From Labilithrix sp. (lineage in GTDB: Bacteria; Myxococcota_A; Polyangia; Polyangiales; Polyangiaceae): a stretch of 64,000 nucleotides of DNA. The position numbers were made by a program, and so were the translations under genes. A model generated the notes under the pieces. That model saw only the letters and a program-made list of their open reading frames with translations. It made no database searches and had not been told where the DNA came from. Positions within the stretch are counted from its first letter, which is position 1. The number at the start of each line of letters is the position of its first letter. Shown one piece after another: positions 1 through 64,000 of the stretch. The stretch lies in the NCBI GenBank assembly GCA_019637105.1, contig JAHBWF010000017.1, forward strand, positions 16,624 to 80,623, read 5' to 3'.

Positions 1-1
1 C

Positions 2-355
2 AGCGGCGCGGAGGTCTCCATCGAGCGCATCGCGGGCGATGTCCGCGGGCGCCGCCCGATCATCGTCGACGACATGATCACGACCGGAGGCACGATGGTG
101 GCGGCGGCCGGTGCGGTCCAGGCGGAGGGGAGCTTGAGCGACGTCACGGTCGCCGCGACCCACGCGGTCCTGACACCCGGAGCGATGGACCGCCTCCGCG
201 AGGCCGGCCTCCGTCGCGTCGTCGTCACGGACACGCTGGCCTCCTCGGCCTCGGAGTACGGGGCGACCGTCGTCTCCGTAGCCCGTCTCCTCGCTGCGTC
301 CATCCGCCACGTGGCGATGCGCCGGCGGAGGGCTCAGCTCGTCCTGCATCCGTGA
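2..355 (+). CDS. prs: Ribose-phosphate pyrophosphokinase, C-terminal part (5' truncated by window edge)
   Basis: This is the C-terminal 117 residues of PRPP synthetase, which transfers pyrophosphate from ATP to ribose 5-phosphate in the cytoplasm to feed nucleotide, His and Trp synthesis. The hallmark is the PRPP-binding loop IIVDDMITTGGTM (nt 59-97), followed by the family sequence THAVLTPGAMDRLREAG and the closing VVVTDTL and VSVARLLAASIRHV stretches. The frame is already open at base 2, so the start lies outside the window. The C-terminus carries an Arg-rich extension (AMRRRRAQLVLHP) beyond the usual end of the family. The downstream gene is on the other strand, so prs ends its transcription unit here. 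The family is certain; the exact paralogue (classical or archaeal-like class) cannot be decided from the tail. Confidence 0.9.
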   Translation, partial: SGAEVSIERIAGDVRGRRPIIVDDMITTGGTMVAAAGAVQAEGSLSDVTVAATHAVLTPGAMDRLREAGLRRVVVTDTLASSASEYGATVVSVARLLAASIRHVAMRRRRAQLVLHP

Positions 356-403
356 AGCGCGACGCCGGTGGATCCGGCTCGCGAGTGCGCGTCGCGCCGG
401 CGG

Positions 404-1453
404 CTACTCGAGGCCGTAGATGCGGACCTCGTTCTCGGTGAACAGCGGAACGAGCACGCGCTTGCGCTTTCGATCGTAGTCGATGTCCCCCGGCGACTTC
501 ACGTCGCCGACGGCGATCCTCCAGTCGCCGCCCGGCGTCCCGCGGAAGATCGCGCTCGCCGCCCTGCTCGAGACGAGCAGCTCTCGTCCGGCGCCGGCGA
601 TCCCCTCGAGCTCGCCGTCGGGGAGCATGTGGACGTCCTCGAGCGTTCCGCCCTTCCCGATCGAGTAGACCTCGCCGGTTCGGAACATGACGCCCCACGT
701 CTTGTCGGGCGTGCCCAGGAGGGCCGTGGGACCGGCGAGCGATTTCTTCGCGACGAGCACGACGCTCGTGACGCGCTCGTCCCGGTAGACCGAGTAGACC
801 GCGTCGGTCCCCGACTCCTCGAGCCCGTCTCCCGCGGCGTTCGCCTTCATGCCGGCGTCGGAGACGAGGACGCGGCCGTCGGGCGCGAGGGTGACGTCGT
901 CGAGGAACGTCGCGCCCTCGATCTTGATCTCGCCCCGCGGCGCGCCCGTCCTGCGATCGAAGACGCGGACGGTGTCGATGTCCGCGACGAACAGCTCGTT
1001 CCCTCGGAGCGCCATGCCCTTCGGCGCGTTCAGCACGACCTTCCTCTTCCCGCCCTCGATCCAACGGAGCAGGATCTTCTTCCCGTCGGGGCTCAGCTTG
1101 GAGATGAAGCCGTTCCCGTCGCGGGCGGTCGGCGATCCGTCGACGTTGCTCACGAGGTAGACGTCGCTCACGTCGTCGTGGAGGACGGAGGCCGGCCCTC
1201 GCAGGCCGTCCGCCGCGACGTACTTCAGCACGGGATCGAGCAGCGGGCGCGAGGCCTTCACCGAGGGCCGCAGCCGCGGCTTCTCGTCCTGGGCCGGAGC
1301 GCTCTCCGCGACCGGCGCCGCCGCCGAGGCGATCGTCGTCGTCGCGGGCCCCGGCGGCCGGCGCTTCTTGCAGCCGGCGCCGAGCAGCGCGAGCACGATC
1401 AGGCCGATGTGCCCGGTACGACCGAGCGCGCCCTGCATGCACGGAGTCTTCAC
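404..1453 (-). CDS. SMP-30/NHL-like beta-propeller lipoprotein
   Basis: This predicted lipoprotein of 349 residues starts with GTG; an in-frame ATG six codons in is an alternative start. A hydrophobic signal (GLIVLALLGAGC) ends in a lipobox Cys at about residue 28. It is followed by a low-complexity Pro/Ala linker and a beta-propeller of the SMP-30/gluconolactonase or NHL type. Visible blades include KYVAADGLRGPASVLHDD, FISKLSPDGKKILLRW, MALRGNELFVADIDTVRVFD and VTLAPDGRVLVSDAGM. Propellers of this sort bind small ligands or proteins, and no catalytic metal site could be identified with confidence, so the role is unknown. It is monocistronic and points toward prs. Surface or periplasmic placement is inferred from the lipobox. 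Confidence 0.75.
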   Translation of the reverse strand: MKTPCMQGALGRTGHIGLIVLALLGAGCKKRRPPGPATTTIASAAAPVAESAPAQDEKPRLRPSVKASRPLLDPVLKYVAADGLRGPASVLHDDVSDVYLVSNVDGSPTARDGNGFISKLSPDGKKILLRWIEGGKRKVVLNAPKGMALRGNELFVADIDTVRVFDRRTGAPRGEIKIEGATFLDDVTLAPDGRVLVSDAGMKANAAGDGLEESGTDAVYSVYRDERVTSVVLVAKKSLAGPTALLGTPDKTWGVMFRTGEVYSIGKGGTLEDVHMLPDGELEGIAGAGRELLVSSRAASAIFRGTPGGDWRIAVGDVKSPGDIDYDRKRKRVLVPLFTENEVRIYGLE

Positions 1454-1589
1454 CCATGGACCGATAACCAGCGCGGGACGCCCTCAAAAGTGGTGGGCGG
1501 CCGCTGGAGGGAGCGCCGCAGCGCCCGCGCCGGCGGCGCGACGGTCGGGGCGCGTCGTGCCGCGCCGCGGGATGAGCTAAGCTCGAGCG

Positions 1590-2705
1590 GTGCGTTCGAA
1601 CGTGCGCCGCGCGGCGACGCTGTATCCCTTCGTCGTCGGGCTCCTGCTGGCGGCGGCGACCGGCGCGGAGGGATGTGGCTTGGCGCTCGTCGGGGCGCCG
1701 GAGCCCGCCGAGGCCGGCGCCGCGCTCCCCGATGCCCTCGCGCCGGCCTCCGCCGGCGAGGACGCGGCGACGCCCTGCGAGCCGTCGCCGGCCGATCCCC
1801 GCGCCTGCGGGATCTGCGGGCGGGACTGCGGCGGGGGGGAGTGCCGCGACGGCGAGTGCACGCCGTACGTGATCGCCGAGGCGCTCCCCGCGCCCTGGTA
1901 CGTCGCGGTGGACGACGCGAGCGTGTACGTCACCTCGCACGTCTACCGCGACGCCGGGACCGGCGCGCTCTACGCGCTCCCCAAGGACGGCGGCGCGATC
2001 GCGACGCTCGCCGCCTTCGGAGACTCCTTCGACCTGTTGGTGGACGACACGAGGATCGTCGTCAGCTCGATGTGGGACGAGAGCCTCTACGTGTTGCCGA
2101 AGGACGCCTCGCGCGGGCCTCGGAGCGTATGGGACGGCGGGCAGACGCTCGATCTCGCACGCCGCGACGACGTCACGTACTTCACCTCGCGCGGCCCGCT
2201 CGACCACGGCGTTCGCGCGGTGACGGCGGACGAGCGGACCACGCACCTCGCGTCGCTCGTCGTGAACGCCGAGATCGAAGGCGTCGCCGTCGACGCCACC
2301 CACGTCTACTGGGCGAGTCGGTCCGGCATGATCGGTCGCGCTCGTCGCGACGGCAGCGAACGGACCGATCAGTGGAGGACGGCTCCGCGCGTACGCCGCC
2401 TCACCCTGGACGACGACGCCGTGTACTGGACGAGCGACTCCAGCGCGTTCCGCGCCGCCAAGGATCAGGGCGACCCGATCGCGCTCGCCGACCGCGTCGG
2501 CTTCGGCACGATCGTCGTCGACGCCCGGCACGCGTACATCACGCTCGACGCCGCCGGCAGCGTCGTCCGGGTGAACAAGCAGGACGGCACGGAGGTGAGG
2601 GTGCTCGCGTCGGACCTCGAGCGCCCGATGGGGCTGGCCGACGACGGGACGAGCATCTACTTCACCGAGCGCGATCGCGGCCGGATCTGGCGCATGACCA
2701 AGTGA
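1590..2705 (+). CDS. Exported beta-propeller protein with Cys-rich neck
   Basis: A protein of 371 residues starting with GTG. The N-terminus (RRAATLYPFVVGLLLAAATG) is a signal sequence ending near a Cys (residue 29), although the residues before that Cys fit a lipobox poorly. A short Cys-rich neck follows (CEPSPADPRACGICGRDCGG), then about six propeller blades with the recurring pattern V-Y-W/V-T-S...L/R-R-x-x-K-D-G, for example VYVTSHVYRD, VYWASRSGMIGRARRDGS, VYWTSDSSAF and IYFTERDRGRIWRM. Such neck-plus-propeller proteins are very common in Polyangiales genomes and have no assigned function. It converges on the efflux operon. The similarity to the neighbouring propeller lipoprotein at 404 is only in overall fold type. 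Confidence 0.75.
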   Translation: MRSNVRRAATLYPFVVGLLLAAATGAEGCGLALVGAPEPAEAGAALPDALAPASAGEDAATPCEPSPADPRACGICGRDCGGGECRDGECTPYVIAEALPAPWYVAVDDASVYVTSHVYRDAGTGALYALPKDGGAIATLAAFGDSFDLLVDDTRIVVSSMWDESLYVLPKDASRGPRSVWDGGQTLDLARRDDVTYFTSRGPLDHGVRAVTADERTTHLASLVVNAEIEGVAVDATHVYWASRSGMIGRARRDGSERTDQWRTAPRVRRLTLDDDAVYWTSDSSAFRAAKDQGDPIALADRVGFGTIVVDARHAYITLDAAGSVVRVNKQDGTEVRVLASDLERPMGLADDGTSIYFTERDRGRIWRMTK

Positions 2706-2768
2706 GTCGCCGCCGGCTCGCTGGCGAGGTTCGGTGGGGACGCGGGCGCGTCGATCACCGGCGCCTCG

Positions 2769-4376
2769 TCAGAACGGTCCCACCCGAGGGGCCGACCAGC
2801 CGACGATCGAGGAGGCCCGTCGTGGCGCCGCGCTCGCGACCTCGGAGAGCAGGTCCCCCGTCAGGTGCGAGAGCGCCAGGCGCGCCTCGACGCGATCCGC
2901 GCGCGCGCGCGCCAGGCGCTTGGCCGCGGATTGGACGGAGTCCTGCGACTGGATGACCTGAAGCGCGGTCCCGCTGCCCGTCTTGAACCGCTCCTTCTCC
3001 GCGTCGAGCTGCGCCTCGGCGTACCTCACGCTCTCCGACGCGAGCTCGACGCGGCGTCGGGCGAGCTCGTGTTTGTGCCGAGCGCTCGACACGTCGCTCG
3101 CGACCGACTGTTTGGCCGCGGTGAGCTCGCTCTCCGCGCTCTCGGTGGTCGCGCGCGCGCGATCCGCTTCGCCGCGCGCGCGCGTCGCCGTCAGCGGCAG
3201 CTCGAGCGTCAAGCCCACGTGCGCGCTGAGCGCTCCGAGCCCGGCGAGCTGCGTGAACGCGCTCGGGACGTCGTCGTTCCCGAGGCCCTGGGCCTGGACG
3301 TAGGCGTCCAGGTCCAGGCGCGCCCGATAGGGATCCGCCGCCGTGCGCTCCTTGACCGCGGCGAGCTCCACGGCGGCTCGCTTGGCGCCCACGTCGGGCG
3401 AGCTCGCGAGCGCGCGCGCGACGAGCGCGTCCGTCTCGCCGGCGGGCGCGTCGACCGTGTCGGGGGGCGCGACGTCGACGATCTCGAGGTCGTCGCCGCC
3501 GGCGTCGCGGCCGAGCAGGCGGGCGAGGTCGTTCGCGCGCGTCCGCCGATCGAGCTCGGACTGCATCACGGTCTCCTCCTTCGACGCGAGCTGCGTCTCG
3601 AACGTGAGCACGTCGGCCCTCGCGAGCGAGCCGGTCGCCGTCCGCGCCAGCGCGTCGTCGCGCTGCGCGAGGGCGACGTCGCGCGCCGCGCGATCCACCG
3701 CCAGGGCCGCCGACGCGTACCAGAGCTCCCAGTACGCCGAGAGGGCGTCACGCGCGAGGGTGCTCGCCTGGCGATCGCGCTCGCGGTCGGCGACGCTGCG
3801 CTGGGCGAGCGCCTGATCGTACGCGGCCATGACGACGTCCCGGCCCGCGCCGCGGAGGAGAGGCTGCGTCACACCGGCCTTCGCCGAGAACAGGTAACCG
3901 GGGCCGAGCGTCAGGACGAGCGGCGTCGTCCCGCTCTGCGCGGAGCCCAGGAAGATCGGCGATCCCATGCGAGACCAGGTCGAGCCCACGGTGCCGTAGA
4001 TCTCCGTGCCCAGCGACAGCGTCTTGCTCAGGGTGGCCTCGGCCTGGACGGTCTCGGACGATCCGACGAGCACGCCGTTCGTCGACAGCGACGGGTTGCG
4101 CGTGCGCGTGCCGCCGAGGGTGACCTTGAGCGTCGGATCGTAGCGAGCGGACTCGCTGTCGACCGACGCCCGTGCGGCCGCGACCCCCTGAACGGTCGCC
4201 CGGAGGGTCGGGTTCTTCTCGACCACCTGCCGGATCACGTCGCTCGGCGTGAGCGACTCGGCGCGGGCGTCCGCCGAGGGCGCGGCGAGGGCCGCCAGGA
4301 AGGCGAGGGCGACCCGTCGCGAGCGCCTCGCGCCTCGGCGCCGCGCGCGCGACGCCTCGCGTCCGCGCTCACTCAT
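2769..4376 (-). CDS. TolC-family outer membrane efflux protein
   Basis: This protein of 535 residues is the outer membrane channel of the tripartite efflux operon. An Arg-rich N-terminus and hydrophobic core (VALAFLAALAAPSADARAE) form the signal peptide. The rest shows two TolC/OEP repeats with long Ala/Arg/Glu-rich coiled helices (for example RDVALAQRDDALARTATGS and AKQSVASDVSSARHKHELAR), the first repeat beginning at SLTPSDVIRQVVEKNPTLRA. Its start overlaps the end of the permease gene by 8 bp, so it is translationally coupled as the last gene of macA-like, ATPase, permease, tolC. It should form a trimeric barrel and tunnel that docks on the membrane fusion protein. The substrate is unknown. 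The family call is firm. Confidence 0.9.
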   Translation of the reverse strand: MSERGREASRARRRGARRSRRVALAFLAALAAPSADARAESLTPSDVIRQVVEKNPTLRATVQGVAAARASVDSESARYDPTLKVTLGGTRTRNPSLSTNGVLVGSSETVQAEATLSKTLSLGTEIYGTVGSTWSRMGSPIFLGSAQSGTTPLVLTLGPGYLFSAKAGVTQPLLRGAGRDVVMAAYDQALAQRSVADRERDRQASTLARDALSAYWELWYASAALAVDRAARDVALAQRDDALARTATGSLARADVLTFETQLASKEETVMQSELDRRTRANDLARLLGRDAGGDDLEIVDVAPPDTVDAPAGETDALVARALASSPDVGAKRAAVELAAVKERTAADPYRARLDLDAYVQAQGLGNDDVPSAFTQLAGLGALSAHVGLTLELPLTATRARGEADRARATTESAESELTAAKQSVASDVSSARHKHELARRRVELASESVRYAEAQLDAEKERFKTGSGTALQVIQSQDSVQSAAKRLARARADRVEARLALSHLTGDLLSEVASAAPRRASSIVGWSAPRVGPF

Positions 4377-5574
4377 GGCGGAGCGCCTCCGTGGGGACGA
4401 GGCGCGCCGCGCGCCGCGCGGGCAAGAACCCGAAGACGAGGCCGACCGTCACGGAGAACCCGAACGCGACGAGCACGACGACGGGCGAGAACGCGAACGG
4501 GAGCCCGGACAGGCGCGTCGCGACGTAGGAGCCGCCGAGCCCGAGGACGATGCCGACCGTACCGCCGCAGAGCGAGAGCACCGCGGCTTCGATCAAGAAG
4601 TGCGTCAAGAGCTCGACGCTGCGCGCGCCGACGGCGAGCCGAATGCCGATCTCGCGCGTCCGCTCCGTCACCGCGACGAGCATGATGTTCATGATCCCGA
4701 CGCCTCCGACGAGGAGGCTGACGGCCGCGACGCCGCCGAGGAGCGCCGTCAGCGTGGTCGTCACGCTCGACAGCGCCGTCGCGATCTCCTTCATGTCGCG
4801 GACGTCGAAGTCGTCCTCGGCGCCGGGCTGGACGTGGCGGCGCTCGCGCATCAGCGCCTGGACCTGACGGACGACCGAGGCGGTGGAGCGCCTGCCGTCG
4901 ACGGACATCATCACCATGCCGACGTCCTTGTTCCCCGCGATGCGCCGCTGGAACGTGGCGAGCGGCACGAGGACGAAGTCGTCCTGATCCTGTCCGAACG
5001 TCGACTTCCCCTTGGAGACGGTCACGCCGATCACGGTGCAGGATGTCTTGCCGACGCGGATCGTCGCGTCGAGCGGGTTGCCCTTGCCGAACAGCTCCGC
5101 CGCCGTCGTGCTGCCGAGGATGCACGACGACGAGGCGCCGGCGACCTCGGTCTCGCTGAACGCGCGCCCCCGCGCCATCTTCCAGCCTCGCACGGCCAGG
5201 AAGTCGTTCGTCGAGCCGGTCACCTGAGCGGAGTGGTTCTTGCTGCCGAAGACGACGAGCTCGGTGCGCGACGCCGTCGGCGCGACGGCGGCGAGCCCGG
5301 CGATCTCGCGCTCGAGCGCCGCGACGTCGGCCATCGTGAGCGGCGTCGCGCTCGAAGCGACCGGCCCGCGCCGCATGCTGCCGGGAGAGAGCATCAGCAT
5401 GTTGTTGCCGAGCGCCGCGACGTCGCTCGTGACCTTCTTGGTCGCGGAGTCGCCGAGCGTGACCGTCGCGATGACCGCCGCGACCCCGATGACGATCCCC
5501 AGCGCGGTGAGGAGCGAGCGCCCGGCGTTTCGCCTGATCTCGACGAGGGCCATGAAGACCGCGCTAAGCAACAT
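4369..5574 (-). CDS. MacB-type ABC transporter permease (FtsX/MacB_PCD)
   Basis: This permease of 401 residues has the MacB/FtsX architecture. A first membrane helix near residues 15-45 (GRSLLTALGIVIGVAAVIATVTLG) is followed by a large periplasmic MacB_PCD domain (residues about 45-270, with ASSSCILGSTTAAELFG and VIGVTVSKGKSTFGQ). Three further helices form the FtsX domain (LTALLGGVAAVSLLVGGVGI, then the conserved MLVAVTERTREIGIRLAVGA). It works as a dimer with the separate ATPase encoded directly upstream. The chosen ATG overlaps the ATPase gene by 11 bp; an internal ATG (MALVEIRRN) seven codons later is a plausible alternative. MacB-type pumps move antibiotics, peptides or lipids from the periplasm into a TolC channel; the substrate here is unknown. 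Confidence 0.9.
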   Translation of the reverse strand: MLLSAVFMALVEIRRNAGRSLLTALGIVIGVAAVIATVTLGDSATKKVTSDVAALGNNMLMLSPGSMRRGPVASSATPLTMADVAALEREIAGLAAVAPTASRTELVVFGSKNHSAQVTGSTNDFLAVRGWKMARGRAFSETEVAGASSSCILGSTTAAELFGKGNPLDATIRVGKTSCTVIGVTVSKGKSTFGQDQDDFVLVPLATFQRRIAGNKDVGMVMMSVDGRRSTASVVRQVQALMRERRHVQPGAEDDFDVRDMKEIATALSSVTTTLTALLGGVAAVSLLVGGVGIMNIMLVAVTERTREIGIRLAVGARSVELLTHFLIEAAVLSLCGGTVGIVLGLGGSYVATRLSGLPFAFSPVVVLVAFGFSVTVGLVFGFLPARRAARLVPTEALRHE

Positions 5575-6301
5575 CGACGTCCCCTCCTCGCGTGAGGTAG
5601 TCGCGTGACACGCGCCCGTCGCGGAACTCGACGACGCGGCTGGCGCGGGCGGCCATCTCCGGCTCGTGCGTCACCATCGCGATGGTGAGCCCGCGCTCGC
5701 GGTTCAGCTCCACGAGCAGTCGGAGGATGTCGAGCTTGCGCGCCTCGTCGAGGTTGCCCGTCGGCTCGTCGGCGAGCAAAAGGAGAGGATCGGTGACGAG
5801 GGCGCGCGCGATGGCGACGCGCTGCTGCTGCCCGCCGGAGAGCTCCGCGGGCGTGTGGTCCTCGCGATCCGAGAGCCCCACGACCCGCAGCGCCTCGCGG
5901 GCGCGCTCGCGGCGCTCCTTGCGCGGCACGCGGCGGTAGATCAGCGGCAGCTCCACGTTCTGCAGCGCCGACGTGCGCTTGAGGAGGTTGAAGCCCTGGA
6001 AGACGAAGCCGAGGTAGTGTCGGCGGAGGAGCGCGAGCTGGTCGGCGTCCAGGCCGCCGACGTCGACGCCGCAGAACCGGTACGTCCCGGCGGTCGGCAC
6101 GTCGAGCGCCCCGATGAGGTTCATGCAGGTGCTCTTGCCGGAGCCGCTCGCGCCCATGATCGCGACGAACTCGCCGTCGTCGATGTCGAGGTCGACGCCG
6201 CCGAGCGCGGCGACGGCGGCGTCGCCCTCCCCGTACACGCGCGTGACGCCGCGGAGGGAGACGACGGGCGGGGCCGCGCCGCCGGCGGGGGCGTCGCTCA
6301 C
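5564..6301 (-). CDS. ABC transporter ATP-binding protein (MacB/LolD type)
   Basis: This ATPase subunit of 245 residues powers the MacB-like pump. It shows Walker A (GASGSGKST), the Q-loop (FVFQGFNLL), the signature ([15 protein letters not shown]), Walker B ([12 protein letters not shown]) and the H-loop ([10 protein letters not shown]), all in family order. The start is a GTG whose first four bases form a GTGA overlap with the stop of the membrane fusion gene; the longer open frame upstream is only a shadow of that gene. The ATPase is separate from the permease, unlike E. coli MacB where they are fused. All catalytic motifs are intact. Together with its neighbours it completes an inner-membrane-to-outer-membrane efflux machine. 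Confidence 0.92.
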
Positions 6302-7548
6302 TGCGGCTCCTCCACGTCCACGATGACGAGCGATCCGGGGGCGAGCGTCGTCTCGCGGAGCTCGGTGTGGGTCCCGTCGGTCGCGCCCGTCGCCGCCACG
6401 ACCGAGGCCGGGCTCGGCCCCGATCCGCCCGGGACGTAGAGGCGCCGTCGGCCCTTCGGCAGCGGCGGCTCCGCGACGACCTGGGGGCCCGGCGGCGCGC
6501 CCGGCGGGCCGCCCCCGGCGCGGATCGTCGGCTGAAAGCGCAGCGCCGCGTTGGGGACGAGGAGCACGTCCTCGTGCAGCTCGCTCGTGATCGTCGCCGT
6601 GGCCGTCATGCCGGGGCGGAGGAGGCGCTCGGCGTTGTCGACCGTCAGGATCGCCTCGTACGACACGACGTTCGAGGTGGTCTTCGCCTCGTTGCGGACG
6701 CTGCGGACCTTCGACGTGAAGACGCGGTCGGGGTAGGCGTCGACCCGGAACTCGGCGGTGAGGCCCTCGCTCACGCGTCCGACGTCCGACTCGTCGACGT
6801 CGACCTTCAGCTCGAGCGACGTGAGGTCCGTGGCGAGCTTGAAGAGGACCGGCGTCTGGAAGCTCGCGGCCACGGTCTGCCCGGGCTCGACGGATCGTGA
6901 GAGCACCACGCCGTCGATCGGCGAGACGATCTTGGTCCTCGAGAGCTTCCAGCTCGACGAGCTCACGGCGGCCGCCGAGAGCGCCGCGCTCGCCTTCGCG
7001 CTCGCCACGGCGGCGATCGCGCGGGCGTGCGCGGCCTCCGCCGCCTCGAGCTGCTTCGGCGCGACGAGGCCCCTGTCGACCTCGGTCGCCGTCCGGTCGA
7101 GCGCCTGCTTCGCTTCGACGAGCGTGGCCTCGGCGGTCGCGACCGCCGCCTGGTTGACCTTGAGCTGCGCGGCCGCTTGCGTCGCCTCGGCCTGGAGCTG
7201 CATCGGATCGATCTCCGTGAGCACCTGGCCCTTCTTGACGGGCTCGTTGTAGTCGACGTAGACGGCCTGGACGCGGCCCGACACCTCCGAGCCGACCTCG
7301 ACCGCGCCGAGCGCGGCGAGCGTGCCGGTCGCGGTCACCGTCACCCGCAGATCGCCCCGCACGATCTCGGCGGTCACGTACCGCGGCGCGTCGTCGGCGC
7401 GCGCGTGCTTGAGCGCCGCTCGACCGGCCAGGGCGACGACCACCGCCGACAGCGCCAGCCCCGCCGCCCTGCGCGCCCACCGACCGCTCACCGTGCGCTT
7501 CGAGCCGATCGTCCTGGCGACGTCCTCCGTCGCGGTAGCGTTCCTCAC
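6298..7548 (-). CDS. Periplasmic membrane fusion protein of MacA/HlyD family
   Basis: This adaptor of 416 residues is the first gene of the efflux operon. It has one N-terminal membrane helix (AAGLALSAVVVALAGRAAL), a lipoyl-like half motif (GRVQAVYVDYNEPVKKGQVL), a long helical hairpin (about residues 110-190) and the second lipoyl half (IVSPIDGVVLSRSVEPGQTV). A beta-barrel and a membrane-proximal domain follow, with the typical LRPGMTATATI and VLLVPNAAL. A Gly/Pro-rich insertion (GGGPPGAPPGP) separates two parts of the membrane-proximal domain, which is unusual. It bridges the permease and the TolC channel. The upstream 170 bp contain an AT-richer patch (about 7597-7612) that could be the operon promoter. 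Confidence 0.9.
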   Translation of the reverse strand: MRNATATEDVARTIGSKRTVSGRWARRAAGLALSAVVVALAGRAALKHARADDAPRYVTAEIVRGDLRVTVTATGTLAALGAVEVGSEVSGRVQAVYVDYNEPVKKGQVLTEIDPMQLQAEATQAAAQLKVNQAAVATAEATLVEAKQALDRTATEVDRGLVAPKQLEAAEAAHARAIAAVASAKASAALSAAAVSSSSWKLSRTKIVSPIDGVVLSRSVEPGQTVAASFQTPVLFKLATDLTSLELKVDVDESDVGRVSEGLTAEFRVDAYPDRVFTSKVRSVRNEAKTTSNVVSYEAILTVDNAERLLRPGMTATATITSELHEDVLLVPNAALRFQPTIRAGGGPPGAPPGPQVVAEPPLPKGRRRLYVPGGSGPSPASVVAATGATDGTHTELRETTLAPGSLVIVDVEEPQ

Positions 7549-7718
7549 GCGCCCAGTGTGGTGGCCGTTCGTCAGCCGTTCGCGTGGGGATTGTTGCGAA
7601 TTGTTAGCCGCCCGAGACGCGGCGAACGGGGCCTGCCGCCCGCCGTCTCCCTCGCGGACCGGCGCCGGGCGCTTTTTCGCGAACGTCGAGGGGCGAGGCG
7701 CCGTAGCCTGAGCGTCCC

Positions 7719-8648
7719 ATGCCTGCGCGCAGCCCGACGAAGTCGTTCACCTACACGCTCCTCGGCGCCGGACCGAACAAGGCGCATCCCTACATCGAGC
7801 TCCCGTTCGACAGCGTCGCCTTCTTCGGGGCGAGGGCGCGCGTGCCCGTCGTCGTGACCATCCACGGCGTCGCGATGTCGATGTCGCTCGCCCCGATGGG
7901 CGGGCGCCACGTCCTCGGCTTCCGGCGCGAGCTGGCCGAGAAGGCGAGGATCCGCGTCGGAGACACGGTGCGCGTCACGATCGCGAAGGACGACGCGCCG
8001 CGCACCGTCACGGCGCCGCCCGAGCTGGCGGAGGCGCTGCGCAGGAACGCGGCCGCGAAGAGAGCCTGGTCCGCGCTCGCGTACTCGCATCAGCGCGAGC
8101 ACGCCGAGGCGATCCTCGCGGCGAAGAAGCCGGAGACGCGGGCGCGCCGCGTGGAGAAGACGCTCGCGATGCTCGTGTCGACGGGCAAGCCCGCGCGCCC
8201 CGCGCCGAGCACCAAGCCCCTGGCCGAGCGCCTCCGGCTGGCGCCGCACGCGACCGTCGCGCTCCTCGCCGCGCCGAAGGGGTTCTCGCTCGGGACGAAG
8301 ACGACCGCGTCGCCGAAGCGCGCCGACGCGGTGCTCGCCTTCGCCGCGTCCCGCGCGGCGCTCACCGCGCTGCTGCCGAAGGTCGTGTCGGTCGCCGGAT
8401 CGACGCCGCTCTGGATCGCGTACCCGAAGACGACCTCCGGCGTGAAGACGGATCTCACGCGCGACGTCGGCTGGGAGGCCGTCGAGCGCGCGGGGCTCCG
8501 CGCCGTCACGCAGGTCGCGGTCGACGACACGTGGTCGGCGCTCCGCTTCCGTCCGGCGCGCGGAGCCGCCGCGACGACGAAGGCCCGCGCCGCGGCGAAG
8601 CCCGGCGCCGGCGCGCGGGCGCGACGGAGCCGATCGCGCTCATCGTGA
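7719..8648 (+). CDS. DUF1905 / YdeI-like / DUF3052-like fusion protein
   Basis: This is a fusion of three small domains in 309 residues. Residues about 8-95 match DUF1905 (VTIHGVAMSMSLAPMGGRHVLGFRRELAEK), and residues about 95-150 carry the YdeI/OmpD-associated segment (PPELAEALRRNAAAKRAW, followed by SHQREHAEAILAAKKPETRARRVEK). The C-terminal part (about 165-285) resembles DUF3052 proteins (APKGFSLGTKT, then LWIAYPKTTSG and DVGWEAVERAGLRAV). The tail is Ala/Arg/Ser-rich and basic. YdeI-type domains are linked in the literature to bacteriocin and peptide tolerance, but a biochemical role is not established. DUF1905-YdeI fusions are common; the added third domain is less so. There is no signal peptide, so it should be cytoplasmic. 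Confidence 0.8.
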   Translation: MPARSPTKSFTYTLLGAGPNKAHPYIELPFDSVAFFGARARVPVVVTIHGVAMSMSLAPMGGRHVLGFRRELAEKARIRVGDTVRVTIAKDDAPRTVTAPPELAEALRRNAAAKRAWSALAYSHQREHAEAILAAKKPETRARRVEKTLAMLVSTGKPARPAPSTKPLAERLRLAPHATVALLAAPKGFSLGTKTTASPKRADAVLAFAASRAALTALLPKVVSVAGSTPLWIAYPKTTSGVKTDLTRDVGWEAVERAGLRAVTQVAVDDTWSALRFRPARGAAATTKARAAAKPGAGARARRSRSRSS

Positions 8649-8779
8649 GCGCGCGTCGAGCCCGCCTCGCCGAGCCTGCGGACGATCGCGTCGCAGCGCG
8701 GAGGAGGCCGTGTCACCCGAACGCAGGCGTCGGGTCGATCGCCTCGGGCGGAGCCGGGAGGCCGTCGTAGAATGCCGGC

Positions 8780-9367
8780 ATGAACGGCCAGCTCTCCGCG
8801 CACACCCGCCGTACGTTCTCCCCGTCGCTCTTCCTCCTCGCCGCGGCGCTCTCTCTGGGAGGCGCGGCGTGCTCCGACGACGAGACCACCCCGTCCAGCA
8901 CGAGCGGCTCGAGCTCCGGGACGTCGGGCACGCCGGACGACTCGGGCAGCTCGGGGAGCTCCGGGAGCTCGGGCTCGTCCGGCAGCTCGGGCTCGTCCGG
9001 GACGACGAGCTCGAAGAACGACGTCGACCTCACGTTCACGGGCGACATCACCGTCACGTTGAAGGGGAAGGCCGGTACGTGCGGCGGCGTCTCCGGCGGC
9101 GCGTCGTTCCAGGTCCGCTCGGAGGAGCTCGGCGTCGATCCGCCGTTCGAGCTCTCCGTCGTGATCCTCGGCGAGGAGGACTGGGCCGAGCCCCCCACGG
9201 TGCTCAACGTCACGAGCGGCGACCGGGCGAGCTACGTATGGAACAAGACGGCGGGCACGGTCGTCGCGCAGCGCGATGGGTCGCGCGTGGAGTTCGACGT
9301 CGAGCTCGGCCGCGTCGCCGCCGCCGGCAGCGTCACGATCAAGGGCTCGATCGTCTGCAACGACTGA
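8780..9367 (+). CDS. Small lipoprotein with Ser-Ser-Gly repeat linker
   Basis: A predicted lipoprotein of 195 residues. The signal (FLLAAALSLGGAAC) ends in a lipobox Cys near residue 33. A linker of repeated Ser-Ser-Gly and Thr/Pro follows to about residue 77, then a compact beta-rich domain (VDLTFTGDITVTLKGKAGTC, later GSVTIKGSIVCND) with two Cys that could form one disulphide. The linker is encoded by an imperfect microsatellite (about 8900-9005), so its length may vary between strains. The function is unknown. It is monocistronic, and a minisatellite begins immediately after its stop codon. Confidence 0.7.
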   Translation: MNGQLSAHTRRTFSPSLFLLAAALSLGGAACSDDETTPSSTSGSSSGTSGTPDDSGSSGSSGSSGSSGSSGSSGTTSSKNDVDLTFTGDITVTLKGKAGTCGGVSGGASFQVRSEELGVDPPFELSVVILGEEDWAEPPTVLNVTSGDRASYVWNKTAGTVVAQRDGSRVEFDVELGRVAAAGSVTIKGSIVCND

Positions 9368-9541
9368 CGCGCGCCGACCGCGGGGCCCGCTGCAACGATG
9401 GACGTCGCTGTCCTCCGGGCCGCTGCAACGACGGACGCGCGCCGACCGCGAGCCCGCTGCAACGATGGACGTCGCTGTCCTCCGGGTCGCTGCAACGACG
9501 GACGCGCGCCGACCCGGCGCCCGCTGCAACGATGGACGTCT
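9368..9541. repeat. Tandem 67-bp minisatellite, about 2.5 copies
   Basis: The landmark ctgcaacgatggacgtc recurs at 9390, 9457 and 9523, giving a period of 66-67 bp. Each unit also holds a diverged inner copy, ctgcaacgacggacgcgcg (9423, 9490), so the array is a nested repeat. It fills the intergenic space between two small lipoprotein genes. All six frames across it are open only because of its GC content. Confidence 0.85.
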
Positions 9542-9659
9542 GCTGCCCGGGCCCGCGTGCTCCTTCCGGGCGCCGCGGTCCGTCGCCTGGCCGCGCGGAA
9601 GCGGCTCGTCGGCGACGACGTTTCCAGAGCGGCTGCGACAGGTGAGGTACGTTGGGTCG

Positions 9660-10082
9660 ATGGTCCCTCCGACGCGAAGCACGCGAAGCATGACGGTGGC
9701 GCTCGCGCTGATCGCGCTGGCGATCGGATGCGAAAGCGCGCCCCGGCCGCCGAGCGCGCCCGTCGTCCCCGCCGAATCGAGCGCCCGCGCCGGGGTCGCC
9801 CCCGCGTCGAGCGCGCCGACGTCCGATCCGGCGAGCTCCGCGGGAGGCGCGCCCGCCGCCGAGCGCTCGTGCGACGTCGGGCTGTGGGACGCCGACGCGC
9901 GGACCTGCGCGATCCCGCCTCGAGGCTCGAACGACGCCCCGGGAGGCTGGGCGGGCTGCACGCAAGCGAGCGCGCCTCAGGGCGGTCCGTGCTTCACCGG
10001 GACCCGCTGGGTCAAGGCGGACTGCGAGTGCGTCTGCGACGGCACGACGACGTGGAGCGAGGAAGCTCGCCGCTGCATGTGA
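9660..10082 (+). CDS. Small Cys-containing lipoprotein
   Basis: A lipoprotein of 140 residues. The ATG chosen at 9660 gives a proper signal sequence (MTVALALIALAIGC) with the lipobox Cys near residue 24; the longer upstream frame only reads through the minisatellite. After an Ala/Ser/Pro linker (to about residue 62) comes a Cys-rich region (CDVGLWDADARTCAIPP, then WAGCTQASAPQGGPC and CECVCDGTTTWSEEARRCM) with eight or nine Cys, suggestive of disulphide-bonded knots. Similar Cys patterns occur in other myxobacterial surface proteins. Function unknown. Confidence 0.65.
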   Translation: MVPPTRSTRSMTVALALIALAIGCESAPRPPSAPVVPAESSARAGVAPASSAPTSDPASSAGGAPAAERSCDVGLWDADARTCAIPPRGSNDAPGGWAGCTQASAPQGGPCFTGTRWVKADCECVCDGTTTWSEEARRCM

Positions 10083-10096
10083 GGGCGCCGGCGCCC
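10083..10096. terminator. Possible bidirectional hairpin between convergent genes
   Basis: The 14-bp palindrome gggcgccggcgccc sits in the 24-bp gap between the lipoprotein (plus) and MFS transporter (minus) stop codons. It has no T tract and almost no loop, so terminator function is only an inference from position. Confidence 0.3.
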
Positions 10097-10106
10097 CCGC
10101 GTCCCT

Positions 10107-11324
10107 TCACGGCGCGGATCGGTTCGCTCCTCCGCGACCCGCCGGCAGCACGCGGACGAGCATCGCGAGGGTCGCGGCCCCCGCGCCGAGGACGGCCACG
10201 CCGGAGAACCCCCACGCGGCGAAGACGCGGCTCGCGGCCGCGGAGCCGCCGGCCATCCCGAGGAACATCGAGCTCACGAGGACGGCGTTCGAGCGGCTCC
10301 GCGCCGTCGCGTCGAGCCCGTACACGATCGTCTGGTGGGAGATGAGGGACGCGTGGACGCCGAGATCGAACGCGATCGTGCCGGCGATCAGGACCGGCAG
10401 CGACGCGGGCGCGACCGCCATCGACGCGAACGAGGCGATCACGAGCGCGACGCCGCTCCGGATGACGCGCTCCGGTCCGCGCTTGTCGGCGATCGAGCCC
10501 GCGATCGGCGCGACGAGGGCGCCGGCGGCGCCCGCCAGGCCGAACGCCCCCGCGACGGTGCTCCCCATCCGGTGAGGCGGCTCCGCGAGGGCGAGCGCGA
10601 GCGTCGACCAGAACCCGCTGAACGCGACGGCGAGGAGCGCCTGCGCGAGCGCGGCGCGGCGGAGCGGCTCTGCGCGGAGGAGGCCGAGCGTCGAGCGGAG
10701 GAGCGCGCCGTAGGACGCGGTCGCGGTCGGGCGTAGCGTCGGCAGGCGGACGTGAGCGAGCGCCGTCACCGACGCGACCGCCGCCGCCGCGCCGAAGTAG
10801 ACCGCGCGCCAGCCGAGGTGCTCTCCGACGAACCCGCTCACGACGCGCGACAGGAGGATGCCGAGGAGCAGGCCCGTCATGGCGATCCCGACGATCCTCC
10901 CGCGGGCCGTCGGAGGCGCGAGCGCCGCCGCCGCCGGGACGAAGTCCTGGGCGGTCGTCGCGAGCAGACCGACGGCGAGGCTCGCCGCGGCGAGGAGCGT
11001 GATCGACGGCGCGAGCCCGGCGAGCGTCAGGGCGAGCGCGAGCGCCGCCCCTTTGACGACGATGACGCGCCGGAGATCGAACCGGTCTCCGAGGGGCGCG
11101 AAGAGGAAGATCCCGCTCGCGTAGCCGAGCTGCGTCGACGTAGGGAGCCACCCGACGGCGGCCGGCGTCGCCTCGAGGTCGCGCGCGATCGCGCCGAGGA
11201 TGGGCTGGTTGTAGTAGAGGCTCGCCGCCGAGAACCCCGCCCCGACCGCGAGGAGGGCGACGACGGACATCGGCGCGCCGGCCGGATCGGGGCGCGCCGC
11301 CGCGAGCGTCGAAGGCGACGTCAT
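10107..11324 (-). CDS. MFS transporter, DHA1-like efflux family
   Basis: This inner membrane protein of 405 residues has about twelve hydrophobic helices. The motif-A-like loop between helices 2 and 3 (LFAPLGDRFDLRRVIVVKG) and its pseudo-repeat in the second half (IAGSIADKRGPERVIRSG) define the major facilitator superfamily, and the opening LYYNQPILGAIARDL is typical of proton-driven drug or sugar exporters annotated as AraJ/YgaY-like. The start was placed at the ATG giving MTSPSTLAAARPDP; upstream codons run through non-membrane, low-quality sequence. It stands alone. The substrate cannot be inferred. Confidence 0.85.
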   Translation of the reverse strand: MTSPSTLAAARPDPAGAPMSVVALLAVGAGFSAASLYYNQPILGAIARDLEATPAAVGWLPTSTQLGYASGIFLFAPLGDRFDLRRVIVVKGAALALALTLAGLAPSITLLAAASLAVGLLATTAQDFVPAAAALAPPTARGRIVGIAMTGLLLGILLSRVVSGFVGEHLGWRAVYFGAAAAVASVTALAHVRLPTLRPTATASYGALLRSTLGLLRAEPLRRAALAQALLAVAFSGFWSTLALALAEPPHRMGSTVAGAFGLAGAAGALVAPIAGSIADKRGPERVIRSGVALVIASFASMAVAPASLPVLIAGTIAFDLGVHASLISHQTIVYGLDATARSRSNAVLVSSMFLGMAGGSAAASRVFAAWGFSGVAVLGAGAATLAMLVRVLPAGRGGANRSAP

Positions 11325-11552
11325 GCGCGCGATGATGACAGCGACCGACGGAGCGCGGAAGGAGCATGAAGCTCCGCCTCCCGCCTGCGCGAGCCGGCCC
11401 GCCCGTCCGCGATCGCCCCGAAGACGATCGCCGGACCCACCGACCGCGACCATGCCCTGCGCGACGACCTCGCCGAGCCGCGGAGTCGCTCGTTCGGGGG
11501 CGCGAGCGACTCGAGGGCAGCGCGCGTCGTCGCGGGCTTGCGGCCCGCGCCG

Positions 11553-11595
11553 CAACCGATACGGTTGGGAGCGTGGGGAACGTTCAACCGTATCG
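11553..11595. promoter_or_regulatory. Perfect 11-bp inverted repeat around a candidate start codon
   Basis: The arm cgatacggttg (11557-11567) is matched by its exact reverse complement caaccgtatcg (11585-11595) across 17 nt. The left arm also forms its own small dyad, caaccg then ata then cggttg (11553-11567). The GTG at 11573 lies inside the loop and the GTG at 11597 lies just after the right arm. It could be an operator or an mRNA hairpin controlling translation of the membrane protein downstream. Confidence 0.5.
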
Positions 11596-12931
11596 CGTGT
11601 CGGCGCGTGAGCCGCGAACGCGCGACGTCGTCCCCAGGATCGTCGCGATCGGGCTCTCGGTGGCGGCCTGGGGGTTCGCGCTCGGGGCGGTCACGTGGGT
11701 CCTCGCCCGCGCCGTCATGCTCTTCGCGGAGACGCCGCGCGCCCCGCAGTACGTCGAGCTGATCTACGCGTGGACGATCGACGCCGCGATCCTGTCGGCC
11801 GCTGCGCTGTGTGCTTGGCGGCCGCTCCCGGGCACCCGCTCCCACGTCTTCGCGCGCCTCGCGGTCGTCGGATGGCTCGTCGGGGTCGTCGCGGAGCAGT
11901 GGCCGCGACACGTGGTGATGCGCTACGACCCCTGCGGGCGCGTCGTCGGCCACGCGATGGATCCGCCAGGGGTGCTCGTGGCGGCATCGATCGGTCGCCT
12001 GCTCCTCTTCCTCTCGCTCGCCGGCATCGCCCTCGCGTCGGGTCGGCGGTTCGCGCTGCCACGCTGGACGCCGGTCGTCGCGGCGGGGCTGGGCGCGAGC
12101 CTGACCGAGGTGAACCTCGACCAGGTCCTGGGCGGGGGCCGAGCCGGCCCGGATCCCATCCGGTTCCCCCTGTACGCGCTCTCGATCACCGAGCTCCTCA
12201 TGCTCGTCGCGTTCTCCGCGGCGTTCGCGGCGGCGGCTCGTGCCGCGCGGCGGCGGCCGTTCCTGGACGAAGAGGTGGCGCTCTGGACCCCTTCGGCGAG
12301 CACGTCCGAGCCCCGCGCGTACGCATACTGGCGCGCGTCGATCGGCGCGGTGCTCGCGTGCTTGTTCGCCCTGACGAGCTTCGCAGGAGAGGGGCTCGCC
12401 TGCATCCCGTCGTTGGGGGGATGGGTCTCGATCCGGCCGATCGCGTTGGGGCTGGCGCTCGTGGCGTTCCCCGTGTTCGTCGAGCGCGCGCGCCGCCGAC
12501 ACGCAGAAGCGAGCTCGTTCTCGCTGACGCTCGGCGCCGGGGCCGCCGCGCTCTGCGGAGCGGCCGCGGCGTTTCGCATCTCCGTGGACGGGCTGGTCGT
12601 CTTTCGCGTGCTCGGCGTGGTGACCACGGCGTTCACGCTCGCCGGGATCGCGCTCCTGTTGCCGAACCTCCCCGCGCGCGCGGACGTCGTCGCGAAGGTG
12701 AAAGGCGCGCTCTACGCAGGCGCCGCGCTCCTCGTCTTCGCGGTCGGAGCCGAGCTGGGGATCGCGGCCTCGTCGACGAGTGCGCTCACGACGACCAGGT
12801 CGTGGATCCGGGCCGACACGCTCGTCCTCCTCGCGGCCGTCGTCTTCGTGACGATCGCGGTCCACCTCGCACGCCCGATCGAGCGCGAAGCCCTGCTCGC
12901 GGAGGCGCGCGCGCGGCGGGCGTCGGAGTAG
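11573..12931 (+). CDS. Polytopic membrane protein of unknown function
   Basis: An integral membrane protein of about 452 residues with roughly eleven or twelve hydrophobic segments, such as IVAIGLSVAAWGFALGAVTW, LLLFLSLAGIALASG, LLMLVAFSAAFAAAA and ALVAFPVFVERA. No transporter or enzyme motif was recognised. A charged cytoplasmic tail (PIEREALLAEARARRASE) ends it. Two GTG codons compete as start (11573 and 11597); the first has a GGGAG only one base upstream and lies within the loop of the inverted repeat, while the second has no clear ribosome site, so the start is uncertain. It converges on the catalase gene. Confidence 0.6.
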   Translation: MGNVQPYRVSAREPRTRDVVPRIVAIGLSVAAWGFALGAVTWVLARAVMLFAETPRAPQYVELIYAWTIDAAILSAAALCAWRPLPGTRSHVFARLAVVGWLVGVVAEQWPRHVVMRYDPCGRVVGHAMDPPGVLVAASIGRLLLFLSLAGIALASGRRFALPRWTPVVAAGLGASLTEVNLDQVLGGGRAGPDPIRFPLYALSITELLMLVAFSAAFAAAARAARRRPFLDEEVALWTPSASTSEPRAYAYWRASIGAVLACLFALTSFAGEGLACIPSLGGWVSIRPIALGLALVAFPVFVERARRRHAEASSFSLTLGAGAAALCGAAAAFRISVDGLVVFRVLGVVTTAFTLAGIALLLPNLPARADVVAKVKGALYAGAALLVFAVGAELGIAASSTSALTTTRSWIRADTLVLLAAVVFVTIAVHLARPIEREALLAEARARRASE

Positions 12932-12975
12932 GCCGGACGCAGGGCCTGCGAGGGGCCGGCGCGCTCGACGGGGCG

Positions 12976-15084
12976 CTACGAGCCGCTCGCCGTGCGCGAC
13001 CAGAAGCGGTGGCGGGCGACCGCCTCGACGAAGGCGGTCGGGAACGTCGCCGTCTGCGAATCGCGCGCGAGGACGACGCCGGGCAGGCTCGCCTCCGGTC
13101 CGGCGGCGCCGGGACGGACGTCCTCGGCGATCGCCGCGAGGACGAGCTCCGCTCCCTCGCCGGTTCCGCCGATGGGCTTGGCGTGCCCGAACGCCTCCCG
13201 GATGAACGTCCGCGCGTCGGCGCGGGCGCGAAGCGCCTCGACGCTCTTCGCGCCGCCGGGGACGTAGACGGCGTCCCAGAGCACCGAGGACGTGTTGAAC
13301 AACGTCTTGGTCGCCTCCCTCGAGCCCACCGGTCCGAGCGCCGTCGACACGATCTCGGGCCGCGCGCCGCCGTTCGAGAGCGCCGCGAAGACGGCGTCGA
13401 CCTGTCCGTCGTCGACGCCCGGCGCCGCGAGCACGGCGACGCGTCGGCCGCGGACGCTCCCCTTCGTCGACGACTCCATGCTCAGCGCGGGCGACGTCAG
13501 CTTCGGCGGCGTCGGGGCGCCCTTCGCCGCGAGGCGCACGCCGACGGCGCTCGCGACGCTCGCGGCCAGCTCGGCGTCGACGTTCGCGAGGATCTCGTTC
13601 ACGTACCGCTCGCGGACCTCACGGCGGACGACCTTCGAGAGCTCGAAGCTGTACGCCGAGACGATGTGCTCCTTCTCCGGAGCCGACATGCTGTGGAAGA
13701 ACATCGCCGCCTGGGTGAAGTGATCGGCGAAGCTCGGCGAGCGCTCGCGCGTCTTCTTCCCTTCGACCACCTCGGGGAAGTCCACGTACCCGCCCGTCTT
13801 CGCCAGGAACGGACAGCCCCCGCCGAGCGAGTTGGGGAAGTAGTTGGCCACGGTGACGGGGACCTGTTGGTTGCCGAAGCCGTCTTGCTGGTGGTTGTGC
13901 ACGGGCGCGAGCGGCCGATTGATCGGGAGCTGCGCGTGGTTCGGTCCGCCGAGCCGCGTAAGCTGCGTGTCGAGGTAAGAGAAGAGGCGCGCGGTCATCA
14001 TCGGATCGTCGGTGAAGCCGATCCCGGGGACGACGTTCTGGACGCAGAACGCGACCTGCTCCGTCTCGGCGAAGAAGTTGTCGGGGTTCCGATCGAGGGT
14101 CATCCGCCCGACGCGCCGAACCGGCGCGATCTCCTCGGGCACGATCTTCGTCACGTCCAGCAGATCGACGCCGATGTCCGCCGCTGTCTGCTCGTCGACG
14201 AGCTGGACGCCGAGGTCGTACTCGAAGAAGAGGCCCGCTTCGATCGACTCCCACAGGTCGCGGCGGTTGAAGTCGGCGTCCTTGCCGGCGATCTTCTGCG
14301 CCTCGTCCCACGCGAGCGAGTGCACTCCGAGCACGGGCTTCCAGTGGAACTTGACGAGGTGCGACCGGCCCTTCGCGTCGATCAAGCGGAACGTATGGAC
14401 GCCGAAGCCTTCCATGTTCGCGAAGCTTCGCGGGATGGCGCGGTCGGACATCAACCACATCACCATGTGGGCCGACTCGGGGACGAGGCCGCAGAAGTCC
14501 CAGAACGAGTCGTGCGCGGAGGCGCCTCCGGGCATCTCGTGCTGCGGCTCGGGCTTCACGGCGTGGACGAAGTCGGGGAACTTGATGCCGTCCTGGACGA
14601 AGAAGACGGGCATGTTGTTGCCCACGAGATCGAAGTTCCCCTGCCGCGTGTAGAACTTCGTCGCGAAGCCGCGGACGTCGCGGACCGTGTCGGCCGAGCC
14701 GCGCGCTCCTTGCACGGTGGAGAAGCGGACGAAGACGGGCGTCTCGAGCGAGGTGTCGCAGAAGAGCTCCGCCGTCGTCAGGTCCGAGAGCGACTCGTGG
14801 AGCCTGAAGACGCCGTGCGCCCCCGACCCACGCGCGTGGACGACGCGCTCCGGGATGCGCTCGTGATCGAACCGGGTGACCTTCTCGCGCAGGTGGAAGT
14901 CCTCGAGCAGCGTCGGGCCTCGCGCGCCGACCTTGAGCGAGTCGTCGGTGTGCGGGATCGGCACGCCTTGATCGGTCGTCAGCGTGGCGCGGTCGCATCG
15001 CTTGCGGCTCTTCTCGAGGTCTTCGTCCTTGCTCAGGCGCGCCGTCTCGGGCCGGCGCGCGTTGTGGCCGCGCTTCGTCGTCAT
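12976..15084 (-). CDS. katE: Large-subunit monofunctional catalase (HPII type)
   Basis: This haem catalase of 702 residues breaks hydrogen peroxide into water and oxygen in the cytoplasm. The catalytic His lies in RVVHARGSGAHGVF, the distal Asn in NFDLVGNNMPVFF and the haem-ligand Tyr in RLFSYLDTQLTRLGGPNH. The catalase core spans about residues 30-520. The C-terminal 180 residues form the extra DJ-1/class I glutaminase-like domain typical of large catalases (RRVAVLAAPGVDDGQVDAVF through KPIGGTGEGAEL). The ATG is preceded by GGAGG at good spacing, so the start is well supported; the longer frame upstream is a shadow. No regulator is adjacent. A second, unrelated catalase (KatG) lies at 39-41 kb. 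Confidence 0.95.
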   Translation of the reverse strand: MTTKRGHNARRPETARLSKDEDLEKSRKRCDRATLTTDQGVPIPHTDDSLKVGARGPTLLEDFHLREKVTRFDHERIPERVVHARGSGAHGVFRLHESLSDLTTAELFCDTSLETPVFVRFSTVQGARGSADTVRDVRGFATKFYTRQGNFDLVGNNMPVFFVQDGIKFPDFVHAVKPEPQHEMPGGASAHDSFWDFCGLVPESAHMVMWLMSDRAIPRSFANMEGFGVHTFRLIDAKGRSHLVKFHWKPVLGVHSLAWDEAQKIAGKDADFNRRDLWESIEAGLFFEYDLGVQLVDEQTAADIGVDLLDVTKIVPEEIAPVRRVGRMTLDRNPDNFFAETEQVAFCVQNVVPGIGFTDDPMMTARLFSYLDTQLTRLGGPNHAQLPINRPLAPVHNHQQDGFGNQQVPVTVANYFPNSLGGGCPFLAKTGGYVDFPEVVEGKKTRERSPSFADHFTQAAMFFHSMSAPEKEHIVSAYSFELSKVVRREVRERYVNEILANVDAELAASVASAVGVRLAAKGAPTPPKLTSPALSMESSTKGSVRGRRVAVLAAPGVDDGQVDAVFAALSNGGARPEIVSTALGPVGSREATKTLFNTSSVLWDAVYVPGGAKSVEALRARADARTFIREAFGHAKPIGGTGEGAELVLAAIAEDVRPGAAGPEASLPGVVLARDSQTATFPTAFVEAVARHRFWSRTASGS

Positions 15085-15480
15085 CGTCCGCCTCCTGTCC
15101 GCCTCTCCGACCGCGCGGCAAGACCGGCGCCACGCCGAGCGAGCGCCGGCGGGCCTCGATCCCGCGATCGGACGTGAGGCACTCCGGTACGGCGCGCGGT
15201 GGACCGGCGCGCGCGGGCCTCGGTGGACGCGGGCGAGCTGGGGCATGGGCGAGCTTGCCCTCCTCACGAGCGGTCGCGTTCGCGCGCCGGCCGAGCGCCG
15301 CGCGGCGTCCCGGCTCGCGCGGCTCGCGACCGGCCGCGCTCGAGCGTCACGGCGGAGCGGCCTCGTCCACGGGCAGGGCCGGCGCCTCGCTCGACGGAGG
15401 GCGAGGCTCGGCGCGCGGTGGACCGGCGCGCGCGGGCGAGACGCTCTTCGATTTCGAGCCGGACGCGCGGCGCCGTACGC
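15085..15480. other. Intergenic 396 bp with a 29-bp direct repeat
   Basis: No credible gene was found. Two identical 29-bp copies lie at 15190-15218 and 15409-15437, each containing ggcgcgcggtggaccggcgc. The stretch lies between the catalase start and the histidine kinase stop, so it should contain the catalase promoter at its left end, but no clear -10/-35 pair is visible. Confidence 0.5.
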
Positions 15481-16860
15481 TCACTCGGCGGGCGCGGCGG
15501 CGGGCGGCGCGGCGGCGGGCGGCGCGCTGGGGAGGTCGACGAGGAAACGGCTCCCGCCGCCGGCGCGAGGCTGCACGCTGACGTGCCCGTCGTAGGCCTC
15601 CACGAGGCGCTTCACGGTGGCCAGGCCGAGCCCGAGCCCCGGTCGACGGGCGCTCGCGCCCGCGCGGACGAAGGGCTCGAAGATCGCCGACTCCATCCCC
15701 TGCGGGACTCCGGGGCCGGTGTCCTCCACCTCGATCCGGACTCGCCCGTGGCGCTCCGTCGCGCGCACGCAGACGCGACGCTCCGGCGTCGAAGCGTCGA
15801 CGACGAACTTGATGGCGTTGCGCAGCAGGTTCCCGAGGATGCTCGACAGCGGGCCGGCCGGACACGCGACCGCGATGGGGGGAGCGGGCTCCACGACGAG
15901 CTCGGTGTCCGCCTCGGCGGCGTCGGCGGTGAAGTCCACGACGACGTCGGCGAGCACCTCGGACACGACGGCACGAGCGTCGCGCTCGGGCCGTCCCCCC
16001 GCGCGCGCGAAGACGAGCAGCCCTTCGATGATGCGGTCCATCCTCGAGGCGGCCTCCGCCGACTTCACGAGCTCCGCGCGCACGTCGCCGTGGGCCTTGA
16101 ACCGCTCGGCGCCGTACTGGAGCCGAAGCGAGAGGGCGTTGAGCGGGTTCTTGAGGTCGTGGGCGACGCGCGCGGCGAAGAGCTCGAGCTCCTCGGCGCG
16201 CTGCTCCGCGAGCCGGTTGCGATCGTCGGCGAGGCGAGCGTGCTGGCGGGCGGCCTGGACGGCGAGGCCCATGAGGACGAGCGCGAAGCCGGCGGCGACC
16301 GCGTCGAACGTCGGCGTGAGCCGCCGGATGCGCTCGTCGGTCTGGGCGATGCGCTCGCTCTCGGCCTCGGTGCGCGCGATGTTCACGTCGATCAGCTGCT
16401 CGATGGCGCCGTCGGCCCGCCTGACGATCGTGAGCGCCGACTCCTCCTCTGCGCCGGTCGGCGCCCCGCCTTCGAGGAGCGTCACCCACCGTTCGACGGC
16501 GCTCTCGGCGTCCTCGAGAGCGTCCTCGACGTCGGCCGCGAGCCGCTCCTCTCCGGGAGACGTCGGCAGGTCGCGCAGGCTCTCGAGCTGGCGCTCGAGC
16601 GCGGCGCGGGCGTCGGCGAACGTCGCCCGATCGAAGCTCTCCCCCGGCTCGGCCGGCCCCACGACCATCGCCATCCGGTGAAGGTTTCCCCGCATCGCGG
16701 AGAGGAGACGGTTGCGCCGGCCGATGTTCTCGATCTGCTCGGCGTGTCCGTGGAGATCGCGCACGACCGACACGCTGAGCAAGTGCGCGGCGAGGAAGCC
16801 GACGATGATGAGCGGCACGACGATGGACAGCCAGCTCGCCGGCGAACGGGGCGCGCGCAC
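15481..16860 (-). CDS. Orphan sensor histidine kinase
   Basis: A membrane histidine kinase of 459 residues. Helix 1 (SIVVPLIIVGFLAAHLLSVS) and helix 2 (FDAVAAGFALVLMGLAVQAA) flank a helical periplasmic sensor of about 165 residues with many Glu/Arg heptads. The cytoplasmic part has the phospho-acceptor H-box (AARVAHDLKNPLNAL), an N-box (ILGNLLRNAIKFV), G1 (VEDTGPGVPQG) and G2 (RPGLGLGLATVKRLV), all intact. The GTG at 16860 has AAGGA eight bases upstream and gives a normal N-terminus; the much longer open frame extends into the minisatellite and is not coding. The C-terminus ends in a Pro/Ala repeat (APPAAAPPAAAPAE). No response regulator is adjacent. Confidence 0.88.
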   Translation of the reverse strand: MRAPRSPASWLSIVVPLIIVGFLAAHLLSVSVVRDLHGHAEQIENIGRRNRLLSAMRGNLHRMAMVVGPAEPGESFDRATFADARAALERQLESLRDLPTSPGEERLAADVEDALEDAESAVERWVTLLEGGAPTGAEEESALTIVRRADGAIEQLIDVNIARTEAESERIAQTDERIRRLTPTFDAVAAGFALVLMGLAVQAARQHARLADDRNRLAEQRAEELELFAARVAHDLKNPLNALSLRLQYGAERFKAHGDVRAELVKSAEAASRMDRIIEGLLVFARAGGRPERDARAVVSEVLADVVVDFTADAAEADTELVVEPAPPIAVACPAGPLSSILGNLLRNAIKFVVDASTPERRVCVRATERHGRVRIEVEDTGPGVPQGMESAIFEPFVRAGASARRPGLGLGLATVKRLVEAYDGHVSVQPRAGGGSRFLVDLPSAPPAAAPPAAAPAE

Positions 16861-17083
16861 CGCGGGATCCTTGCGCAGCGCTCGCGAAGTGACAAGCGCG
16901 GCCGCCGGCGCGGTCGTGTTCGCGATCCGAGCCGAAGCGCCGCACGCTCGACGTGTCGGCACCTCGCTTCCCGTTCGCGGCCCGAGCGTGCGCCCGTTCA
17001 CCTTGCTCGGGGCGGCGGACACCTTCTCGCTGCGCTTGGCGCGCCGCCTGCGCTCGAACGCGAGCGCGTCCGTTCGCGCGCTC

Positions 17084-17213
17084 GCGCGTTTGCGCTTGGC
17101 GTGTGGCAATCGCTTCGGGTCGCGCCTCGACGCGAGCTCGTCCGTCGCGCGTTTGCGCTTGGCGTGTGGCCATCGCTTCGGGTCGCGCCTCGACGCGAGC
17201 TCGTCCGTCGCGC
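17084..17213. repeat. Tandem 63-bp duplication
   Basis: Two nearly identical 63-bp copies start at 17084 and 17147 (landmark gcgcgtttgcgcttggcg); they differ at one visible position (caa versus cca in the tggcaatcgc stretch). They belong to the repeat-filled gap upstream of the histidine kinase. Confidence 0.85.
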
Positions 17214-17270
17214 CGTCCCGCGCACTCACGGGCCGTCGAGATCGCGCCGTCGCGCGAATCGAGGTCGCGC

Positions 17271-17463
17271 GAGGCGCGAGCGCGTCCGTCGATGTCGCGC
17301 GAGGCGCGAGCGCGTCCGTCGATGTCGCGCGAGGCGCGAGCGCGTCCGTCGATGTCGCGCGAGGCGCGAGCGCGTCCGTCGGGCGTCGCGCGAGCGCGTC
17401 CGTCGGGCGTCGCGCGAGCGCGTCCGTCGGGCGTCGCGCGAGCGCGTCCGTCGGGCGTCGCGT
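17271..17463. repeat. Composite minisatellite: four 30-bp units then 24-bp units
   Basis: Four 30-bp units start at 17271, 17301, 17331 and 17361, each built from gaggcgcgag, cgcgtccgtc and gatgtcgcgc. They pass into 24-bp units at 17381, 17405, 17429 and a partial one at 17453, each reading gggcgtcgcg then cgagcgcgtccgtc. The shared core is gcgagcgcgtccgtc, which also appears alone near 17526. Periods are multiples of three, so the array is open in all frames, but the resulting Arg/Ala-rich peptides look like by-products. The whole gap 16861-17635 holds no recognisable gene. Confidence 0.9.
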
Positions 17464-17635
17464 CGTCGACCGTCGCGCGCTCGCACCTCGCGTGTGGCCA
17501 TCGCCTAGGGTCGGGCGTTGCTTCCGAGCGCGTCCGTCGGGCGTCGCGCGCCCTCGACCGCGAGCACGTTCGCACCTCGTCGAGCGCGTCGCGTCGTCGA
17601 GCGCCGCGTCGCGCGACCGACGAGGAGAGACGCGC

Positions 17636-18028
17636 CTAATTCCCCGAGGCGGGGGGGCGCGGACCGTCGGGACGGCCGGGAGGTGGCCCGCCGTGGGGAC
17701 CTCCGGGCGGAGGCCCGCCCGAGCCGTCCGGCGGCGCGGCCGGGCGACACGAGAGTCGGCTGTCCTCGGATCCCGGCGGCGGTGACGCGCACGAGCCGTT
17801 CGACTCGCGGTCACCGTGCTTTACGGTGCACGCGTCTCCGGCGCTCTTGCCGTTGCAGGCGTCGAACGCCTCGGGGGGCGGCGCGCCACGGTGAGGTCCC
17901 TCCGCCGTCAGCGGCTGGGCGGACGACGCTTGCGGATCGGGCTGCGAAGGCTGCTTGTCGCAGCCGAGCGACGCGGCCGACGCGCACGCGAGGACGAGCA
18001 GGGACAGGGTCGAGAGCGATCGAATCAT
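17636..18028 (-). CDS. Small lipoprotein with conserved Cys motif and Pro/Gly tail
   Basis: A lipoprotein of 130 residues. The ATG at 18028 has a GGAGG eight bases upstream, which favours it over a GTG three codons earlier. The signal (LSTLSLLVLACASAASLGC) ends in a lipobox Cys near residue 23. The core has the pattern A-C-N-G-K-S-A-G-D-A-C-T-V...G-S-C-A-S-P-P...L-S-C-R-P, a four-Cys motif that I recognise from many small exported proteins of unknown function in Proteobacteria and Myxococcota. The tail is Pro/Gly-rich (GGPPPGGPHGGPPPG) and probably disordered. No operon partner. Confidence 0.7.
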   Translation of the reverse strand: MIRSLSTLSLLVLACASAASLGCDKQPSQPDPQASSAQPLTAEGPHRGAPPPEAFDACNGKSAGDACTVKHGDRESNGSCASPPPGSEDSRLSCRPAAPPDGSGGPPPGGPHGGPPPGRPDGPRPPASGN

Positions 18029-18739
18029 GAAGAACACCTCCTGAGAAAACGGGCTCGAAGACGGGATCGACGGGAGCTGCGCAGGCAGACGGAGACCACG
18101 TCACCCGCCGTGTGATGCCTCGCGTGACGTGGACGACGGCGCATGGGGACCGACGCTCCCCGTCGTCGATCGGCGATGCCACGTCCCTCACGACGGCTCG
18201 TCGCTCGCACCATCCTCGACCTCCTCGGTCTCGACCGGCGACCGCCGGCCTCCACGGTCGATGACGATGCGCGACGAACGTTAGCGGCCGGCAGCGTGCT
18301 TGTTTCGAATTGTGTTGGCGAGGACGACCTGAGCGGAGCGGGACGAGCGGAGCTCGCGCGGAGGTGCCCACGCCGCGCCTCGGCGCGGGCGAGTCGCGCG
18401 TGGAGAGAGTGTCGGCGCGGGCGAGGCGACACTCTCTCCACGTCCGAGCCTCCCCCTCGTCCGAGCGGATCGTAAGGGGGCTTCGCGTCAGGGGGCATCG
18501 TGACGAACGAGCGACGTGAACGTCGACGCGACGTCCTCGGCCCTGCGGCGAGATTCGGGGCCGCGCGTTCGAAGCCGGGCGCGAGCCTGGGAGGGCGCGG
18601 CGGCTCTCGCCGTGGGAACGCGCTAACCCGTGCGCGTCGTGGCACAGCTAGGCACAATGGACAGGTCCAACCCTCGAAGATCAGCGTCACGAAGCCCGGG
18701 CATGGGAGATGCCCACTCCACGCCACCAGGAGATCCGCC
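18029..18739. other. Intergenic 711 bp with hairpin and AT-rich patch
   Basis: No gene with family resemblance was found on either strand. An AT-richer patch around 18297-18316 (gcttgtttcgaattgtg) may be promoter DNA, and a strong inverted repeat lies at 18399-18442. The right end (about 18640-18739) should hold the promoter of the ferritin-like lipoprotein, but no clear -35/-10 pair was seen. Confidence 0.45.
18399..18442. terminator. Perfect 16-bp stem-loop
   Basis: The arm cgtggagagagtgtcg (18399-18414) pairs exactly with cgacactctctccacg (18427-18442) around a 12-nt loop. There is no T tract after it. It could be a factor-independent-like terminator, an mRNA hairpin or a protein-binding dyad; no gene ends close by. 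Confidence 0.45.
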
Positions 18740-20002
18740 ATGCACACCAAGCCTGCCTTCGTCCTCACGCTCCGCGGCCGCATCCTCGGGACGCTCGCCA
18801 CCTCGACGATCGTCGCAGCGGCGTGCGGCGGCTCGACCAGCGGCCCGGCGTCCTCGAGCTCGGGAGGCTCGAGCTCGGGAGGCTCGAGCTCGGGATCCTC
18901 CGGCGCGTCGGGGAGCTCGAGCTCCTCGGGCTCCTCGGGAGAGCCGACGTGCGCTCACGGCCAGAAGGAGCGCACCTGTTACGGACCGGGATGGGTACCC
19001 ACGCGGGGCGAGATGGCCCCCGACCCCGACGCGGCGCCGCCTCCTCCTCCGACGCGAGACGCGAACGGGTGCGTCGTCGTCGAGGAGGCCTTCAACGGCT
19101 GCTGCAACCCCGCCGTCTCCGGCCCCGTCTTCGAGGACGGCGAGTGTTGCTACGAGTTCTGCGCCGGGGCCTGCTGCGGGCGCCCCGTCCTCGTCGACGG
19201 CGCCGCGCGCGTCGCGCCCCTCCGGATCCGCGACGACTGGAGCTCCGGCGCCGCGCAAGACGAGGCCTCGACGCACATCGACGCGCGCACGCGCGACGCG
19301 CTCCGCGACGCCTGGACGCGCGACGCGCTCCTCGAGCACGCGTCGATCGCGTCGTTCGCTACGTTCACCTTGGAGCTGCTCGCCCTCGGCGCGCCGTCGG
19401 ACCTCGTGCGCGCCGCGCAGGCCGCGGCCGCCGATGAGATCGAGCACGCGAGGCTGACGTTCGCCGTCGCCAGCCGCTACGCCGAGGGATCGATGGGGCC
19501 CGGCGCGCTGGACGTCTCGGGCATCGTGCCCTCGTCGCGCCTCGCCGACGTCGCCGCGGCGTGCGTGCGGGACGGCTGCTTGAACGAGACGATCGCCTCC
19601 GCCATCGCCGGCGCCCAAGCTTCCGTCGCGGCCGATCCCGACCTCCGCGCCGCGCTCGAGCGCATCTCCGAGGACGAGGCGCGCCACGCCGAGCTCGCGT
19701 GGCGCTTCGTCCAGTGGGCGCTCGGCGCGGGCGGCGCCGACGTCCGCGAGGCGGTCGTCGCGGCGTTCGAGGCGCCGGTCGCGCGAAGCGTCTCCGTCCC
19801 CGACGGGATCGACGCGGCCGTCTGGCGCGCGCACGGCCGCCTGCTCGCGTCCGAGCACGCGAGCACCGTCGACGCGGTCGTCGCTCAGGTCATCGCGCCG
19901 TGCCGCGATCGACTCCTCGCGCGCCCCGGCGACGAGGATCGTTCGGCGCCGCCAGCCCGCTCGCCGAGCCCTTCCGTCACGAGCGATCGAGCGGCGAGCT
20001 GA
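18740..20002 (+). CDS. Ferritin-like-domain lipoprotein
   Basis: A lipoprotein of 420 residues. The ATG at 18740 has an AGGAG nine bases upstream and gives a signal ending STIVAAAC (lipobox Cys about 29); longer frames upstream are not supported. A Ser/Gly linker follows (to about 67), then a Cys-rich segment with paired Cys (GCCNPAVSGPVFEDGECC, then FCAGACCGRP). A helical ferritin-like domain spans about residues 190-380. Two Glu...Glu-x-x-His helix pairs are visible: LLEHASIASFATF with DEIEHARLTF, and NETIASAIAG with SEDEARHAELAWRF, the expected di-iron ligands. An exported ferritin-like protein may handle iron or reactive oxygen at the cell surface, but that is inference. Confidence 0.8.
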   Translation: MHTKPAFVLTLRGRILGTLATSTIVAAACGGSTSGPASSSSGGSSSGGSSSGSSGASGSSSSSGSSGEPTCAHGQKERTCYGPGWVPTRGEMAPDPDAAPPPPPTRDANGCVVVEEAFNGCCNPAVSGPVFEDGECCYEFCAGACCGRPVLVDGAARVAPLRIRDDWSSGAAQDEASTHIDARTRDALRDAWTRDALLEHASIASFATFTLELLALGAPSDLVRAAQAAAADEIEHARLTFAVASRYAEGSMGPGALDVSGIVPSSRLADVAAACVRDGCLNETIASAIAGAQASVAADPDLRAALERISEDEARHAELAWRFVQWALGAGGADVREAVVAAFEAPVARSVSVPDGIDAAVWRAHGRLLASEHASTVDAVVAQVIAPCRDRLLARPGDEDRSAPPARSPSPSVTSDRAAS

Positions 20003-20107
20003 CCCAGGAGCCCGGGAAAGGGACGACAGGCGCGTCGAAGCTTGCAGAGCGCAGAGAGGCTCGAGGCGGAAGCGTACCGATCCTGGGAGGGACGCTCGCG
20101 GAGTGGC

Positions 20108-20280
20108 AAGCCGAACCTCGGAGAGGCCCGTGGAGGGACAAGGCTCCCCGGAGAGGCGAGCCGAACCTCGGAGAGGCCCGCGGAGGGACAAGGCTCCCCG
20201 GAGAGGCAAGCCGAACCTCGGAGAGAGGCCCGCGGAGGGACAAGGTTCCCCGGAGAGGCGAGCCGAACCTCGGAGAGAGA
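20108..20280. repeat. Tandem 50-bp minisatellite, about 3.4 copies
   Basis: Units start at 20108, 20158, 20208 and 20260 (landmark agccgaacctcggagag); the third has a 2-bp insertion and is 52 bp. The array lies in the 540-bp gap between the ferritin-like lipoprotein and the first Fur-family gene. No protein is predicted in the gap. Confidence 0.85.
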
Positions 20281-20508
20281 CGCGGGAGCGGAAAGAGGAG
20301 AAGAGAAGAGAGAGGGCCGACCCCGATCGCACATCGTGATGATGACGTTGCTCTCGAGGGATGGCTCTCGGGCGAGACGAGCTGAACCGCCGGCTCGGCG
20401 CGGCGCTCCGAACCCCGCGGGAGGCTCGCGGCGCGGCGGACGCCGTCGAGCTCGTGCGCTCCGCGCGACGTCCACGCTGCCGCGGCGGGGCGTCTCCGCA
20501 AATGCGAT

Positions 20509-20535
20509 GCAACTTGAATGTAAAAGCAGTACATT
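20509..20535. promoter_or_regulatory. Operator region of the first Fur-family gene
   Basis: An AT-rich island just upstream of the start codon holds a diverged copy of the island-wide motif (GCAACTTGAATGT, 20509-20521) and an overlapping dyad, aatgta then 7 nt then tacatt (20517-20535). The site ends nine bases before the ATG, a position typical of autorepression. Confidence 0.6.
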
Positions 20536-20544
20536 TGACGAGCG

Positions 20545-21042
20545 ATGCAGCTGACGAGCCGCGGTCGATCGGGGAGCAAAGCGACGAAGAGCAAGCGCGG
20601 GGCGTCCGGGAACCCCGGCGTGAAGGACTTCCAGGCGCTGCTGCGCACCGCCGGCCTTCGAAGCACGACGCCGCGCATCGCGGTCCTCGAGCATTTCCAC
20701 GCGCACGGCGGGCAGAACAGCCACGCCGAGATCTTCGAGGCGCTCGGCGATCGCGGCTTCGACCGGGCGACCATCTACAGGATCTTGATGGACCTCGCCG
20801 AGGTGGGCATCCTGTCGCGCACCGATCTCGGCGACCACGTGTGGCGCTTCGAGCTGAAGAAGGGCGTCGGCGGCGTGGAGCACACGGAGGAGCACCCGCA
20901 CTTCGTGTGCGTCGACTGCGGGGAGGTGTCGTGCTTGCCGGGCCTCTCCATTCGACTCGAAGGGGCGGCGAAGGCGCCGAAGTCGGTCGCCAAGAAGAAG
21001 GTCTCCGTCCAGCTCAAGGGGCGTTGCGACAACTGCGCCTGA
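20545..21042 (+). CDS. Fur-family metalloregulator (probable Zur-like)
   Basis: A Fur-superfamily repressor of 165 residues. The winged helix lies at about residues 28-95 (LLRTAGLRSTTPRIAVLEHF, then SHAEIFEALGDRGFDRATIY as recognition helix). The C-terminal dimerisation domain has the metal-site sequence HTEEHPHFVCVDCGEVSCLPG and a second CxxC pair at the end (GRCDNC), so the structural zinc site is complete. The N-terminal 25 residues are basic and Ser/Gly-rich. It is closely similar in layout to the Fur-type gene at 27.6 kb, sharing HPHF-x-C and CLP signatures, and differs from the PerR-like gene at 41.7 kb. Its operator and neighbours point to zinc rather than iron, but the sensed metal is inference. 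Confidence 0.85.
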   Translation: MQLTSRGRSGSKATKSKRGASGNPGVKDFQALLRTAGLRSTTPRIAVLEHFHAHGGQNSHAEIFEALGDRGFDRATIYRILMDLAEVGILSRTDLGDHVWRFELKKGVGGVEHTEEHPHFVCVDCGEVSCLPGLSIRLEGAAKAPKSVAKKKVSVQLKGRCDNCA

Positions 21043-21732
21043 GCGACGCCGACGGCCGCGAGCCCGCGCGCCGTTCTCCGACCTCGCCCTCGACGAGCCT
21101 GACGAGCACGCAAAGGCCATGAGCAACGTTGGACGAGCGCCGAACGCTCGTCCGACGACGCACGCGCGGCGTCGTCGCGTGTCACCCCGCCGTCGTCCCG
21201 CGCGCGCCCGAGCGTTCGTCGCGCGCCGCTTCGAGGCGTGGCCGCGCTGGCGAGCGCGTCGCACGCCCGACCGGCGAGCGTGGCGCGATGCGAGCGCCGT
21301 CGCACGGATTTCGAAGCGCGCACTCACGGTTCGAGCTCGACGCGTGAAGTGCGCCTCGTGGCGGTGATCGCTCGCCGTGAGCCTCCAGGTCGGCGTCCGT
21401 TCGGGGCGCGTCCGGGACTCGGGGCGGCGTCCGTTCGGGGCGCGTCCGGGACTCCCGCTCCTCGCGTCGATCTCGAACCCGTGCCCTTCGTTTCAGGGAT
21501 CGGTGCCGCCGAGTTGCACCCTGGCGTCCGCCCGCGTGGAGCGCTGCGTCCGGACGCAGGACGTCGTCGGCGGACACGAGGTGAGGGCCTCCCGCGCGGT
21601 CGACGAGTCGTCCTCGAGCCCGAACGCCCGCCCGCGCACGGATCGTGTTGCAAATAGATTGCGTTAGATCTAGTGTTGCGTTTGCTCGCGTTGGTGAGCG
21701 TGGTCGCGGAAACCGAATCAAAGAGGGGAACT
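21043..21732. other. Intergenic 690 bp with hairpin, direct repeat and promoter
   Basis: No gene was recognised. A stem-loop ggacgagcg / cgctcgtcc (21131-21153) lies about 90 bp after the Fur stop and may terminate it. A 29-bp direct repeat occurs at 21392-21420 and 21426-21454 (landmark ggcgtccgttcggggcg). The right end carries the promoter and operator of the next lipoprotein. Confidence 0.5.
21648..21676 (+). promoter_or_regulatory. Promoter with island operator (GCAAATAGATTGC)
   Basis: The 13-mer GCAAATAGATTGC (21650-21662) matches the shared GCAAnnnnATTGC palindrome. It overlaps a plausible -35 (ttgcaa, 21648-21653), with tagtgt (21671-21676) 17 bp downstream as a -10. Repressor binding here would block the promoter of the HxCxH lipoprotein that starts at 21733. 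Confidence 0.6.
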
Positions 21733-22317
21733 ATGAAAAATAGGTATGGAATCGCGATGGTCGGCTGCGTGGTGGTGGGGCTCGCCGGTGCGGCCTGCGG
21801 CACGGCGCAGGTCGGAGACGAAGTCCGCGCGGACGGGATCGGGGCGGAGCCGCTCGGGCCGCTCGTCCTCGACCCGGCCGACATCGCTCACGCGTGCGCG
21901 CACGTCGGCGTGTCGTCGTACTCGCCGGTCACGGCGACGGCCTCTCCGACTCACCCGACCGTGACCGATCACGTGGCCTACAGCGTCACGCTCCCGGGCG
22001 GAGGCCCGTATTCGGGGAGCGTGGTCTGGGAGGTCGAAGAGAACCACGTCGCCGTCTACGTCGACCCGGACGCGACGGTCTCCGTGTCCGCCCCCGGCGT
22101 GACGGTCACGGACGTGAACGGAGGCCCGGTGACGATCACCCCCGCCGAGTGCCCGCAGCCCGACGGCGGACAGCCCGACTACGGGACCTCCGACCGCGGC
22201 TTGTATCGCTACTACGAGTTCACGCTGTCCGGCGCGACGCCCCCCTTCGACCTGACGGTCCAGCTGTCGCATGACGACGAGAACCCCGTCCTCGCGCTGT
22301 TCGAGAACATCGACTGA
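21733..22317 (+). CDS. HxCxH-domain lipoprotein 1
   Basis: A lipoprotein of 194 residues. The ATG has an upstream GAGGGG, and the signal GCVVVGLAGAAC puts the lipobox Cys at about residue 22. After a short linker the mature protein opens with DIAHACAHVG, a His-x-Cys-x-His motif (H53, C55, H57), followed by VTATASPTHPTVTDHVAYSV, a beta-rich body and a further Cys (ITPAECPQPDG). The same opening and the pattern V-x-x-H/Y...V-x-L-P recur in the proteins at 22339, 25064 and 26734, so this is a local paralogue family that I do not recognise from named databases. The motif suggests metal binding, and a metal-type operator lies upstream. Function unproven. Confidence 0.7.
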   Translation: MKNRYGIAMVGCVVVGLAGAACGTAQVGDEVRADGIGAEPLGPLVLDPADIAHACAHVGVSSYSPVTATASPTHPTVTDHVAYSVTLPGGGPYSGSVVWEVEENHVAVYVDPDATVSVSAPGVTVTDVNGGPVTITPAECPQPDGGQPDYGTSDRGLYRYYEFTLSGATPPFDLTVQLSHDDENPVLALFENID

Positions 22318-22338
22318 GGAGAGCGAGCTCGAGCTCCG

Positions 22339-23373
22339 ATGAGGCTCCGCGTTGCTTCCACGGCGTCCATCGTCGTTCTTACGGCGATCGGCCTGGCGTG
22401 CTCGGACGAGGTCGGTCCGACGCCGCCCGGCGGGCCTGTCCCCGATCCGGCGACGGACGGCTCGGACGGCCGCGCCCCTCCGATCGAGGACGACCGTGGA
22501 AGCGACGGGGGCGTCGGGCTGGGCGACGCCTCGCCGATCGACGACGCCGGCGGCCCCGACGCGAGCGACGCCTCGCCGTCGGGCGGCGTCAGGGTGATCG
22601 CGTCCGAGCCTGCCGAGGGCTCGTCCACCTACGCGTTCGAGATGGTCGAGAGCGGCGCGAGCTGGGCGCGCAAGAAGCGCGTCCGCCTCGAGTTCGACAG
22701 CGCGATGAACACGTCGATCGCCGCGCTCGCGTTGAACGTCGTCCCCGGGGGAGGGAACTACGCGTTCAGCGGCGTCTGGTCCGCGGACGCGCTCGTCCTC
22801 GAGGCCGAGCTGCCGCTCCTCTACGCGGGGGGCCGACCGCTCGAGTACCAGAAGCACTACGCGGTCGACCTGTCGGCGCTGCGCGACGCCCAGGGTCGCG
22901 GCGTGGACGCGGCGCACGGGTACCTCGGCGACGGGGCGCTCGACTTCACGACGATGGCGCGCGACGGGCTGCTCGAGCACACGTGCCTGCATACGTTCGA
23001 CGCTCCCCAGCCGCCGTTGGGGCTGTCGGTCACGCCCGAGGCGGGCTTGGCCGTCGGCACGCCGCACCTGCGCTACGTGATGGTCCTGCCGGACGGCGCC
23101 GGCCCGCGGGTCGGGCACGCGACGTGGCAGGTCTTCGGCGCCGGCACGCAGCAGCGGCGCATCGTCTTCTTGCGCGACGACGTCCCGCTCACCTTGCGCG
23201 GCCCGAACGGAGCTCCGCCGGCGACGGCGCCCGCGCCGTACCCCGTTCCGCGCGTGTGCGCGCTCGTCAAGGCGTGGGACATGGTGCTGGAGAACGACGT
23301 CCCTTACACGCTGTCGTTCGGACCGACGGAGGTGACTCCGATCGAGGTCTTCTTCGAGGCCGCCGCCCTCTGA
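22339..23373 (+). CDS. Ig-like plus HxCxH-domain lipoprotein 2
   Basis: A lipoprotein of 344 residues starting 21 bp after the previous gene, so probably in one operon. The lipobox is AIGLAC (Cys 21), followed by an Asp/Gly-rich acidic linker to about residue 80. Residues about 85-205 look like a bacterial Ig-like (Big_5) domain (KKRVRLEFDSAMNTSIAALA). The C-terminal part opens with LLEHTCLHTF (H214, C216, H218), continues with LRYVMVLPDG and ends with YTLSFGPTEVTPIEVFF, which aligns with the HxCxH domains of its neighbours. A second Cys sits in VPRVCALVKA. Ig-like domains often act as spacers on surface proteins. The metal-binding role is inferred from the motif. Confidence 0.7.
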   Translation: MRLRVASTASIVVLTAIGLACSDEVGPTPPGGPVPDPATDGSDGRAPPIEDDRGSDGGVGLGDASPIDDAGGPDASDASPSGGVRVIASEPAEGSSTYAFEMVESGASWARKKRVRLEFDSAMNTSIAALALNVVPGGGNYAFSGVWSADALVLEAELPLLYAGGRPLEYQKHYAVDLSALRDAQGRGVDAAHGYLGDGALDFTTMARDGLLEHTCLHTFDAPQPPLGLSVTPEAGLAVGTPHLRYVMVLPDGAGPRVGHATWQVFGAGTQQRRIVFLRDDVPLTLRGPNGAPPATAPAPYPVPRVCALVKAWDMVLENDVPYTLSFGPTEVTPIEVFFEAAAL

Positions 23374-23461
23374 CGCGGGCGCGGAGTCGCGACGCGCGCG
23401 CGAGGGCCGCGCGTCGCGCCGAGCTCATCGCTGTCTTTCAAGTTCACGGAGTCAACGTCCC

Positions 23462-24958
23462 ATGAAGCGTCCCCTGGTCACTCTGATCGCTCCGGCGATC
23501 GCGCTCGCCGTCGCGTGCAGCGACGCCCTCGAGACGCCGATCGATACGGACGACGCCGGCGCCTCGCCGCCGATCTCCGACGGCGGCGCGACGGAGCCGT
23601 CGCCGGAGGCCTCCGACGACGGAGGCGAGCCTCCCCTCGCGGACGGAGGTGACGCCGACGCGAGCCACGCCGACGCGGGCGACGCCGACGCAGACGTGTT
23701 CGCGCCGTTGATCCCCAGCCTCGCGACGGGCCGGCGCCTCGCGGTCGGCCGCGATCACACGTGCCTTCTCAACGAGGAGGGGCGCGTGCGCTGCTGGGGC
23801 CGGAACATCAACGGCGAGCTCGGCTACGGAGACTTGAACAACCGCGGGGACGACCCCGGGGAGATCGCGCTCCTCGAGGACGTCCCGCTGGGAGGCCCCG
23901 TCGCCGCGATCGCGGCGGGGGGGAGCGTCTCGTGCGCCGTCCGGAGCAACGGCGAGGTGCTCTGCTGGGGCGCCGGGGGACGCGTCGGGAACGGCGCGAC
24001 CGGCCACGTCGGATCGCTGCCCGGCCAGATGCCGCCCGCGCCGCTCGCGCTGGGCGGCCCAGCCCGGCAGGTCGTCATCGGACACTTCCACGCGTGCGCG
24101 CTGAAGACGAACGGCGACGTCGTCTGCTGGGGCCTCGACACGGACGGATCGCTCGGGCGAGGCAGCGCGGGAGACACGATCGGCGACGAGGCGGGCGAGA
24201 TGCCGCCGCCGCCCGTCGACCTCGGCGAGCCGGCGGTCGCGCTCGTATCGGGCGCCTACTCCACCTGCGCCGCGCTCGCGTCCGGCGCGCTCCGTTGCTG
24301 GGGCAGCGCGCGGTACAACCCGGCGATGCTCGGCCACGGGAGCGCGACGGAGCACGTCGGAGACGAGCCCGGCGATCTGCCGCCCGCGAACGTACCGCTC
24401 GGCGGCCTCGCGTTCTCGAGCCTGTACGCGGGCGTCGGCCACGCCTGCGTGCGCTCGATCCTGGGCGGAGCCCTCTGCTGGGGCGACAACACGTACAACC
24501 AGCTCGGTCCCTCGGATCCTGCGGTCGGCGTCGGGGTCGGCGACGCGCCGGGCGAGATGCCGCCGCCGCGCCTCGGCGCGCAGGCGGACGGCGGCGCCGG
24601 CCCGCTCGACATCGCGTCGATGGCGCTCGGCAACGGTCACACGTGCAGCCTGTCGTCCGGCGGTTGGGTCCGCTGCTGGGGCCGGAACAACTATGGGCAG
24701 TGCGGCGTGCCCGGTCAGGCGGTCCTCGGCGACGAGCCCGGCGAGTTCCCTCCCGTGCCGGCGGTCAGCGTCGACGCGACGGATCCGGTCGTGGAGATCG
24801 CCGCGGGGCTCGGCAACCCTTTCACGTGCGCGCGTCTGGCGTCCGGCAACGTGCGGTGCTGGGGACGCAACAACTACGGACAGTTGGGCCTCGGCCACAC
24901 GTCGAACGTCGGCGACGACGAGGTCCCGTCGAGCGTCGCGGCGATCTCGATCTTCTGA
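23462..24958 (+). CDS. RCC1-repeat lipoprotein
   Basis: A lipoprotein of 498 residues. The signal (LIAPAIALAVAC) ends with a lipobox Cys near residue 19, then an Asp/Gly/Ala-rich acidic linker runs to about residue 75. The rest is a beta-propeller of RCC1-type repeats, each with the pattern C-A/S-L...G-x-V-x-C-W-G-x-N, for example HTCLLNEEGRVRCWGRNING, FHACALKTNGDVVCWGLD, HTCSLSSGGWVRCWGRNNYG and NVRCWGRNNYGQLGLG. RCC1-like lipoproteins are strikingly common in myxobacteria and their ligands are unknown. It is 88 bp downstream of the Ig/HxCxH lipoprotein and may be cotranscribed. No HxCxH motif is present. Confidence 0.85.
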   Translation: MKRPLVTLIAPAIALAVACSDALETPIDTDDAGASPPISDGGATEPSPEASDDGGEPPLADGGDADASHADAGDADADVFAPLIPSLATGRRLAVGRDHTCLLNEEGRVRCWGRNINGELGYGDLNNRGDDPGEIALLEDVPLGGPVAAIAAGGSVSCAVRSNGEVLCWGAGGRVGNGATGHVGSLPGQMPPAPLALGGPARQVVIGHFHACALKTNGDVVCWGLDTDGSLGRGSAGDTIGDEAGEMPPPPVDLGEPAVALVSGAYSTCAALASGALRCWGSARYNPAMLGHGSATEHVGDEPGDLPPANVPLGGLAFSSLYAGVGHACVRSILGGALCWGDNTYNQLGPSDPAVGVGVGDAPGEMPPPRLGAQADGGAGPLDIASMALGNGHTCSLSSGGWVRCWGRNNYGQCGVPGQAVLGDEPGEFPPVPAVSVDATDPVVEIAAGLGNPFTCARLASGNVRCWGRNNYGQLGLGHTSNVGDDEVPSSVAAISIF

Positions 24959-25063
24959 CGCGGCGCGCTTCGAGCGCGCCCGCGGTCCGGCGGCGACGCG
25001 CCGCGAGCGAGCTCGTCGAAGGGCGCGCGGCGAGCGCGGCGCGAACGAGGTGACGACGGCGTG

Positions 25064-26733
25064 ATGGCTCATGCGACGAGCGAGATGGGGATGGATGCAC
25101 CTTTGAGACTGCGAGGTCGAACGAGTCCGAGGAGCCGCGGCGCACGAGCCGTCGGCCTCGCGGCGCTGCTCGCGTCGGCGCTTTTGTTGGCGTCGATGCT
25201 CTCCTCGAGCACGGCGCGGGCCGATCTCCCCGCCGGCTGCGCCGAGCTCGGCTTCGCGCTGACGGAGCACTCTTGCTTCCACGCGACGTTCGGCCCTTAC
25301 GCGACGGTGACGGCGGCTCCGGGCGTGCCTGCGGCCGCGGCCGCGCCGCGCGTGGACGACGTGCACACGTACCACGACGTCGTCTTGCCCAACCCGACCG
25401 GTCAAAACACGGTCAGCTACAAGGTCTCCTCCGCGTCGCGCTCCGGCGCGTGGGCGATCTTCCACGACGCGCGCGTCCCCATCCGTGTCGTGTCGGAGTC
25501 GGGGCAAGAGCAACCCGTCGTCCTCTCGCACGACGTCGCGTCGTGCACGTTCTTGCCTCGCGTCGACGTCTTCGAGCTCGGCTTCGAGCGCTACCGCGTC
25601 GTGCTCGGCCCGACGAACGTCACGCGCTCCGTGCTGGTGATCGAGAACATCTCGGACTTCATGCGGCACAACGGACGCGATCTCGACGGGGACGGCTACG
25701 GCGACGTCGCGGACGCCGTGATCACCGCTTGCGTGCCGGCCGCCGGCTACGTGCAGAACGCGTCCGACTGCGACGACACGAACCCCGCGATCCATCCGGG
25801 GCCGCCGAGGTCTGCGACGGGATCGACCAGAACTGCAACGGCGTCGTCGACGACGTCGGCCTGCCGTGCACGTCCGGCCAAGGGCAGTGCCGGGCGAGCG
25901 GGACGACGCAGTGCCTCGCGAGCCAGGCGCCGGCCGTGTGCAGCGCGGTCGCCTCGGCCCCCGGCGTCGAGACGTGCGACGGCGTCGACGAGGACTGCGA
26001 CGGCGTCCCCGACGTCCTCGAGCCGGGGTTGTGCGCGCACCCGGACGCGCCGTCGTGCGTCCTCGTGCTCGGCGCGACGCGCTGCGGGTGCGACGCGGAC
26101 TCCGACTGCGGCGGACCGACCAGCGAGCGCGTCTGCGATCTGGACGCGAGACGTTGCGTGACCGGGTGCGTCGCGCTCCCGGGTCGAAACGCGTGCCCCG
26201 CCGGGCTCGTGTGCACCTCCGCGGACCCCGCGAACCCCGGCACGTGCGTCCCGCCGACGAGCGGATGCACCGACGACGCGGGGTGCGCGGCGACCCCGCT
26301 CACGCCGCGTTGCCTCGTCCCTCCCGGGCAGCTCGGGCGCTGCGTGGAGTGCGTCGACGACCTGTCGTGCGGATCGCGCGGCGACCGCCGGACGGCGTGC
26401 ATCGGGCCCGACCATCGCTGCGCCGAGTGCACCGCCGAGGACACCTCGCGCTGCGACGCCACGGAGCGCGGCTCGGCGTGCTTGCCGAGCGGGCTCTGCG
26501 GGTGCACCGACGACGGGGAGTGCGAGAGCGGGGCGTGTGACCTCGCTCGCGGAGCGTGCTCGCCGGCGGACGCCGAGCCGGCGGGAGAGGACGGCGAGCC
26601 TGCGCCCGCCGACGCGTGCGGGTGTCGTGCCCTCGGCGCCCGCGCCGACGGGGCGCGAGGCGCCTGGCTCGTCGTCGCGCTCGCCGCCGTCTTCCGCCGG
26701 CGCCGGCTCGGACGCGCGGCGGCGCCCGCGATC
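25064..26733 (+). pseudogene. HxCxH-domain protein 3 with Cys-rich stalk and MYXO-CTERM tail, frameshifted
   Basis: The N-terminal frame gives a signal peptide (VGLAALLASALLLASMLSSS) and the HxCxH domain (LTEHSCFHATFGPY, H69/C71/H73) to about residue 210. It then reaches a calcium-type DLDGDGYGD loop and DCDDTNPAIHPG. At the G run 25798-25801 the reading frame must shift by one base to continue as AAEVCDGIDQNCNGVVDD, a Cys-rich stalk (CTDDGECESGACDLARGAC) and a MYXO-CTERM-like end (CGCRALGARADGARGAWLVV, then FRRRR). One missing G would explain the break. In the unshifted frame translation stops at 26161. Whether this is a sequencing slip, phase variation or decay cannot be told. The intact product would be a surface protein processed by the MYXO-CTERM sorting system. 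No stop follows the Arg cluster in this frame, so the 3' limit is set by the next gene. Confidence 0.65.
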
Positions 26734-27351
26734 GTGAGCGCCGCGCTGATCGCGTTCGCCGGCTGCGGCGGCCGGATGGAGGAGGTCACGGAGCCGAGCA
26801 CGACGACGCCGCCGTCCAACGTGCCGGACAGGGGCGTCGAGGGCGGGCCCGCCCCCGACGCGGCCGTCGCCGACGCCGATCCGCCCGACGCGTGCGTGCC
26901 CGAGCTCGGGTCGAAGGTCGTCGGCCACGCGTGCAGCCACGGGACGCACGGCCCCTTCGAGTCGGTCGTCGCGGCGGACGGCGCCGCCTCCGCCGCGCCC
27001 GCGGTGAACGTGGTTCATCGCACGTACGAGGTGGTGATGCCGAGCGCGTCCCCGCCTTGGTCGGGCGCGGTCGGCTACGCGCCGTCGCGCGACGGCCGGC
27101 ACGCGATCTTCACGGCGCCGCTCGTCGGCCTCCGGATCTTCTCGGGAGACGCGGAGGTGTCGGCGGTTCATCGACAGGACGTCTCCGACGCCGCGTGCGC
27201 CGCGCTCGACCAAGCCGTCGTCGCTCCGCTGGCGAAGGGGCAGCCCGTGCGCATCGAGCTCTCCGATTCTCCCGAGCGAGAGGTGAAGCTCTTCATCGAG
27301 CACTTGGGGACGTTCGACGGAGACGCGTGGGCGTCTTCGTGCGCGCCGTAG
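26734..27351 (+). CDS. HxCxH-domain lipoprotein 4
   Basis: This frame continues directly from the MYXO-CTERM tail, but a fresh lipoprotein signal is visible (APAIVSAALIAFAGC), so a separate gene is proposed from the GTG at 26734 (205 residues). That start gives a very short signal without basic residues, so the true start may lie a little upstream or the two products may be fused. After an acidic linker comes VVGHACSHGTHGPFESVVAA (H65, C67, H69), then VHRTYEVVMP, a Cys (SDAACAALDQ) and a closing EVKLFIEHLG. It aligns best with the HxCxH domain of the gene just upstream. It has no MYXO-CTERM of its own. Role unknown. Confidence 0.6.
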   Translation: MSAALIAFAGCGGRMEEVTEPSTTTPPSNVPDRGVEGGPAPDAAVADADPPDACVPELGSKVVGHACSHGTHGPFESVVAADGAASAAPAVNVVHRTYEVVMPSASPPWSGAVGYAPSRDGRHAIFTAPLVGLRIFSGDAEVSAVHRQDVSDAACAALDQAVVAPLAKGQPVRIELSDSPEREVKLFIEHLGTFDGDAWASSCAP

Positions 27352-27358
27352 TCGGGGG

Positions 27359-27562
27359 CGCGTCTTCGCGGCCGGATCGCGGATGCGCACGATCGAGGGG
27401 GCCTCTCCGCGGCCGGATCGTGGACGTGCGTGGTCGAGGGCGCCTCTTCTCGGCAGGACGTGGACGCGCGCGGTCGAGGGGGCCTCTCCGCGGCCGGATC
27501 GCGGACGCGCGCGGTCGAGGGGGCCTCTCCGCGGCCGGATCGCGGACGCGCGCGATCGGCCC
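27359..27562. repeat. Tandem 41-bp minisatellite, about five copies
   Basis: The landmark gcctctccgcggccggatcg recurs with a 41-bp period around 27401, 27442 (diverged), 27482 and 27523, with a partial copy at the left end. It fills the gap between the fourth HxCxH gene and the convergent Fur-family gene; no protein is predicted there. Confidence 0.85.
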
Positions 27563-27649
27563 GACGCCGATCGAGACGCGTCCGAGATCGCGTCCGCGCC
27601 GGTCGGCCCTCGAGGCCTTCGCGCGGTCCGCTCGCGAGCGCGGACCTCC

Positions 27650-28129
27650 TCAGCCGCACTTCTCGCAGCGTCCCGTGATCTGGACGTCGACGACGCCCCG
27701 AACGATGCGCGGCGGGATCCGCACGGAGTCGTGGGGGAGGCACGTGACGGTCTTGCACACGAGGCACGTGAAGTGCGGATGCGGATCGTGGCCCAGCGAG
27801 CCGCTGCGCAGCTCGAACCGCCAGGTCCCGTCGCCGCCGTTCGAGCGGTCGACGAGGCCGACCTCGGTCAGCGCCACGAGGATCCGCCAGACCGTGACCT
27901 TGTCGAGGCTCTCCCCCTCGAGTCGTTCGGCGACCTCCGCGTGACTCATCGGCCCCTTGGCGCGACCGAGCTCGCGGAGCACCGACAGGCGGCCCGAGGT
28001 CACCTTGAGCTTGGCCGCGCGGAGCTGCTCGCGCAGATCCATGTCGGCGGGCGCCGGCGCGACGCCTCGGCGAGCGCCGCCTCCGGACGAGCGGCGCGGC
28101 ACGCTCGGTTCTCGTGCGGCAGTCTTCAT
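27650..28129 (-). CDS. Second Fur-family metalloregulator
   Basis: A Fur-superfamily protein of 159 residues. The ATG at 28129 gives MKTAAREPSVPRRS; upstream codons belong to the divergent promoter region. The winged helix spans about residues 32-95 (LRAAKLKVTSGRLSVLRELG, SHAEVAERLEGESLDKVTVW as recognition helix). The C-terminal domain has HDPHPHFTCLVCKTVTCLPH and a closing ITGRCEKCG, so both CxxC zinc pairs are intact. It resembles the Fur-type gene at 20.5 kb more than the PerR-like one at 41.7 kb. A dyad cttca-gatga-tgaag (about 28137-28151) lies just upstream, and the island operator at 28260 lies between it and the divergent ArsR gene. The metal sensed is not shown; zinc is the best guess from context. 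Confidence 0.85.
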   Translation of the reverse strand: MKTAAREPSVPRRSSGGGARRGVAPAPADMDLREQLRAAKLKVTSGRLSVLRELGRAKGPMSHAEVAERLEGESLDKVTVWRILVALTEVGLVDRSNGGDGTWRFELRSGSLGHDPHPHFTCLVCKTVTCLPHDSVRIPPRIVRGVVDVQITGRCEKCG

Positions 28130-28259
28130 TCGCTTCTTCAGATGATGAAGTATCTGCCGTTCGAAGGACGCGCGCAAGCGTCGTCGCCCGGGCCGCGACG
28201 CGCGCGAGGAGCGGGGCGGCCCGGAGACGGTCGCGCAGGTGTTCAACCGTGGTGTGCAT

Positions 28260-28272
28260 GCAATTGGATTGC
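28260..28272. promoter_or_regulatory. Island operator (perfect palindrome) between divergent regulators
   Basis: GCAAT then TGG then ATTGC forms a perfect palindrome, the best copy of the shared motif. It lies between the minus-strand Fur gene and the plus-strand ArsR gene, 64 bp before the GTG chosen for the latter, so it could control either or both. Confidence 0.6.
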
Positions 28273-28336
28273 GTTGTTTCGCGGCCTGGCGCACTCTGCG
28301 CGCTGCGGATCGAGCCGCCGCACCACCCGCACGAGA

Positions 28337-28723
28337 GTGTCCGTGATCCCGCGCGAGCGACTCCCACGCCCCCAATGCTCCATCCACGAGCACGCGCGCC
28401 GCGTCGCGCGCGAGGGCATGGTCCGATCGCGGGCGCGGAGCGTTCGGAGCGTCGCGCGCATCTTCGTCGCCGCCGGGGACGCTCACCGCCTACGGCTCCT
28501 GGTGTTGCTCCTGCAGAGCCCCATGTCCATCGGGGAGCTCGCCAGAGCGACAGGACGCACCGTGTCGCTCGTGGCGCAACAGATGCGCGTCCTCCGCGAC
28601 GCCAGGCTCGTGAAGGGGACCCGCGAAGGCAGGCAGATCGTCTACGCGATCCTCGACCGACGGACGCATCGCCTCCTGGACACGTGTCTCTGGCACGCTA
28701 TCCAGAGCGGGAGCGCGCGGTGA
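28337..28723 (+). CDS. ArsR/SmtB-family metal-responsive repressor
   Basis: A winged-helix regulator of about 128 residues. The GTG at 28337 is preferred because it includes PQCSIHEHARRVA, a Cys/His-rich N-terminus like that of zinc sensors of the SmtB/ZiaR group; the internal ATG at 28418 would remove it. The core reads VARIFVAAGDAHRLRLLVLL, then MSIGELARATGRTVSLVAQQ and MRVLRDARLVKGTREGRQIV, the normal helix-turn-helix and wing. The last helix (DRRTHRLLDTCLWHA) carries Asp, His, Cys and His in positions resembling the alpha-5 zinc site. In SmtB-type proteins metal binding releases DNA, which complements Fur/Zur repression. The zinc assignment is inference. Confidence 0.75.
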   Translation: MSVIPRERLPRPQCSIHEHARRVAREGMVRSRARSVRSVARIFVAAGDAHRLRLLVLLLQSPMSIGELARATGRTVSLVAQQMRVLRDARLVKGTREGRQIVYAILDRRTHRLLDTCLWHAIQSGSAR

Positions 28724-28726
28724 CGG

Positions 28727-29011
28727 TCACTGCGTGCAAGCCGCGACGCACTCGTCCTTCTTCGCCGCGCACTCCTCTTCGGTGCGGCCCTCGCCGTGGG
28801 CGAAGTCGTCACACTCCTTCGCCTTGGCGTTCGACTGCATGACCCTCACGCAGTCTTCATGGAACGCCTCGCACGAGGGCGGGATGCTCTCCTCGTGCCC
28901 GTGCTCGTCCTCACCCTCGTGTTCGTGATCGTGATCGTCCGAGCAGGCGTAGAGCGGTCCGCCGAGGAGACCGAGAACGAGCAAACCGACCGAGAGAGAA
29001 CGAGCTTTCAC
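28727..29011 (-). CDS. His- and Cys-rich small lipoprotein, putative metal binder
   Basis: A lipoprotein of 94 residues. The GTG at 29011 follows GGAGG at close spacing and gives the signal LSVGLLVLGLLGGPLYAC (lipobox Cys about 23). Immediately after the Cys comes DDHDHEHEGEDEHGHEE, a run of His alternating with acidic residues, the classic metal-collecting linker. The C-terminal half has six Cys (SCEAFHEDC, ECDDFAH, ECAAKKDECVAAC) in a C-x6-C-like helical pattern. It ends 3 bp from the convergent ArsR gene, and an island operator lies 60 bp upstream of its start. Zinc or copper chelation at the cell surface is the likely role, not shown. Confidence 0.7.
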   Translation of the reverse strand: MKARSLSVGLLVLGLLGGPLYACSDDHDHEHEGEDEHGHEESIPPSCEAFHEDCVRVMQSNAKAKECDDFAHGEGRTEEECAAKKDECVAACTQ

Positions 29012-29071
29012 GAGACCTCCTTCGAGCCCGCGCTGCGAGCTCACGACGGCGTGTACCACGGGGCTCCAGTT

Positions 29072-29092
29072 AAACGCAACTTAATTGCGTTT
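29072..29092. promoter_or_regulatory. Island operator, perfect 8-bp arms
   Basis: The arm aaacgcaa (29072-29079) and its exact complement ttgcgttt (29085-29092) flank 5 bp; the 13-mer core is GCAACTTAATTGC (29076-29088). It lies upstream of the His/Cys-rich lipoprotein gene on the minus strand and is the longest perfect version of the shared motif. Confidence 0.65.
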
Positions 29093-29113
29093 GTGATCGA
29101 TGCGCGTCGCGCC

Positions 29114-30037
29114 TCAGAGGCGCGAGATGGTGCAGAGCCCGAGGCCGTTCAAGTGGGCCTGGCCGGCGGACGTGGCGAGCATGAACGCCTGGAGGTTCTG
29201 CTCGGGGAGCGGGACGCTCCCCGGGTTGTAGAGGATCCGCTGGCCGTCCTCGTCCACCAGAGGGCCGCCGTCCGCCGCGCGCAGATCCGCGAGGGGCTGC
29301 GTGGCGAGCGCGTCGAAGGTGACCCGAGAATCGCCGTCCGCGACCGCGGCGATGGCCTCGAACCTCAGGTTGGCGACCTCCGTTCCGAGCGTGTCCCAGA
29401 ACAGGTGATCGAGGTGGAACGTGATCTCGACGTCGGCGGTCGCGTTGCTGCGGACGACGACGCCTTCCGTGTTGTCGAGGCCGTTCGTGCAGTTCGTGGC
29501 GCGGGTCGGGTTCCCGAGGCCCCACGCGAACGAGACGGAGCGCCCGTCCTTCTCCGCGGTCCCCTCGAGCCAGTAGTTGAAGCCGCCCTGCTGCATCCGG
29601 ACGAGGTCCTCCGCGGCGACCTGGCCGACGGTCTTCGCCGTGGGCGACGGCGGCACGACGCGGAAGCCGAACCGCTCCCAGCGACGGGCCTCCAGGCCGT
29701 CCTGCAGGAGGATGGTCGGATCGTCGAGGTGCAGATCCGTGACGAAGACGTCCGTCGAAGCGAACGCGTCGACGTCGTCGGCGCTCGCGAGGCGCAGCTC
29801 CCCGACGCTGACGAGGTACTTCGAGAACCGCACCGTCCAGCCGTCGGCGAAGCGGATCTCGGCGCCGTTCTTGACGTACGGATAGCCGGTCTTGGCCGCG
29901 CCCTCGCCGCTGACGCGTATCGCGACGGCCCCGCGTCCGGCGTCGCTCGCCGCGCACCCGCCCTGCGCGGCGAAGGCGACGCACGTCGCCGTCAAGACGG
30001 CCAGCGCGCGCGGGCGGAGCGTGTTCTCGGGGTGCAT
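29114..30037 (-). CDS. Periplasmic/surface lipoprotein of the metal island
   Basis: A lipoprotein of 307 residues. The ATG at 30037 has AAAGGTAGG upstream and yields the signal LAVLTATCVAFAAQGGC (Cys about 28). The mature part begins VAIRVSGEGAAKTGYPY, then FADGWTVRFSKYLVSVGELR, VFVTDLHLDD and later VEITFHLDHLFWDT. The layout of a strand-rich domain beginning with F-x-D-G-W and describing 'sites' between strands recalls the MbnP group of periplasmic metal-associated proteins, but the match is not close enough for a name. It lies downstream of the TonB receptor and a second lipoprotein with its own operator in the 62-bp gap. A role in handing metal to the receptor is inference. Confidence 0.65.
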   Translation of the reverse strand: MHPENTLRPRALAVLTATCVAFAAQGGCAASDAGRGAVAIRVSGEGAAKTGYPYVKNGAEIRFADGWTVRFSKYLVSVGELRLASADDVDAFASTDVFVTDLHLDDPTILLQDGLEARRWERFGFRVVPPSPTAKTVGQVAAEDLVRMQQGGFNYWLEGTAEKDGRSVSFAWGLGNPTRATNCTNGLDNTEGVVVRSNATADVEITFHLDHLFWDTLGTEVANLRFEAIAAVADGDSRVTFDALATQPLADLRAADGGPLVDEDGQRILYNPGSVPLPEQNLQAFMLATSAGQAHLNGLGLCTISRL

Positions 30038-30070
30038 CGAGCCTACCTTTGCCGCCGTATTGTGTCTGAT

Positions 30071-30083
30071 GCAAGTGAATTGC
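30071..30083. promoter_or_regulatory. Island operator (GCAAGTGAATTGC)
   Basis: This copy of GCAAnnnnATTGC lies in the 62-bp gap upstream of the lipoprotein gene at 29114-30037 (minus strand), so that gene may have its own metal-regulated promoter besides readthrough from the receptor operon. Confidence 0.6.
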
Positions 30084-30099
30084 GAATGTAGGGTGCCGA

Positions 30100-30879
30100 T
30101 CAGGGGGCGTTCTCGACCTTGAAGGCGCCGGCGCTCTGGACGCCGAGCTCCCAGGAGAGGCTCGCCTGGCTCCCGGGCGCGATGAGCGCGGCGCCCTTCG
30201 TCGGGTCCACGATGAGCTCGTCGAACTTCGTCTGGTCGAACCACGGCCGCGGGTCCACGGTGACGAGGAGCCGGCGCTGGTCGTCGATCACGACGTCGGC
30301 CGAGATCTGAATGCGGCGTTTGGTCCCCACCGCCTCGATGTCGAGCCCGCCCTCGAAGCGTACGGCCTCGGCCCCCCGCGCGGCGACGCCGACGACGTAC
30401 GCCTGATGACCGCGGAGGCACGTCGTCGCTCCGAGCGCCGAGGCGCGCGGCGGATGGAGGCCGATGGTGACGGACCTGGCCTCTCCCGCGATCCCCTCGC
30501 GCGCGCCGAGGTCGACGCGCTCTCCGGACGTCAGGTCGAGGGCGAGCTGCTCGAGCCACTCGCCGCGGACTTCGCCGCCGTTGAAGTGGTCGACGCCCGG
30601 GTGGGCGTGGGCGGAGGGGAGGAGCCAGTCGTAGGCGCGGCGCACCGAGGCCGAGAGCCCGGCCTCGGCGTAGAGGTAGATGGGGCCGACGGAGACGCAC
30701 GCCTCCTCCAGCGTCACGTCCCAGCCGAGGGCGGTGCGGAAGGCGCGCGGCGCGGGCGCCGGCTCGACGGAGAGATCGAACATGGCGCGTCGTCCGCCCG
30801 TCCCTGGCTCGCACGCCCACGCTGCGAGGAGGGCCACGGAGGCGGTGAGCGCGCCGAGCGCGCGACGGCGTCGAGTCAT
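30100..30879 (-). CDS. Receptor-coupled lipoprotein with HxHPG motif
   Basis: An exported protein of 259 residues whose ATG overlaps the TonB receptor stop in an ATGA junction, so the two are translationally coupled. The signal is basic then hydrophobic (MTRRRRALGALTASVALLAA) with a Cys at about residue 23. The mature domain has FDLSVEPAPAPRAFRTALGW, a segment ACVSVGPIYLYAE and the striking LLPSAHAHPGVDHFNGGEV, rich in His and likely to bind metal. It ends with a strand-rich half (VVIDDQRRLLVTVDPRPW). Lipoproteins coupled to TonB receptors usually capture the ligand before import. I do not recognise a named family. Confidence 0.65.
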   Translation of the reverse strand: MTRRRRALGALTASVALLAAWACEPGTGGRRAMFDLSVEPAPAPRAFRTALGWDVTLEEACVSVGPIYLYAEAGLSASVRRAYDWLLPSAHAHPGVDHFNGGEVRGEWLEQLALDLTSGERVDLGAREGIAGEARSVTIGLHPPRASALGATTCLRGHQAYVVGVAARGAEAVRFEGGLDIEAVGTKRRIQISADVVIDDQRRLLVTVDPRPWFDQTKFDELIVDPTKGAALIAPGSQASLSWELGVQSAGAFKVENAP

Positions 30880-33161
30880 AAGCGGTCCTCCTCCTCTTCC
30901 TTCGCGTCGAAATAGAACGTGCACGTCGCCATGAGCGTCTGCGGCGGTCCGGCCGCGAAGTGCTGCTGGCTCACGAGGGAGGGAAACGCCGAGGGGCCGC
31001 GGAAGTTCGACGCGTAGTTGTAGACCGCGAGCTTGTTGCGTCGATCGAAGAGGTTGGCGGCCTCGAGGCCGAGCTCGACCATCCGGTAACGAAGTCGGAC
31101 GGCGGCGTCGAACGTGCCGTACGCGGGGCCGAGCTGCCCGAACGGCAGCGGTCTCGGCGCCACGTACGTGAAGCCGCTCGCGACGTTGTAGCGGAAGGTC
31201 TCGCCGAACGCGCGAAACGAGCGCCGGAGCGACGCGTCGACGCGCGCGACCCACCGCGGGACGTAGGGGAGTCGAGGCCCGGCGGTGAGGTCGAGCTCGG
31301 AGGCGCCCGGAGGGGGCAGGTACGCCTCCGCGTAGGTGATGCTCGTCTGCGTGTCGAGCCCGAAGGGCGTCGTGACGCGCGCGGCCCCGAGGGCGCCGAA
31401 GCGGTTCGACGCGCCGATCGGAGTGTTGCGGCCGGCCGTTTCGTCGAAGACGAGGTCGCGTTCGACGCGCGTGTGGAAGGCGACGGTCCTCGCGTCGAGG
31501 GCGAAGTACCCGCTCTCCACGACGTTGCTCACGAGGCCGCTCTCCACGGCGCGCACGCGCGCGAAGGGAGCGAACTCTCCTTGCGACAGGGCCTGCGCGT
31601 CGCTCGAACGGGTCCCGACGCCGAGGCTCGTGATCCAGCGGAGCCGCCGGTGGACGGTCACGTCGGCGGAGAGCTTGGGCGCAGCGGCGACGCCGAACGC
31701 TTCGACGGCCTCCGACGTGAGGCGGTCGCCCGATCGGTCGACGGCCGGACGGTTCCGATCGACGACGGAGAAGGCGAACGTATCGAGCCGCAGGCCCCCC
31801 CGGAGGGTGAGCCTCGGGAGCGCCACGAAGCGGCCCGCCGCGTAGAAGGCGACGTTGGTGATCCGGAGGTGGTTGTCGAGGTCGACGCGGTAAGGGACGC
31901 CGTCGGCGAACCGCAGCCTCCTCGCCGCCGAGTCGGCGTCGTCGAAGCGCGCGTAGTAGCCGACCTCGACCTCGTGACGACGTCCGAGCGCGTCGACGCG
32001 TCGGGCGTAGGCGCCGCGTCCGCCCACCGTCGTCGCGCCGTAGGACTGCTCGAGCCCGTCCCCGCGCTGCGGCTCTCCCAGGGGGCTCACGTCGCCGACG
32101 AACCCCGTCAGGTTCTGCCGCACGCGGAGCTGCCGGACCGTCGCGAAGACCTGCTGCTCGATCCGATCGGAGGGGCCGCGCTTCTCGAGCCGGAGAGAGA
32201 GGCCGTGGCGCGCGACGCCGCCGCCCTGGTTCCGATCGTAGAGGCAGAAGAACTGGTCCTCCTCCGCGGCCGGGCAGAGGGAGAGGCGCCGCGCCGCGTA
32301 GTCGTCCTGCCGGATCACCCCCGCCGTGTCGAAGCGCCCCGCGTACGACGTCGCGAGGAGCGTCGCGGTGACCCCCTGCCCGAGGGAGCGCTCGTACTGG
32401 GCCATCGCGCGGGTCGACGCGTGGGCTCGGTTCGTGCCGAAGCCTTCTCCCTGGACGAAGTCGACGCCGGCGAACGTGCGCCGGGACGTCCCGGCGGGCC
32501 CCCAGAGCGCGACGAGGCGGCGGGTGTCGAACGAACCGTAGGCGCCCCGCGCCGTCACGCCGCGGTGCTCGAGCCCGAGCCGGTAGTCGACGCTGCCCGC
32601 GACGGCGAAGTCGCCCTGACGAGGATCGAAGGGGCCCTCGACGACGCGGAGCCGATCGACGAGCTCGGGGATGATGAAGTGGGTGTCCGCGTAGCCGTGC
32701 GCGTGGGCGTTCGAGGGCTCGTTGATCGGGGCGCCCTCGAGCCGCATCTCGATGTCCTGGCCCTCTCCGGCGTCGAAGCCGCGGAGGAAGATGGTCGACG
32801 CGTGGCCTTCCCCGGACGGGTTGGAGAGGAAGAGGCCGGGGGCGAGCGTGAGGAGCTGCTCGGCGTTGCGCCGCGGCACGTCGCCGAGCTGACCGATCCG
32901 GATGTCCATGTCGCTCGCCGCCGTCGGCTCGACCCGCTTGCTCCCGACGACCTTCACCTCGCCGGGCGACGCCTCGGCGGCGGGAGCCGACGCCGACCCT
33001 GCCGGCGCCGAGCTCACCGGCCCGGCGCCAGCCTGTCCAGATGCAGGTCGATTGCTCTGAGCGCGCGCGGGCGCGGCCCGGAGGACGACGCAGGCGACCG
33101 CGGCGAAGAGCGCGATCGCCCGCACGAACGTCGGCGGGCGCGGCGGGCTCGGCGGGGCCAT
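30876..33161 (-). CDS. TonB-dependent outer membrane receptor
   Basis: A receptor of 761 residues. It has a signal peptide (IALFAAVACVVLRAAPARAQ), an Ala/Pro/Ser linker and a plug domain at about residues 65-190 (VVGSKRVEPTAASDMDIRIG, RRNAEQLLTLAPGLFLSNPS and the loop NEPSNAHAHGYADTHFIIPE with three His). The C-terminal beta-barrel runs to the end, finishing in aromatic strand residues (MATCTFYFDAKEEEEDRL) though followed by an acidic tail, which is unusual because the last residue is normally aromatic. Two Cys in a loop (LCPAAEEDQFFCLY) may form a disulphide. An island operator lies in the 61-bp divergent gap to the AztD-like gene. Metal or metallophore uptake is likely from the plug His cluster and neighbours, not shown. 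Confidence 0.88.
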   Translation of the reverse strand: MAPPSPPRPPTFVRAIALFAAVACVVLRAAPARAQSNRPASGQAGAGPVSSAPAGSASAPAAEASPGEVKVVGSKRVEPTAASDMDIRIGQLGDVPRRNAEQLLTLAPGLFLSNPSGEGHASTIFLRGFDAGEGQDIEMRLEGAPINEPSNAHAHGYADTHFIIPELVDRLRVVEGPFDPRQGDFAVAGSVDYRLGLEHRGVTARGAYGSFDTRRLVALWGPAGTSRRTFAGVDFVQGEGFGTNRAHASTRAMAQYERSLGQGVTATLLATSYAGRFDTAGVIRQDDYAARRLSLCPAAEEDQFFCLYDRNQGGGVARHGLSLRLEKRGPSDRIEQQVFATVRQLRVRQNLTGFVGDVSPLGEPQRGDGLEQSYGATTVGGRGAYARRVDALGRRHEVEVGYYARFDDADSAARRLRFADGVPYRVDLDNHLRITNVAFYAAGRFVALPRLTLRGGLRLDTFAFSVVDRNRPAVDRSGDRLTSEAVEAFGVAAAPKLSADVTVHRRLRWITSLGVGTRSSDAQALSQGEFAPFARVRAVESGLVSNVVESGYFALDARTVAFHTRVERDLVFDETAGRNTPIGASNRFGALGAARVTTPFGLDTQTSITYAEAYLPPPGASELDLTAGPRLPYVPRWVARVDASLRRSFRAFGETFRYNVASGFTYVAPRPLPFGQLGPAYGTFDAAVRLRYRMVELGLEAANLFDRRNKLAVYNYASNFRGPSAFPSLVSQQHFAAGPPQTLMATCTFYFDAKEEEEDRL

Positions 33162-33184
33162 GGGTCGAGAGTGTACTCGTTACC

Positions 33185-33197
33185 GTATTGCATTTGC
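33185..33197. promoter_or_regulatory. Island operator between divergent receptor and AztD-like genes
   Basis: The site reads GTATTGCATTTGC on the plus strand, which is GCAAATGCAATAC on the other strand, a weaker match to GCAAnnnnATTGC (two mismatches in one arm). It sits in the 61-bp gap between the divergent start codons and could control both genes. Confidence 0.5.
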
Positions 33198-33222
33198 GAC
33201 CATCTTGTCGTAAAGCCTCACC

Positions 33223-34470
33223 GTGAACCGACGCCTCGCCAGGCTGGCCCTCCTGGGTGCCCTCGCCCTCGACGGATGCAGTGACGACGCTTCGAGCGCT
33301 CCGGCGGAGAAGCCCCACGTCTCCCGCTTACGCGTTCGTGTCGCCGTCGCCGATCTGCGCGCGCCGACGATCGCCTTCTACGACGTCGCCGATCGCGAGG
33401 TCGTAGGGCGTTTGACGATCGACGCCCCGGCGGCTTCCCTCGTCGGATCGCAATCGGGCGACACGGCGCTCGCCGTCCCGAAGGACGGCGGCGGGGTGCG
33501 CGTCCTCGGCGGCGGCGTCGCGGTGATCCCTCACAAGGACCACATCCACATCTTCAAGTCGCCGCCCGAGGTGCTCGGGGATCCCGTGCCCGGGGCGGGG
33601 GCGGCCGCCTCCACGTTCGCGGACGGCCAGTGGGGGATCTTCTTCGAGGGAGATCCGGCGGGGGCAGGCGGAGCGGCGGCGGCGCTCGCCCTCACGGAGG
33701 AGCCGTGGGTCCAGGGGACGCGCGTCCCCGTGGACGTCGCCGCGCCCACGCCGCACCGAGGGTTCACGATCCCCTTCGGGGGCGGGTACCTCGTGAGCCG
33801 ACCCCAGGCGAGCGGCGGCCCCGTGGCGGGCGGGGCGGACCTCGTCGTGGCGGGGAGCGCGCCGCAGCCCTTGGTCGAGTGCCCGGAGATGACGAGCGCG
33901 GCGAGCTCCGGAGCCGTCGTCGCGTTCGCGTGCCGCGACGGCGTCGTGCTGCTCGGTCCGGACCGAGTCGCCGGCGCGCCCGTAGCGTTGCCCGACGGCA
34001 TGAAGCCGTACGAGCTCGCCGCCCTCGCGGAGCAGCCGTTCCTCCTCGGTCGCGATCCCGCGGGGCGCGTCTTCGCGCTCGAGCTCGCGACGCGCGTCGC
34101 GCGCGCGCTCCCGCTCGAGGGAGAGGCGTGCGACGCGGTCCTCGAGATCGGCACGACGCCGCGCGGCGTCGTCCTGACCAGCGCGGGGAACGTCGAGCGC
34201 TTCGCGCTGGCGAGCGACGAGCGTCGCACGACCGTCGCGGCGGTGCCCGCCTTCGCGTGCTCGGATCCCGAGCGCCCGCGCCTGGCCGCGACGCCCGGTC
34301 GAGCGTGGATCACGTCGCCCGCGAGCGGCGAGCTCCTCGAGGTCGACACGAGCGCGGGCGCGACGGTACGGCGGATCTCCGTGGGCGGCGCGCCCGGGCC
34401 GATCGCCGTCCTCGGGCTCGCCGCGCGCGACGCGGACCTCTCGACGGGCAACGACAAGCTCACGGACTGA
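33223..34470 (+). CDS. AztD-like zinc metallochaperone lipoprotein
   Basis: A lipoprotein of 415 residues starting at GTG; lipobox LALDGC (Cys 19). The remainder is a beta-propeller that follows the AztD family pattern closely. It has VAVIPHKDHIHIFK (H104, H107, H109) where AztD has its His-rich loop, then TPHRGFTIPFGGGYLVS, ECPEMTSAASSGAVVAFACR, and a closing RISVGGAPGPIAVLGL. In Paracoccus, AztD loads zinc onto the ABC-transporter binding protein AztC in the periplasm. Here no AztABC genes are adjacent, so the partner must be elsewhere or different. It is divergent from the TonB receptor and shares its operator, which is the best single clue that the island handles zinc. The assignment rests on my recall of the family pattern. 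Confidence 0.72.
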   Translation: MNRRLARLALLGALALDGCSDDASSAPAEKPHVSRLRVRVAVADLRAPTIAFYDVADREVVGRLTIDAPAASLVGSQSGDTALAVPKDGGGVRVLGGGVAVIPHKDHIHIFKSPPEVLGDPVPGAGAAASTFADGQWGIFFEGDPAGAGGAAAALALTEEPWVQGTRVPVDVAAPTPHRGFTIPFGGGYLVSRPQASGGPVAGGADLVVAGSAPQPLVECPEMTSAASSGAVVAFACRDGVVLLGPDRVAGAPVALPDGMKPYELAALAEQPFLLGRDPAGRVFALELATRVARALPLEGEACDAVLEIGTTPRGVVLTSAGNVERFALASDERRTTVAAVPAFACSDPERPRLAATPGRAWITSPASGELLEVDTSAGATVRRISVGGAPGPIAVLGLAARDADLSTGNDKLTD

Positions 34471-34474
34471 GGTC

Positions 34475-34509
34475 CTCGCGGCGAGCGCGCTTCGGCGCGC
34501 AGCCGCGAG
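34475..34509 (+). terminator. Hairpin terminator candidate with TTCG loop
   Basis: Outer arms ctcgcgg (34475-34481) and ccgcgag (34503-34509) enclose inner arms gcgcgc (34485-34490) and gcgcgc (34495-34500) around a TTCG tetraloop. It begins five bases after the AztD-like stop codon. No T tract follows. Confidence 0.5.
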
Positions 34510-34650
34510 CGCGGCGGCTCGTGGAGGCGGCGGGCTCGCCGCGACCGAGCCCAGCCAGAGCGCGCGGTGGCTCGTCGCTGCGGAAAGGAACCACGTCGGG
34601 CGCCTTACTTTTCGGAGGCGGCGCGGTGCGATCGGATCCAGCCTGCGTAC

Positions 34651-35889
34651 ATGCGCCCGCCGCGACTCCTGCCTGAAGCGCTCGTCACCCTCGCCGTCGT
34701 CTCGGCGGGATGCAACAAGCCGGCGTCCGGCAAGGGGCAGCAGGTGCCCGGGCAGCCGGTCGAGACGCGCGCGGCGAACGCGCCGGATCAACGGCCGGCG
34801 TTCGAGGGGCAGACCCGCGCGCCGTACCGGACCGAGGGCGTGGCGTTCGACGTGCGGGTCGTCGCGCGCGAGCTCGAGCATCCGTGGTCGCTCGCCTTCT
34901 TGCCGGGCGGGCGCCTGCTCGTGACGGAGCGGCCCGGCCGCCTCCGCGTCATCGCGCCGGACGGCGCGCGCTCCGAGCCGCTCGCCGGGGTGCCGCGCGT
35001 CGCGAACGCGGATCAGGGCGGTCTCCTCGACGTCGCGCTCGCGCCGACCTTCGCGCAGGACGGCACCGTGTACCTTACGTACTCGGAGCCGCGCGAGGGG
35101 GGCAACGGCACGGCGCTGGCGCGCGGGCGACTCTCGCTCGACGGTACGCCCCGCCTCGAGGGCGTGGAGACGATCTGGCGGATGACGCCGACGCTCGACT
35201 CTTCCAAGCACTTCGGCTCGCGGATCGTGTTCGCCCCCGACGGCGACCTCTTCGTGACGCTCGGCGAGCGCTCCGATCTCGAGGGCCGGCGGCAGGCGCA
35301 GCGCCTCGACAGCGCGTTCGGGAAGATCGTGCGCCTACGGCCGGACGGCGCGCCGGCGGCGGACAACCCGTTCGTCGGGCGCGAGGGGGCGCTCCCCGAG
35401 ATCTGGTCGATCGGGCATCGCAACGTCCAGGCGGCGGCGCTGCACCCGACGACCAAGGAGCTCTGGATCGTCGATCACGGCCCGCGCGGCGGCGACGAGA
35501 TCAACGTCGCGCGACGCGGGCGCGACTACGGGTGGCCGACGATTTCGTACGGCATCGAGTATCGCGGCGACAAGATCGGCGACGGGCTGACCCAGAAGGA
35601 GGGGATGGAGCAGCCGCTCTACTACTGGGATCCGGTGATCGCGCCGTCGGGGGCCGCCTTCTACGACGCCGACCTCTTCCCCGCGTGGAAGGGGAGCCTG
35701 TTCGTCGGCTCGCTCGCCGGCAAGCACCTCGTCCGGCTGACGCTCGACGGCGAGCGCGTGGTCGGCGAGGAGCGCCTGCTCGTGGATCGCGGACGCGTCC
35801 GCGACGTCCGCGTCGGGCCGACCGGCTCGGTCTACGTCCTGACCGACGAGAGCAACGGCGAGCTCCTCGAGCTCGTGCCCAAGCGGTGA
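34651..35889 (+). CDS. PQQ-type sugar dehydrogenase-like lipoprotein (glucose/sorbosone dehydrogenase family)
   Basis: A lipoprotein of 412 residues. The ATG at 34651 gives the signal [15 protein letters not shown] (Cys about 21); 28 upstream codons are not supported. The propeller is the glucose/sorbosone dehydrogenase fold: [100 protein letters not shown] and [20 protein letters not shown]. These include the usual His and Arg near the PQQ pocket and the calcium-site Gly/Asp segment. Members such as E. coli YliI oxidise aldoses with PQQ in the periplasm. The real substrate and cofactor occupancy are unknown. Confidence 0.85.
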
Positions 35890-35892
35890 CGG

Positions 35893-35916
35893 CCGCGCGA
35901 CGCACCGGTCGCGCGG
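35893..35916. terminator. 9-bp stem hairpin between convergent genes
   Basis: The arm ccgcgcgac (35893-35901) pairs with gtcgcgcgg (35908-35916) across a 6-nt loop, four bases after the dehydrogenase stop and about 95 bp before the SH3 lipoprotein stop on the other strand. Position supports a terminator; there is no T tract. Confidence 0.5.
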
Positions 35917-36010
35917 AGGTCGTCCGGCAGCGCCGCGGAGGGGAGGGCGCCCCGGCGGGCGACGCCTCGCGCGCGCGGGAGGAACGTCCTCCGCGAGCTC
36001 GGCCTGGAGG

Positions 36011-36790
36011 CTACTCCGAGACGATCCGGAGGGTGATCTCGCTGCCGGCCGGCGGGAGGAGGCCGCTCGCCATCGTGCAGAGGGTCACCGTCAGCGGCTC
36101 GGACGCGGGCGCGTCTCCGGTCTTCACGACCTTGAACAGCACGCTCCGCCCCTTGTTCGCGACCGCTTGCTTTTGGTCGATCTCCGGGATCCGGAGGAGC
36201 GTCCCGTAGGGCAGCTCGTCGGAGTTGATGCCGAGCGCGGCGTGGGTGACGTTGCCGTTCCCGTTGATCACGAACTCGTCGATCGTCGGGCGCATGTACT
36301 GGTTCTGATCGTCCTTCAACGGGACGCAGTTCTTCGAGACGAAGCGCGCCTTGAGCTCGCGCGCCGGCTCCGGCGTCGCGTCTCCGCCCTGATCCTGGTC
36401 CTCTTCCTCGACCTCGTTCTCCGCGGGGAGATCGGGCTCCTCGCCCTCGCCGGTGAGGTACTCGCCGAAGACCCAGCCGCTGCGCTGCTTGATCTTGCGC
36501 GCGAGGGCGTCGTCGAGGATCTCGACCTTGTAGAAGCCGTTGGTCGGCAACGACTCCATGACGCGGACCTCCGTTCCGACCGGGAGGAGGCCGAGGATGT
36601 TCGACGAGCTCTCGGTCGAGGGGGTGCGGCGGATCCGGAGCGAGGTCGTCGTCTCGACCACGGTCCCTTCGGCGACGCGGCCCGAGAGCGCCGCCTCCGT
36701 CCCGGTCTCGCCGTCGTCGAGGGGCGCGGCGCAGGCGGAGAGCGTAACGAGGGCGAATCCGAGAGCGTGGAGGAGCGAGTGGCGAGCCAT
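36011..36790 (-). CDS. SH3-domain lipoprotein
   Basis: A lipoprotein of 259 residues. The ATG at 36790 gives ALGFALVTLSAC (Cys about 20); 62 upstream codons in frame look noncoding. Residues about 40-115 form a bacterial SH3 domain (VETTTSLRIRRTPSTESSSN, LPVGTEVRVMESLPTNGFYK, SGWVFGEYLTG). An acidic linker of Glu/Asp/Gln follows (ENEVEEEDQDQGGD), then a C-terminal domain with two Cys (SKNCVPLKDD and TLCTMASG) and VINGNGNVTHAALGINSDEL. Bacterial SH3 domains commonly bind peptidoglycan. The gene is transcribed away from the M23 peptidase at 37083, which also targets the wall. Confidence 0.75.
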   Translation of the reverse strand: MARHSLLHALGFALVTLSACAAPLDDGETGTEAALSGRVAEGTVVETTTSLRIRRTPSTESSSNILGLLPVGTEVRVMESLPTNGFYKVEILDDALARKIKQRSGWVFGEYLTGEGEEPDLPAENEVEEEDQDQGGDATPEPARELKARFVSKNCVPLKDDQNQYMRPTIDEFVINGNGNVTHAALGINSDELPYGTLLRIPEIDQKQAVANKGRSVLFKVVKTGDAPASEPLTVTLCTMASGLLPPAGSEITLRIVSE

Positions 36791-37082
36791 GTGCGCTCTT
36801 TCCGCAAGGTGTGTGCCGCCCGTCCGCCGCCGTCCCGCAGGGATGATCCGCCTCCGTTCTCCGCGGTTTTCTCCGGGGGCGCCGTCGCACCAGTGGCCCC
36901 GCGTGCCCCGCCCCGACGCCCGCCGCGATCCAGGATGATCTCCGCGCGCCGGCTCGAAGCTCGCGCGGGCGTCCACCCGCGCGGCGAGGCCACCGCGGGC
37001 CGCCGCGCGCGGCGGAGCGCGAGCGGTCGAGAAAGCGGCGCGCCCCCTGTGACGAGAGCCCGCGCAGCGCGACTACCTGGGC

Positions 37083-38030
37083 ATGAACGGAACATCCGCG
37101 CCTCGCCGCCCGGTCCTCGCCTGGCTCCCCCTCGCGGTCGTCACCCTCGGCGGGGCGAGCACCTGGGCGATCTTCCTCGGCGGAGGGCTTCGCAGCGTCT
37201 TCGGGTGGCTCGCGCTCCAGACGCTCGTCCCGCTCGCGGCCCTCGCGCTCGTGGTCGGGACGGTCGCGCACGCGATCTGGACGCGGCGCGGCGCGGCGCG
37301 GCTCGCGGTCACGCTCGCCCTCGGCCTCGTCGGCCTCTGGCCCGCCGGCTGGCTCGTCGGGAAGGGGACGCTCGCGTATCCCTACCGGCTCGCGTCGACG
37401 AGCCCCTCGGCGACGGTGCGGCTCCCCACCGACGCGTCGATGCGCGTGCTCTGGGGCGGCGACGACCTCGAGCACAACCACCACGCGACGATGCCGGACC
37501 AGCGCTGGGCGTACGATCTCGTCGTCGAGCCGGCGCTCACGGGCTCCGAGCGGCTCGAGGACTACGGCTGCTGGGGAACGACGGTCGTCGCGCCGGTCTC
37601 GGGGACGGTGCACCTCGCCCACGACGGCGAGGTCGATCACGTGCCCGGCAAGCCCTCGAACGAGCTCCGCGCTCCGCTCGGCAACCACGTCGCGATCGCG
37701 CTCCCCGCGGGCGGGTTCCTGCTCATCGCGCACCTGCAGAAGGGGAGCGTCGTCGCGCGCGAAGGCGAGGCGATCGAGGAGGGCGCGCCGATCGGCGCGT
37801 GTGGTAACTCCGGCAACACGAGCGAGCCGCACGTGCACATCCATGCTCAGCGCCAGGACCCTCGAGGTCGGCCCGTCAACTTCTCCGAAGGGCTGCCCCT
37901 CTTCTTCCGCGATCACGACGGCGCGGCGATGCCGCTCGGCGGAGCCGACGTCGTCGACGGCGAACCCGTCGCGACCGGCGCGATCGTCCGTCATCTCGGC
38001 GCGGCGAGGGCGGCCGCCGCCCGCGATTGA
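37083..38030 (+). CDS. Membrane-anchored M23-family metallopeptidase
   Basis: A protein of 315 residues with three or four N-terminal hydrophobic segments (VLAWLPLAVVTLGGASTWAI, LALQTLVPLAALALVVGTVA, LAVTLALGLVGLWPAGWLVG) and a C-terminal LytM/M23 domain. The catalytic elements are visible: a first zinc-ligand region NHHATMPDQRWAYDLVV, then VVAPVSGTVHLAHDGE, LLIAHLQKGSVV and GACGNSGNTSEPHVHIHAQ with the HxH pair. Enzymes of this fold cut peptidoglycan cross-links. The multi-helix membrane anchor places the domain outside the inner membrane. It is 22 bp upstream of the ECF sigma gene and may be cotranscribed with it. Confidence 0.8.
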   Translation: MNGTSAPRRPVLAWLPLAVVTLGGASTWAIFLGGGLRSVFGWLALQTLVPLAALALVVGTVAHAIWTRRGAARLAVTLALGLVGLWPAGWLVGKGTLAYPYRLASTSPSATVRLPTDASMRVLWGGDDLEHNHHATMPDQRWAYDLVVEPALTGSERLEDYGCWGTTVVAPVSGTVHLAHDGEVDHVPGKPSNELRAPLGNHVAIALPAGGFLLIAHLQKGSVVAREGEAIEEGAPIGACGNSGNTSEPHVHIHAQRQDPRGRPVNFSEGLPLFFRDHDGAAMPLGGADVVDGEPVATGAIVRHLGAARAAAARD

Positions 38031-38052
38031 GCTCACACGGAGGATCTCGACC

Positions 38053-38550
38053 GTGGGCCTCACGCCATCCGACGACGAGACGTTTCGAGCGCTCGCGTCG
38101 CGCAACGCCGCGGCGCTCGCGCGTCTCGCGAAGCACTACGAGGCGTCGCCGGAGGCGCGCCGCGATCTCGAGCAAGAGATCCTCGTCGCGCTCTGGCGAG
38201 CCCACGGGAGCTTCCGCGGCGAGAGCTCGGAGCGCACGTGGGTCTACCGCATCGCGCACAACGTCGCGGCCACGTACGTCGCGCGGGCGATCCGCACGCG
38301 CCGCGACGCGGACGCGCCCGAGCCGGAGCCGCAGCGCGGCCCCGACGAGGTCGCGGGCGAGCGCGAGGCCGTCCGCCGGCTCGAGCGTCGCGTCCGCGCG
38401 CTCGATCTCCCGAGCCGTCAGCTCGCGCTGCTCGCCCTCGAAGGGTGCACCACCGCGGAGATCGCGGCGATCACCGGACTCACCCCCACCAACGTCACGA
38501 CGCGGCTCTCGCGGCTGCGGAAGGCCCTCGCGAGCGAGGAATCGACATGA
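38053..38550 (+). CDS. ECF-type RNA polymerase sigma factor
   Basis: A sigma-70 family regulator of 165 residues. The GTG at 38053 has GGAGG eight bases upstream. Region 2 is at about residues 15-80 (RLAKHYEASPEARRDLEQEI, VALWRAHGSFRGESSERTWV, YRIAHNVAATYVAR) and region 4 at about 110-160 (LDLPSRQLALLALEGCTTAE, IAAITGLTPTNVTTRLSRLR). Its stop overlaps the next start (ATGA), so it is translationally coupled to a two-helix membrane protein that is likely to hold or regulate it. No zinc-finger anti-sigma motif is visible in that partner. The target regulon is unknown. Confidence 0.85.
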   Translation: MGLTPSDDETFRALASRNAAALARLAKHYEASPEARRDLEQEILVALWRAHGSFRGESSERTWVYRIAHNVAATYVARAIRTRRDADAPEPEPQRGPDEVAGEREAVRRLERRVRALDLPSRQLALLALEGCTTAEIAAITGLTPTNVTTRLSRLRKALASEEST

Positions 38551-39161
38551 GTGACCGACCCGAAGGCCCCGAAGGTTGGGACGCGCTCGGCGCGGAGTGG
38601 CGGCAGGACGAGCCGACCTCGTCGTTCGACGACGTCGATCCGGTCGCCGTCCGCGCGCGCGCGGCTCGCTTCGCGCGCACCGTCCGCTGGCGGAACGCCC
38701 GCGAGCTCGCCGCCGGCGCCGCCGTCGCGCTCGGCGGCGTCGGGATCGCCTGGCGCGCGTCGTCGTCGTTCGGCTGGTTCGGCGGCGTCGCGCTGACCGC
38801 CGGCGCGCTCGTCGTGACGGCGACCATCGCGCTGCGTGGACGGAACGCGTCGCCGCCTCCGCCCGACGCGCCCGCGCACGAGGTGATCGCGTTCGAGCGC
38901 GCCGAGCTCGAGCGTCAGGCGCGCCTGCTCGAGCGCGTCTGGCTCTGGTACCTCGCGCCGTTCGCGCCGAGCGTCGTCGCGATCTACGCGGGCTCGCTCC
39001 GCGCCGCGTTCGCGAGGCCCGATCCGACGGGCGGGATCGTGCTCGCGGTCGTCCTCTTCGGCGTGACCGCGGGGGTCTTCGTCCTCGTCGCTCGATGGAA
39101 CGCCCGCGCCGCGCGGGCGCTCCGGCGGCGGATGAAGACGCTCGAGGACGGCTCGACCTGA
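38547..39161 (+). CDS. Membrane protein coupled to the ECF sigma gene (possible anti-sigma)
   Basis: A protein of 204 residues overlapping the sigma gene by 4 bp. The N-terminal 55 residues are hydrophilic and acidic (EWRQDEPTSSFDDVDPVAVR), as in cytoplasmic anti-sigma domains. Four hydrophobic segments follow: AAGAAVALGGVGIAWRAS, GGVALTAGALVVTATIAL, APFAPSVVAIYAG and GIVLAVVLFGVTAGVFVLV. The tail is basic (RAARALRRRMKTL). Position and topology suggest an anti-sigma factor; no ZAS motif (HxxxCxxC) is present, so this is inference from context only. Confidence 0.6.
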   Translation: MSDRPEGPEGWDALGAEWRQDEPTSSFDDVDPVAVRARAARFARTVRWRNARELAAGAAVALGGVGIAWRASSSFGWFGGVALTAGALVVTATIALRGRNASPPPPDAPAHEVIAFERAELERQARLLERVWLWYLAPFAPSVVAIYAGSLRAAFARPDPTGGIVLAVVLFGVTAGVFVLVARWNARAARALRRRMKTLEDGST

Positions 39162-39190
39162 AGCGCCCGCGGCCCGAGCGCTCTCGCCGG

Positions 39191-39218
39191 GAGGCCTCGC
39201 CGAGAGCGGCGAGGCCTC
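39191..39218. terminator. 11-bp stem hairpin between convergent genes
   Basis: The arm gaggcctcgcc (39191-39201) pairs exactly with ggcgaggcctc (39208-39218) around a 6-nt loop. It lies midway between the convergent stops at 39161 and 39237, a natural place for a bidirectional terminator. Confidence 0.6.
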
Positions 39219-39236
39219 GCGGGCGGGAGCTTCGAG

Positions 39237-42204
<2,968 letters not shown>

Positions 42205-42209
42205 GATTC

Positions 42210-42234
42210 CTAGTTGCGGATAATTCGCAACTAG
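42210..42234. promoter_or_regulatory. Perfect 9-bp palindrome at the perR promoter
   Basis: The arm ctagttgcg (42210-42218) and its exact complement cgcaactag (42226-42234) flank 7 bp (gataatt). The site begins six bases upstream of the start codon, so bound protein would block transcription or initiation. It shares GCG/CGC half-site flavour with the island operator but has a different spacing. Confidence 0.65.
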
Positions 42235-42586
42235 ACTTCTAGACGCTCGCGTCCGCCGAGGCAAGGGCCGCGTGCCCTCCCGACGCGCGCGGACACGCGG
42301 CGGCGCGGGCGTCGTGGTGCGAGCAGTGTTTTCATAAGTGACTGAAATGGCGCATTATTTTGGTCATTTCGCGGGGCTGGGCATGGGCCGGTCTTCGCCG
42401 TGCTCGAGGAGGGACCTTCGGGGGCGGGCGTCTCCGCCGCCGCGCTCGGCCCTCGCCGCCGCCTCGGGAGGCGCACCTCGATTCGTGGCCGCGCCGCGCC
42501 TCGAACGAGGTGTCGGGCCGTTCGCTCGCGCGTCGTGCGTCGAGGCGGGGCCGGGTTCGTCCGAGGCGGGCATGCGCGCCCGAAAT
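42235..42586. other. Intergenic 352 bp with AT-rich patch
   Basis: No gene was recognised. An AT-rich patch around 42329-42367 (ttttcataagtgactgaaat, gcgcattattttggtcattt) includes gaaatg and catttc half-sites 16 nt apart and may be a promoter or binding site, though no start codon of a plausible gene follows on either strand within reach. Confidence 0.4.
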
Positions 42587-43207
42587 TCAGCCCTGAACGG
42601 AGATGGACGTCGACGCGTCGTCGTCGCAGGAGCAGTCGCGGCAGGCGCGGACGGAGTCCGTGCCACAGCGCGCGAGGAGCTCCTCCCGAAGCGCCTTGCG
42701 CGCGCGATGGAGTCGGACCTTCGCGTTTCCGACGGAGATGCCGAGGTGCGTGGCCGCCTCGGCGGTGGACTCTCCGTCGACGTCGATCCGCCGAAGGATC
42801 GCGGCGTACTCCGGACGGAGATCGTCGAGCATCCCCATGCTGCACGCGCAGACGGCCGCCTCTTCCGGCGGAGCCTCGCTGGCCTCGCGCGCGAGCAGCT
42901 CGAGCTTGGCCTCGCGGATCGCCCACGCCGCGTGGTGATCGGCGATCGTGTTTCGGAGCACGCGGTAGAACCACGCCTCGACGCGGTCGTTCGCGCGAAG
43001 GCCGTCGAGCTTCTCCGCGGCGCGGACGAGCGCCTGCTGAAGCAGGTCTTCGGCGTCCGCTCCCGACCGAACGCGCTTCTTCACGAAAGCGAGGAGCTCG
43101 GCGCGCCGCTCCCCGAGCATCACGAGGAGCTCGCGCGCGAGCGCCCTGCCCGAGACCGGCGCGGCCTCGGACGCGGGCGGCGTGGAGCTCCTCGCGGGCG
43201 AGGACAT
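42587..43207 (-). CDS. ECF sigma factor with Cys-rich C-terminal tail (CorE-like)
   Basis: A sigma factor of 206 residues with region 2 (VKKRVRSGADAEDLLQQALV, WFYRVLRNTIADHHAAWAI) and region 4 (LRRIDVDGESTAEAATHLGI, SVGNAKVRLHRARKALREEL). The tail LARCGTDSVRACRDCSCDDD carries four Cys, with two more in the linker (VCACSMGM). Myxobacterial CorE-type ECF factors sense copper or cadmium through a Cys-rich C-terminal domain without an anti-sigma factor, and this protein has the same layout. It starts 3 bp after the metallothionein stop, so both are one operon. Metal-controlled sigma activity is inferred; tail length and Cys spacing differ from what I recall of CorE. Confidence 0.78.
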   Translation of the reverse strand: MSSPARSSTPPASEAAPVSGRALARELLVMLGERRAELLAFVKKRVRSGADAEDLLQQALVRAAEKLDGLRANDRVEAWFYRVLRNTIADHHAAWAIREAKLELLAREASEAPPEEAAVCACSMGMLDDLRPEYAAILRRIDVDGESTAEAATHLGISVGNAKVRLHRARKALREELLARCGTDSVRACRDCSCDDDASTSISVQG

Positions 43208-43210
43208 GCG

Positions 43211-43375
43211 TCACTTCTTCTTCGCCGTAGCACAGCCGCACGAGGCGGGGCAGCGGCAATCGGGGCCACACGTGCAAACGGGGCCGCAGCAGCACTCGCC
43301 GTTCTTCGGCGCCTGGCTACCGCACTTGCAGGACGGTCCGCAGCTCTTGCAGACGCAGGATTTCGCTTCGCTCAT
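43211..43375 (-). CDS. Metallothionein-like Cys-rich protein
   Basis: A protein of 54 residues with fourteen Cys, arranged as CVCKSCGPSCKC, then ECCCGPVCTCGPDCRCPASC and GC, ending AKKK. The ATG at 43375 has GGAGGAG upstream; the longer in-frame extension lacks this pattern. Alternating C-x-C and C-x-x-C pairs without aromatic residues are the hallmark of metallothioneins, which bind zinc, cadmium or copper(I) in thiolate clusters in the cytoplasm. The Cys spacing differs from cyanobacterial SmtA as I recall it. It is the first gene of an operon with the Cys-tailed ECF sigma factor, so metal sensing and sequestration are probably linked. Confidence 0.85.
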   Translation of the reverse strand: MSEAKSCVCKSCGPSCKCGSQAPKNGECCCGPVCTCGPDCRCPASCGCATAKKK

Positions 43376-44019
43376 GGTGTCTCCTCCTGGACGATAAGTC
43401 CGTCGTGGGTTCATGGGTGCTGACGGTCGACGGAGGCCGAGGGTTACACCTCGAGGCGCGACACGGCGCCGGCACGCCGTCGTTCGATGACGAGGTCCAC
43501 GCGGTCGACGCAAGGACGAGAAGAGCGGAACCCAACGCCTTTGCGCGCCGCGCCGCCCTTCGTGGTCGAGCTCGAGCGCGCGTCGCGGCCGAGCTCGAGC
43601 GCGCGCGTCCGACATCGCGCGCACGAGGGCACTCGCGTCGCGCTCGCCTGCCGCGAGGCGGCGGCGCGACGGACGACGCGCGCCCTCGGTGAGCGACTCG
43701 CCGGCGAACCGCCGGCACCTTCGACCCGTCGCCGCGAAGGTGCGGCGCGGCCTCCCGCTTCGGCGTCCGATCGCCCGGTCTCGAGAGAGACGAGGCTCGC
43801 GTCCGGGGAGCCCCGCGTGCCCGACCGCCTGTTTTCGCTCGAGGGCGTCCCGTGAGACCGAGATCGTCCCGCAGGACGAGAGTCTTTCGCGCGAACGACG
43901 TCGAGCGTTCGTCCCGAGCTCGGCGCCGCTCGCGCTCGAAGGGGGCGACGACGGCGCGTCGACGCGGACGGACGGATGGACGATCGTGGCGCCCGGTGAG
44001 GATCACGCGTCGACGTCGT
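43376..44019. other. Intergenic 644 bp, no recognised gene
   Basis: Open frames here are low-complexity Arg/Ala-rich and resemble nothing known. A 17-bp direct repeat gagctcgagcgcgcgtc occurs at 43568 and 43591. The left end must contain the metallothionein operon promoter; no consensus pair was identified. Confidence 0.45.
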
Positions 44020-44715
44020 TCACGACCGGACGACTCGGCTCACGGTGCCCTCCCGGCGAAACGGCTCCTCGCAGAGGGTGCTTCGGTAGACCGCGAGATC
44101 CGGCGCGATCGGAGGCTCGGGGACGAGCCAGGGACACGCCGGCATCGGCAGATCGACGCAGCAGACGCGGATGGTCCGGGTGCGCGCGATCGACTCGAGG
44201 TCGGCCACGACCTTCGCCAGACGGTCCCCGCTGAAGGGGCAATAGAGGAAGAAGATCGATCCGATGGTGATGAAGCCGGCGAGCTTGGCCGCGTCACCCT
44301 CGACGTACGACGCACGCGAAAGGAGCAGGCGCGCTGCGAGGTCGCGCGCCGCGAGGACCAGCCGCGGCTGGATCTCCAGACCGATCACCGACGCCCCGGT
44401 GAGAAGGTGCACCAACGCCGCGGCCCGTCCCAGGCCCGAGCCGACGTCGACGAAGACGTCGGAAGCACGAACGCGCGCCTGCTCGATCACCCGCAGGAGG
44501 GCGTCGACCGAGCAAGGCAGGTACGGAACACATCCCGCGGGGAGCTCGGGGTCGTCGTCGGGCAGCTCGCCGAGCCCGAGCACCCGATCCACCCAGTCGT
44601 CGCGCTCGCCCGGAGGGACGCTCAGGAGCGCGGCGCGAAACGACGCCGGATCGTGCCGCCCACGCTCGATGTCCGCGCGGATCCTCGCCGCGCGCTCCCG
44701 GTGACCTCCGACCAC
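44020..44715 (-). CDS. SAM-dependent class I methyltransferase
   Basis: A protein of 231 residues with a Rossmann methyltransferase core. Motif I is VFVDVGSGLGRAAALVHLLT, motif II region VIGLEIQPRLVLAARDLA, then ASYVEGDAAKLAGF, and a likely motif IV/post-IV strand IGSIFFLYCPFSGDRLAKVV. The N-terminal 75 residues hold a helical cap with PYLPCSVDALLRVIEQARV. The closing region is Cys-containing (IRVCCVDLPMPACPWLV). The fold resembles the DOT1/histone-methyltransferase-like branch often found alone in Myxococcota, but the substrate cannot be inferred. It is monocistronic. Confidence 0.75.
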   Translation of the reverse strand: MVGGHRERAARIRADIERGRHDPASFRAALLSVPPGERDDWVDRVLGLGELPDDDPELPAGCVPYLPCSVDALLRVIEQARVRASDVFVDVGSGLGRAAALVHLLTGASVIGLEIQPRLVLAARDLAARLLLSRASYVEGDAAKLAGFITIGSIFFLYCPFSGDRLAKVVADLESIARTRTIRVCCVDLPMPACPWLVPEPPIAPDLAVYRSTLCEEPFRREGTVSRVVRS

Positions 44716-45014
44716 GCTCGACAGTCTATCGCGGCTCTCGTCCCGACGACCTCACGATAGGGAGGCCGCGTCTCGGTCGACCGCCTCTTCCGTCCGACGC
44801 AGGGCCATTCCGATGGACGCTTGATGGAGTCGGGCCGTCGGGCGCTCGAGAACGTGACGCGGCCGGCGACGACGGCCTCCGGGGGACTCGGCCCGGAGCG
44901 CCGACCTCCGCTCGCGAGGCCAAGGGCGATCGCGATCCCGAGAGGCGTTCGGGCGCGAGACGTCGTCGCCTCGCGCCCGAATACGAGGACCCATCGAAGA
45001 GGAGTCGCCTCAGC
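44716..45014. other. Intergenic 299 bp, nothing recognised
   Basis: No gene, repeat or clear promoter was found between the methyltransferase start and the stop of the next minus-strand lipoprotein. Confidence 0.4.
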
Positions 45015-46298
45015 TTAGTTGCAAGAGATCTTCTCGACGTAGGACGCCGTGCTCACGCCGTGTCCACGATAGTAGATCGCGCCGTCCTTGAAGCCGAGGT
45101 AGTCGGGCGAGCCGACCGCCGCGGAGCTCGCGCCGGCTCGAGGCTTCAACGTCACCTCGAGCGCCGGATGCGGCGCCTTCGGATCGTATCCTGGCTTGAC
45201 GACGTCGATGCGCTCACCGCTGCCCGCGATGTGTTTGATCGTCCCCGTCGTGCTGACGAGCCAGACGAACCCTTGTCCCGCGACGATCAGGTTCGTCCCG
45301 TCGGTCGCGATGCCGCCGAGCTGAGGCGTCGTCTCGAGGCCCTCCCACGCGCTCGGATCGCCGCCGGCGACCTTGGTGATCGCGGTCCCCTCGATCTTGT
45401 AGATGTTCGTCGTGCTGCCGCCATAGCCGAGGGCGTAGACCGTACTGCCGATGTGAACCATGCCATAGCTGATGTCGAGTCCGTCCGGCATCGCACCGAT
45501 CGTCGACACGGTGTGGTTCGCGTCGTTCGCGATCTTCTTGAACTTGCGCGCTTGGCCGTCATAGAAGAACACGATCCCGGCGCCGTCGGTCGTGATCGCG
45601 GTCGGATATCCGATCCGTGACGTGCCGATGGGGCCGTCGACGTCGCCGAGGTTCGGATAGCTCGTCCCCGAGAACGTCGTGTCGGCGTTCGTGCCCGCCC
45701 AAGATTCGACGGTGCACGTGGCGGCGTCCGTCGGGTTCGCGATGTGGACGATGGAGTTCGCGAACGCGTCGGCCGCGACGAGCGATCCATCGGGGAGATC
45801 GGCGATCCCTTGGATGGCGCCGAGGCGCGCCTCCGAGCACTTGCCGAACTTGATGGTGACCTCGTTGCCGCCGTTCATGCCGATCAAGCGGCGCTCGACG
45901 GGAGACGCCACGGACGTGTCGACCGACCAGATCTCGCCCGTGTCGCGCGTGTAGAGCATGTCGCCGACGAACGTGAGGTTGCCCCACTGAAACGGAGGGT
46001 CTTCGAGGATGCCGGTGCCGTCGGCGGGACGCGTGCTCGGATCGGGCGCGTCGTACGTCGGGTTGCCGGCCCAGAGCGTCGCCACCGTGCAGCTCGTGAT
46101 CGGCTTGCCGGTCCCGCCGTCGGGGACCGGGTCCCCTCCGTCGTCGGGGTTCGGACCTCCGTCGATGCCCGGATCGCCTCCGTCGGGGCCGCCACCGTCG
46201 GACGGCGTCTTGTCGGCGTCGGTGGACGCGCTCGAACACGCCGCGAAAACGGCCAGACACACGATGACGCTCGACCCTAAGCCCACTCTACGAAGCAT
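45015..46298 (-). CDS. NHL-type beta-propeller lipoprotein
   Basis: A lipoprotein of 427 residues. The ATG at 46298 follows GGAGG at seven bases and gives SSVIVCLAVFAAC (Cys about 20). A long Gly/Asp/Pro linker with repeated DGG (to about residue 65) precedes a six-bladed NHL-like propeller: VATLWAGNPTYDAPDPSTRP, PFQWGNLTFVGDMLYTRDTG, AIQGIADLPDGSLVAADAFA, YPTAITTDGAGIVFFYDGQA and GGIATDGTNLIVAGQGFVWL. The pattern W-A-G-x-x...D-G-x-G of the early blades is typical of NHL repeats in exported myxobacterial proteins. The final segment YVEKISCN ends with a Cys. Ligand unknown. Confidence 0.78.
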   Translation of the reverse strand: MLRRVGLGSSVIVCLAVFAACSSASTDADKTPSDGGGPDGGDPGIDGGPNPDDGGDPVPDGGTGKPITSCTVATLWAGNPTYDAPDPSTRPADGTGILEDPPFQWGNLTFVGDMLYTRDTGEIWSVDTSVASPVERRLIGMNGGNEVTIKFGKCSEARLGAIQGIADLPDGSLVAADAFANSIVHIANPTDAATCTVESWAGTNADTTFSGTSYPNLGDVDGPIGTSRIGYPTAITTDGAGIVFFYDGQARKFKKIANDANHTVSTIGAMPDGLDISYGMVHIGSTVYALGYGGSTTNIYKIEGTAITKVAGGDPSAWEGLETTPQLGGIATDGTNLIVAGQGFVWLVSTTGTIKHIAGSGERIDVVKPGYDPKAPHPALEVTLKPRAGASSAAVGSPDYLGFKDGAIYYRGHGVSTASYVEKISCN

Positions 46299-46859
46299 GT
46301 CGCTACCTCCTGAAGTTGCACGCAAAGCCGCGCGACAGTCGCCTCAGCGAAGGTATCGATCGAGCGCGATCGCTCTATGGTCATTTGGAGGACGGCGAGG
46401 CGCGCGCGGATCTCCGCGCTCCTCGTCGCATTCCTTGCGAGCAGGAGGCGACGAGCGACGAGATCTGCCGGCGGCGCTGGCGGCACGCGAGGCCGCCGCG
46501 GAACCCCGGCTTGCATGAGCAGACGGCGGCGCCGGATGCGCCGTCACAGGTCACGTTCGCGTGGCATCCACGTAGACGGTGCGCCCTCCCGGCACGAGCA
46601 CGCGACGCACCCTCGCGCCCAGGCGTCCGCCCGCGGGCCGCCCCGGCAGCGAGAGCTCCTCAGGGGGGAGCGTGTCGCCGCCGGCTCGCAGGAACGCGGC
46701 CTGGTAGCCCTCGTGGGCGTCGTCGCTTGCGCGTCGCGAGGTTCCAGCTCTCCCTCGTGCGGCCTTCCAGCGCTCGCCATCCTACGCGTTCGTCGGGACG
46801 CCGCCGCGGTGGCGAAGTGGAGAGCTCGAGGGGCGGGCACGCCACGCAAGCCGACCGTG
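46299..46859. other. Intergenic 561 bp, no recognised gene
   Basis: Several overlapping open frames exist but all are Arg-rich shadows with no family resemblance, signal peptide or ribosome site. It contains the promoter region of the NHL lipoprotein at its left end. No repeat array was found. Confidence 0.45.
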
Positions 46860-47399
46860 TCAGTGCGGATCGGCCGCCGCGAGCGTGCCACCGGTGAGGC
46901 GGTTCGCGTACGTGCTCATCGTGTACGCACCGCAACCGATCACGATCTCCAGCGCCTGCGCTCGCGTGTAGCCGGCGCCGAGGAACGCCTCCCAGATCGT
47001 CGCTCCGACGTCGCCGCGCGTCCCGAGGAGCTCCCGGGTGAACGCAGCGAGCGCGTCGAGGCGTGCGTCGTCGAGCGAGACTCCGGCGACGAGCTTCTCG
47101 GCAAGCTCGGGCCGTCCGAGCCGACGGAGGAGGCGAGAGTGCATCGTGATGCACACCTCGCAGCCCACGTCGCGTGCGATGACGACGATGACGACCTCCC
47201 GCTCGACCGGCGAGAGCGACGTCCGATCGAAGGCCTGCACCGCAGCACGGAACGCTTCGAACAGCGCTGGCGCGGCGATCATGCGTGCGACGACCGAGGG
47301 GACGACCCCGAGCTCGGCGCGGGTGGCCGCGAGAATGGGGCGCGCTGCTTCCGGAGCGGAGCTCTCGTCGAGATCTCGGAATCCACGGTCGGCGATCAT
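46860..47399 (-). CDS. Carboxymuconolactone decarboxylase/AhpD-like protein
   Basis: A helical protein of 179 residues of the CMD/AhpD superfamily. The signature is EREVVIVVIARDVGCEVCITMHSRLLRRLG, given here in parts: VIARDVGCEVCITMHS has the redox C-x-x-C and the His three residues on, as in AhpD-type peroxidase adaptors. The second half (FTRELLGTRGDVGATIWEAF, ALEIVIGCGAYTMSTYANRL) repeats the helical unit. The ATG has GGAGGA upstream. Such proteins reduce alkyl hydroperoxides or quinones through the Cys pair. A MarR gene lies 78 bp upstream in the same direction, and a copy of its likely operator sits between them, so expression probably responds to the MarR ligand. Confidence 0.82.
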   Translation of the reverse strand: MIADRGFRDLDESSAPEAARPILAATRAELGVVPSVVARMIAAPALFEAFRAAVQAFDRTSLSPVEREVVIVVIARDVGCEVCITMHSRLLRRLGRPELAEKLVAGVSLDDARLDALAAFTRELLGTRGDVGATIWEAFLGAGYTRAQALEIVIGCGAYTMSTYANRLTGGTLAAADPH

Positions 47400-47420
47400 C
47401 GGATGTCCTCCAGTCCTGTA

Positions 47421-47434
47421 GTGGTCAAGGCAAC
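47421..47434. promoter_or_regulatory. Second copy of the MarR operator motif, upstream of the AhpD-like gene
   Basis: gtggtcaaggcaac matches the site upstream of marR (gttgtcaatgcaac) at 12 of 14 positions. It lies 22 bp upstream of the AhpD-like start codon, within the gap after the marR stop. Confidence 0.5.
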
Positions 47435-47477
47435 GTTCGTGTCTCGGCTTGACGGTGGAGCGAGCCCCTCGCTCCCC

Positions 47478-47930
47478 TCAGTCGAGGCGCTCGGCGATCC
47501 GGCGCAGCGTCCGACGCGTGATCTCGAGGTCGCGTTCTGGGACGTCCCGCTCGATCTCGGCGACCAGCTTGCGGACGACGGGCACGAGCGTCTTCTTGGC
47601 CTCGCGCCCCTTCGACGTGAGCACGACGCGACGCGTGCGCGCGTCTCCATCCTCGACGGCCCGCGCGACCAGGCCCCCTTTGCTCATGGAATCCACGATC
47701 CGGCTCATGGTCGGCGCGTCGCGATGGCACACGCTCGCGAGCTCGCTTTGCGTGCGCCCGTCTCGCTCCCACAGGCGGACGAGGACCATCCACTGCTCGG
47801 GTGTCAGCTCGTGGCCGTGCTCGCGGAACGCGCGGTACATCGCGCGCCGCGTGGTCTCGTAGAAGCGGTTCACCCAGTAGGCGAGCGCGTTCTCGAGGAC
47901 GATCCCGTCCTTGTCGAACTGATCACGCAT
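47478..47930 (-). CDS. MarR-family transcriptional regulator
   Basis: A regulator of 150 residues. The ATG at 47930 gives MRDQFDKDGIVLENALAYWV; a TTG two codons earlier is possible. The winged helix spans about residues 35-110: HELTPEQWMVLVRLWERDGR, then TQSELASVCHRDAPTMSRIV as the recognition helix and VEDGDARTRRVVLTSKGREA as the wing with its conserved D-x-R. MarR proteins are dimeric repressors released by phenolics or oxidation. Two matching motifs, one over its own promoter and one before the AhpD-like gene, suggest that it controls both. No Cys sensor is conserved apart from one in SVCHRD. Confidence 0.85.
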   Translation of the reverse strand: MRDQFDKDGIVLENALAYWVNRFYETTRRAMYRAFREHGHELTPEQWMVLVRLWERDGRTQSELASVCHRDAPTMSRIVDSMSKGGLVARAVEDGDARTRRVVLTSKGREAKKTLVPVVRKLVAEIERDVPERDLEITRRTLRRIAERLD

Positions 47931-47960
47931 CGGCAAACCAGGATGACGGCTTCGGATAAA

Positions 47961-47974
47961 GTTGTCAATGCAAC
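47961..47974. promoter_or_regulatory. MarR operator over a TTGACA -35 element
   Basis: gttgtcaatgcaac has matching ends gttg/caac. On the minus strand it contains TTGACA (47963-47968), a consensus -35 about 33 bp before the marR start. Binding here would block marR transcription, as in autorepressed MarR genes. Confidence 0.55.
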
Positions 47975-48405
47975 AATGTCCGGCTTTCCTGCGCGCGGCT
48001 TGGCGTCGAGCGCATGGCGCGCGCGACCGGCGGCCCCGAGCAGGAGGTCGCCGAATCTCGCTGGTTCGTTCCGGCCGGCCCGTGAAGAAGACGAGCTCGT
48101 GGGAGCGCGTCGTCGCGATGCGTGCCGGCGACGACCCTCGACGGGCGCGATGCTCGAGGACTTCTTGAACCGATGGCTCGAGCAGGAAGACCTCACTCCG
48201 GAGTCGCCGGCTACGCGGATGTGCCCGCGCTCGAATCAGAGCGCTTCATGCAGGCGATCGCCATCGACGCGCCGTGGGGACGCGGGGCGACACGGCGCCG
48301 GAGTCCGTCGCGGACCGACATGACGTCGTCTGCGTTGCGCTTGGGGTTCTGCGTGGCGCGGATCGGCGCTTTCGCCGGCTTCGGTCGGAGCGGAAGGCGC
48401 CGCCT
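47975..48405. other. Intergenic 431 bp, no recognised gene
   Basis: Open frames on both strands are short and without family resemblance. The LuxR-type gene ends at the right edge and the marR promoter lies at the left edge. Nothing else could be supported. Confidence 0.4.
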
Positions 48406-49251
48406 TCAGGCGGAGGGTGGCGGCCTCCCTCGCCGCGTGGCGACCGTGAGCAAGACGTCGCCGCCTTGCCGGGCGATCGCTTCGGCGTGGACCTTCCGCG
48501 CGAGATCGATCGCGTGGATCGTCGCGGCGACGCGCTGCTCGACGCCGAACTTGTCGTAGATGTTCTGGAGGTGCCGGCTCACCGAATCTGCGCGCAGCCG
48601 GAGGATCTTCGCGATCGCGTCGTTCGATTTGCCCTGCGTGAGCCAGTAGAGCACGTCGCTCTCGCGGGGCGTGAAGCCCACCCCGGCGAACAGCTCCGGG
48701 GAGAGGGGCGCGTTCTCGGCCGCCGTGATCGCGAACGCCATCCTGCGTCCGTGCGACAGGTGCGGTTGGATGAGCGCGAGCAGCTCCTTCTCGCCGCGAT
48801 CGAACGGGCGGCCGTCGCGAAGGAGCCCGACGAACACGGTCGCGCCGCCGCCCGCGGGCACGTGCACGAAGCAGTGATCGACGAGGCGCATCGGCCGATA
48901 GACCTCCTGATAGATGTCGAGGTCACGAAAGGCGGGCCCGCTGTAGAAATCGCGCGCGCTGAAGGGCTCGCCGCCGTTGACCGCAGGGTCGAACCGAAAC
49001 GGCGCGTACTTGGCCATGTGCCGGCCGAACGCCGCGAAGGCGTCCGCGAGGCCGGGCGGCGTGCTGTCGAAGTTGGCGGTCAGCACGCCGGACTTCGGGT
49101 CGATGATGCCGTGGCTGTTCAGCGCGCTGGGCACGAGGCGCGAGGTGAGGGTGAAGGCGCGGTTCACGAACGTGTCCCCGGCCAGACCCGGCGCGTAGAA
49201 CTCCGCGAGCGCGGCGTGGAGCCGGTGAGAGCGACGCGACCTCTGCGGCAA
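48406..49251 (-). CDS. LuxR-family transcriptional regulator
   Basis: A protein of 281 residues. The C-terminal HTH is clear: GVGFTPRESDVLYWLTQGKS, then NDAIAKILRLRADSVSRHLQ and NIYDKFGVEQRVAATIHAID. The N-terminal 200 residues form a GAF-like or autoinducer-type sensor half without a receiver domain: LAGDTFVNRAFTLTSRLVPS, DIYQEVYRPMRLVDHCFVHV, GGATVFVGLLRDGRPFDRGE, then LIQPHLSHGRRMAFAI, a pattern often seen in stand-alone LuxR regulators of Proteobacteria and Myxococcota. It has no neighbouring synthase or kinase. The ligand is unknown. Confidence 0.82.
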   Translation of the reverse strand: MPQRSRRSHRLHAALAEFYAPGLAGDTFVNRAFTLTSRLVPSALNSHGIIDPKSGVLTANFDSTPPGLADAFAAFGRHMAKYAPFRFDPAVNGGEPFSARDFYSGPAFRDLDIYQEVYRPMRLVDHCFVHVPAGGGATVFVGLLRDGRPFDRGEKELLALIQPHLSHGRRMAFAITAAENAPLSPELFAGVGFTPRESDVLYWLTQGKSNDAIAKILRLRADSVSRHLQNIYDKFGVEQRVAATIHAIDLARKVHAEAIARQGGDVLLTVATRRGRPPPSA

Positions 49252-49640
49252 GAGCCCAGACTACCACCGCTCCTCGCGGCCGGAGCGAGCGGCCGCCTCG
49301 CGTCAGGCGCCGCGCGCGGCTCCCGAAGGACGGCTGAGCTCGGCGAGATCGCGTCGCGTGCATGCCGGGCTCCCGAAGGGCGGCCGAGGCTCGACGCGTC
49401 GCGCCGATCCAGCGAGACCGCGTCGCGCGCATGCCGGGCTCCCGATAAGGAGCGCGGGCGGCGGGTAGCCTAGTTTAAGGCGTGCACAAGAGCTCGCGGC
49501 CGTGCTCTCTTCTTGGTTGAATGAGGCTGGCACTTCCCGCGACGCCGGTCCATCGCCGACGGGGTTCGCGTCTCGCCACGAGCAAAGTCCTCGTGGACCC
49601 TGGCGCTCCGTCGAGTCTGTGAAGTCGCGAAAGAGGGCTC
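49252..49640. other. Intergenic 389 bp with a diverged 75-bp duplication
   Basis: Copies of about 35 bp (landmark gcatgccgggctcccga) lie at 49345-49379 and around 49420-49452, about 75 bp apart, with a partial third copy to the left. An AT-richer stretch near 49470-49520 (agcctagtttaaggcgtgc) may carry the promoter of the Cys-repeat lipoprotein. No gene recognised. Confidence 0.5.
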
Positions 49641-51209
49641 ATGAGGTTTGTCCTATCCGTTACGGCCGTCGTGGTGCTTGGTGCGGGGATGTTCGTAGCG
49701 GCGTGCAGCAGCGCGGACACTCCTCTTGAGGACGCCCTGCCGGACGGCGGAGCGCCGGACGTCGCGCCGACGGACGCCGCCCTCGGCGACGGTGGGCCCG
49801 CCGACGTCGCGCCGACGACGCAGTGCGGCCCGGGGACCGTCCGGTGCGGGGACCGCTGCGTCGACGTGAGCCTCGACCCCGAGAACTGCGGTCTGTGCGG
49901 GAAGACCTGCGCCGCCGGTGAGGTGTGCTCGAGCGGGACGTGCGGGCTCTCCTGCACCGGAGGCACGTCGAAGTGCGGGGACCGCTGCGTCGATACGAAG
50001 AGCGACGCGCTGAACTGCGGCGGTTGTGGAACCGACGCCGGCGCGAACCGTTGCGGCTCCGGGACGGTCTGCAGCGACGGCACGTGCGCGCTCACGTGCG
50101 CGAACGACCTCGTGGCTTGCAACGGTGGATGCGTGGACCCGCTGACGAGCCGGCAGTTCTGCGGCGCGACGTCCGGCTGCGGTGAGGACGCGGGGAGCGC
50201 GGGCACGTCGTGCACCGCGGGCCAGGTCTGCGCCGGTGGCGCGTGTCAGGCGAGCTGTCTGCCGAATCAGGTGCTGTGCGGCGGGCGCTGCGTCGATCCC
50301 GACACGGACCGGCAGTATTGCGGCGCGACGGCCCCTTGCGACGAGGGCGCGGGGAGCGCCGGGACCTCCTGCGGAGACGGTGAGGTGTGCTCGGGCGGCG
50401 CGTGCTCCGCCTCGTGCGCCAGCCCGCTCACGCGGTGTACGCCGGACGACGGCGCGCCGTACTGCGCCGACACGGCCGGCGACCCCTCGAACTGCGGCAC
50501 CTGCGGCACGACGTGCCCGGCCCGGGCGAGCGCGACGGCGGCGTGCGCGAACGGCGCGTGCGCGTTCGTCTGCACCGCGGACCATGCAGACTGCAATGTC
50601 CAGGCGGACGACGGCTGCGAGGTGAATCTCCTCACCGACAAGGACAACTGCGGGCGCTGCGGTAACGCGTGCGACGGCCTGTCGTGCGTCGGCGGCACGT
50701 GCGTGTTGACCTGCGCGGACATCCTCACGACCGAGCCCGTCTGGGGTTACCCCGCGAAGGGCGTCTCTCTGTCGCGATTCACGAGCGGCACGCTCGATTG
50801 GATCGGCTGCGCGACCGGCGACGGATGCAGCGCCGCCTCGTTCTTCTGCGACGACGAGCCGACCGGCATCTTCTTCGGCGCGGTCTCGGGAGCGCTGCGC
50901 GCGGTCGTGGACCCGGACGACGCCGGCGGATCCACGCTGCCGACCTCTCCGAACGGGTGCTGCTCCGCCGCCCATCCGCGCAGCATCTGCAACGCGCCGA
51001 AGGCCAACAACAACGGCGTCGGAGGCATCGACTCCGGCGACGCGCTCTGCAAGGCGATGGGGTTCGCGAGCGGGGCGGTCGTTCAGGAGACCGACAACAA
51101 CTATTGCCCGAAGCCGCACGCGCTCTCGGCGAACGGCGCGACCTGGACGTCAAACTTCCAGACGACGGGCAACGACGGCTTCGGCCAGCAGTACCGCTGC
51201 ACGCGCTGA
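49641..51209 (+). CDS. Lipoprotein with tandem Cys-rich (Stig1-like) repeats
   Basis: A lipoprotein of 522 residues. The ATG follows GAGGG, and the signal LSVTAVVVLGAGMFVAAC puts the lipobox Cys near residue 22. After an Asp/Pro/Gly linker come about seven repeats of 35-45 residues with the pattern C-x-x-x-C-V-D-x-x-x-D-x-x-N/F-C-G-x-C/A...C...G-x-x-C-x-x-G-x-C, for example RCGDRCVDVSLDPENCGLCG and LCGGRCVDPDTDRQYCGATA. The C-terminal 160 residues form a separate domain (VSLSRFTSGTLDWIGCATGD to GNDGFGQQYRCTR) with FFCDDEPTGIFFGAVSGAL. The repeats resemble Stig1-type myxobacterial surface proteins. Function unknown; probably a disulphide-rich surface stalk. Confidence 0.78.
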   Translation: MRFVLSVTAVVVLGAGMFVAACSSADTPLEDALPDGGAPDVAPTDAALGDGGPADVAPTTQCGPGTVRCGDRCVDVSLDPENCGLCGKTCAAGEVCSSGTCGLSCTGGTSKCGDRCVDTKSDALNCGGCGTDAGANRCGSGTVCSDGTCALTCANDLVACNGGCVDPLTSRQFCGATSGCGEDAGSAGTSCTAGQVCAGGACQASCLPNQVLCGGRCVDPDTDRQYCGATAPCDEGAGSAGTSCGDGEVCSGGACSASCASPLTRCTPDDGAPYCADTAGDPSNCGTCGTTCPARASATAACANGACAFVCTADHADCNVQADDGCEVNLLTDKDNCGRCGNACDGLSCVGGTCVLTCADILTTEPVWGYPAKGVSLSRFTSGTLDWIGCATGDGCSAASFFCDDEPTGIFFGAVSGALRAVVDPDDAGGSTLPTSPNGCCSAAHPRSICNAPKANNNGVGGIDSGDALCKAMGFASGAVVQETDNNYCPKPHALSANGATWTSNFQTTGNDGFGQQYRCTR

Positions 51210-52608
51210 CCCCACGTCGCTCGAGCCGAGGCCGCTTCGCCCATCGGGTCGAGCGGCAACGACGGCGAGGACGCGCCCCGGCGCCGAACTTCGATCGGCC
51301 GCCCATCGTGGGGCGCGTCCCACTTCGCCCGTCGGTCGGGACCACGACGCGTCCCCGCGCCGCCGGGCGAGCGCGGTGTCGGGCCGAGCTCGCGCCGCCG
51401 GATCGGAACGTGGCCGAGGCAACTTCGAGGAGCGTCGGCAAGCCCACGGAGGGGCGGGCGGCACGGCGGACGCGGAAGGCGCGGTCGTGGATCCTCGGCG
51501 CGGCGCTCCGCGCGGGGGCAGCCTCGCTTCCTGCGTACGGCGGCGCGGGCCGCACGGGACAGGGCGCGCGCGGAGCGTTGGCGTTCGAGACGGAGCGCCG
51601 CGTCGGTTCGGCTCGCCTCGTACTCGCTCTCGCGTGCCAGCTTCTGGAAGCTTCCAAGGCGGCCAGCATCGAGCTCACCCCGCGCGAGCGCCTCACGGAC
51701 GGCGCAACCCGGCTCGCCGTGGTGCTCGCAATCACGAAAGCGACAGCCCTGGGCGAGCCGGTGGATCTCCTCGAACGTGTCGGCGACGGCCCCTTCGTCG
51801 GCCCAGAGACCGAGCTCGCGTATGCCCGGACCGTCGATGAGCAGCGCGCCGTTTTCGAGGACGACGAGCTCGCGGTGGGTCGTCGTGTGACGTCCCTTCG
51901 CATCGCGACGTCGAACGTCGCCGACCGTGAGTCGATCCTCGCCAAGAAGACGGTTCGCGAGCGTCGACTTCCCGGCGCCGGAAGGACCGAGCATGATCGC
52001 CGTTCGGGCAGGAGCGAGACACTCGCGCGAGAGCGCGCCGAGGGGATCTTGCAGGCCGAGCGCGAAGACGCTCGCTCCGGCGATCACGCCGGCCGCGCGC
52101 TTCGCCGCGGTCGGCTCGAGGGCGACGTCGGCCTTCGTCAGGACGACGACCGGCGTGACGCCCGCGTCGCGAACGAGCGTGAGGGTGCGCTCGATCCGGC
52201 GCAAGTTGACGGCGCGCGATCGAGCGGCTGCACCACGAGCGCCACGTCCACGTTCGCCGCGAGGGGTTGCACCTTCGCCGTCCCACCGGCGGCGCGCCGT
52301 GCGAGGAGCGACGTCCGCGGGACGACGGCATGAACGATCGCGGGGTTGGTCGCCGAGACGACGATCCAATCGCCGATCGTCGGAAGATCGAGCGGTCCTA
52401 TCGCCTCGTGCGATAGCCGACCCGCCAGATGCGCGGCCACGAGGCCGTCCGCCGTGCGTGCGACGAGCGATCCGCGGTCCTGCCGCACGACCCGCGCGGG
52501 GGCAGCGCCAGGCGGAGGCGTGCGCTCCGTCCAGATCTCCTGGCAACGACGAGCGAGATCCTCGCTCCAACCCATACAAATGAGCGACTCGGAAACATGG
52601 AAATGCAT
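51101..52608 (-). pseudogene. rsgA: Ribosome-assembly GTPase RsgA, disrupted by a frameshift
   Basis: The N-terminal frame starts at an ATG with GGAGG upstream (MHFHVSESLICMGWSEDLAR) and reads the OB-fold part (ARVVRQDRGSLVARTADGLV, ANVDVALVVQPLDR). At about 52208-52222 (gcgcgcgat) the frame must change to continue with AVNLRRIERTLTLVRDAGVT. The GTPase core then follows in the circularly permuted order of RsgA: G4 LTKAD, G1 GPSGAGKST, G3 DGPGIRE. The zinc-binding end CRFRDCEHHGEPGC is present. A 2-bp CG insertion or 1-bp loss explains the break. Past AAVRRKRG the frame stays open without family resemblance and runs under the Cys-repeat gene, so the real 3' end is uncertain (probably near 51530). 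It may be a sequencing slip or a genuine pseudogene. Confidence 0.7.
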
Positions 52609-53563
52609 GGAGACCTCCGGACGCAGCGGTGCGTCGGTGCAGGGCCGTTCGAAGCCATGCCCGGAGGCGATCTCGAAGCGCGCGCCGCTCCTCTAGCGAG
52701 AGGTCGGCAGCGGTCTAGCCACGCGTCACGTGACCTGGTGGCGCGCTACGAACACGCTGGCTTTCCGGGCAACGTCGAGAAGGCTCTGAACAATCGGTCG
52801 TACGCTCATCCTTCGCTCCTCGTTCTGCCTGGTGCCGGCGGCACACGAAGTCTAGCTCGTGCGAGGGGCTCCTGCAGGAACTCGTGCCTGCCTCGAGCCC
52901 CCTCGAGCGCTCGCGGCCGAACGTCGCCCTCGCCCCGGCGCCCCACCGAGATCACGGTGGCGTATCGGGCCGCGTCGAGAATCGTACGGACGCGTCGATC
53001 CTTCCACGTCGAGAGATTGCCGCCGTCGCTCGAGACGAAGGCTGCGGCGAGCGCGTCTTGGCCATCTCGCTGCACCTGCGCGACCGCGAAGGATGGTCGA
53101 TCACCTCCGCGAGCGTGTGCCAACGGACGGTTGATCTCGATGGGATGAGCTCCCGAATCGAAGCGCTCACGAGCGCGTTCCTCGAAGGCCCCCGGGCTCC
53201 GGGGTCGTTCTCAACGTGACGATTCGGGCAGCCCGCTCGAAGCGGTCGATCGGCGAGCACGTTCCGTCGACGCCACGGTTTCGAGGCCGCCAGACACGCC
53301 TTGGGCAGAAGCTCGATCGCCTCTCGGGCATCGCGAAGGAACAGGTCGGCGACGACGCTCGTTTGCCGTGCGCCCTTCGTGTTCTTCGGCCGGCGGCGGG
53401 GACCGAGCTTCATGGTGCATCCCTCCTTCAAACGCCCGGCCGCCGGGCGTCATGGTGTGCTGGGAGATCGCGACGTTGCGAGGGCGGCGGTCGACAATGG
53501 CCTGATGACGTGACTATCTTCAGGGTCAATCGCTGTCATTCAGGCAGACACCAGAGAACTAGA
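52609..53563. other. Accessory stretch of 955 bp, possibly decayed
   Basis: No complete gene with family resemblance was found. One frame on the minus strand has a good ribosome site (listed separately, 52952-53413). In another minus frame (52806-53123) a fragment KDRRVRTILDAARYATVISV looks more protein-like than its surroundings, so the two may be halves of a frameshifted gene. Base use is less GC-biased than upstream. Confidence 0.35.
52952..53413 (-). CDS. Hypothetical protein, possibly frameshifted remnant
   Basis: An open frame of 153 codons whose ATG is preceded by AAGGAGGG at normal spacing. The N-terminus (MKLGPRRRPKNTKGARQTSV, ADLFLRDAREAIELLPKACL) looks like real protein with an amphipathic helix. 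After about residue 60 the sequence becomes Ser/Arg-rich and less convincing. The start signal is the main evidence; the body may be out of frame. No family is recognised and no operon partner is present. Confidence 0.3.
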   Translation of the reverse strand: MKLGPRRRPKNTKGARQTSVVADLFLRDAREAIELLPKACLAASKPWRRRNVLADRPLRAGCPNRHVENDPGARGPSRNALVSASIRELIPSRSTVRWHTLAEVIDHPSRSRRCSEMAKTRSPQPSSRATAAISRRGRIDASVRFSTRPDTPP

Positions 53564-54013
53564 ATGAAATCGGCATATGCTCTTGGTGTTGTGTTGTTCA
53601 CCGTCGCGATGAGTCCTGGATGTGCGAAGGAGTCCACGGAGCCTGTAGCGGACACCTCCGACGCGTCCACTGCGGACGTCGCTGCTGGCGGAGGCGGGTG
53701 TGCGCTGCAATCGGGGGAGTGTGGTCCGAATTCATGGTGTTGCGAGCCAATCTCGGGTAACCCTGTAAGGTTGGATCGGGAGTGCGTGGACAAGGAAGCC
53801 ACGGCGCTCGCCTGTCGGGGGACGCATCGCCCTGGTGCCACCTGTCCCAGCAACCATGGCGAGGGGTGTCTCGTTCGCACGACCTCCGGAGAGGGCGAGG
53901 TGTTCTATACGCGGAGCCAGTGGAGGCCAGAGGAGGTGCCCGGGTTCGAGGCCTGCTCCGAAGAGCTACAGGAGCGCGTCTTTTCTCTCATCGGACACAA
54001 GTGCGGACCGTAA
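53564..54013 (+). CDS. Small Cys-rich lipoprotein
   Basis: A lipoprotein of 149 residues. The signal YALGVVLFTVAMSPGC ends in a lipobox Cys near residue 20. A short Asp/Ser/Thr linker leads to a Cys-rich domain: GGCALQSGECGPNSWCCEPI, then ECVDKEATALACRG, CPSNHGEGCLVRT and a final EACSEELQERVFSLIGHKCG, with ten or more Cys probably in disulphides. The start is the first ATG after an AT-richer leader (53515-53560). It has no recognised family. It lies in a region of weak coding density between rsgA and other orphan genes. Confidence 0.7.
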   Translation: MKSAYALGVVLFTVAMSPGCAKESTEPVADTSDASTADVAAGGGGCALQSGECGPNSWCCEPISGNPVRLDRECVDKEATALACRGTHRPGATCPSNHGEGCLVRTTSGEGEVFYTRSQWRPEEVPGFEACSEELQERVFSLIGHKCGP

Positions 54014-54735
54014 ACCACGGTCACCTATCACGGACAGCGATCCGGCGCTCGACTGGGACGCCTACTGGAGGAGCGGCTTGTCGTACGAGTGTGGCGGCGA
54101 CCAGTCGGGCACGACGGGACGCTGCAGTGTTCCGGTTTCCGGCGGCGCCGACGGCACCAGCGTCCGAGACCCGACAGGGAGAGCCTCCGCCAGCGGTGAC
54201 CGGCAAAGACGGAGGGACGACAAGCTTAAACGCACGCCAGGAATCGAATCGCGGAAGGCGCGACCGAGGAGAACCAACGGGCGCAAGCTGCGGGATGACG
54301 ATCAGGAGATCGCGCAGGATGCGACCCTTGGAGGCGGTTCGATACCTCCGAAAGACGATTCTGGGGCGATTCCGCCGCCCACTCGCGAGGCCGCGCGCCG
54401 CCCTGAAGAACGCCGCGGGCGACGCGAGGATCGTCGGCGATCTCGTTCTCACGCGTGATGCAGTCGCGCTCCTCATGCGCGTACTCGGTCACGCGAAGTC
54501 GACCGACGAGCCGTGACCATCCATGAGAGGTACGATCCTCGCCGTGTCGAAAGCCCTTCGTTCCGCGACCCCCTCGTCGAGCGGTATGCCAAGCGCGCCT
54601 GCGCTCGTCGGCGAGCTGTAGAGGAGGAACGTTTTCCGACGCGCTGGATCCGTGAGTTCGTCGACCTTCGGTCCCTCGGGGCCAGAAGCTCAGGAACGAG
54701 TCGCCCAACTGGACTTTGTCACGATGAGGGCCGAT
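54014..54735. other. Stretch of 722 bp without a recognised gene
   Basis: Plus-strand frame 54280-54515 encodes a helix-like segment (MRPLEAVRYLRKTILGRFRR, DARIVGDLVLTRDAVALLMR) but lacks a start signal and family resemblance. Other frames are shadows. No repeat array or palindrome stood out. Confidence 0.35.
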
Positions 54736-55170
54736 TCACTTGCACAAGCTCTCGTAGCGCGCCGCCACCGCCGCGACTTCGGACCTTGCGGCCGGTGCTC
54801 CCAGATCCTCAACGCACAGCGCGGCCTCGGCGCAGTCGGAGGCCGCGCTGTTGCCCGCCGCTCGCAAGGCAGCCGCCCGGTCGAGCGCGGCCTTCGCGGA
54901 TGCGAGCGGAGCCTCGTAGGAGCACGTCCTCACGACCTCTTCGCGGAGAGCGTCGCCCTGCGGAAGCTGCTCGGCCGCGACCCTCGCTCCGGCGCATTTG
55001 ACCGCCGTGGGCTCGCCCTTCGCCATCCGTGCGTTCAGCTCGTTCAAGTACCCTTTGACGACCTGACGCAGCGGCCCATCCTCTGGCGCCTTACGCCGGC
55101 AGCCGAGCGTCGCGAACGGGAAGGACCCGAGCACCACCAGGCACGCCCCAAGGGCCAATCCATTGGGCAT
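54736..55170 (-). CDS. Small helical lipoprotein
   Basis: A lipoprotein of 144 residues. The ATG at 55170 gives GLALGACLVVLGSFPFATLGC, with the lipobox Cys near residue 24; an extension of 20 codons upstream is less likely. The mature part is a small helical domain with Lys/Glu/Ala and five Cys: VKGYLNELNARMAKGEPTAV, KCAGARVAAEQLPQGDALRE, VVRTCSYEAPLASAKAALDR, then SDCAEAALCVEDLG and a terminal ESLCK. Similar helical Cys-bearing lipoproteins exist in Polyangiales but no family name is known to me. The ribosome site is weak. Confidence 0.6.
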   Translation of the reverse strand: MPNGLALGACLVVLGSFPFATLGCRRKAPEDGPLRQVVKGYLNELNARMAKGEPTAVKCAGARVAAEQLPQGDALREEVVRTCSYEAPLASAKAALDRAAALRAAGNSAASDCAEAALCVEDLGAPAARSEVAAVAARYESLCK

Positions 55171-55869
55171 GACGGGCGATAGGAGCAAGCCGTCCGCCAC
55201 GCCGCAAGCATCATCGAGATCGACATCCACAAGGCCGTCGGCCCGACGAAGAGGCTCCGATCTGGGTCATGCCGGGCGCCGATATCCCGTTCACGAATTC
55301 GCTAGGGGGCCCTGCCGACGCGCCCCAACCTCCCTTGGTCGCGAGGTCGGAGTCGGTTGCGCCGTCGTGGTACGTCGCCGCAAAGGTCATGGTACGTCGC
55401 CGAAAAGAACGAGTGGCTCGTCTCTCGTCATGCTCTTCCAACAAGAGCTCCGGCGCTGCGCCCGCCCTCCAAGTGCGATAGATGTCGAGCCCATCACGGT
55501 GAACGTCGACGTGTTGGGGCCACACGGCGTCGCGTCAACCGGGATGGTGCCCCGTGACGACGTGCCAGCAACGACGACGAGCACGCACGCGAAGGAGAGC
55601 CCGATGAGCGCCTCGGTCTCTACGCCTCGGTCGCGAGCCTCTTCGATGATCGCGCGAGCGCGCGGCACATCATCCCGCACGGCGCCTCGCAGCTCGCTTC
55701 GTTGTTCGACAAGTGCGGGGGCGCGAGCCGCGCCGAGCTCACCGCCGCGCTTTGCAGTCCGGTCACCTTGACGCAGTCCCTCGCCGCGCCGTTCCGTCGG
55801 AGGGTCTGAAGATCACGTGCGCGAAGCAGCGCGCGAAGAGCCAGAGGCGATCCAGTACCATGCGCCGGT
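55171..55869. other. Stretch of 699 bp without a convincing gene
   Basis: A minus-strand frame (about 55387-55680) has one hydrophobic segment (TEALIGLSFACVLVVVAGTS) that could be a signal or membrane helix, but no good ribosome site or continuation was found, and other frames overlap it. The right end should contain the promoter of the gene at 55870. Confidence 0.35.
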
Positions 55870-56496
55870 ATGGGGAAGCGAACGCAGCGAGCTGCAACCG
55901 TCGGCGTCGCCGAGCACGGCAACTCGGCGGTGCTCGTCACGGTCGCGCTCGGCGGCGAGGTGCTCGATCGCCGGCGCATCGACCTCACCGAACGCGGTCT
56001 GCCGACACACCCGCATCACCACGAAGGATCGTGGGCGGTAGGTCGTTACGTGAACTCGCCCTGGGCGCGGAAGATCTCGCTCGCGGAGGCGGTGGCGTTG
56101 GTCGAGCACGTGCGCGCGTCTGCCGAGCGCGGCGCGGTCGACGGCCTCGCCGCGCTCGCCGCGGCGGTGCCGGCGCCGATTGAAGGCATCGCGATCCGCG
56201 TATGCCCGGAGCTTCCGCCGACGACCGAGGAGAGGATCGCCGACAACCGCGCGCAGACCGTCGCCGATTCCGTCATGTACCGCGAGGCCCTCGCGGCGGC
56301 GGCCCAGGCGCGCGGCTGGGCCGTGCGTTGGTACGATCCGAAGCGCGTGTTTCGCGCCGCGGCGGAGACGCTCGGCCTCGAGGAGGTGGATACCGTCCTC
56401 GCGAAGATGGGCCGAACGATCGGCCCGCCTTGGCAGGCCAAGCACAAGCTCGCGGCAGCCGCCGCGCTCGCGACCGCGGTGTACCCGCGCGGCTGA
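55870..56496 (+). CDS. Conserved protein of unknown family (HPHHHEG motif)
   Basis: A cytoplasmic protein of 208 residues without a signal peptide. It opens with a strand-rich region (AATVGVAEHGNSAVLVTVAL, GGEVLDRRRIDLTERGLP), then the striking THPHHHEGSWAVGRYVNSPW, a helical middle (LAEAVALVEHVRASAERGAV) and VRWYDPKRVFRAAAETLGLE near the end. The phrase IADNRAQTVADSVMYREAL is very regular. I recognise close relatives of this layout as conserved hypothetical proteins in Myxococcota and Actinobacteria but know of no function. The opening strands resemble an RNase H/actin-like fold, which is speculation. It stands alone. Confidence 0.7.
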   Translation: MGKRTQRAATVGVAEHGNSAVLVTVALGGEVLDRRRIDLTERGLPTHPHHHEGSWAVGRYVNSPWARKISLAEAVALVEHVRASAERGAVDGLAALAAAVPAPIEGIAIRVCPELPPTTEERIADNRAQTVADSVMYREALAAAAQARGWAVRWYDPKRVFRAAAETLGLEEVDTVLAKMGRTIGPPWQAKHKLAAAAALATAVYPRG

Positions 56497-56985
56497 GGAT
56501 CGACCGTTCGCGAGGATGGTGGTGACTCGTGGCGTCTCTCCTTCCGCTGTTGGGCCCGGCTGGTCTGGCTGCAAAATCGGATCCGCCGGCGCACGGATCG
56601 AGCGTGCGCCCGCATGCCCGTGACCGACAAGCGGTCGGCCGACTTGGCATAAGGTGGGGGCCGTTGCGTCGTGATCGATCGGCGACACCGGGATGCCTGT
56701 CGAACGCGTTCGTGCCTTGGGTCGCGGGGGAGCCGCTCAGCCGAGCGACTTGAACGCGGCGGGCGTGATCTCTTCGAGCTTGAGGCCGAAGACGTCGCGA
56801 CGGGTGCCGAGACGACCACGGTGAGCTCGGGGAAGGAGGAGGACAGGGAGCTGATCGCAGAGCGACGTTGCCGCCCCCGGTGGCCTGGGCCACTCCGAGC
56901 CCCGAGCCTGGCCCGTGCCGCCCTTCGATGTGGCAAGACGACGGGAGCGATCGTAAAACGTACTCTCGGTAATCACCGGACCAGC
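56497..56985. other. Intergenic 489 bp, no recognised gene
   Basis: The long plus-strand frame that enters the next gene from here has no ribosome site or family resemblance before the chosen ATG at 56986. An AT-richer leader (56949-56975, atcgtaaaacgtactctcgg) precedes that ATG and probably holds its promoter. Confidence 0.4.
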
Positions 56986-58236
56986 ATGATCCTCTCGCTC
57001 GAGCGGCAGCGAGCCGTCCTCGCGGCTGTTCTCACCCTCGTCGTCGGCACCACGACTCCGGCTCGGGCGGATCACGTCGAGTGCCGTGATGCGGCCGTGG
57101 GCACTGGGCTCCGGTTCCCTGCCTCGTTCGACGTGCCGGCACACGTCGAGACGCAGCACATCGTCCTCACGTGTCGCGACGAGCGCGGAGCGCCGGTCTG
57201 TGACTTCACGGCGACCTACCGTCTCGCGAATCGCGGGACCGAGACCGAAGACGTCGTCGGTTCGTTCTACGGAAGGCATCTCCGCAACGTACGGGTGACG
57301 GCGGACGGCCCCGGGACCAGCGCGCTTCTTCGTCCAGCGGATCGCGTGGGCGTCGAGGAGCAAGTCCACGAGCGGCTTTGCAGCAATCTCCTGAGCATCG
57401 TCTCCACCGCGGCTCCGGTTGCGGAATGCGCCTTTCGTGTGCACCAGCCATTGGCTCGCTGGGCGCACGCGGAGGTCGCCCTCAACCTGGCTCCAGAAGA
57501 GACGCGATCGGTGAGCGTGACGGGGACGCTCGAGCCTGGTCGCTCGGATGACCGAGACGAGTCGTGGATGCCGTCGAGGCATCCGCTCCTCGGCCATCTC
57601 GCGGTGGCGCGGCACGACCTCGACTTCTGGCTCGCCTCCGTCGGCGGGGGCACAGAGGTCGAGGTGCGTCTCCCGGACGGATGGGACGCGACGGTTCGCT
57701 CGCCGATCTGCGCGGGCGAGGGACGACTCGAGGTCGAACCTTGGTCGCTGCTCCGCGAGGGCGATCGGAATGTGGCGCGCCGGAGATTCAAGGCGAACGA
57801 ATTGCCGGAAGCGGTGAACGTCGTGATCGAGCGTTCGCCGAGTTTCCTCCGAAGAGGCGGCCCTCTTGTTGGAGTCGGCGGAGCGGTGGGCACGGCCGCC
57901 GGATTGCGGATGCGGATGGGATACGAGCTGGCGCTCGCCACGCGCGGTGTTGCGCGCGCGACGCTCGCGAGCCTCTCGGTGGACACGGACTGGAACAAGC
58001 TCGCGATCGTCACGCCGGGGCTGGGGCTCGCGCTGCCGTTGTTCGTTCCCTCGCTCGGATTGGGGCTTGGCCTGCCCGTCGTCGTCGCGCCGGAGCGCCG
58101 CGTCGGCGTGCGCGGCATGGCTGGCGTTCATGTGTGGGGCGTCGGCTTCGTCGCGTCCTACGACTGGCTTCCGGAAACCGCGAACGCGAGCCGTTCGCAG
58201 TCGCAGTGGACGCTGCTGGGCCAGGTCTCCTTCTGA
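56986..58236 (+). CDS. Exported protein with probable outer-membrane beta-sheet C-terminus
   Basis: A protein of 416 residues. The ATG at 56986 gives a normal signal peptide (VLAAVLTLVVGTTTPARA-D). The N-terminal domain has four or more Cys (VECRDAAVG, VLTCRDERGAPVC, ERLCSNLLS, VAECAFRVH) and strand-rich sequence. The C-terminal third (from about residue 290) shows alternating hydrophobic strands (GYELALATRGVARATLASLS, LGLALPLFVPSLGLGLGLPV, GVRGMAGVHVWGVGFVASYD) and ends in WTLLGQVSF with a terminal Phe, as in outer membrane beta-proteins. I do not recognise a family. It is monocistronic. Confidence 0.65.
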   Translation: MILSLERQRAVLAAVLTLVVGTTTPARADHVECRDAAVGTGLRFPASFDVPAHVETQHIVLTCRDERGAPVCDFTATYRLANRGTETEDVVGSFYGRHLRNVRVTADGPGTSALLRPADRVGVEEQVHERLCSNLLSIVSTAAPVAECAFRVHQPLARWAHAEVALNLAPEETRSVSVTGTLEPGRSDDRDESWMPSRHPLLGHLAVARHDLDFWLASVGGGTEVEVRLPDGWDATVRSPICAGEGRLEVEPWSLLREGDRNVARRRFKANELPEAVNVVIERSPSFLRRGGPLVGVGGAVGTAAGLRMRMGYELALATRGVARATLASLSVDTDWNKLAIVTPGLGLALPLFVPSLGLGLGLPVVVAPERRVGVRGMAGVHVWGVGFVASYDWLPETANASRSQSQWTLLGQVSF

Positions 58237-58449
58237 CGCGAACGCATCTAGTGAGGCCGCTCGGACCCCCGAACCAAAAAAAGTCGCAAGAACCGGAAGC
58301 AAACTGTCGACCGATTGAGCTCGAGGGAACAAGAGCGGCGCTGTCGTGTTAGAGCGGCAACGATGTCCGTTTCTCGCGGGGTGTCCTCGGTGCTTGCTCT
58401 CTTGTGGCCGTTGCGATCGCCGGAGAGCTCACCCGAGGGCGTTTTCGGA

Positions 58450-58980
58450 GTGACGCCTTCAACCCGCGTACTCTCCATCCTGCGAACGCGAGCACTGGCC
58501 TCAAAGCGAGCGCTCGCCATAACCTCGCTGTTGACCCTTGGTGCAGCGTGCGCGAAGCCCGCGGTTGACTCTCGCTCGCCGCCGTCGCGCAGCCACGTAG
58601 CGCCTCCTGACGCATCAACCCCGCCTCTCGAGCCGGATGACGTCCAGTTCACGGCGGACGGCATAGTGCTTCGCCTCCGCATCCGTCGTACGGCAAATCT
58701 CACCTACGAGCTCTCGTGCATGGCACACGCGTTTCCGTGCTCGGCAGCTACCTACCAGAGGCTTTGGAAGACCGAGCTCGGGTGGGACGCGGAAGACGAC
58801 GCCGCGCTCAGATCATGGGCGGCGGTGGCAGACGCCTATCGAGGGCTCTCGAAGACCACGCTCACGCCCGCGCTCCCGATACCGGTCTTGGATTCGGAGC
58901 GTTCCTATTCTCACGCAGATCAGCTCAGGTGCTCGGGAGCTGAGGGAAGGCTTGGGCTGCCGTCGCGAGCGTGCGGGTAG
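58450..58980 (+). CDS. Putative lipoprotein, possibly C-terminally truncated
   Basis: A GTG at 58450 gives MTPSTRVLSILRTRALASKR and a signal SLLTLGAAC (Cys about 36), 176 residues in all. The mature part reads DDVQFTADGIVLRLRIRRTA, YELSCMAHAFPCSAATYQRL and WKTELGWDAEDDAALRSWAA, a globular helical domain with two Cys. The last residues (DQLRCSGAEGRLGLPSRACG) lie under the convergent gene on the other strand by 61 bp and look unlike the rest, so an original longer C-terminus may have been lost. The start is uncertain because no strong ribosome site is visible. Family unknown. Confidence 0.5.
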   Translation: MTPSTRVLSILRTRALASKRALAITSLLTLGAACAKPAVDSRSPPSRSHVAPPDASTPPLEPDDVQFTADGIVLRLRIRRTANLTYELSCMAHAFPCSAATYQRLWKTELGWDAEDDAALRSWAAVADAYRGLSKTTLTPALPIPVLDSERSYSHADQLRCSGAEGRLGLPSRACG

Positions 58981-59426
58981 CGGAACCCAGTTCCTTCCGG
59001 GTCGAGACCGTCAAGTTCGGTGATGATGGCCGTGACGTTCGCCAGCTCGGGCGCCATCGGGTCGCCGTGAGGTTCAATGTGCGGGCGCGCTGCCTGCCAC
59101 AGGTCTCCAAGTCGATGGCCCAGCCTTGTCGGCCAGCGCCAGCCGTCATCTCCGACCTCGAGTTGAATGCCGGTCGCGATTGTCTCCTTGAGCGCGAGTT
59201 CTAGCCAGTGACGCCAGAGCCAAGCGACCGGCCAGACGAGGAGAGCCGGTGAACCGCTGCGCGCGTGAACGAGTTCTGCGAGTGCGATCGCGCCTTGCTT
59301 GTAGCCTTCACGATAGGCGTAGACGTCTTCGCGCTGTCGAAGGACATAACCGACGTGCGCGTCCGAGAATGGGAAGCGACGATCGGGACCGAAAATCGAG
59401 GACGGGACGTCGGGCCAGAGACTCAT
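58920..59426 (-). CDS. Conserved hypothetical protein, possibly truncated
   Basis: A protein of 168 residues without a signal peptide. It reads PDVPSSIFGPDRRFPFSDAH, YRHW-like helix VWPVAWLWRHWLELALKETI, then GHRLGDLWQAARPHIEPHGD and VTAIITELDGLDPEGTGFRY, ending shortly after PHARDGSPSLPS. The W-R-H-W-L-E-L-x-L-K and G-H-R-L-x-D-L-W phrases are typical of a family of conserved hypothetical proteins I have seen at about 250 residues, so this copy may lack its end. Its 3' 61 bp overlap the convergent lipoprotein gene. Function unknown. Confidence 0.6.
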   Translation of the reverse strand: MSLWPDVPSSIFGPDRRFPFSDAHVGYVLRQREDVYAYREGYKQGAIALAELVHARSGSPALLVWPVAWLWRHWLELALKETIATGIQLEVGDDGWRWPTRLGHRLGDLWQAARPHIEPHGDPMAPELANVTAIITELDGLDPEGTGFRYPHARDGSPSLPSAPEHLS

Positions 59427-59726
59427 GACCGAAGGCTAGCGCGATGCGGAGGATGCCCCGAAGCGCACGGGCCTTGAGCTTCGCGAGCGCCGCGGAAGAG
59501 CGCATGGCGATCCGGAAAATCTCTGCCTCCGTCCGTGGCGGAATACCCTTCGTTCGCGACGGGCCTACTCGCCTGGTCAAGCGTGAGTTACCGGGATCTC
59601 GGTGTTGGCGGGATCCAGCGAGCGGAAGTACGTGAAAGAACGTGGGCCGCGCGGACGTCTCTTGTGAGGGGGGTGAGAACCGCGCTCCATCACGGGTCGG
59701 TTCTTCGGACTGCTACAATCTAGGAT
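59427..59726. other. Intergenic 300 bp carrying the cassette promoter
   Basis: No gene was recognised. At the right end tacaat (59713-59718) is a good -10 element only nine bases before the GTG at 59727, so the first cassette mRNA may be nearly leaderless. A clear -35 was not found. Confidence 0.45.
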
Positions 59727-60521
59727 GTGAACCTGCGCCCACACGACGTAAGCGAGCTTCGAAGGCTCGTCGAGGATGGCGTAGTCCTTCCAAAGAGGCT
59801 GCCTGCCCTGACCCTTGGCGCTGCGATTGAGTTGGCCTGTACTGCCTGGTCCTGGCGGCTTGATGGACGACACGCCGCTTTCGAACGGTTCCAAGGATGG
59901 GCTGAAGCGAGCTCAGTACTCGGTGACGCGTGGAGGTCTCTCGAGGGAGATCGTCCAATGGTCGCTGAGTACTCGGCGACCGCTCACGACGTCCGATCCA
60001 TCACCGACGTCATGGCGCAAGGACTGTTCGGCAACCGGTTTCGCAAGTCGCTCGTCGAGATCGGGAGGTTCTCGAACGCGTTCGCAAACGGTCTCGGCGG
60101 CGCGCTCGAAGAAATGGTGGACAACGTCTTCCAGCACTCGACGGACGCGCAAGGTCGCGGCGCCCCGGCCGTGATGGCCTTCGAGGTCGGTGCTCAGTCC
60201 TTCGACTTCTGTGTTGGCGATGTTGGGCGCGGCGTTCTGAACAGCCTTCGCGAGAATGCCCGTTGGAGCGCCCTCAGTGACGACGAAGCCGCGCTCGATG
60301 CTGTCGTCGTTCATCGCGCAAGTCGACGTAGCGCCGACCCAGGCACCGGATTTCAGCTTGTCGTCCGAACGCTCGCCGATCTCGGCGCGTTCCGCTACCG
60401 CACCGGGAACGCCTATGTGGCGATAGAGACCGACGCCGCTGCGCACGCACGCACGACAGCCATCGGGGCGTCCGTCGCCCTGCGCGGCGTACAGCTCGTC
60501 GTGTCCTCCTCAAAAATTTGA
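59727..60521 (+). CDS. GHKL-type ATPase domain protein (cassette gene 1)
   Basis: A protein of 264 residues starting at GTG. The C-terminal two thirds fit a histidine-kinase-like ATPase: N-box GALEEMVDNVFQHS, a G1-type CVGDVGRGVLNSLREN and a G2-type DPGTGFQLVVRTLADLGAF. There is no phospho-acceptor His box or membrane segment. Proteins of this kind paired with a STAS-like partner act in partner-switch or regulatory complexes, like RsbW-type kinases. Immediately downstream lies just such a STAS-like protein. The N-terminal 85 residues are helical and unknown. Codon use is less GC-biased than in the genes before 53 kb, which suggests recent acquisition. Confidence 0.72.
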   Translation: MNLRPHDVSELRRLVEDGVVLPKRLPALTLGAAIELACTAWSWRLDGRHAAFERFQGWAEASSVLGDAWRSLEGDRPMVAEYSATAHDVRSITDVMAQGLFGNRFRKSLVEIGRFSNAFANGLGGALEEMVDNVFQHSTDAQGRGAPAVMAFEVGAQSFDFCVGDVGRGVLNSLRENARWSALSDDEAALDAVVVHRASRRSADPGTGFQLVVRTLADLGAFRYRTGNAYVAIETDAAAHARTTAIGASVALRGVQLVVSSSKI

Positions 60522-60547
60522 CAACGCGATCGGCAAGGAACATTCTT

Positions 60548-60565
60548 ACCTCACCTGGGTGAGGT
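60548..60565. promoter_or_regulatory. Perfect 8-bp palindrome over the ribosome site of gene 2
   Basis: acctcacc then tg then ggtgaggt is an exact inverted repeat that covers the Shine-Dalgarno region and ends four bases before the ATG at 60570. It could be an operator for an internal promoter or an mRNA hairpin hiding the ribosome site. The next protein has a winged-helix domain and is a candidate binder. Confidence 0.5.
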
Positions 60566-60569
60566 GAGG

Positions 60570-61148
60570 ATGCGAGTTTCGGTCAAGGAGCTGTCGAAGG
60601 GCACGTCGCACGTGGCGGGCGCGACGAACGGCGAACATCACCTTCGAAAGATCGTCGAGCGGCTCGCCGCGGACGACGAGACGGTTCTCCTCGACTTCAC
60701 GGGAATCGAAAGCGCTACGTCGAGCTATCTGAAGGCGGTCTTATTCGCATTTCTCGAGGATGCGCAGCGGCGCGAATCGGGAGCGCAGGCCAAGCCGGCT
60801 TTTCCCGTCCTCGTCGGCCTCTCCGACGTGATTCGCGAGGAGGTCTCGCAGCTCGCCACACTTGCCGTTCGCCAGTTCGTCGAGGGCTTGAAGGTTCGAG
60901 GCGACGAGGTTCTCGTTGCGATGCTGCATGGGAAGCTCGATCGGGCGCTCGAGGCGACGCTGACCGCTCTGATCGCCAGAGGGGCCGCCACGGCGACCGA
61001 GCTCCACGCGGCTGCCGGCAGCGAACCCGCGATTACGGCGTGGAATAACCGCCTAGCCGACCTCTACGGGAAGCGACTGGTGAAGCGACGTCGGACCGGG
61101 AAGCAGTGGATCTACGAGCCCATCGCGCGGGAGTTCAAGAATGGGTGA
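60570..61148 (+). CDS. STAS-like (DUF4325-like) and winged-helix protein (cassette gene 2)
   Basis: A protein of 192 residues. Residues about 15-100 match the STAS-like DUF4325 pattern: GEHHLRKIVERLAADDETVL, then DFTGIESATSSYLKAVLFAF, the strand-helix in which partner proteins dock. Residues about 115-185 look like a winged helix (LDRALEATLTALIARGAATA, TELHAAAGSEPAITAWNNRL, ADLYGKRLVKRRRTGKQWIY), so it may bind DNA. A GTG two codons upstream competes with the ATG used here. It starts 48 bp after the GHKL gene and overlaps the next gene by 8 bp. A GHKL-STAS pair resembles RsbW-RsbV-type regulation, here possibly joined to a DNA-binding switch; that is inference. Confidence 0.72.
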   Translation: MRVSVKELSKGTSHVAGATNGEHHLRKIVERLAADDETVLLDFTGIESATSSYLKAVLFAFLEDAQRRESGAQAKPAFPVLVGLSDVIREEVSQLATLAVRQFVEGLKVRGDEVLVAMLHGKLDRALEATLTALIARGAATATELHAAAGSEPAITAWNNRLADLYGKRLVKRRRTGKQWIYEPIAREFKNG

Positions 61149-61497
61149 GCAGTTTCTTCGCAGGCAGGCGCGTGGCTTCCGCCATCGCCACGATGCCGCC
61201 TTCGACCGAATGAAGATCCCGAACCTCATCGCGGCCACGCGACGAGACGTGATGACACGCGAGTTCCGGTGTGACGGTGCCGATGCACCCGAGGCGGGAG
61301 CCCAAGTTGTCCTGTGCAAGAAGAAGGACGGCGTCGACGTACTCGTCGGCGGTCGCGTCGTCGGTGCGGTCGCTGCAGGGGAAACGTCGTCGCTTCAGAC
61401 CGCGCTCGAGACTGGCTGTGGGCTCCTGCGCGCGTGCGTGACGTCGCGCTCTGCGATCACGCCGTCGTTCGTGGTGCGACTGCAGGTGAATCCATGA
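61141..61497 (+). CDS. Small protein of unknown function (cassette gene 3)
   Basis: A protein of 118 residues that overlaps the genes on both sides (8 bp and 4 bp), so it is firmly part of the operon. It begins MGEQFLRRQARGFRHRHDAA and has a beta-rich second half (AQVVLCKKKDGVDVLVGGRV, VGAVAAGETSSLQTALETGC, PSFVVRLQVNP). No signal peptide, membrane helix or recognised motif. The small size and overlap suggest a subunit or adaptor working with its neighbours. Confidence 0.65.
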   Translation: MGEQFLRRQARGFRHRHDAAFDRMKIPNLIAATRRDVMTREFRCDGADAPEAGAQVVLCKKKDGVDVLVGGRVVGAVAAGETSSLQTALETGCGLLRACVTSRSAITPSFVVRLQVNP

Positions 61498-62564
61498 AGC
61501 TTCCAGTCTTGTCCCCGCCGACATGCACAGCGTGTGGATTCCGAAATGCATGCGGCGGCATTCATGGCCAGCAGGTGTTCGGCGGCTGCTTTCATTCTTG
61601 TGGGACCGGATGCGGAGGCTCGGCCCGCTGCGATTGGGTGTGTCCGGCCAAGGATGACTTCGTTGACCACGTGCGCGAGGTCGGTGGCCTCGACACAGCG
61701 GCAGGCCCGATCTTGCCTCTGACGAGTACTGAACTCCCGTCCTACATCCCGCTCGTGCGGCACGGCTCGTCGCGGAGCTCTCGGCTCTCGGCGAATGTCG
61801 TCGGGCTCACCATCGGTGATCTCGTTCGTGGCGCCGAGCAGGACGATTATGGCGCGAGCCTCGCATCGGCGCTCGACGTGCGGGACAAATTCAAAATCCG
61901 TTCGGACGCGCGCGTGCTTCTCGTGTGCGTCGCGGATGACAGACCCCTGGAACGTTACTGGGCCCTCCGCACGAACAGTGGCGTGTTGGAGAAGCTGGCC
62001 GGCTTGGATCTCCTCGCTGCGACGATTCCGAACTTCTCCGTCTTCGATGATGCGCCCCGTACCCACACGTTGTGGAACTGGCGCCGGATGGCGATCGTTG
62101 CCAGCGAGCTCTCCTCCGTCGGGGTCGCGGTCATCCCGCACCTGAACAGCGGACAGGTCGAAGACTGGGAGCGCTGGTACGACTTCCTTCGCGATAACCC
62201 TGCGATCACGTATGTCGCGAAGGAGTTTCAAACCGGCTTGCGGGTGCGAGCTCGCGGGCTCGCAGCGATTCACTCGTTGGCGACGCTTCAGCAGCGCCTC
62301 GGCCGCCGGCTGCACCCGCTCGTTGTTGGTGGAGTTGCCTATGCCGCGGACCTCGCACCTCACTTCGACCGGATCACGTTCGCCGACTCCCAGCCGTTCA
62401 TGAAGGCGATGTATCGGAGACGACGCTCTCGCACGGGGACGTGGGAGCTGCATCCGGCGCGCGGTGTCGTCGACGACCTGCTCGAGGAGAACATCGCAGC
62501 GCATGCGGCGCATGTTCGGGCCGAGCTGGCCCGCGGCCGAAGTCGGGGCCGCTTCGCGGCATAG
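61494..62564 (+). CDS. Cys-cluster DUF4417-like protein (cassette gene 4)
   Basis: A protein of 356 residues joined to gene 3 by an ATGA overlap. The first 50 residues hold eight Cys (C11, C14, C20, C32, C36, C40, C46, C50; for example TCTACGFRNACGG and CFHSCGTGCGGSARCDWVCP), suggesting an iron-sulphur cluster or zinc sites. The body resembles DUF4417: LLAATIPNFSVFDDAPRTHT, LWNWRRMAIVASELSSVGVA, VIPHLNSGQVEDWERWYDFL and YVAKEFQTGLRVRARGLAAI. DUF4417 is known mostly from phage and plasmid contexts and its fold looks TIM-barrel-like. The tail is Arg-rich. The similarity is from memory and moderate; the function is unknown. Confidence 0.65.
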   Translation: MKLPVLSPPTCTACGFRNACGGIHGQQVFGGCFHSCGTGCGGSARCDWVCPAKDDFVDHVREVGGLDTAAGPILPLTSTELPSYIPLVRHGSSRSSRLSANVVGLTIGDLVRGAEQDDYGASLASALDVRDKFKIRSDARVLLVCVADDRPLERYWALRTNSGVLEKLAGLDLLAATIPNFSVFDDAPRTHTLWNWRRMAIVASELSSVGVAVIPHLNSGQVEDWERWYDFLRDNPAITYVAKEFQTGLRVRARGLAAIHSLATLQQRLGRRLHPLVVGGVAYAADLAPHFDRITFADSQPFMKAMYRRRRSRTGTWELHPARGVVDDLLEENIAAHAAHVRAELARGRSRGRFAA

Positions 62565-62663
62565 CCCGCGGTTCCGACGACGGACCCGGACGCTCTCGAC
62601 GCACGCGAAGAAGACATCCACAGAAGTATCTCGAAAGTATCCAAACTACAGAGAGGGGGCCGC

Positions 62664-64000
62664 ATGGCGTTTCCGAGTACCGCGAACATCGAGTCCAATC
62701 GGAGCCTTCGTGCTCCGCAACGCGAAGGTTGGGAGCGAATCCGACTGCACTTCGCATCGCCCGAAGCGACACGCGAGGTCGGTGTTGTCCTGCCGGTGGG
62801 CTGCGGGAAGTCGGGGCTCATAGCGATCGCGCCTTTTGCTCTCGGTGCCCGTCGCGTTCTTGTAATTGCCCCCGGGCTTCGCATCAGGAAGCAATTGGCG
62901 GACGACCTGAAGGCGAACAGCACGACGAACTTCTACGAGCGGTGCGGCGTTCTCTCGTCCAACGACGATCTCCCGGAGACCGTCGTCATCGAGAGCGGTC
63001 GCGTGAACCTCGACGACCTCCGGCACTGCGACCTTGCCGTGGCGAACATTCATCAGGTTGCCGGTGAAGAGAACCGCTGGCTGAGCCAAGTCGAGCCCGA
63101 CTTCTTCGATCTGATCCTTGTGGATGAGGCACATCACAATGTGGCCACCAGCTGGCAACAGGTGAAGGAGCGGTTCCCGCACGCGCGGATCGTGAACTTC
63201 AGCGCGACGCCGACACGTGCCGATGGCCGGCTTATGGACGGAGCGATCCTCTACTCGTTCCCCGTCGTGCGGGCGATTCAGGCAGGCTACGTGAAGCGCC
63301 TGCGCGCGAAGATGCTCCGGCCAAGCTCCCTGCGATATGTCGAGCGAGACGGCGGGCAGGAACGAATGGTGGGTCCGGACGAAGTACGTCAGCTTGGTGA
63401 AGATGACGCGGCGTTCCGACGTGGCATCGTCATGGCTGATGAGACGCTCGGTTCCATCATCGATTGCGCGATCGGGGAGCTCCGTCGCCTGCGCACTCAG
63501 ACCGGTGAGCAGAAGCTCAAGATCATCGCCTCGGCGCTGAACCAGGCCCACTGCATTCAGATCACCGAGGCCTTCCGCGCGCGTGGGATGCGCGCAGACT
63601 ACGTACACTCGCGCGAGGGATCCGCGAACGAGGCGGTGTTCGCGAGGCTGGAGAACCACGAGCTCGACGTGATCGTTCAGGCTCGCATGCTGGGTGAAGG
63701 TTTCGACCACCGCTACCTTGCCGTAGCGATGGTCGGTAGCATGTTCGCCAATCTCGCCCCGTTCGTGCAGTTCGTAGGTCGGGTCATGCGCGCGATCGTG
63801 CAGGACTCACCGGGCCACGCACTGAACCAAGGCGTAGTCGTCTTCCATGCCGGTGCGAATGTTGCCCGTCGTTGGAATGACTTCCGCGAGTTCAGCGAGG
63901 CCGACCAAGCATACTTCGCCGACTTGCTTCCGGAGGTTGAGGATGTCGACTTTGACGGTCAGAACACCACCGAGCATGAACCAGGCGGCGGTGGAGCCAT
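62664..64000 (+). CDS. SF2 DEAH-box helicase, N-terminal part (cassette gene 5, runs off window)
   Basis: The frame stays open from an ATG with GAGGGGG upstream to the window edge (445 residues visible). Superfamily 2 motifs are in order: motif I LPVGCGKSGLIAIAPF, Ia VLVIAPGLRIRKQL, II LILVDEAHHNVATSW, III VNFSATPTRADG, then after about 170 residues IVQARMLGEGFDHR and motif VI FVQFVGRVMRAIV. The pattern is like type III restriction Res subunits and the helicases of many defence systems. The sequence APQREGWERIRLHF supplies the Q-like region. It is 99 bp downstream of gene 4 and in line with the cassette. The C-terminal domain, which would show a nuclease or other effector, is outside the window. 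Confidence 0.88.
   Translation, partial: MAFPSTANIESNRSLRAPQREGWERIRLHFASPEATREVGVVLPVGCGKSGLIAIAPFALGARRVLVIAPGLRIRKQLADDLKANSTTNFYERCGVLSSNDDLPETVVIESGRVNLDDLRHCDLAVANIHQVAGEENRWLSQVEPDFFDLILVDEAHHNVATSWQQVKERFPHARIVNFSATPTRADGRLMDGAILYSFPVVRAIQAGYVKRLRAKMLRPSSLRYVERDGGQERMVGPDEVRQLGEDDAAFRRGIVMADETLGSIIDCAIGELRRLRTQTGEQKLKIIASALNQAHCIQITEAFRARGMRADYVHSREGSANEAVFARLENHELDVIVQARMLGEGFDHRYLAVAMVGSMFANLAPFVQFVGRVMRAIVQDSPGHALNQGVVVFHAGANVARRWNDFREFSEADQAYFADLLPEVEDVDFDGQNTTEHEPGGGGA

Follow-up and report, generated by a model that had tools for sequence, protein, structure and literature searches.

Results

Organization of the locus

Four neighbouring genes, A to D, lie in an island of regulators, lipoproteins and a receptor within the window, by which we mean the whole 64-kb stretch of DNA analysed here. 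The genes and features are as follows.

20545..21042, + strand: Fur-family regulator, candidate Zur (PF01475, 5.5e-13)
21648..21665, no strand: candidate Zur box, a palindrome 67 bases before the gene A start
21733..22317, + strand: gene A, short lipoprotein; domain at 21874-22314, motif HACAH
22339..23373, + strand: gene B, lipoprotein with a part called Ig-like in the original prediction; domain at 22951-23370, motif HTCLH
23462..24958, + strand: putative lipoprotein between genes B and C, judged by eye to be presumably RCC1-repeat-like
25061..25800, + strand: gene C, first frame, secreted; domain at 25250-25690, motif HSCFH
25786..26733, + strand: gene C, continuing frame; MopE-type motifs (PF11617, 37.8 bits) and a MYXO-CTERM-like tail
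26734..27351, + strand: D, lipobox-like segment and domain; domain at 26878-27348, motif HACSH
27650..28042, - strand: second Fur-family regulator (PF01475, 6e-10)
28258..28275, no strand: candidate Zur box, flanked by the second Fur gene and the ArsR gene
28418..28723, + strand: ArsR-family regulator (PF01022, 1.5e-9)
28727..29011, - strand: small His-rich lipoprotein with a candidate operator upstream; no Pfam match
29074..29091, no strand: candidate Zur box from the palindrome search
29114..30037, - strand: companion lipoprotein of the VRVSGEG type; no Pfam match
30069..30086, no strand: candidate Zur box from the palindrome search
30100..30879, - strand: companion lipoprotein of the GTGGR type, remotely similar to the X protein of znu operons
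30876..33161, - strand: TonB-dependent receptor (PF00593, 2.1e-11; PF07715, 9.5e-10)
33223..34470, + strand: AztD-like zinc metallochaperone (NF038015, 5.1e-16; the 58 bits fall short of the curated cut-off, 400)

The coding frame of gene C moves by one base in a run of G near 25,800, and because of this shift the stalk is found in another frame. By eye, the C-terminus of the protein shows a MYXO-CTERM-like motif, a hydrophobic stretch and a run of Arg. The MYXO-CTERM model TIGR03901 gave no match to protein C of the window at E<=1 and matched its orthologue at locus L073 with 28.4 bits. Domain D is in frame with the tail of the gene C stalk, and the sole separate start seen for it is the GTG at 26734, after which hardly any basic stretch precedes the hydrophobic part. 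The domains equivalent to C and D lie within one open reading frame in two other genomes (G398 and G370). A gene resembling that at 23462..24958 is also present in the same cluster of these two genomes.

When the GTGGR-type lipoprotein was compared with the X protein of znu operons, hhalign gave a probability of 95.9 over 77 columns. A copper/methanobactin (MbnP-like) label for the companion lipoproteins was set aside; Pfam gave no match. Rfam gave no match in the whole 64-kb window at gathering thresholds.

A shared domain with a predicted PPC-like fold

The original prediction described one domain in four neighbouring exported proteins, and the motifs HACAH, HTCLH, HSCFH and HACSH were all found at the positions claimed. 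Across the four aligned window domains, the H-x-C-x-H motif is invariant, as are an H further on and the E at the end. A profile of 18 relatives from outside the window, originally retrieved with the four-domain profile, recovered all four domains from the 629 open reading frames of the window (D, 5.8e-32; C, 1.8e-29; B, 1.2e-10; A, 5.4e-10) and no other frame, the match to gene A spanning only the first half of the domain. With a profile built from ten znu-operon proteins, B, C and D were matched and A was not. Leave-one-out searches with the window domains only recovered C and D and missed A and B; accordingly, we consider domains A and B to be divergent. In the whole 8.45-Mb draft genome, only these four matched the four-domain profile at E<=10. 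As had been proposed, the domain is exported and is carried on different scaffolds, namely a short lipoprotein, a longer lipoprotein and a stalk with a MYXO-CTERM-like tail.

Among the Pfam and NCBIfam models scanned, none gives the HxCxH domain a name, in agreement with the earlier claim that it has no named sequence family. A sequence search of solved structures with a 22-row family profile returned nothing at E<=1, and a paper search found no record of the term lipo-invert. Confident AlphaFold2 models predict a pre-peptidase C-terminal (PPC)-like beta-sandwich with an added helix. The beta-sandwich of the PPC domain was recognized in these models with Foldseek and VIA-align, and the core was likened to collagen-binding and pre-peptidase C-terminal domains among the matches listed, the VIA-align lists being a re-examination of Foldseek matches that leaves room for unlisted families. 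The fold is not new, and the sequence family is without a name in the libraries scanned. The PPC model PF04151 matched none of the window proteins at E<=1 and none of the proteins L140, L079 and L085 at E<=10.

Conserved residues

Among the 90 rows retaining the Cys, motif position 1 is H in 46 and E in 35, and the family motif, which lies within a predicted helix, is better written [H/E]xCxH. By helix periodicity, motif positions 1 and 5 would be located on one face of this helix and the Cys on another. Cys and His retention was counted over the 87 rows in which the three positions are aligned, and both Cys are present in all 8 rows without the second His and in all 13 rows without the later His. 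Because both Cys remain where His is lost, the alignment suggests that they probably form a disulfide, and Cys as a metal ligand is less likely for the same reason. The putative metal ligands are likely the [H/E], the H and the later H, which occur together in 60 of 75 rows (the other 15 lack one or more), although overall identity is low (mean column identity, 27% in a separate analysis). The proposal of a metal-capturing module stands in its metal-related part, with the metal named zinc because of the gene context, but not in its choice of Cys as a ligand.

A palindrome at the locus and at known Zur targets

The palindrome TGCAAnnnnATTGCG has three exact sites in the 8.45-Mb genome, all at this locus, and its reversed control has none. 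Relaxed sites on another contig (C124) adjoin two COG0523 GTPase genes and one S18 gene. The genome has two S18 genes, and the one beside the relaxed site is without any Cys, the other having three. Both COG0523 and rpsR2 are recorded as Zur targets (PMC2770081, PMC6103462). The computed sites thus place a common upstream palindrome at the domain genes and at known Zur targets of the same genome, as in a Zur regulon; with one mismatch allowed, two of the seven relaxed places outside the window support this. The palindrome exceeds its reversed control only slightly when two mismatches are allowed (141 vs 128). When a matrix was trained solely on this genome, sites of at least 17 bits turned up in 22 of the 77 loci from other genomes (mean of ten shuffles, 1.4). 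Of the 40 loci linked to znu, just 11 had such a site, and in 3 of these 11 it lay solely inside called genes.

Distribution in Myxococcota and zinc import genes

The profile search of Myxococcota that the original prediction had proposed found the domain family in 65 of the 377 genomes searched. A znuA or znuB gene lies within 3 kb of the domain gene in 40 of 77 loci, and the exact order znuA-X-HCH-znuC-znuB (HCH being the domain gene) is found in 24. At least one of the markers sought was nearby in 54 of the 77; the 23 marker-free loci include 3 on contigs shorter than 6 kb. In the znu operon at locus L041, Pfam identified ZnuA (8.1e-45) and ABC-3 (1.5e-28). At two loci, for example (L128 and L130), a motif His is lost and the gene is still within the znu operon. 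ABC-3 is present in 56 of 65 domain-bearing genomes vs 157 of 312 without the domain (Fisher p 3.8e-8, ignoring kinship), as counted by hand and presuming the same 377 genomes behind both searches. No paper on zinc uptake in Myxococcota was among the matches listed in our literature searches.

In the genome studied here, a draft of 334 contigs that is 91.5% complete, no ZnuA was found. It has one ABC-3 permease gene, with neither ZnuA nor ZnuC beside it, and a partial ZIP match (28.4 bits vs a cut-off of 35.1).

Discussion

We have established the homology of the domains, their location in zinc operons, the palindrome common with known Zur targets, the conserved residues and the predicted fold. 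The domain is likely, in our view, to capture zinc outside the cytoplasm as a module of a zinc-starvation (Zur-type) regulon. In this module, a helix with [H/E]-x-C-x-H would be stapled to the pre-peptidase-C-terminal-like beta-sandwich by the Cys-Cys disulfide, and motif residues 1 and 5, one helical turn apart, could form an exposed zinc site with the His about 25 residues further on. In the znuA-X-HCH-znuC-znuB operons, the protein may take up or buffer periplasmic zinc and hand it on to ZnuA, a role like that of ZinT and AztD at their own importers. At the locus studied here, the four copies would make up a surface and outer-membrane cassette beside the TonB receptor and the AztD homologue, presumably repressed by Zur, which may catch zinc outside the cell and in the periplasm when zinc is scarce.

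Considering the HxCxH wording of the motif, which fits soft metals, the domain could instead bind another metal or cofactor such as copper, iron or haem, with the zinc genes incidental neighbours in part of the family. Fur-family genes serve iron too, and the MopE-type motifs in the gene C stalk are annotated as Cu-binding (PF11617). However, the neighbours znuABC, COG0523, the Cys-free S18 paralogue and AztD point to zinc, the first His is often replaced by Glu and the Cys behaves as structural, so that we regard this explanation as unlikely. It is rather improbable, in our view, that the domain carries no metal and instead binds a protein of the importer (ZnuA or the TonB receptor, for instance) through an interface containing His and Glu: the retention of the three putative ligands despite low identity argues against it, whereas the common binding beta-sandwich fold and the persistence of proteins with a lost motif His in znu operons would suit it. 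An ordinary surface beta-sandwich that contains a structural metal and serves in adhesion or in binding a substrate or matrix would agree with the nearest folds among the matches listed and with the stalk and MYXO-CTERM-like anchoring of C, but it leaves the recurrent znu-operon position and the palindrome unexplained, and we consider it very improbable.

On the reading as a zinc-capturing module, the analysis offers a likely function and testable residues for a phylum-spread family. A further suggestion is that a sandwich fold used for binding became a metal carrier through one added stapled helix. For some of the myxobacteria the analysis also yields a candidate Zur operator, with which their zinc regulon can be mapped in one genome after another. 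More tentatively, zinc import in much of the phylum might include, as a regular fifth component, an undescribed family of zinc metallochaperones, accompanied by another unnamed protein that bears CHxxHCH. In some lineages the family may have expanded into a surface cassette under Zur control that includes a TonB receptor and works without ZnuA; some of it would be made as a single polyprotein in which a lipobox comes after an internal MYXO-CTERM.

Compared with PPC and collagen-binding domains (PF04151, 5iku), the HxCxH domain has two Cys and His/Glu residues added. The motif helix (residues 4-14) is not covered by the match to ColG s3b (5iku), which starts at residue 16. PliG of E. coli (YcgK), an annotated lysozyme inhibitor without Cys, matches the Pfam PPC model PF04151 at 1.2e-10; homology of our domain to PliG was rejected, having no sequence support (profile comparison probability, 1.3). 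As for zinc proteins, the ZnuA model PF01297 gave no match in the domain proteins and matches the ZnuA gene of the L041 operon separately, and no Pfam or NCBIfam family model matched the domain as ZinT. ZinT is reported to be a zinc protein regulated by Zur, with a part in import through importers of the ZnuA type (PMC6689063). The HxCxH domain is likewise a putative Zur-regulated zinc protein that would serve ZnuA-type import. AztD is reported to be extracytoplasmic, to be encoded in a zinc ABC importer operon and to supply AztC, the binding protein, with zinc (PMC6689063). The HxCxH domain is also extracytoplasmic and is also found in zinc ABC importer operons. The four domain proteins gave no match to the AztD model NF038015, which matches the neighbour at 33223-34470. 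Unlike the HxCxH domain, AztD is a beta-propeller, and a separate AztD-like gene adjoins this cassette.

Homology and distribution of the domain

The HCH domain, which has about 130 residues and opens with [H/E]xCxH across its relatives, occurs in four exported proteins of the window:
21733..22317, protein A
22339..23373, protein B
25061..26733, protein C
26734..27351, protein D

The positions and H-x-C-x-H motifs given in the original prediction were right when checked in the window translations, and in a MAFFT alignment this motif, a later His and a terminal Glu are common to all four domains. Judged from sequence comparison, the homology of the four domains is not chance, because, when the 629 window ORFs of at least 50 residues were searched with a profile of 18 non-window sequences, all four domains were matched (A in just its first half) and no other ORF was. 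Since these 18 sequences had originally been retrieved with a profile of the four window domains, a second test was made with a profile of ten znu-operon proteins, which matched B, C and D (all at 1.3e-9 or better) but not A. When the window domains alone were used in leave-one-out searches, C and D were recovered and A and B were missed. In the whole 8.45-Mb draft, only A-D match at E<=10.

The original prediction knew of no named family for the domain, and searches of Pfam and NCBIfam gave it no match at E<=1 (at E<=10 for three relatives). The profile search of Myxococcota proposed with that prediction found the domain in at least 65 of 377 genomes (22-row profile, E<=1e-3), a count that may be low, since no more than 11 candidates were scored in any one genome. 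Apart from the window's genome itself, a 4-row profile (E<1e-3) picked it up in 6 of 58 relatives. A pattern scan covering 84,980 species, each represented by one genome, gave 44 stretches and nine confirmed loci, assigned by record titles to Myxococcales, Deltaproteobacteria, delta proteobacterium, Proteobacteria or bacterium MAGs.

A tree was built from 94 domains (bootstrap unsettled, with 20 of the 91 inner branches open). In it, A and C group with copies from the Myxococcota genomes G370 and G398 (support 99/91 and 100/98, respectively); B and D also group with copies from these two genomes, but more weakly, B together with a G031 copy (99/66) and D together with a G045 copy (84/64). Because of these groupings with copies from other genomes, the A-D types look like old paralogues rather than recent copies. 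The cluster of A, an RCC1-like lipoprotein (window 23462-24958), B and C-D is kept in G370 and G398; the RCC1-like gene was identified by eye. G006 also has a truncated additional copy of the motif region (locus L035, 8062-8373, minus strand).

Conserved residues

Matches of the 22-row profile are biased towards the motif, since all its rows bear HxCxH and 18 were picked with that pattern. Among the 96 rows that it matched, neither Cys varies where it is aligned (first Cys 90/90, distal Cys 94/94); the six rows with the first Cys unaligned comprise five with a Cys ahead of the match and one cut by a contig end. The motif His after the Cys is present in 82/90 aligned rows, the later His in 75/95 and the terminal Glu in 66/73. 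The position two before the Cys is His in 46 and Glu in 35 of 90 rows, and [H/E], His and His occur together in 60 of the 75 rows having all three aligned. The original prediction regarded Cys as a metal ligand. However, among 87 rows with the positions aligned, both Cys are retained in all eight without the motif His and all 13 without the later His, and for this reason the two Cys appear to fit a disulfide better than a ligand role.

Zinc operon context

We examined 77 loci from 67 genomes, namely the genome matches of the 22-row profile, the stronger matches of the 4-row profile and a weak match on contig C112 of G012 (E 0.047). In 40 loci, ZnuA or ZnuB is encoded no more than 3 kb from the domain. 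Within this distance, 34 loci encode X, an unnamed protein of the znu operons, 17 have a Fur-family gene and two have COG0523. The following companions, at least one of which lies within 6 kb in nine loci, are found in the window:
29114..30037 (-), companion lipoprotein
30100..30879 (-), companion lipoprotein
30876..33161 (-), TonB-dependent receptor
33223..34470 (+), AztD-like gene

At least one of these markers was present in 54 of the 77 loci and none in 23, three of which are on contigs shorter than 6 kb. Twenty-four loci have exactly the arrangement znuA-X-HCH-znuC-znuB, all on one strand, and others show portions of it, some of them truncated at a contig end. ZnuA, ABC-3, cobW and DksA were confirmed by Pfam in the tested examples (L041, L035), and the remaining neighbour identities come from our own profiles built from single seeds. 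ABC-3 was present in 56/65 genomes with the domain versus 157/312 without it (hand count, kinship not corrected). ZnuA was not found in the window's genome at E<=0.001. A window lipoprotein (18740-20002) matches Ferritin_2 weakly (E 0.069, under the cut-off).

X carries P-x-G-x-x-x-C-H-x-x-H-C-H (CHxxHCH) in 34/34 copies (L041:9489-10328 and 33 further loci). The L041 copy has no Pfam or NCBIfam match, and X is likely a second new zinc-import part.

Candidate Zur box

A palindrome is common to the gaps before A, the second Fur gene/ArsR, a His-rich lipoprotein and one companion lipoprotein. The window locus holds all three genomic occurrences of TGCAANNNNATTGCG, and the reversed pattern is absent from the genome; because the pattern was written from these same sites, they show clustering, not discovery. 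With at most one mismatch, RYGCAANNNNATTGCGWW occurs at seven places outside the window, two of them on contig C124, where a third lies at two mismatches. Of the other five, one was inspected (C302), and its neighbourhood held nothing plainly zinc-related. At two mismatches there is a small excess, 141 sites versus 128 for the reversed control. The C124 sites lie near the genes of the following locus, which from predicted sites and genes is likely a second Zur locus:
L187 4569-11690 (contig C124, window's genome), two COG0523 GTPases, two DUF1826 proteins, Cys-free ribosomal S18 paralogue, His-rich lipoprotein with HAF repeats and DUF3466

S18 is encoded twice in this genome, by the C124 copy with no Cys and by another copy with three; we take them to be the usual pairing of a zinc-free with a zinc-binding form. 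Confirmation of this pair raised our confidence in zinc capture very slightly. Excerpts of two papers record COG0523 (PMC2770081) and rpsR2 (PMC6103462) as Zur targets, and a figure legend of Zur-regulated clusters in the former names DUF1826.

A matrix built from seven sites of the window's genome gave sites of at least 17 bits in 22 of the 77 loci, in other genomes (34 sites, 28 intergenic), versus a mean of 1.4 and a maximum of 3 loci in ten dinucleotide shuffles. Such sites lie directly ahead of an HCH-family gene in L033, L034, L035, L073 and L086, and further ones ahead of COG0523, Fur or ZnuA genes. Considering that only 11 of 40 znu-linked loci have a site, in three of them solely inside called genes, either the palindrome is lineage-dependent or the matrix is too narrow.

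Frame and anchors of genes C and D

Gene C has a one-base frame change within a G run near window 25,800, which may be real or an assembly error. The D domain continues the reading frame of gene C's Arg-rich tail, and the sole separate D start visible, GTG at 26734, lies nearly within the hydrophobic stretch. NF058595 (lipo-invert, NCBIfam) weakly matches the C-D hinge (21.3 bits, cut-off 37). C- and D-type domains also share a single ORF in G398 and G370, with MYXO-CTERM, then a basic stretch, then a lipobox; L073, the only copy from these genomes scored, matches TIGR03901 MYXO-CTERM at 28.4 bits. In L074, an in-frame Met ahead of the second hydrophobic stretch could start a separate lipoprotein, and in G045 the two domains are two ORFs. 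Window 26600-26800, L073 and L074 show a MYXO-CTERM-like tail followed by an in-frame lipobox and the second domain, a possible two-anchor precursor. An excerpt of one paper describes internal MYXO-CTERM as a rare, atypical case (PMC11980579).

Discussion

We consider zinc capture the probable role of the HCH domain, with good confidence. Zinc would most likely be caught by the three-residue site, outside the cell or in the periplasm, and would then be handed on, to ZnuA where the operon includes it. In the window's genome, a relay would be formed by the TonB receptor together with the AztD homologue and the companion lipoproteins. For this scheme we infer that the domain binds zinc and hands it on, that the two Cys form a disulfide and that Zur controls the genes. 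The domain family and its build appear new, and no description of it was among the matches listed in a literature search of titles and abstract starts. Functionally, it would join a kind of protein already known, the zinc chaperones, which include ZinT and AztD.
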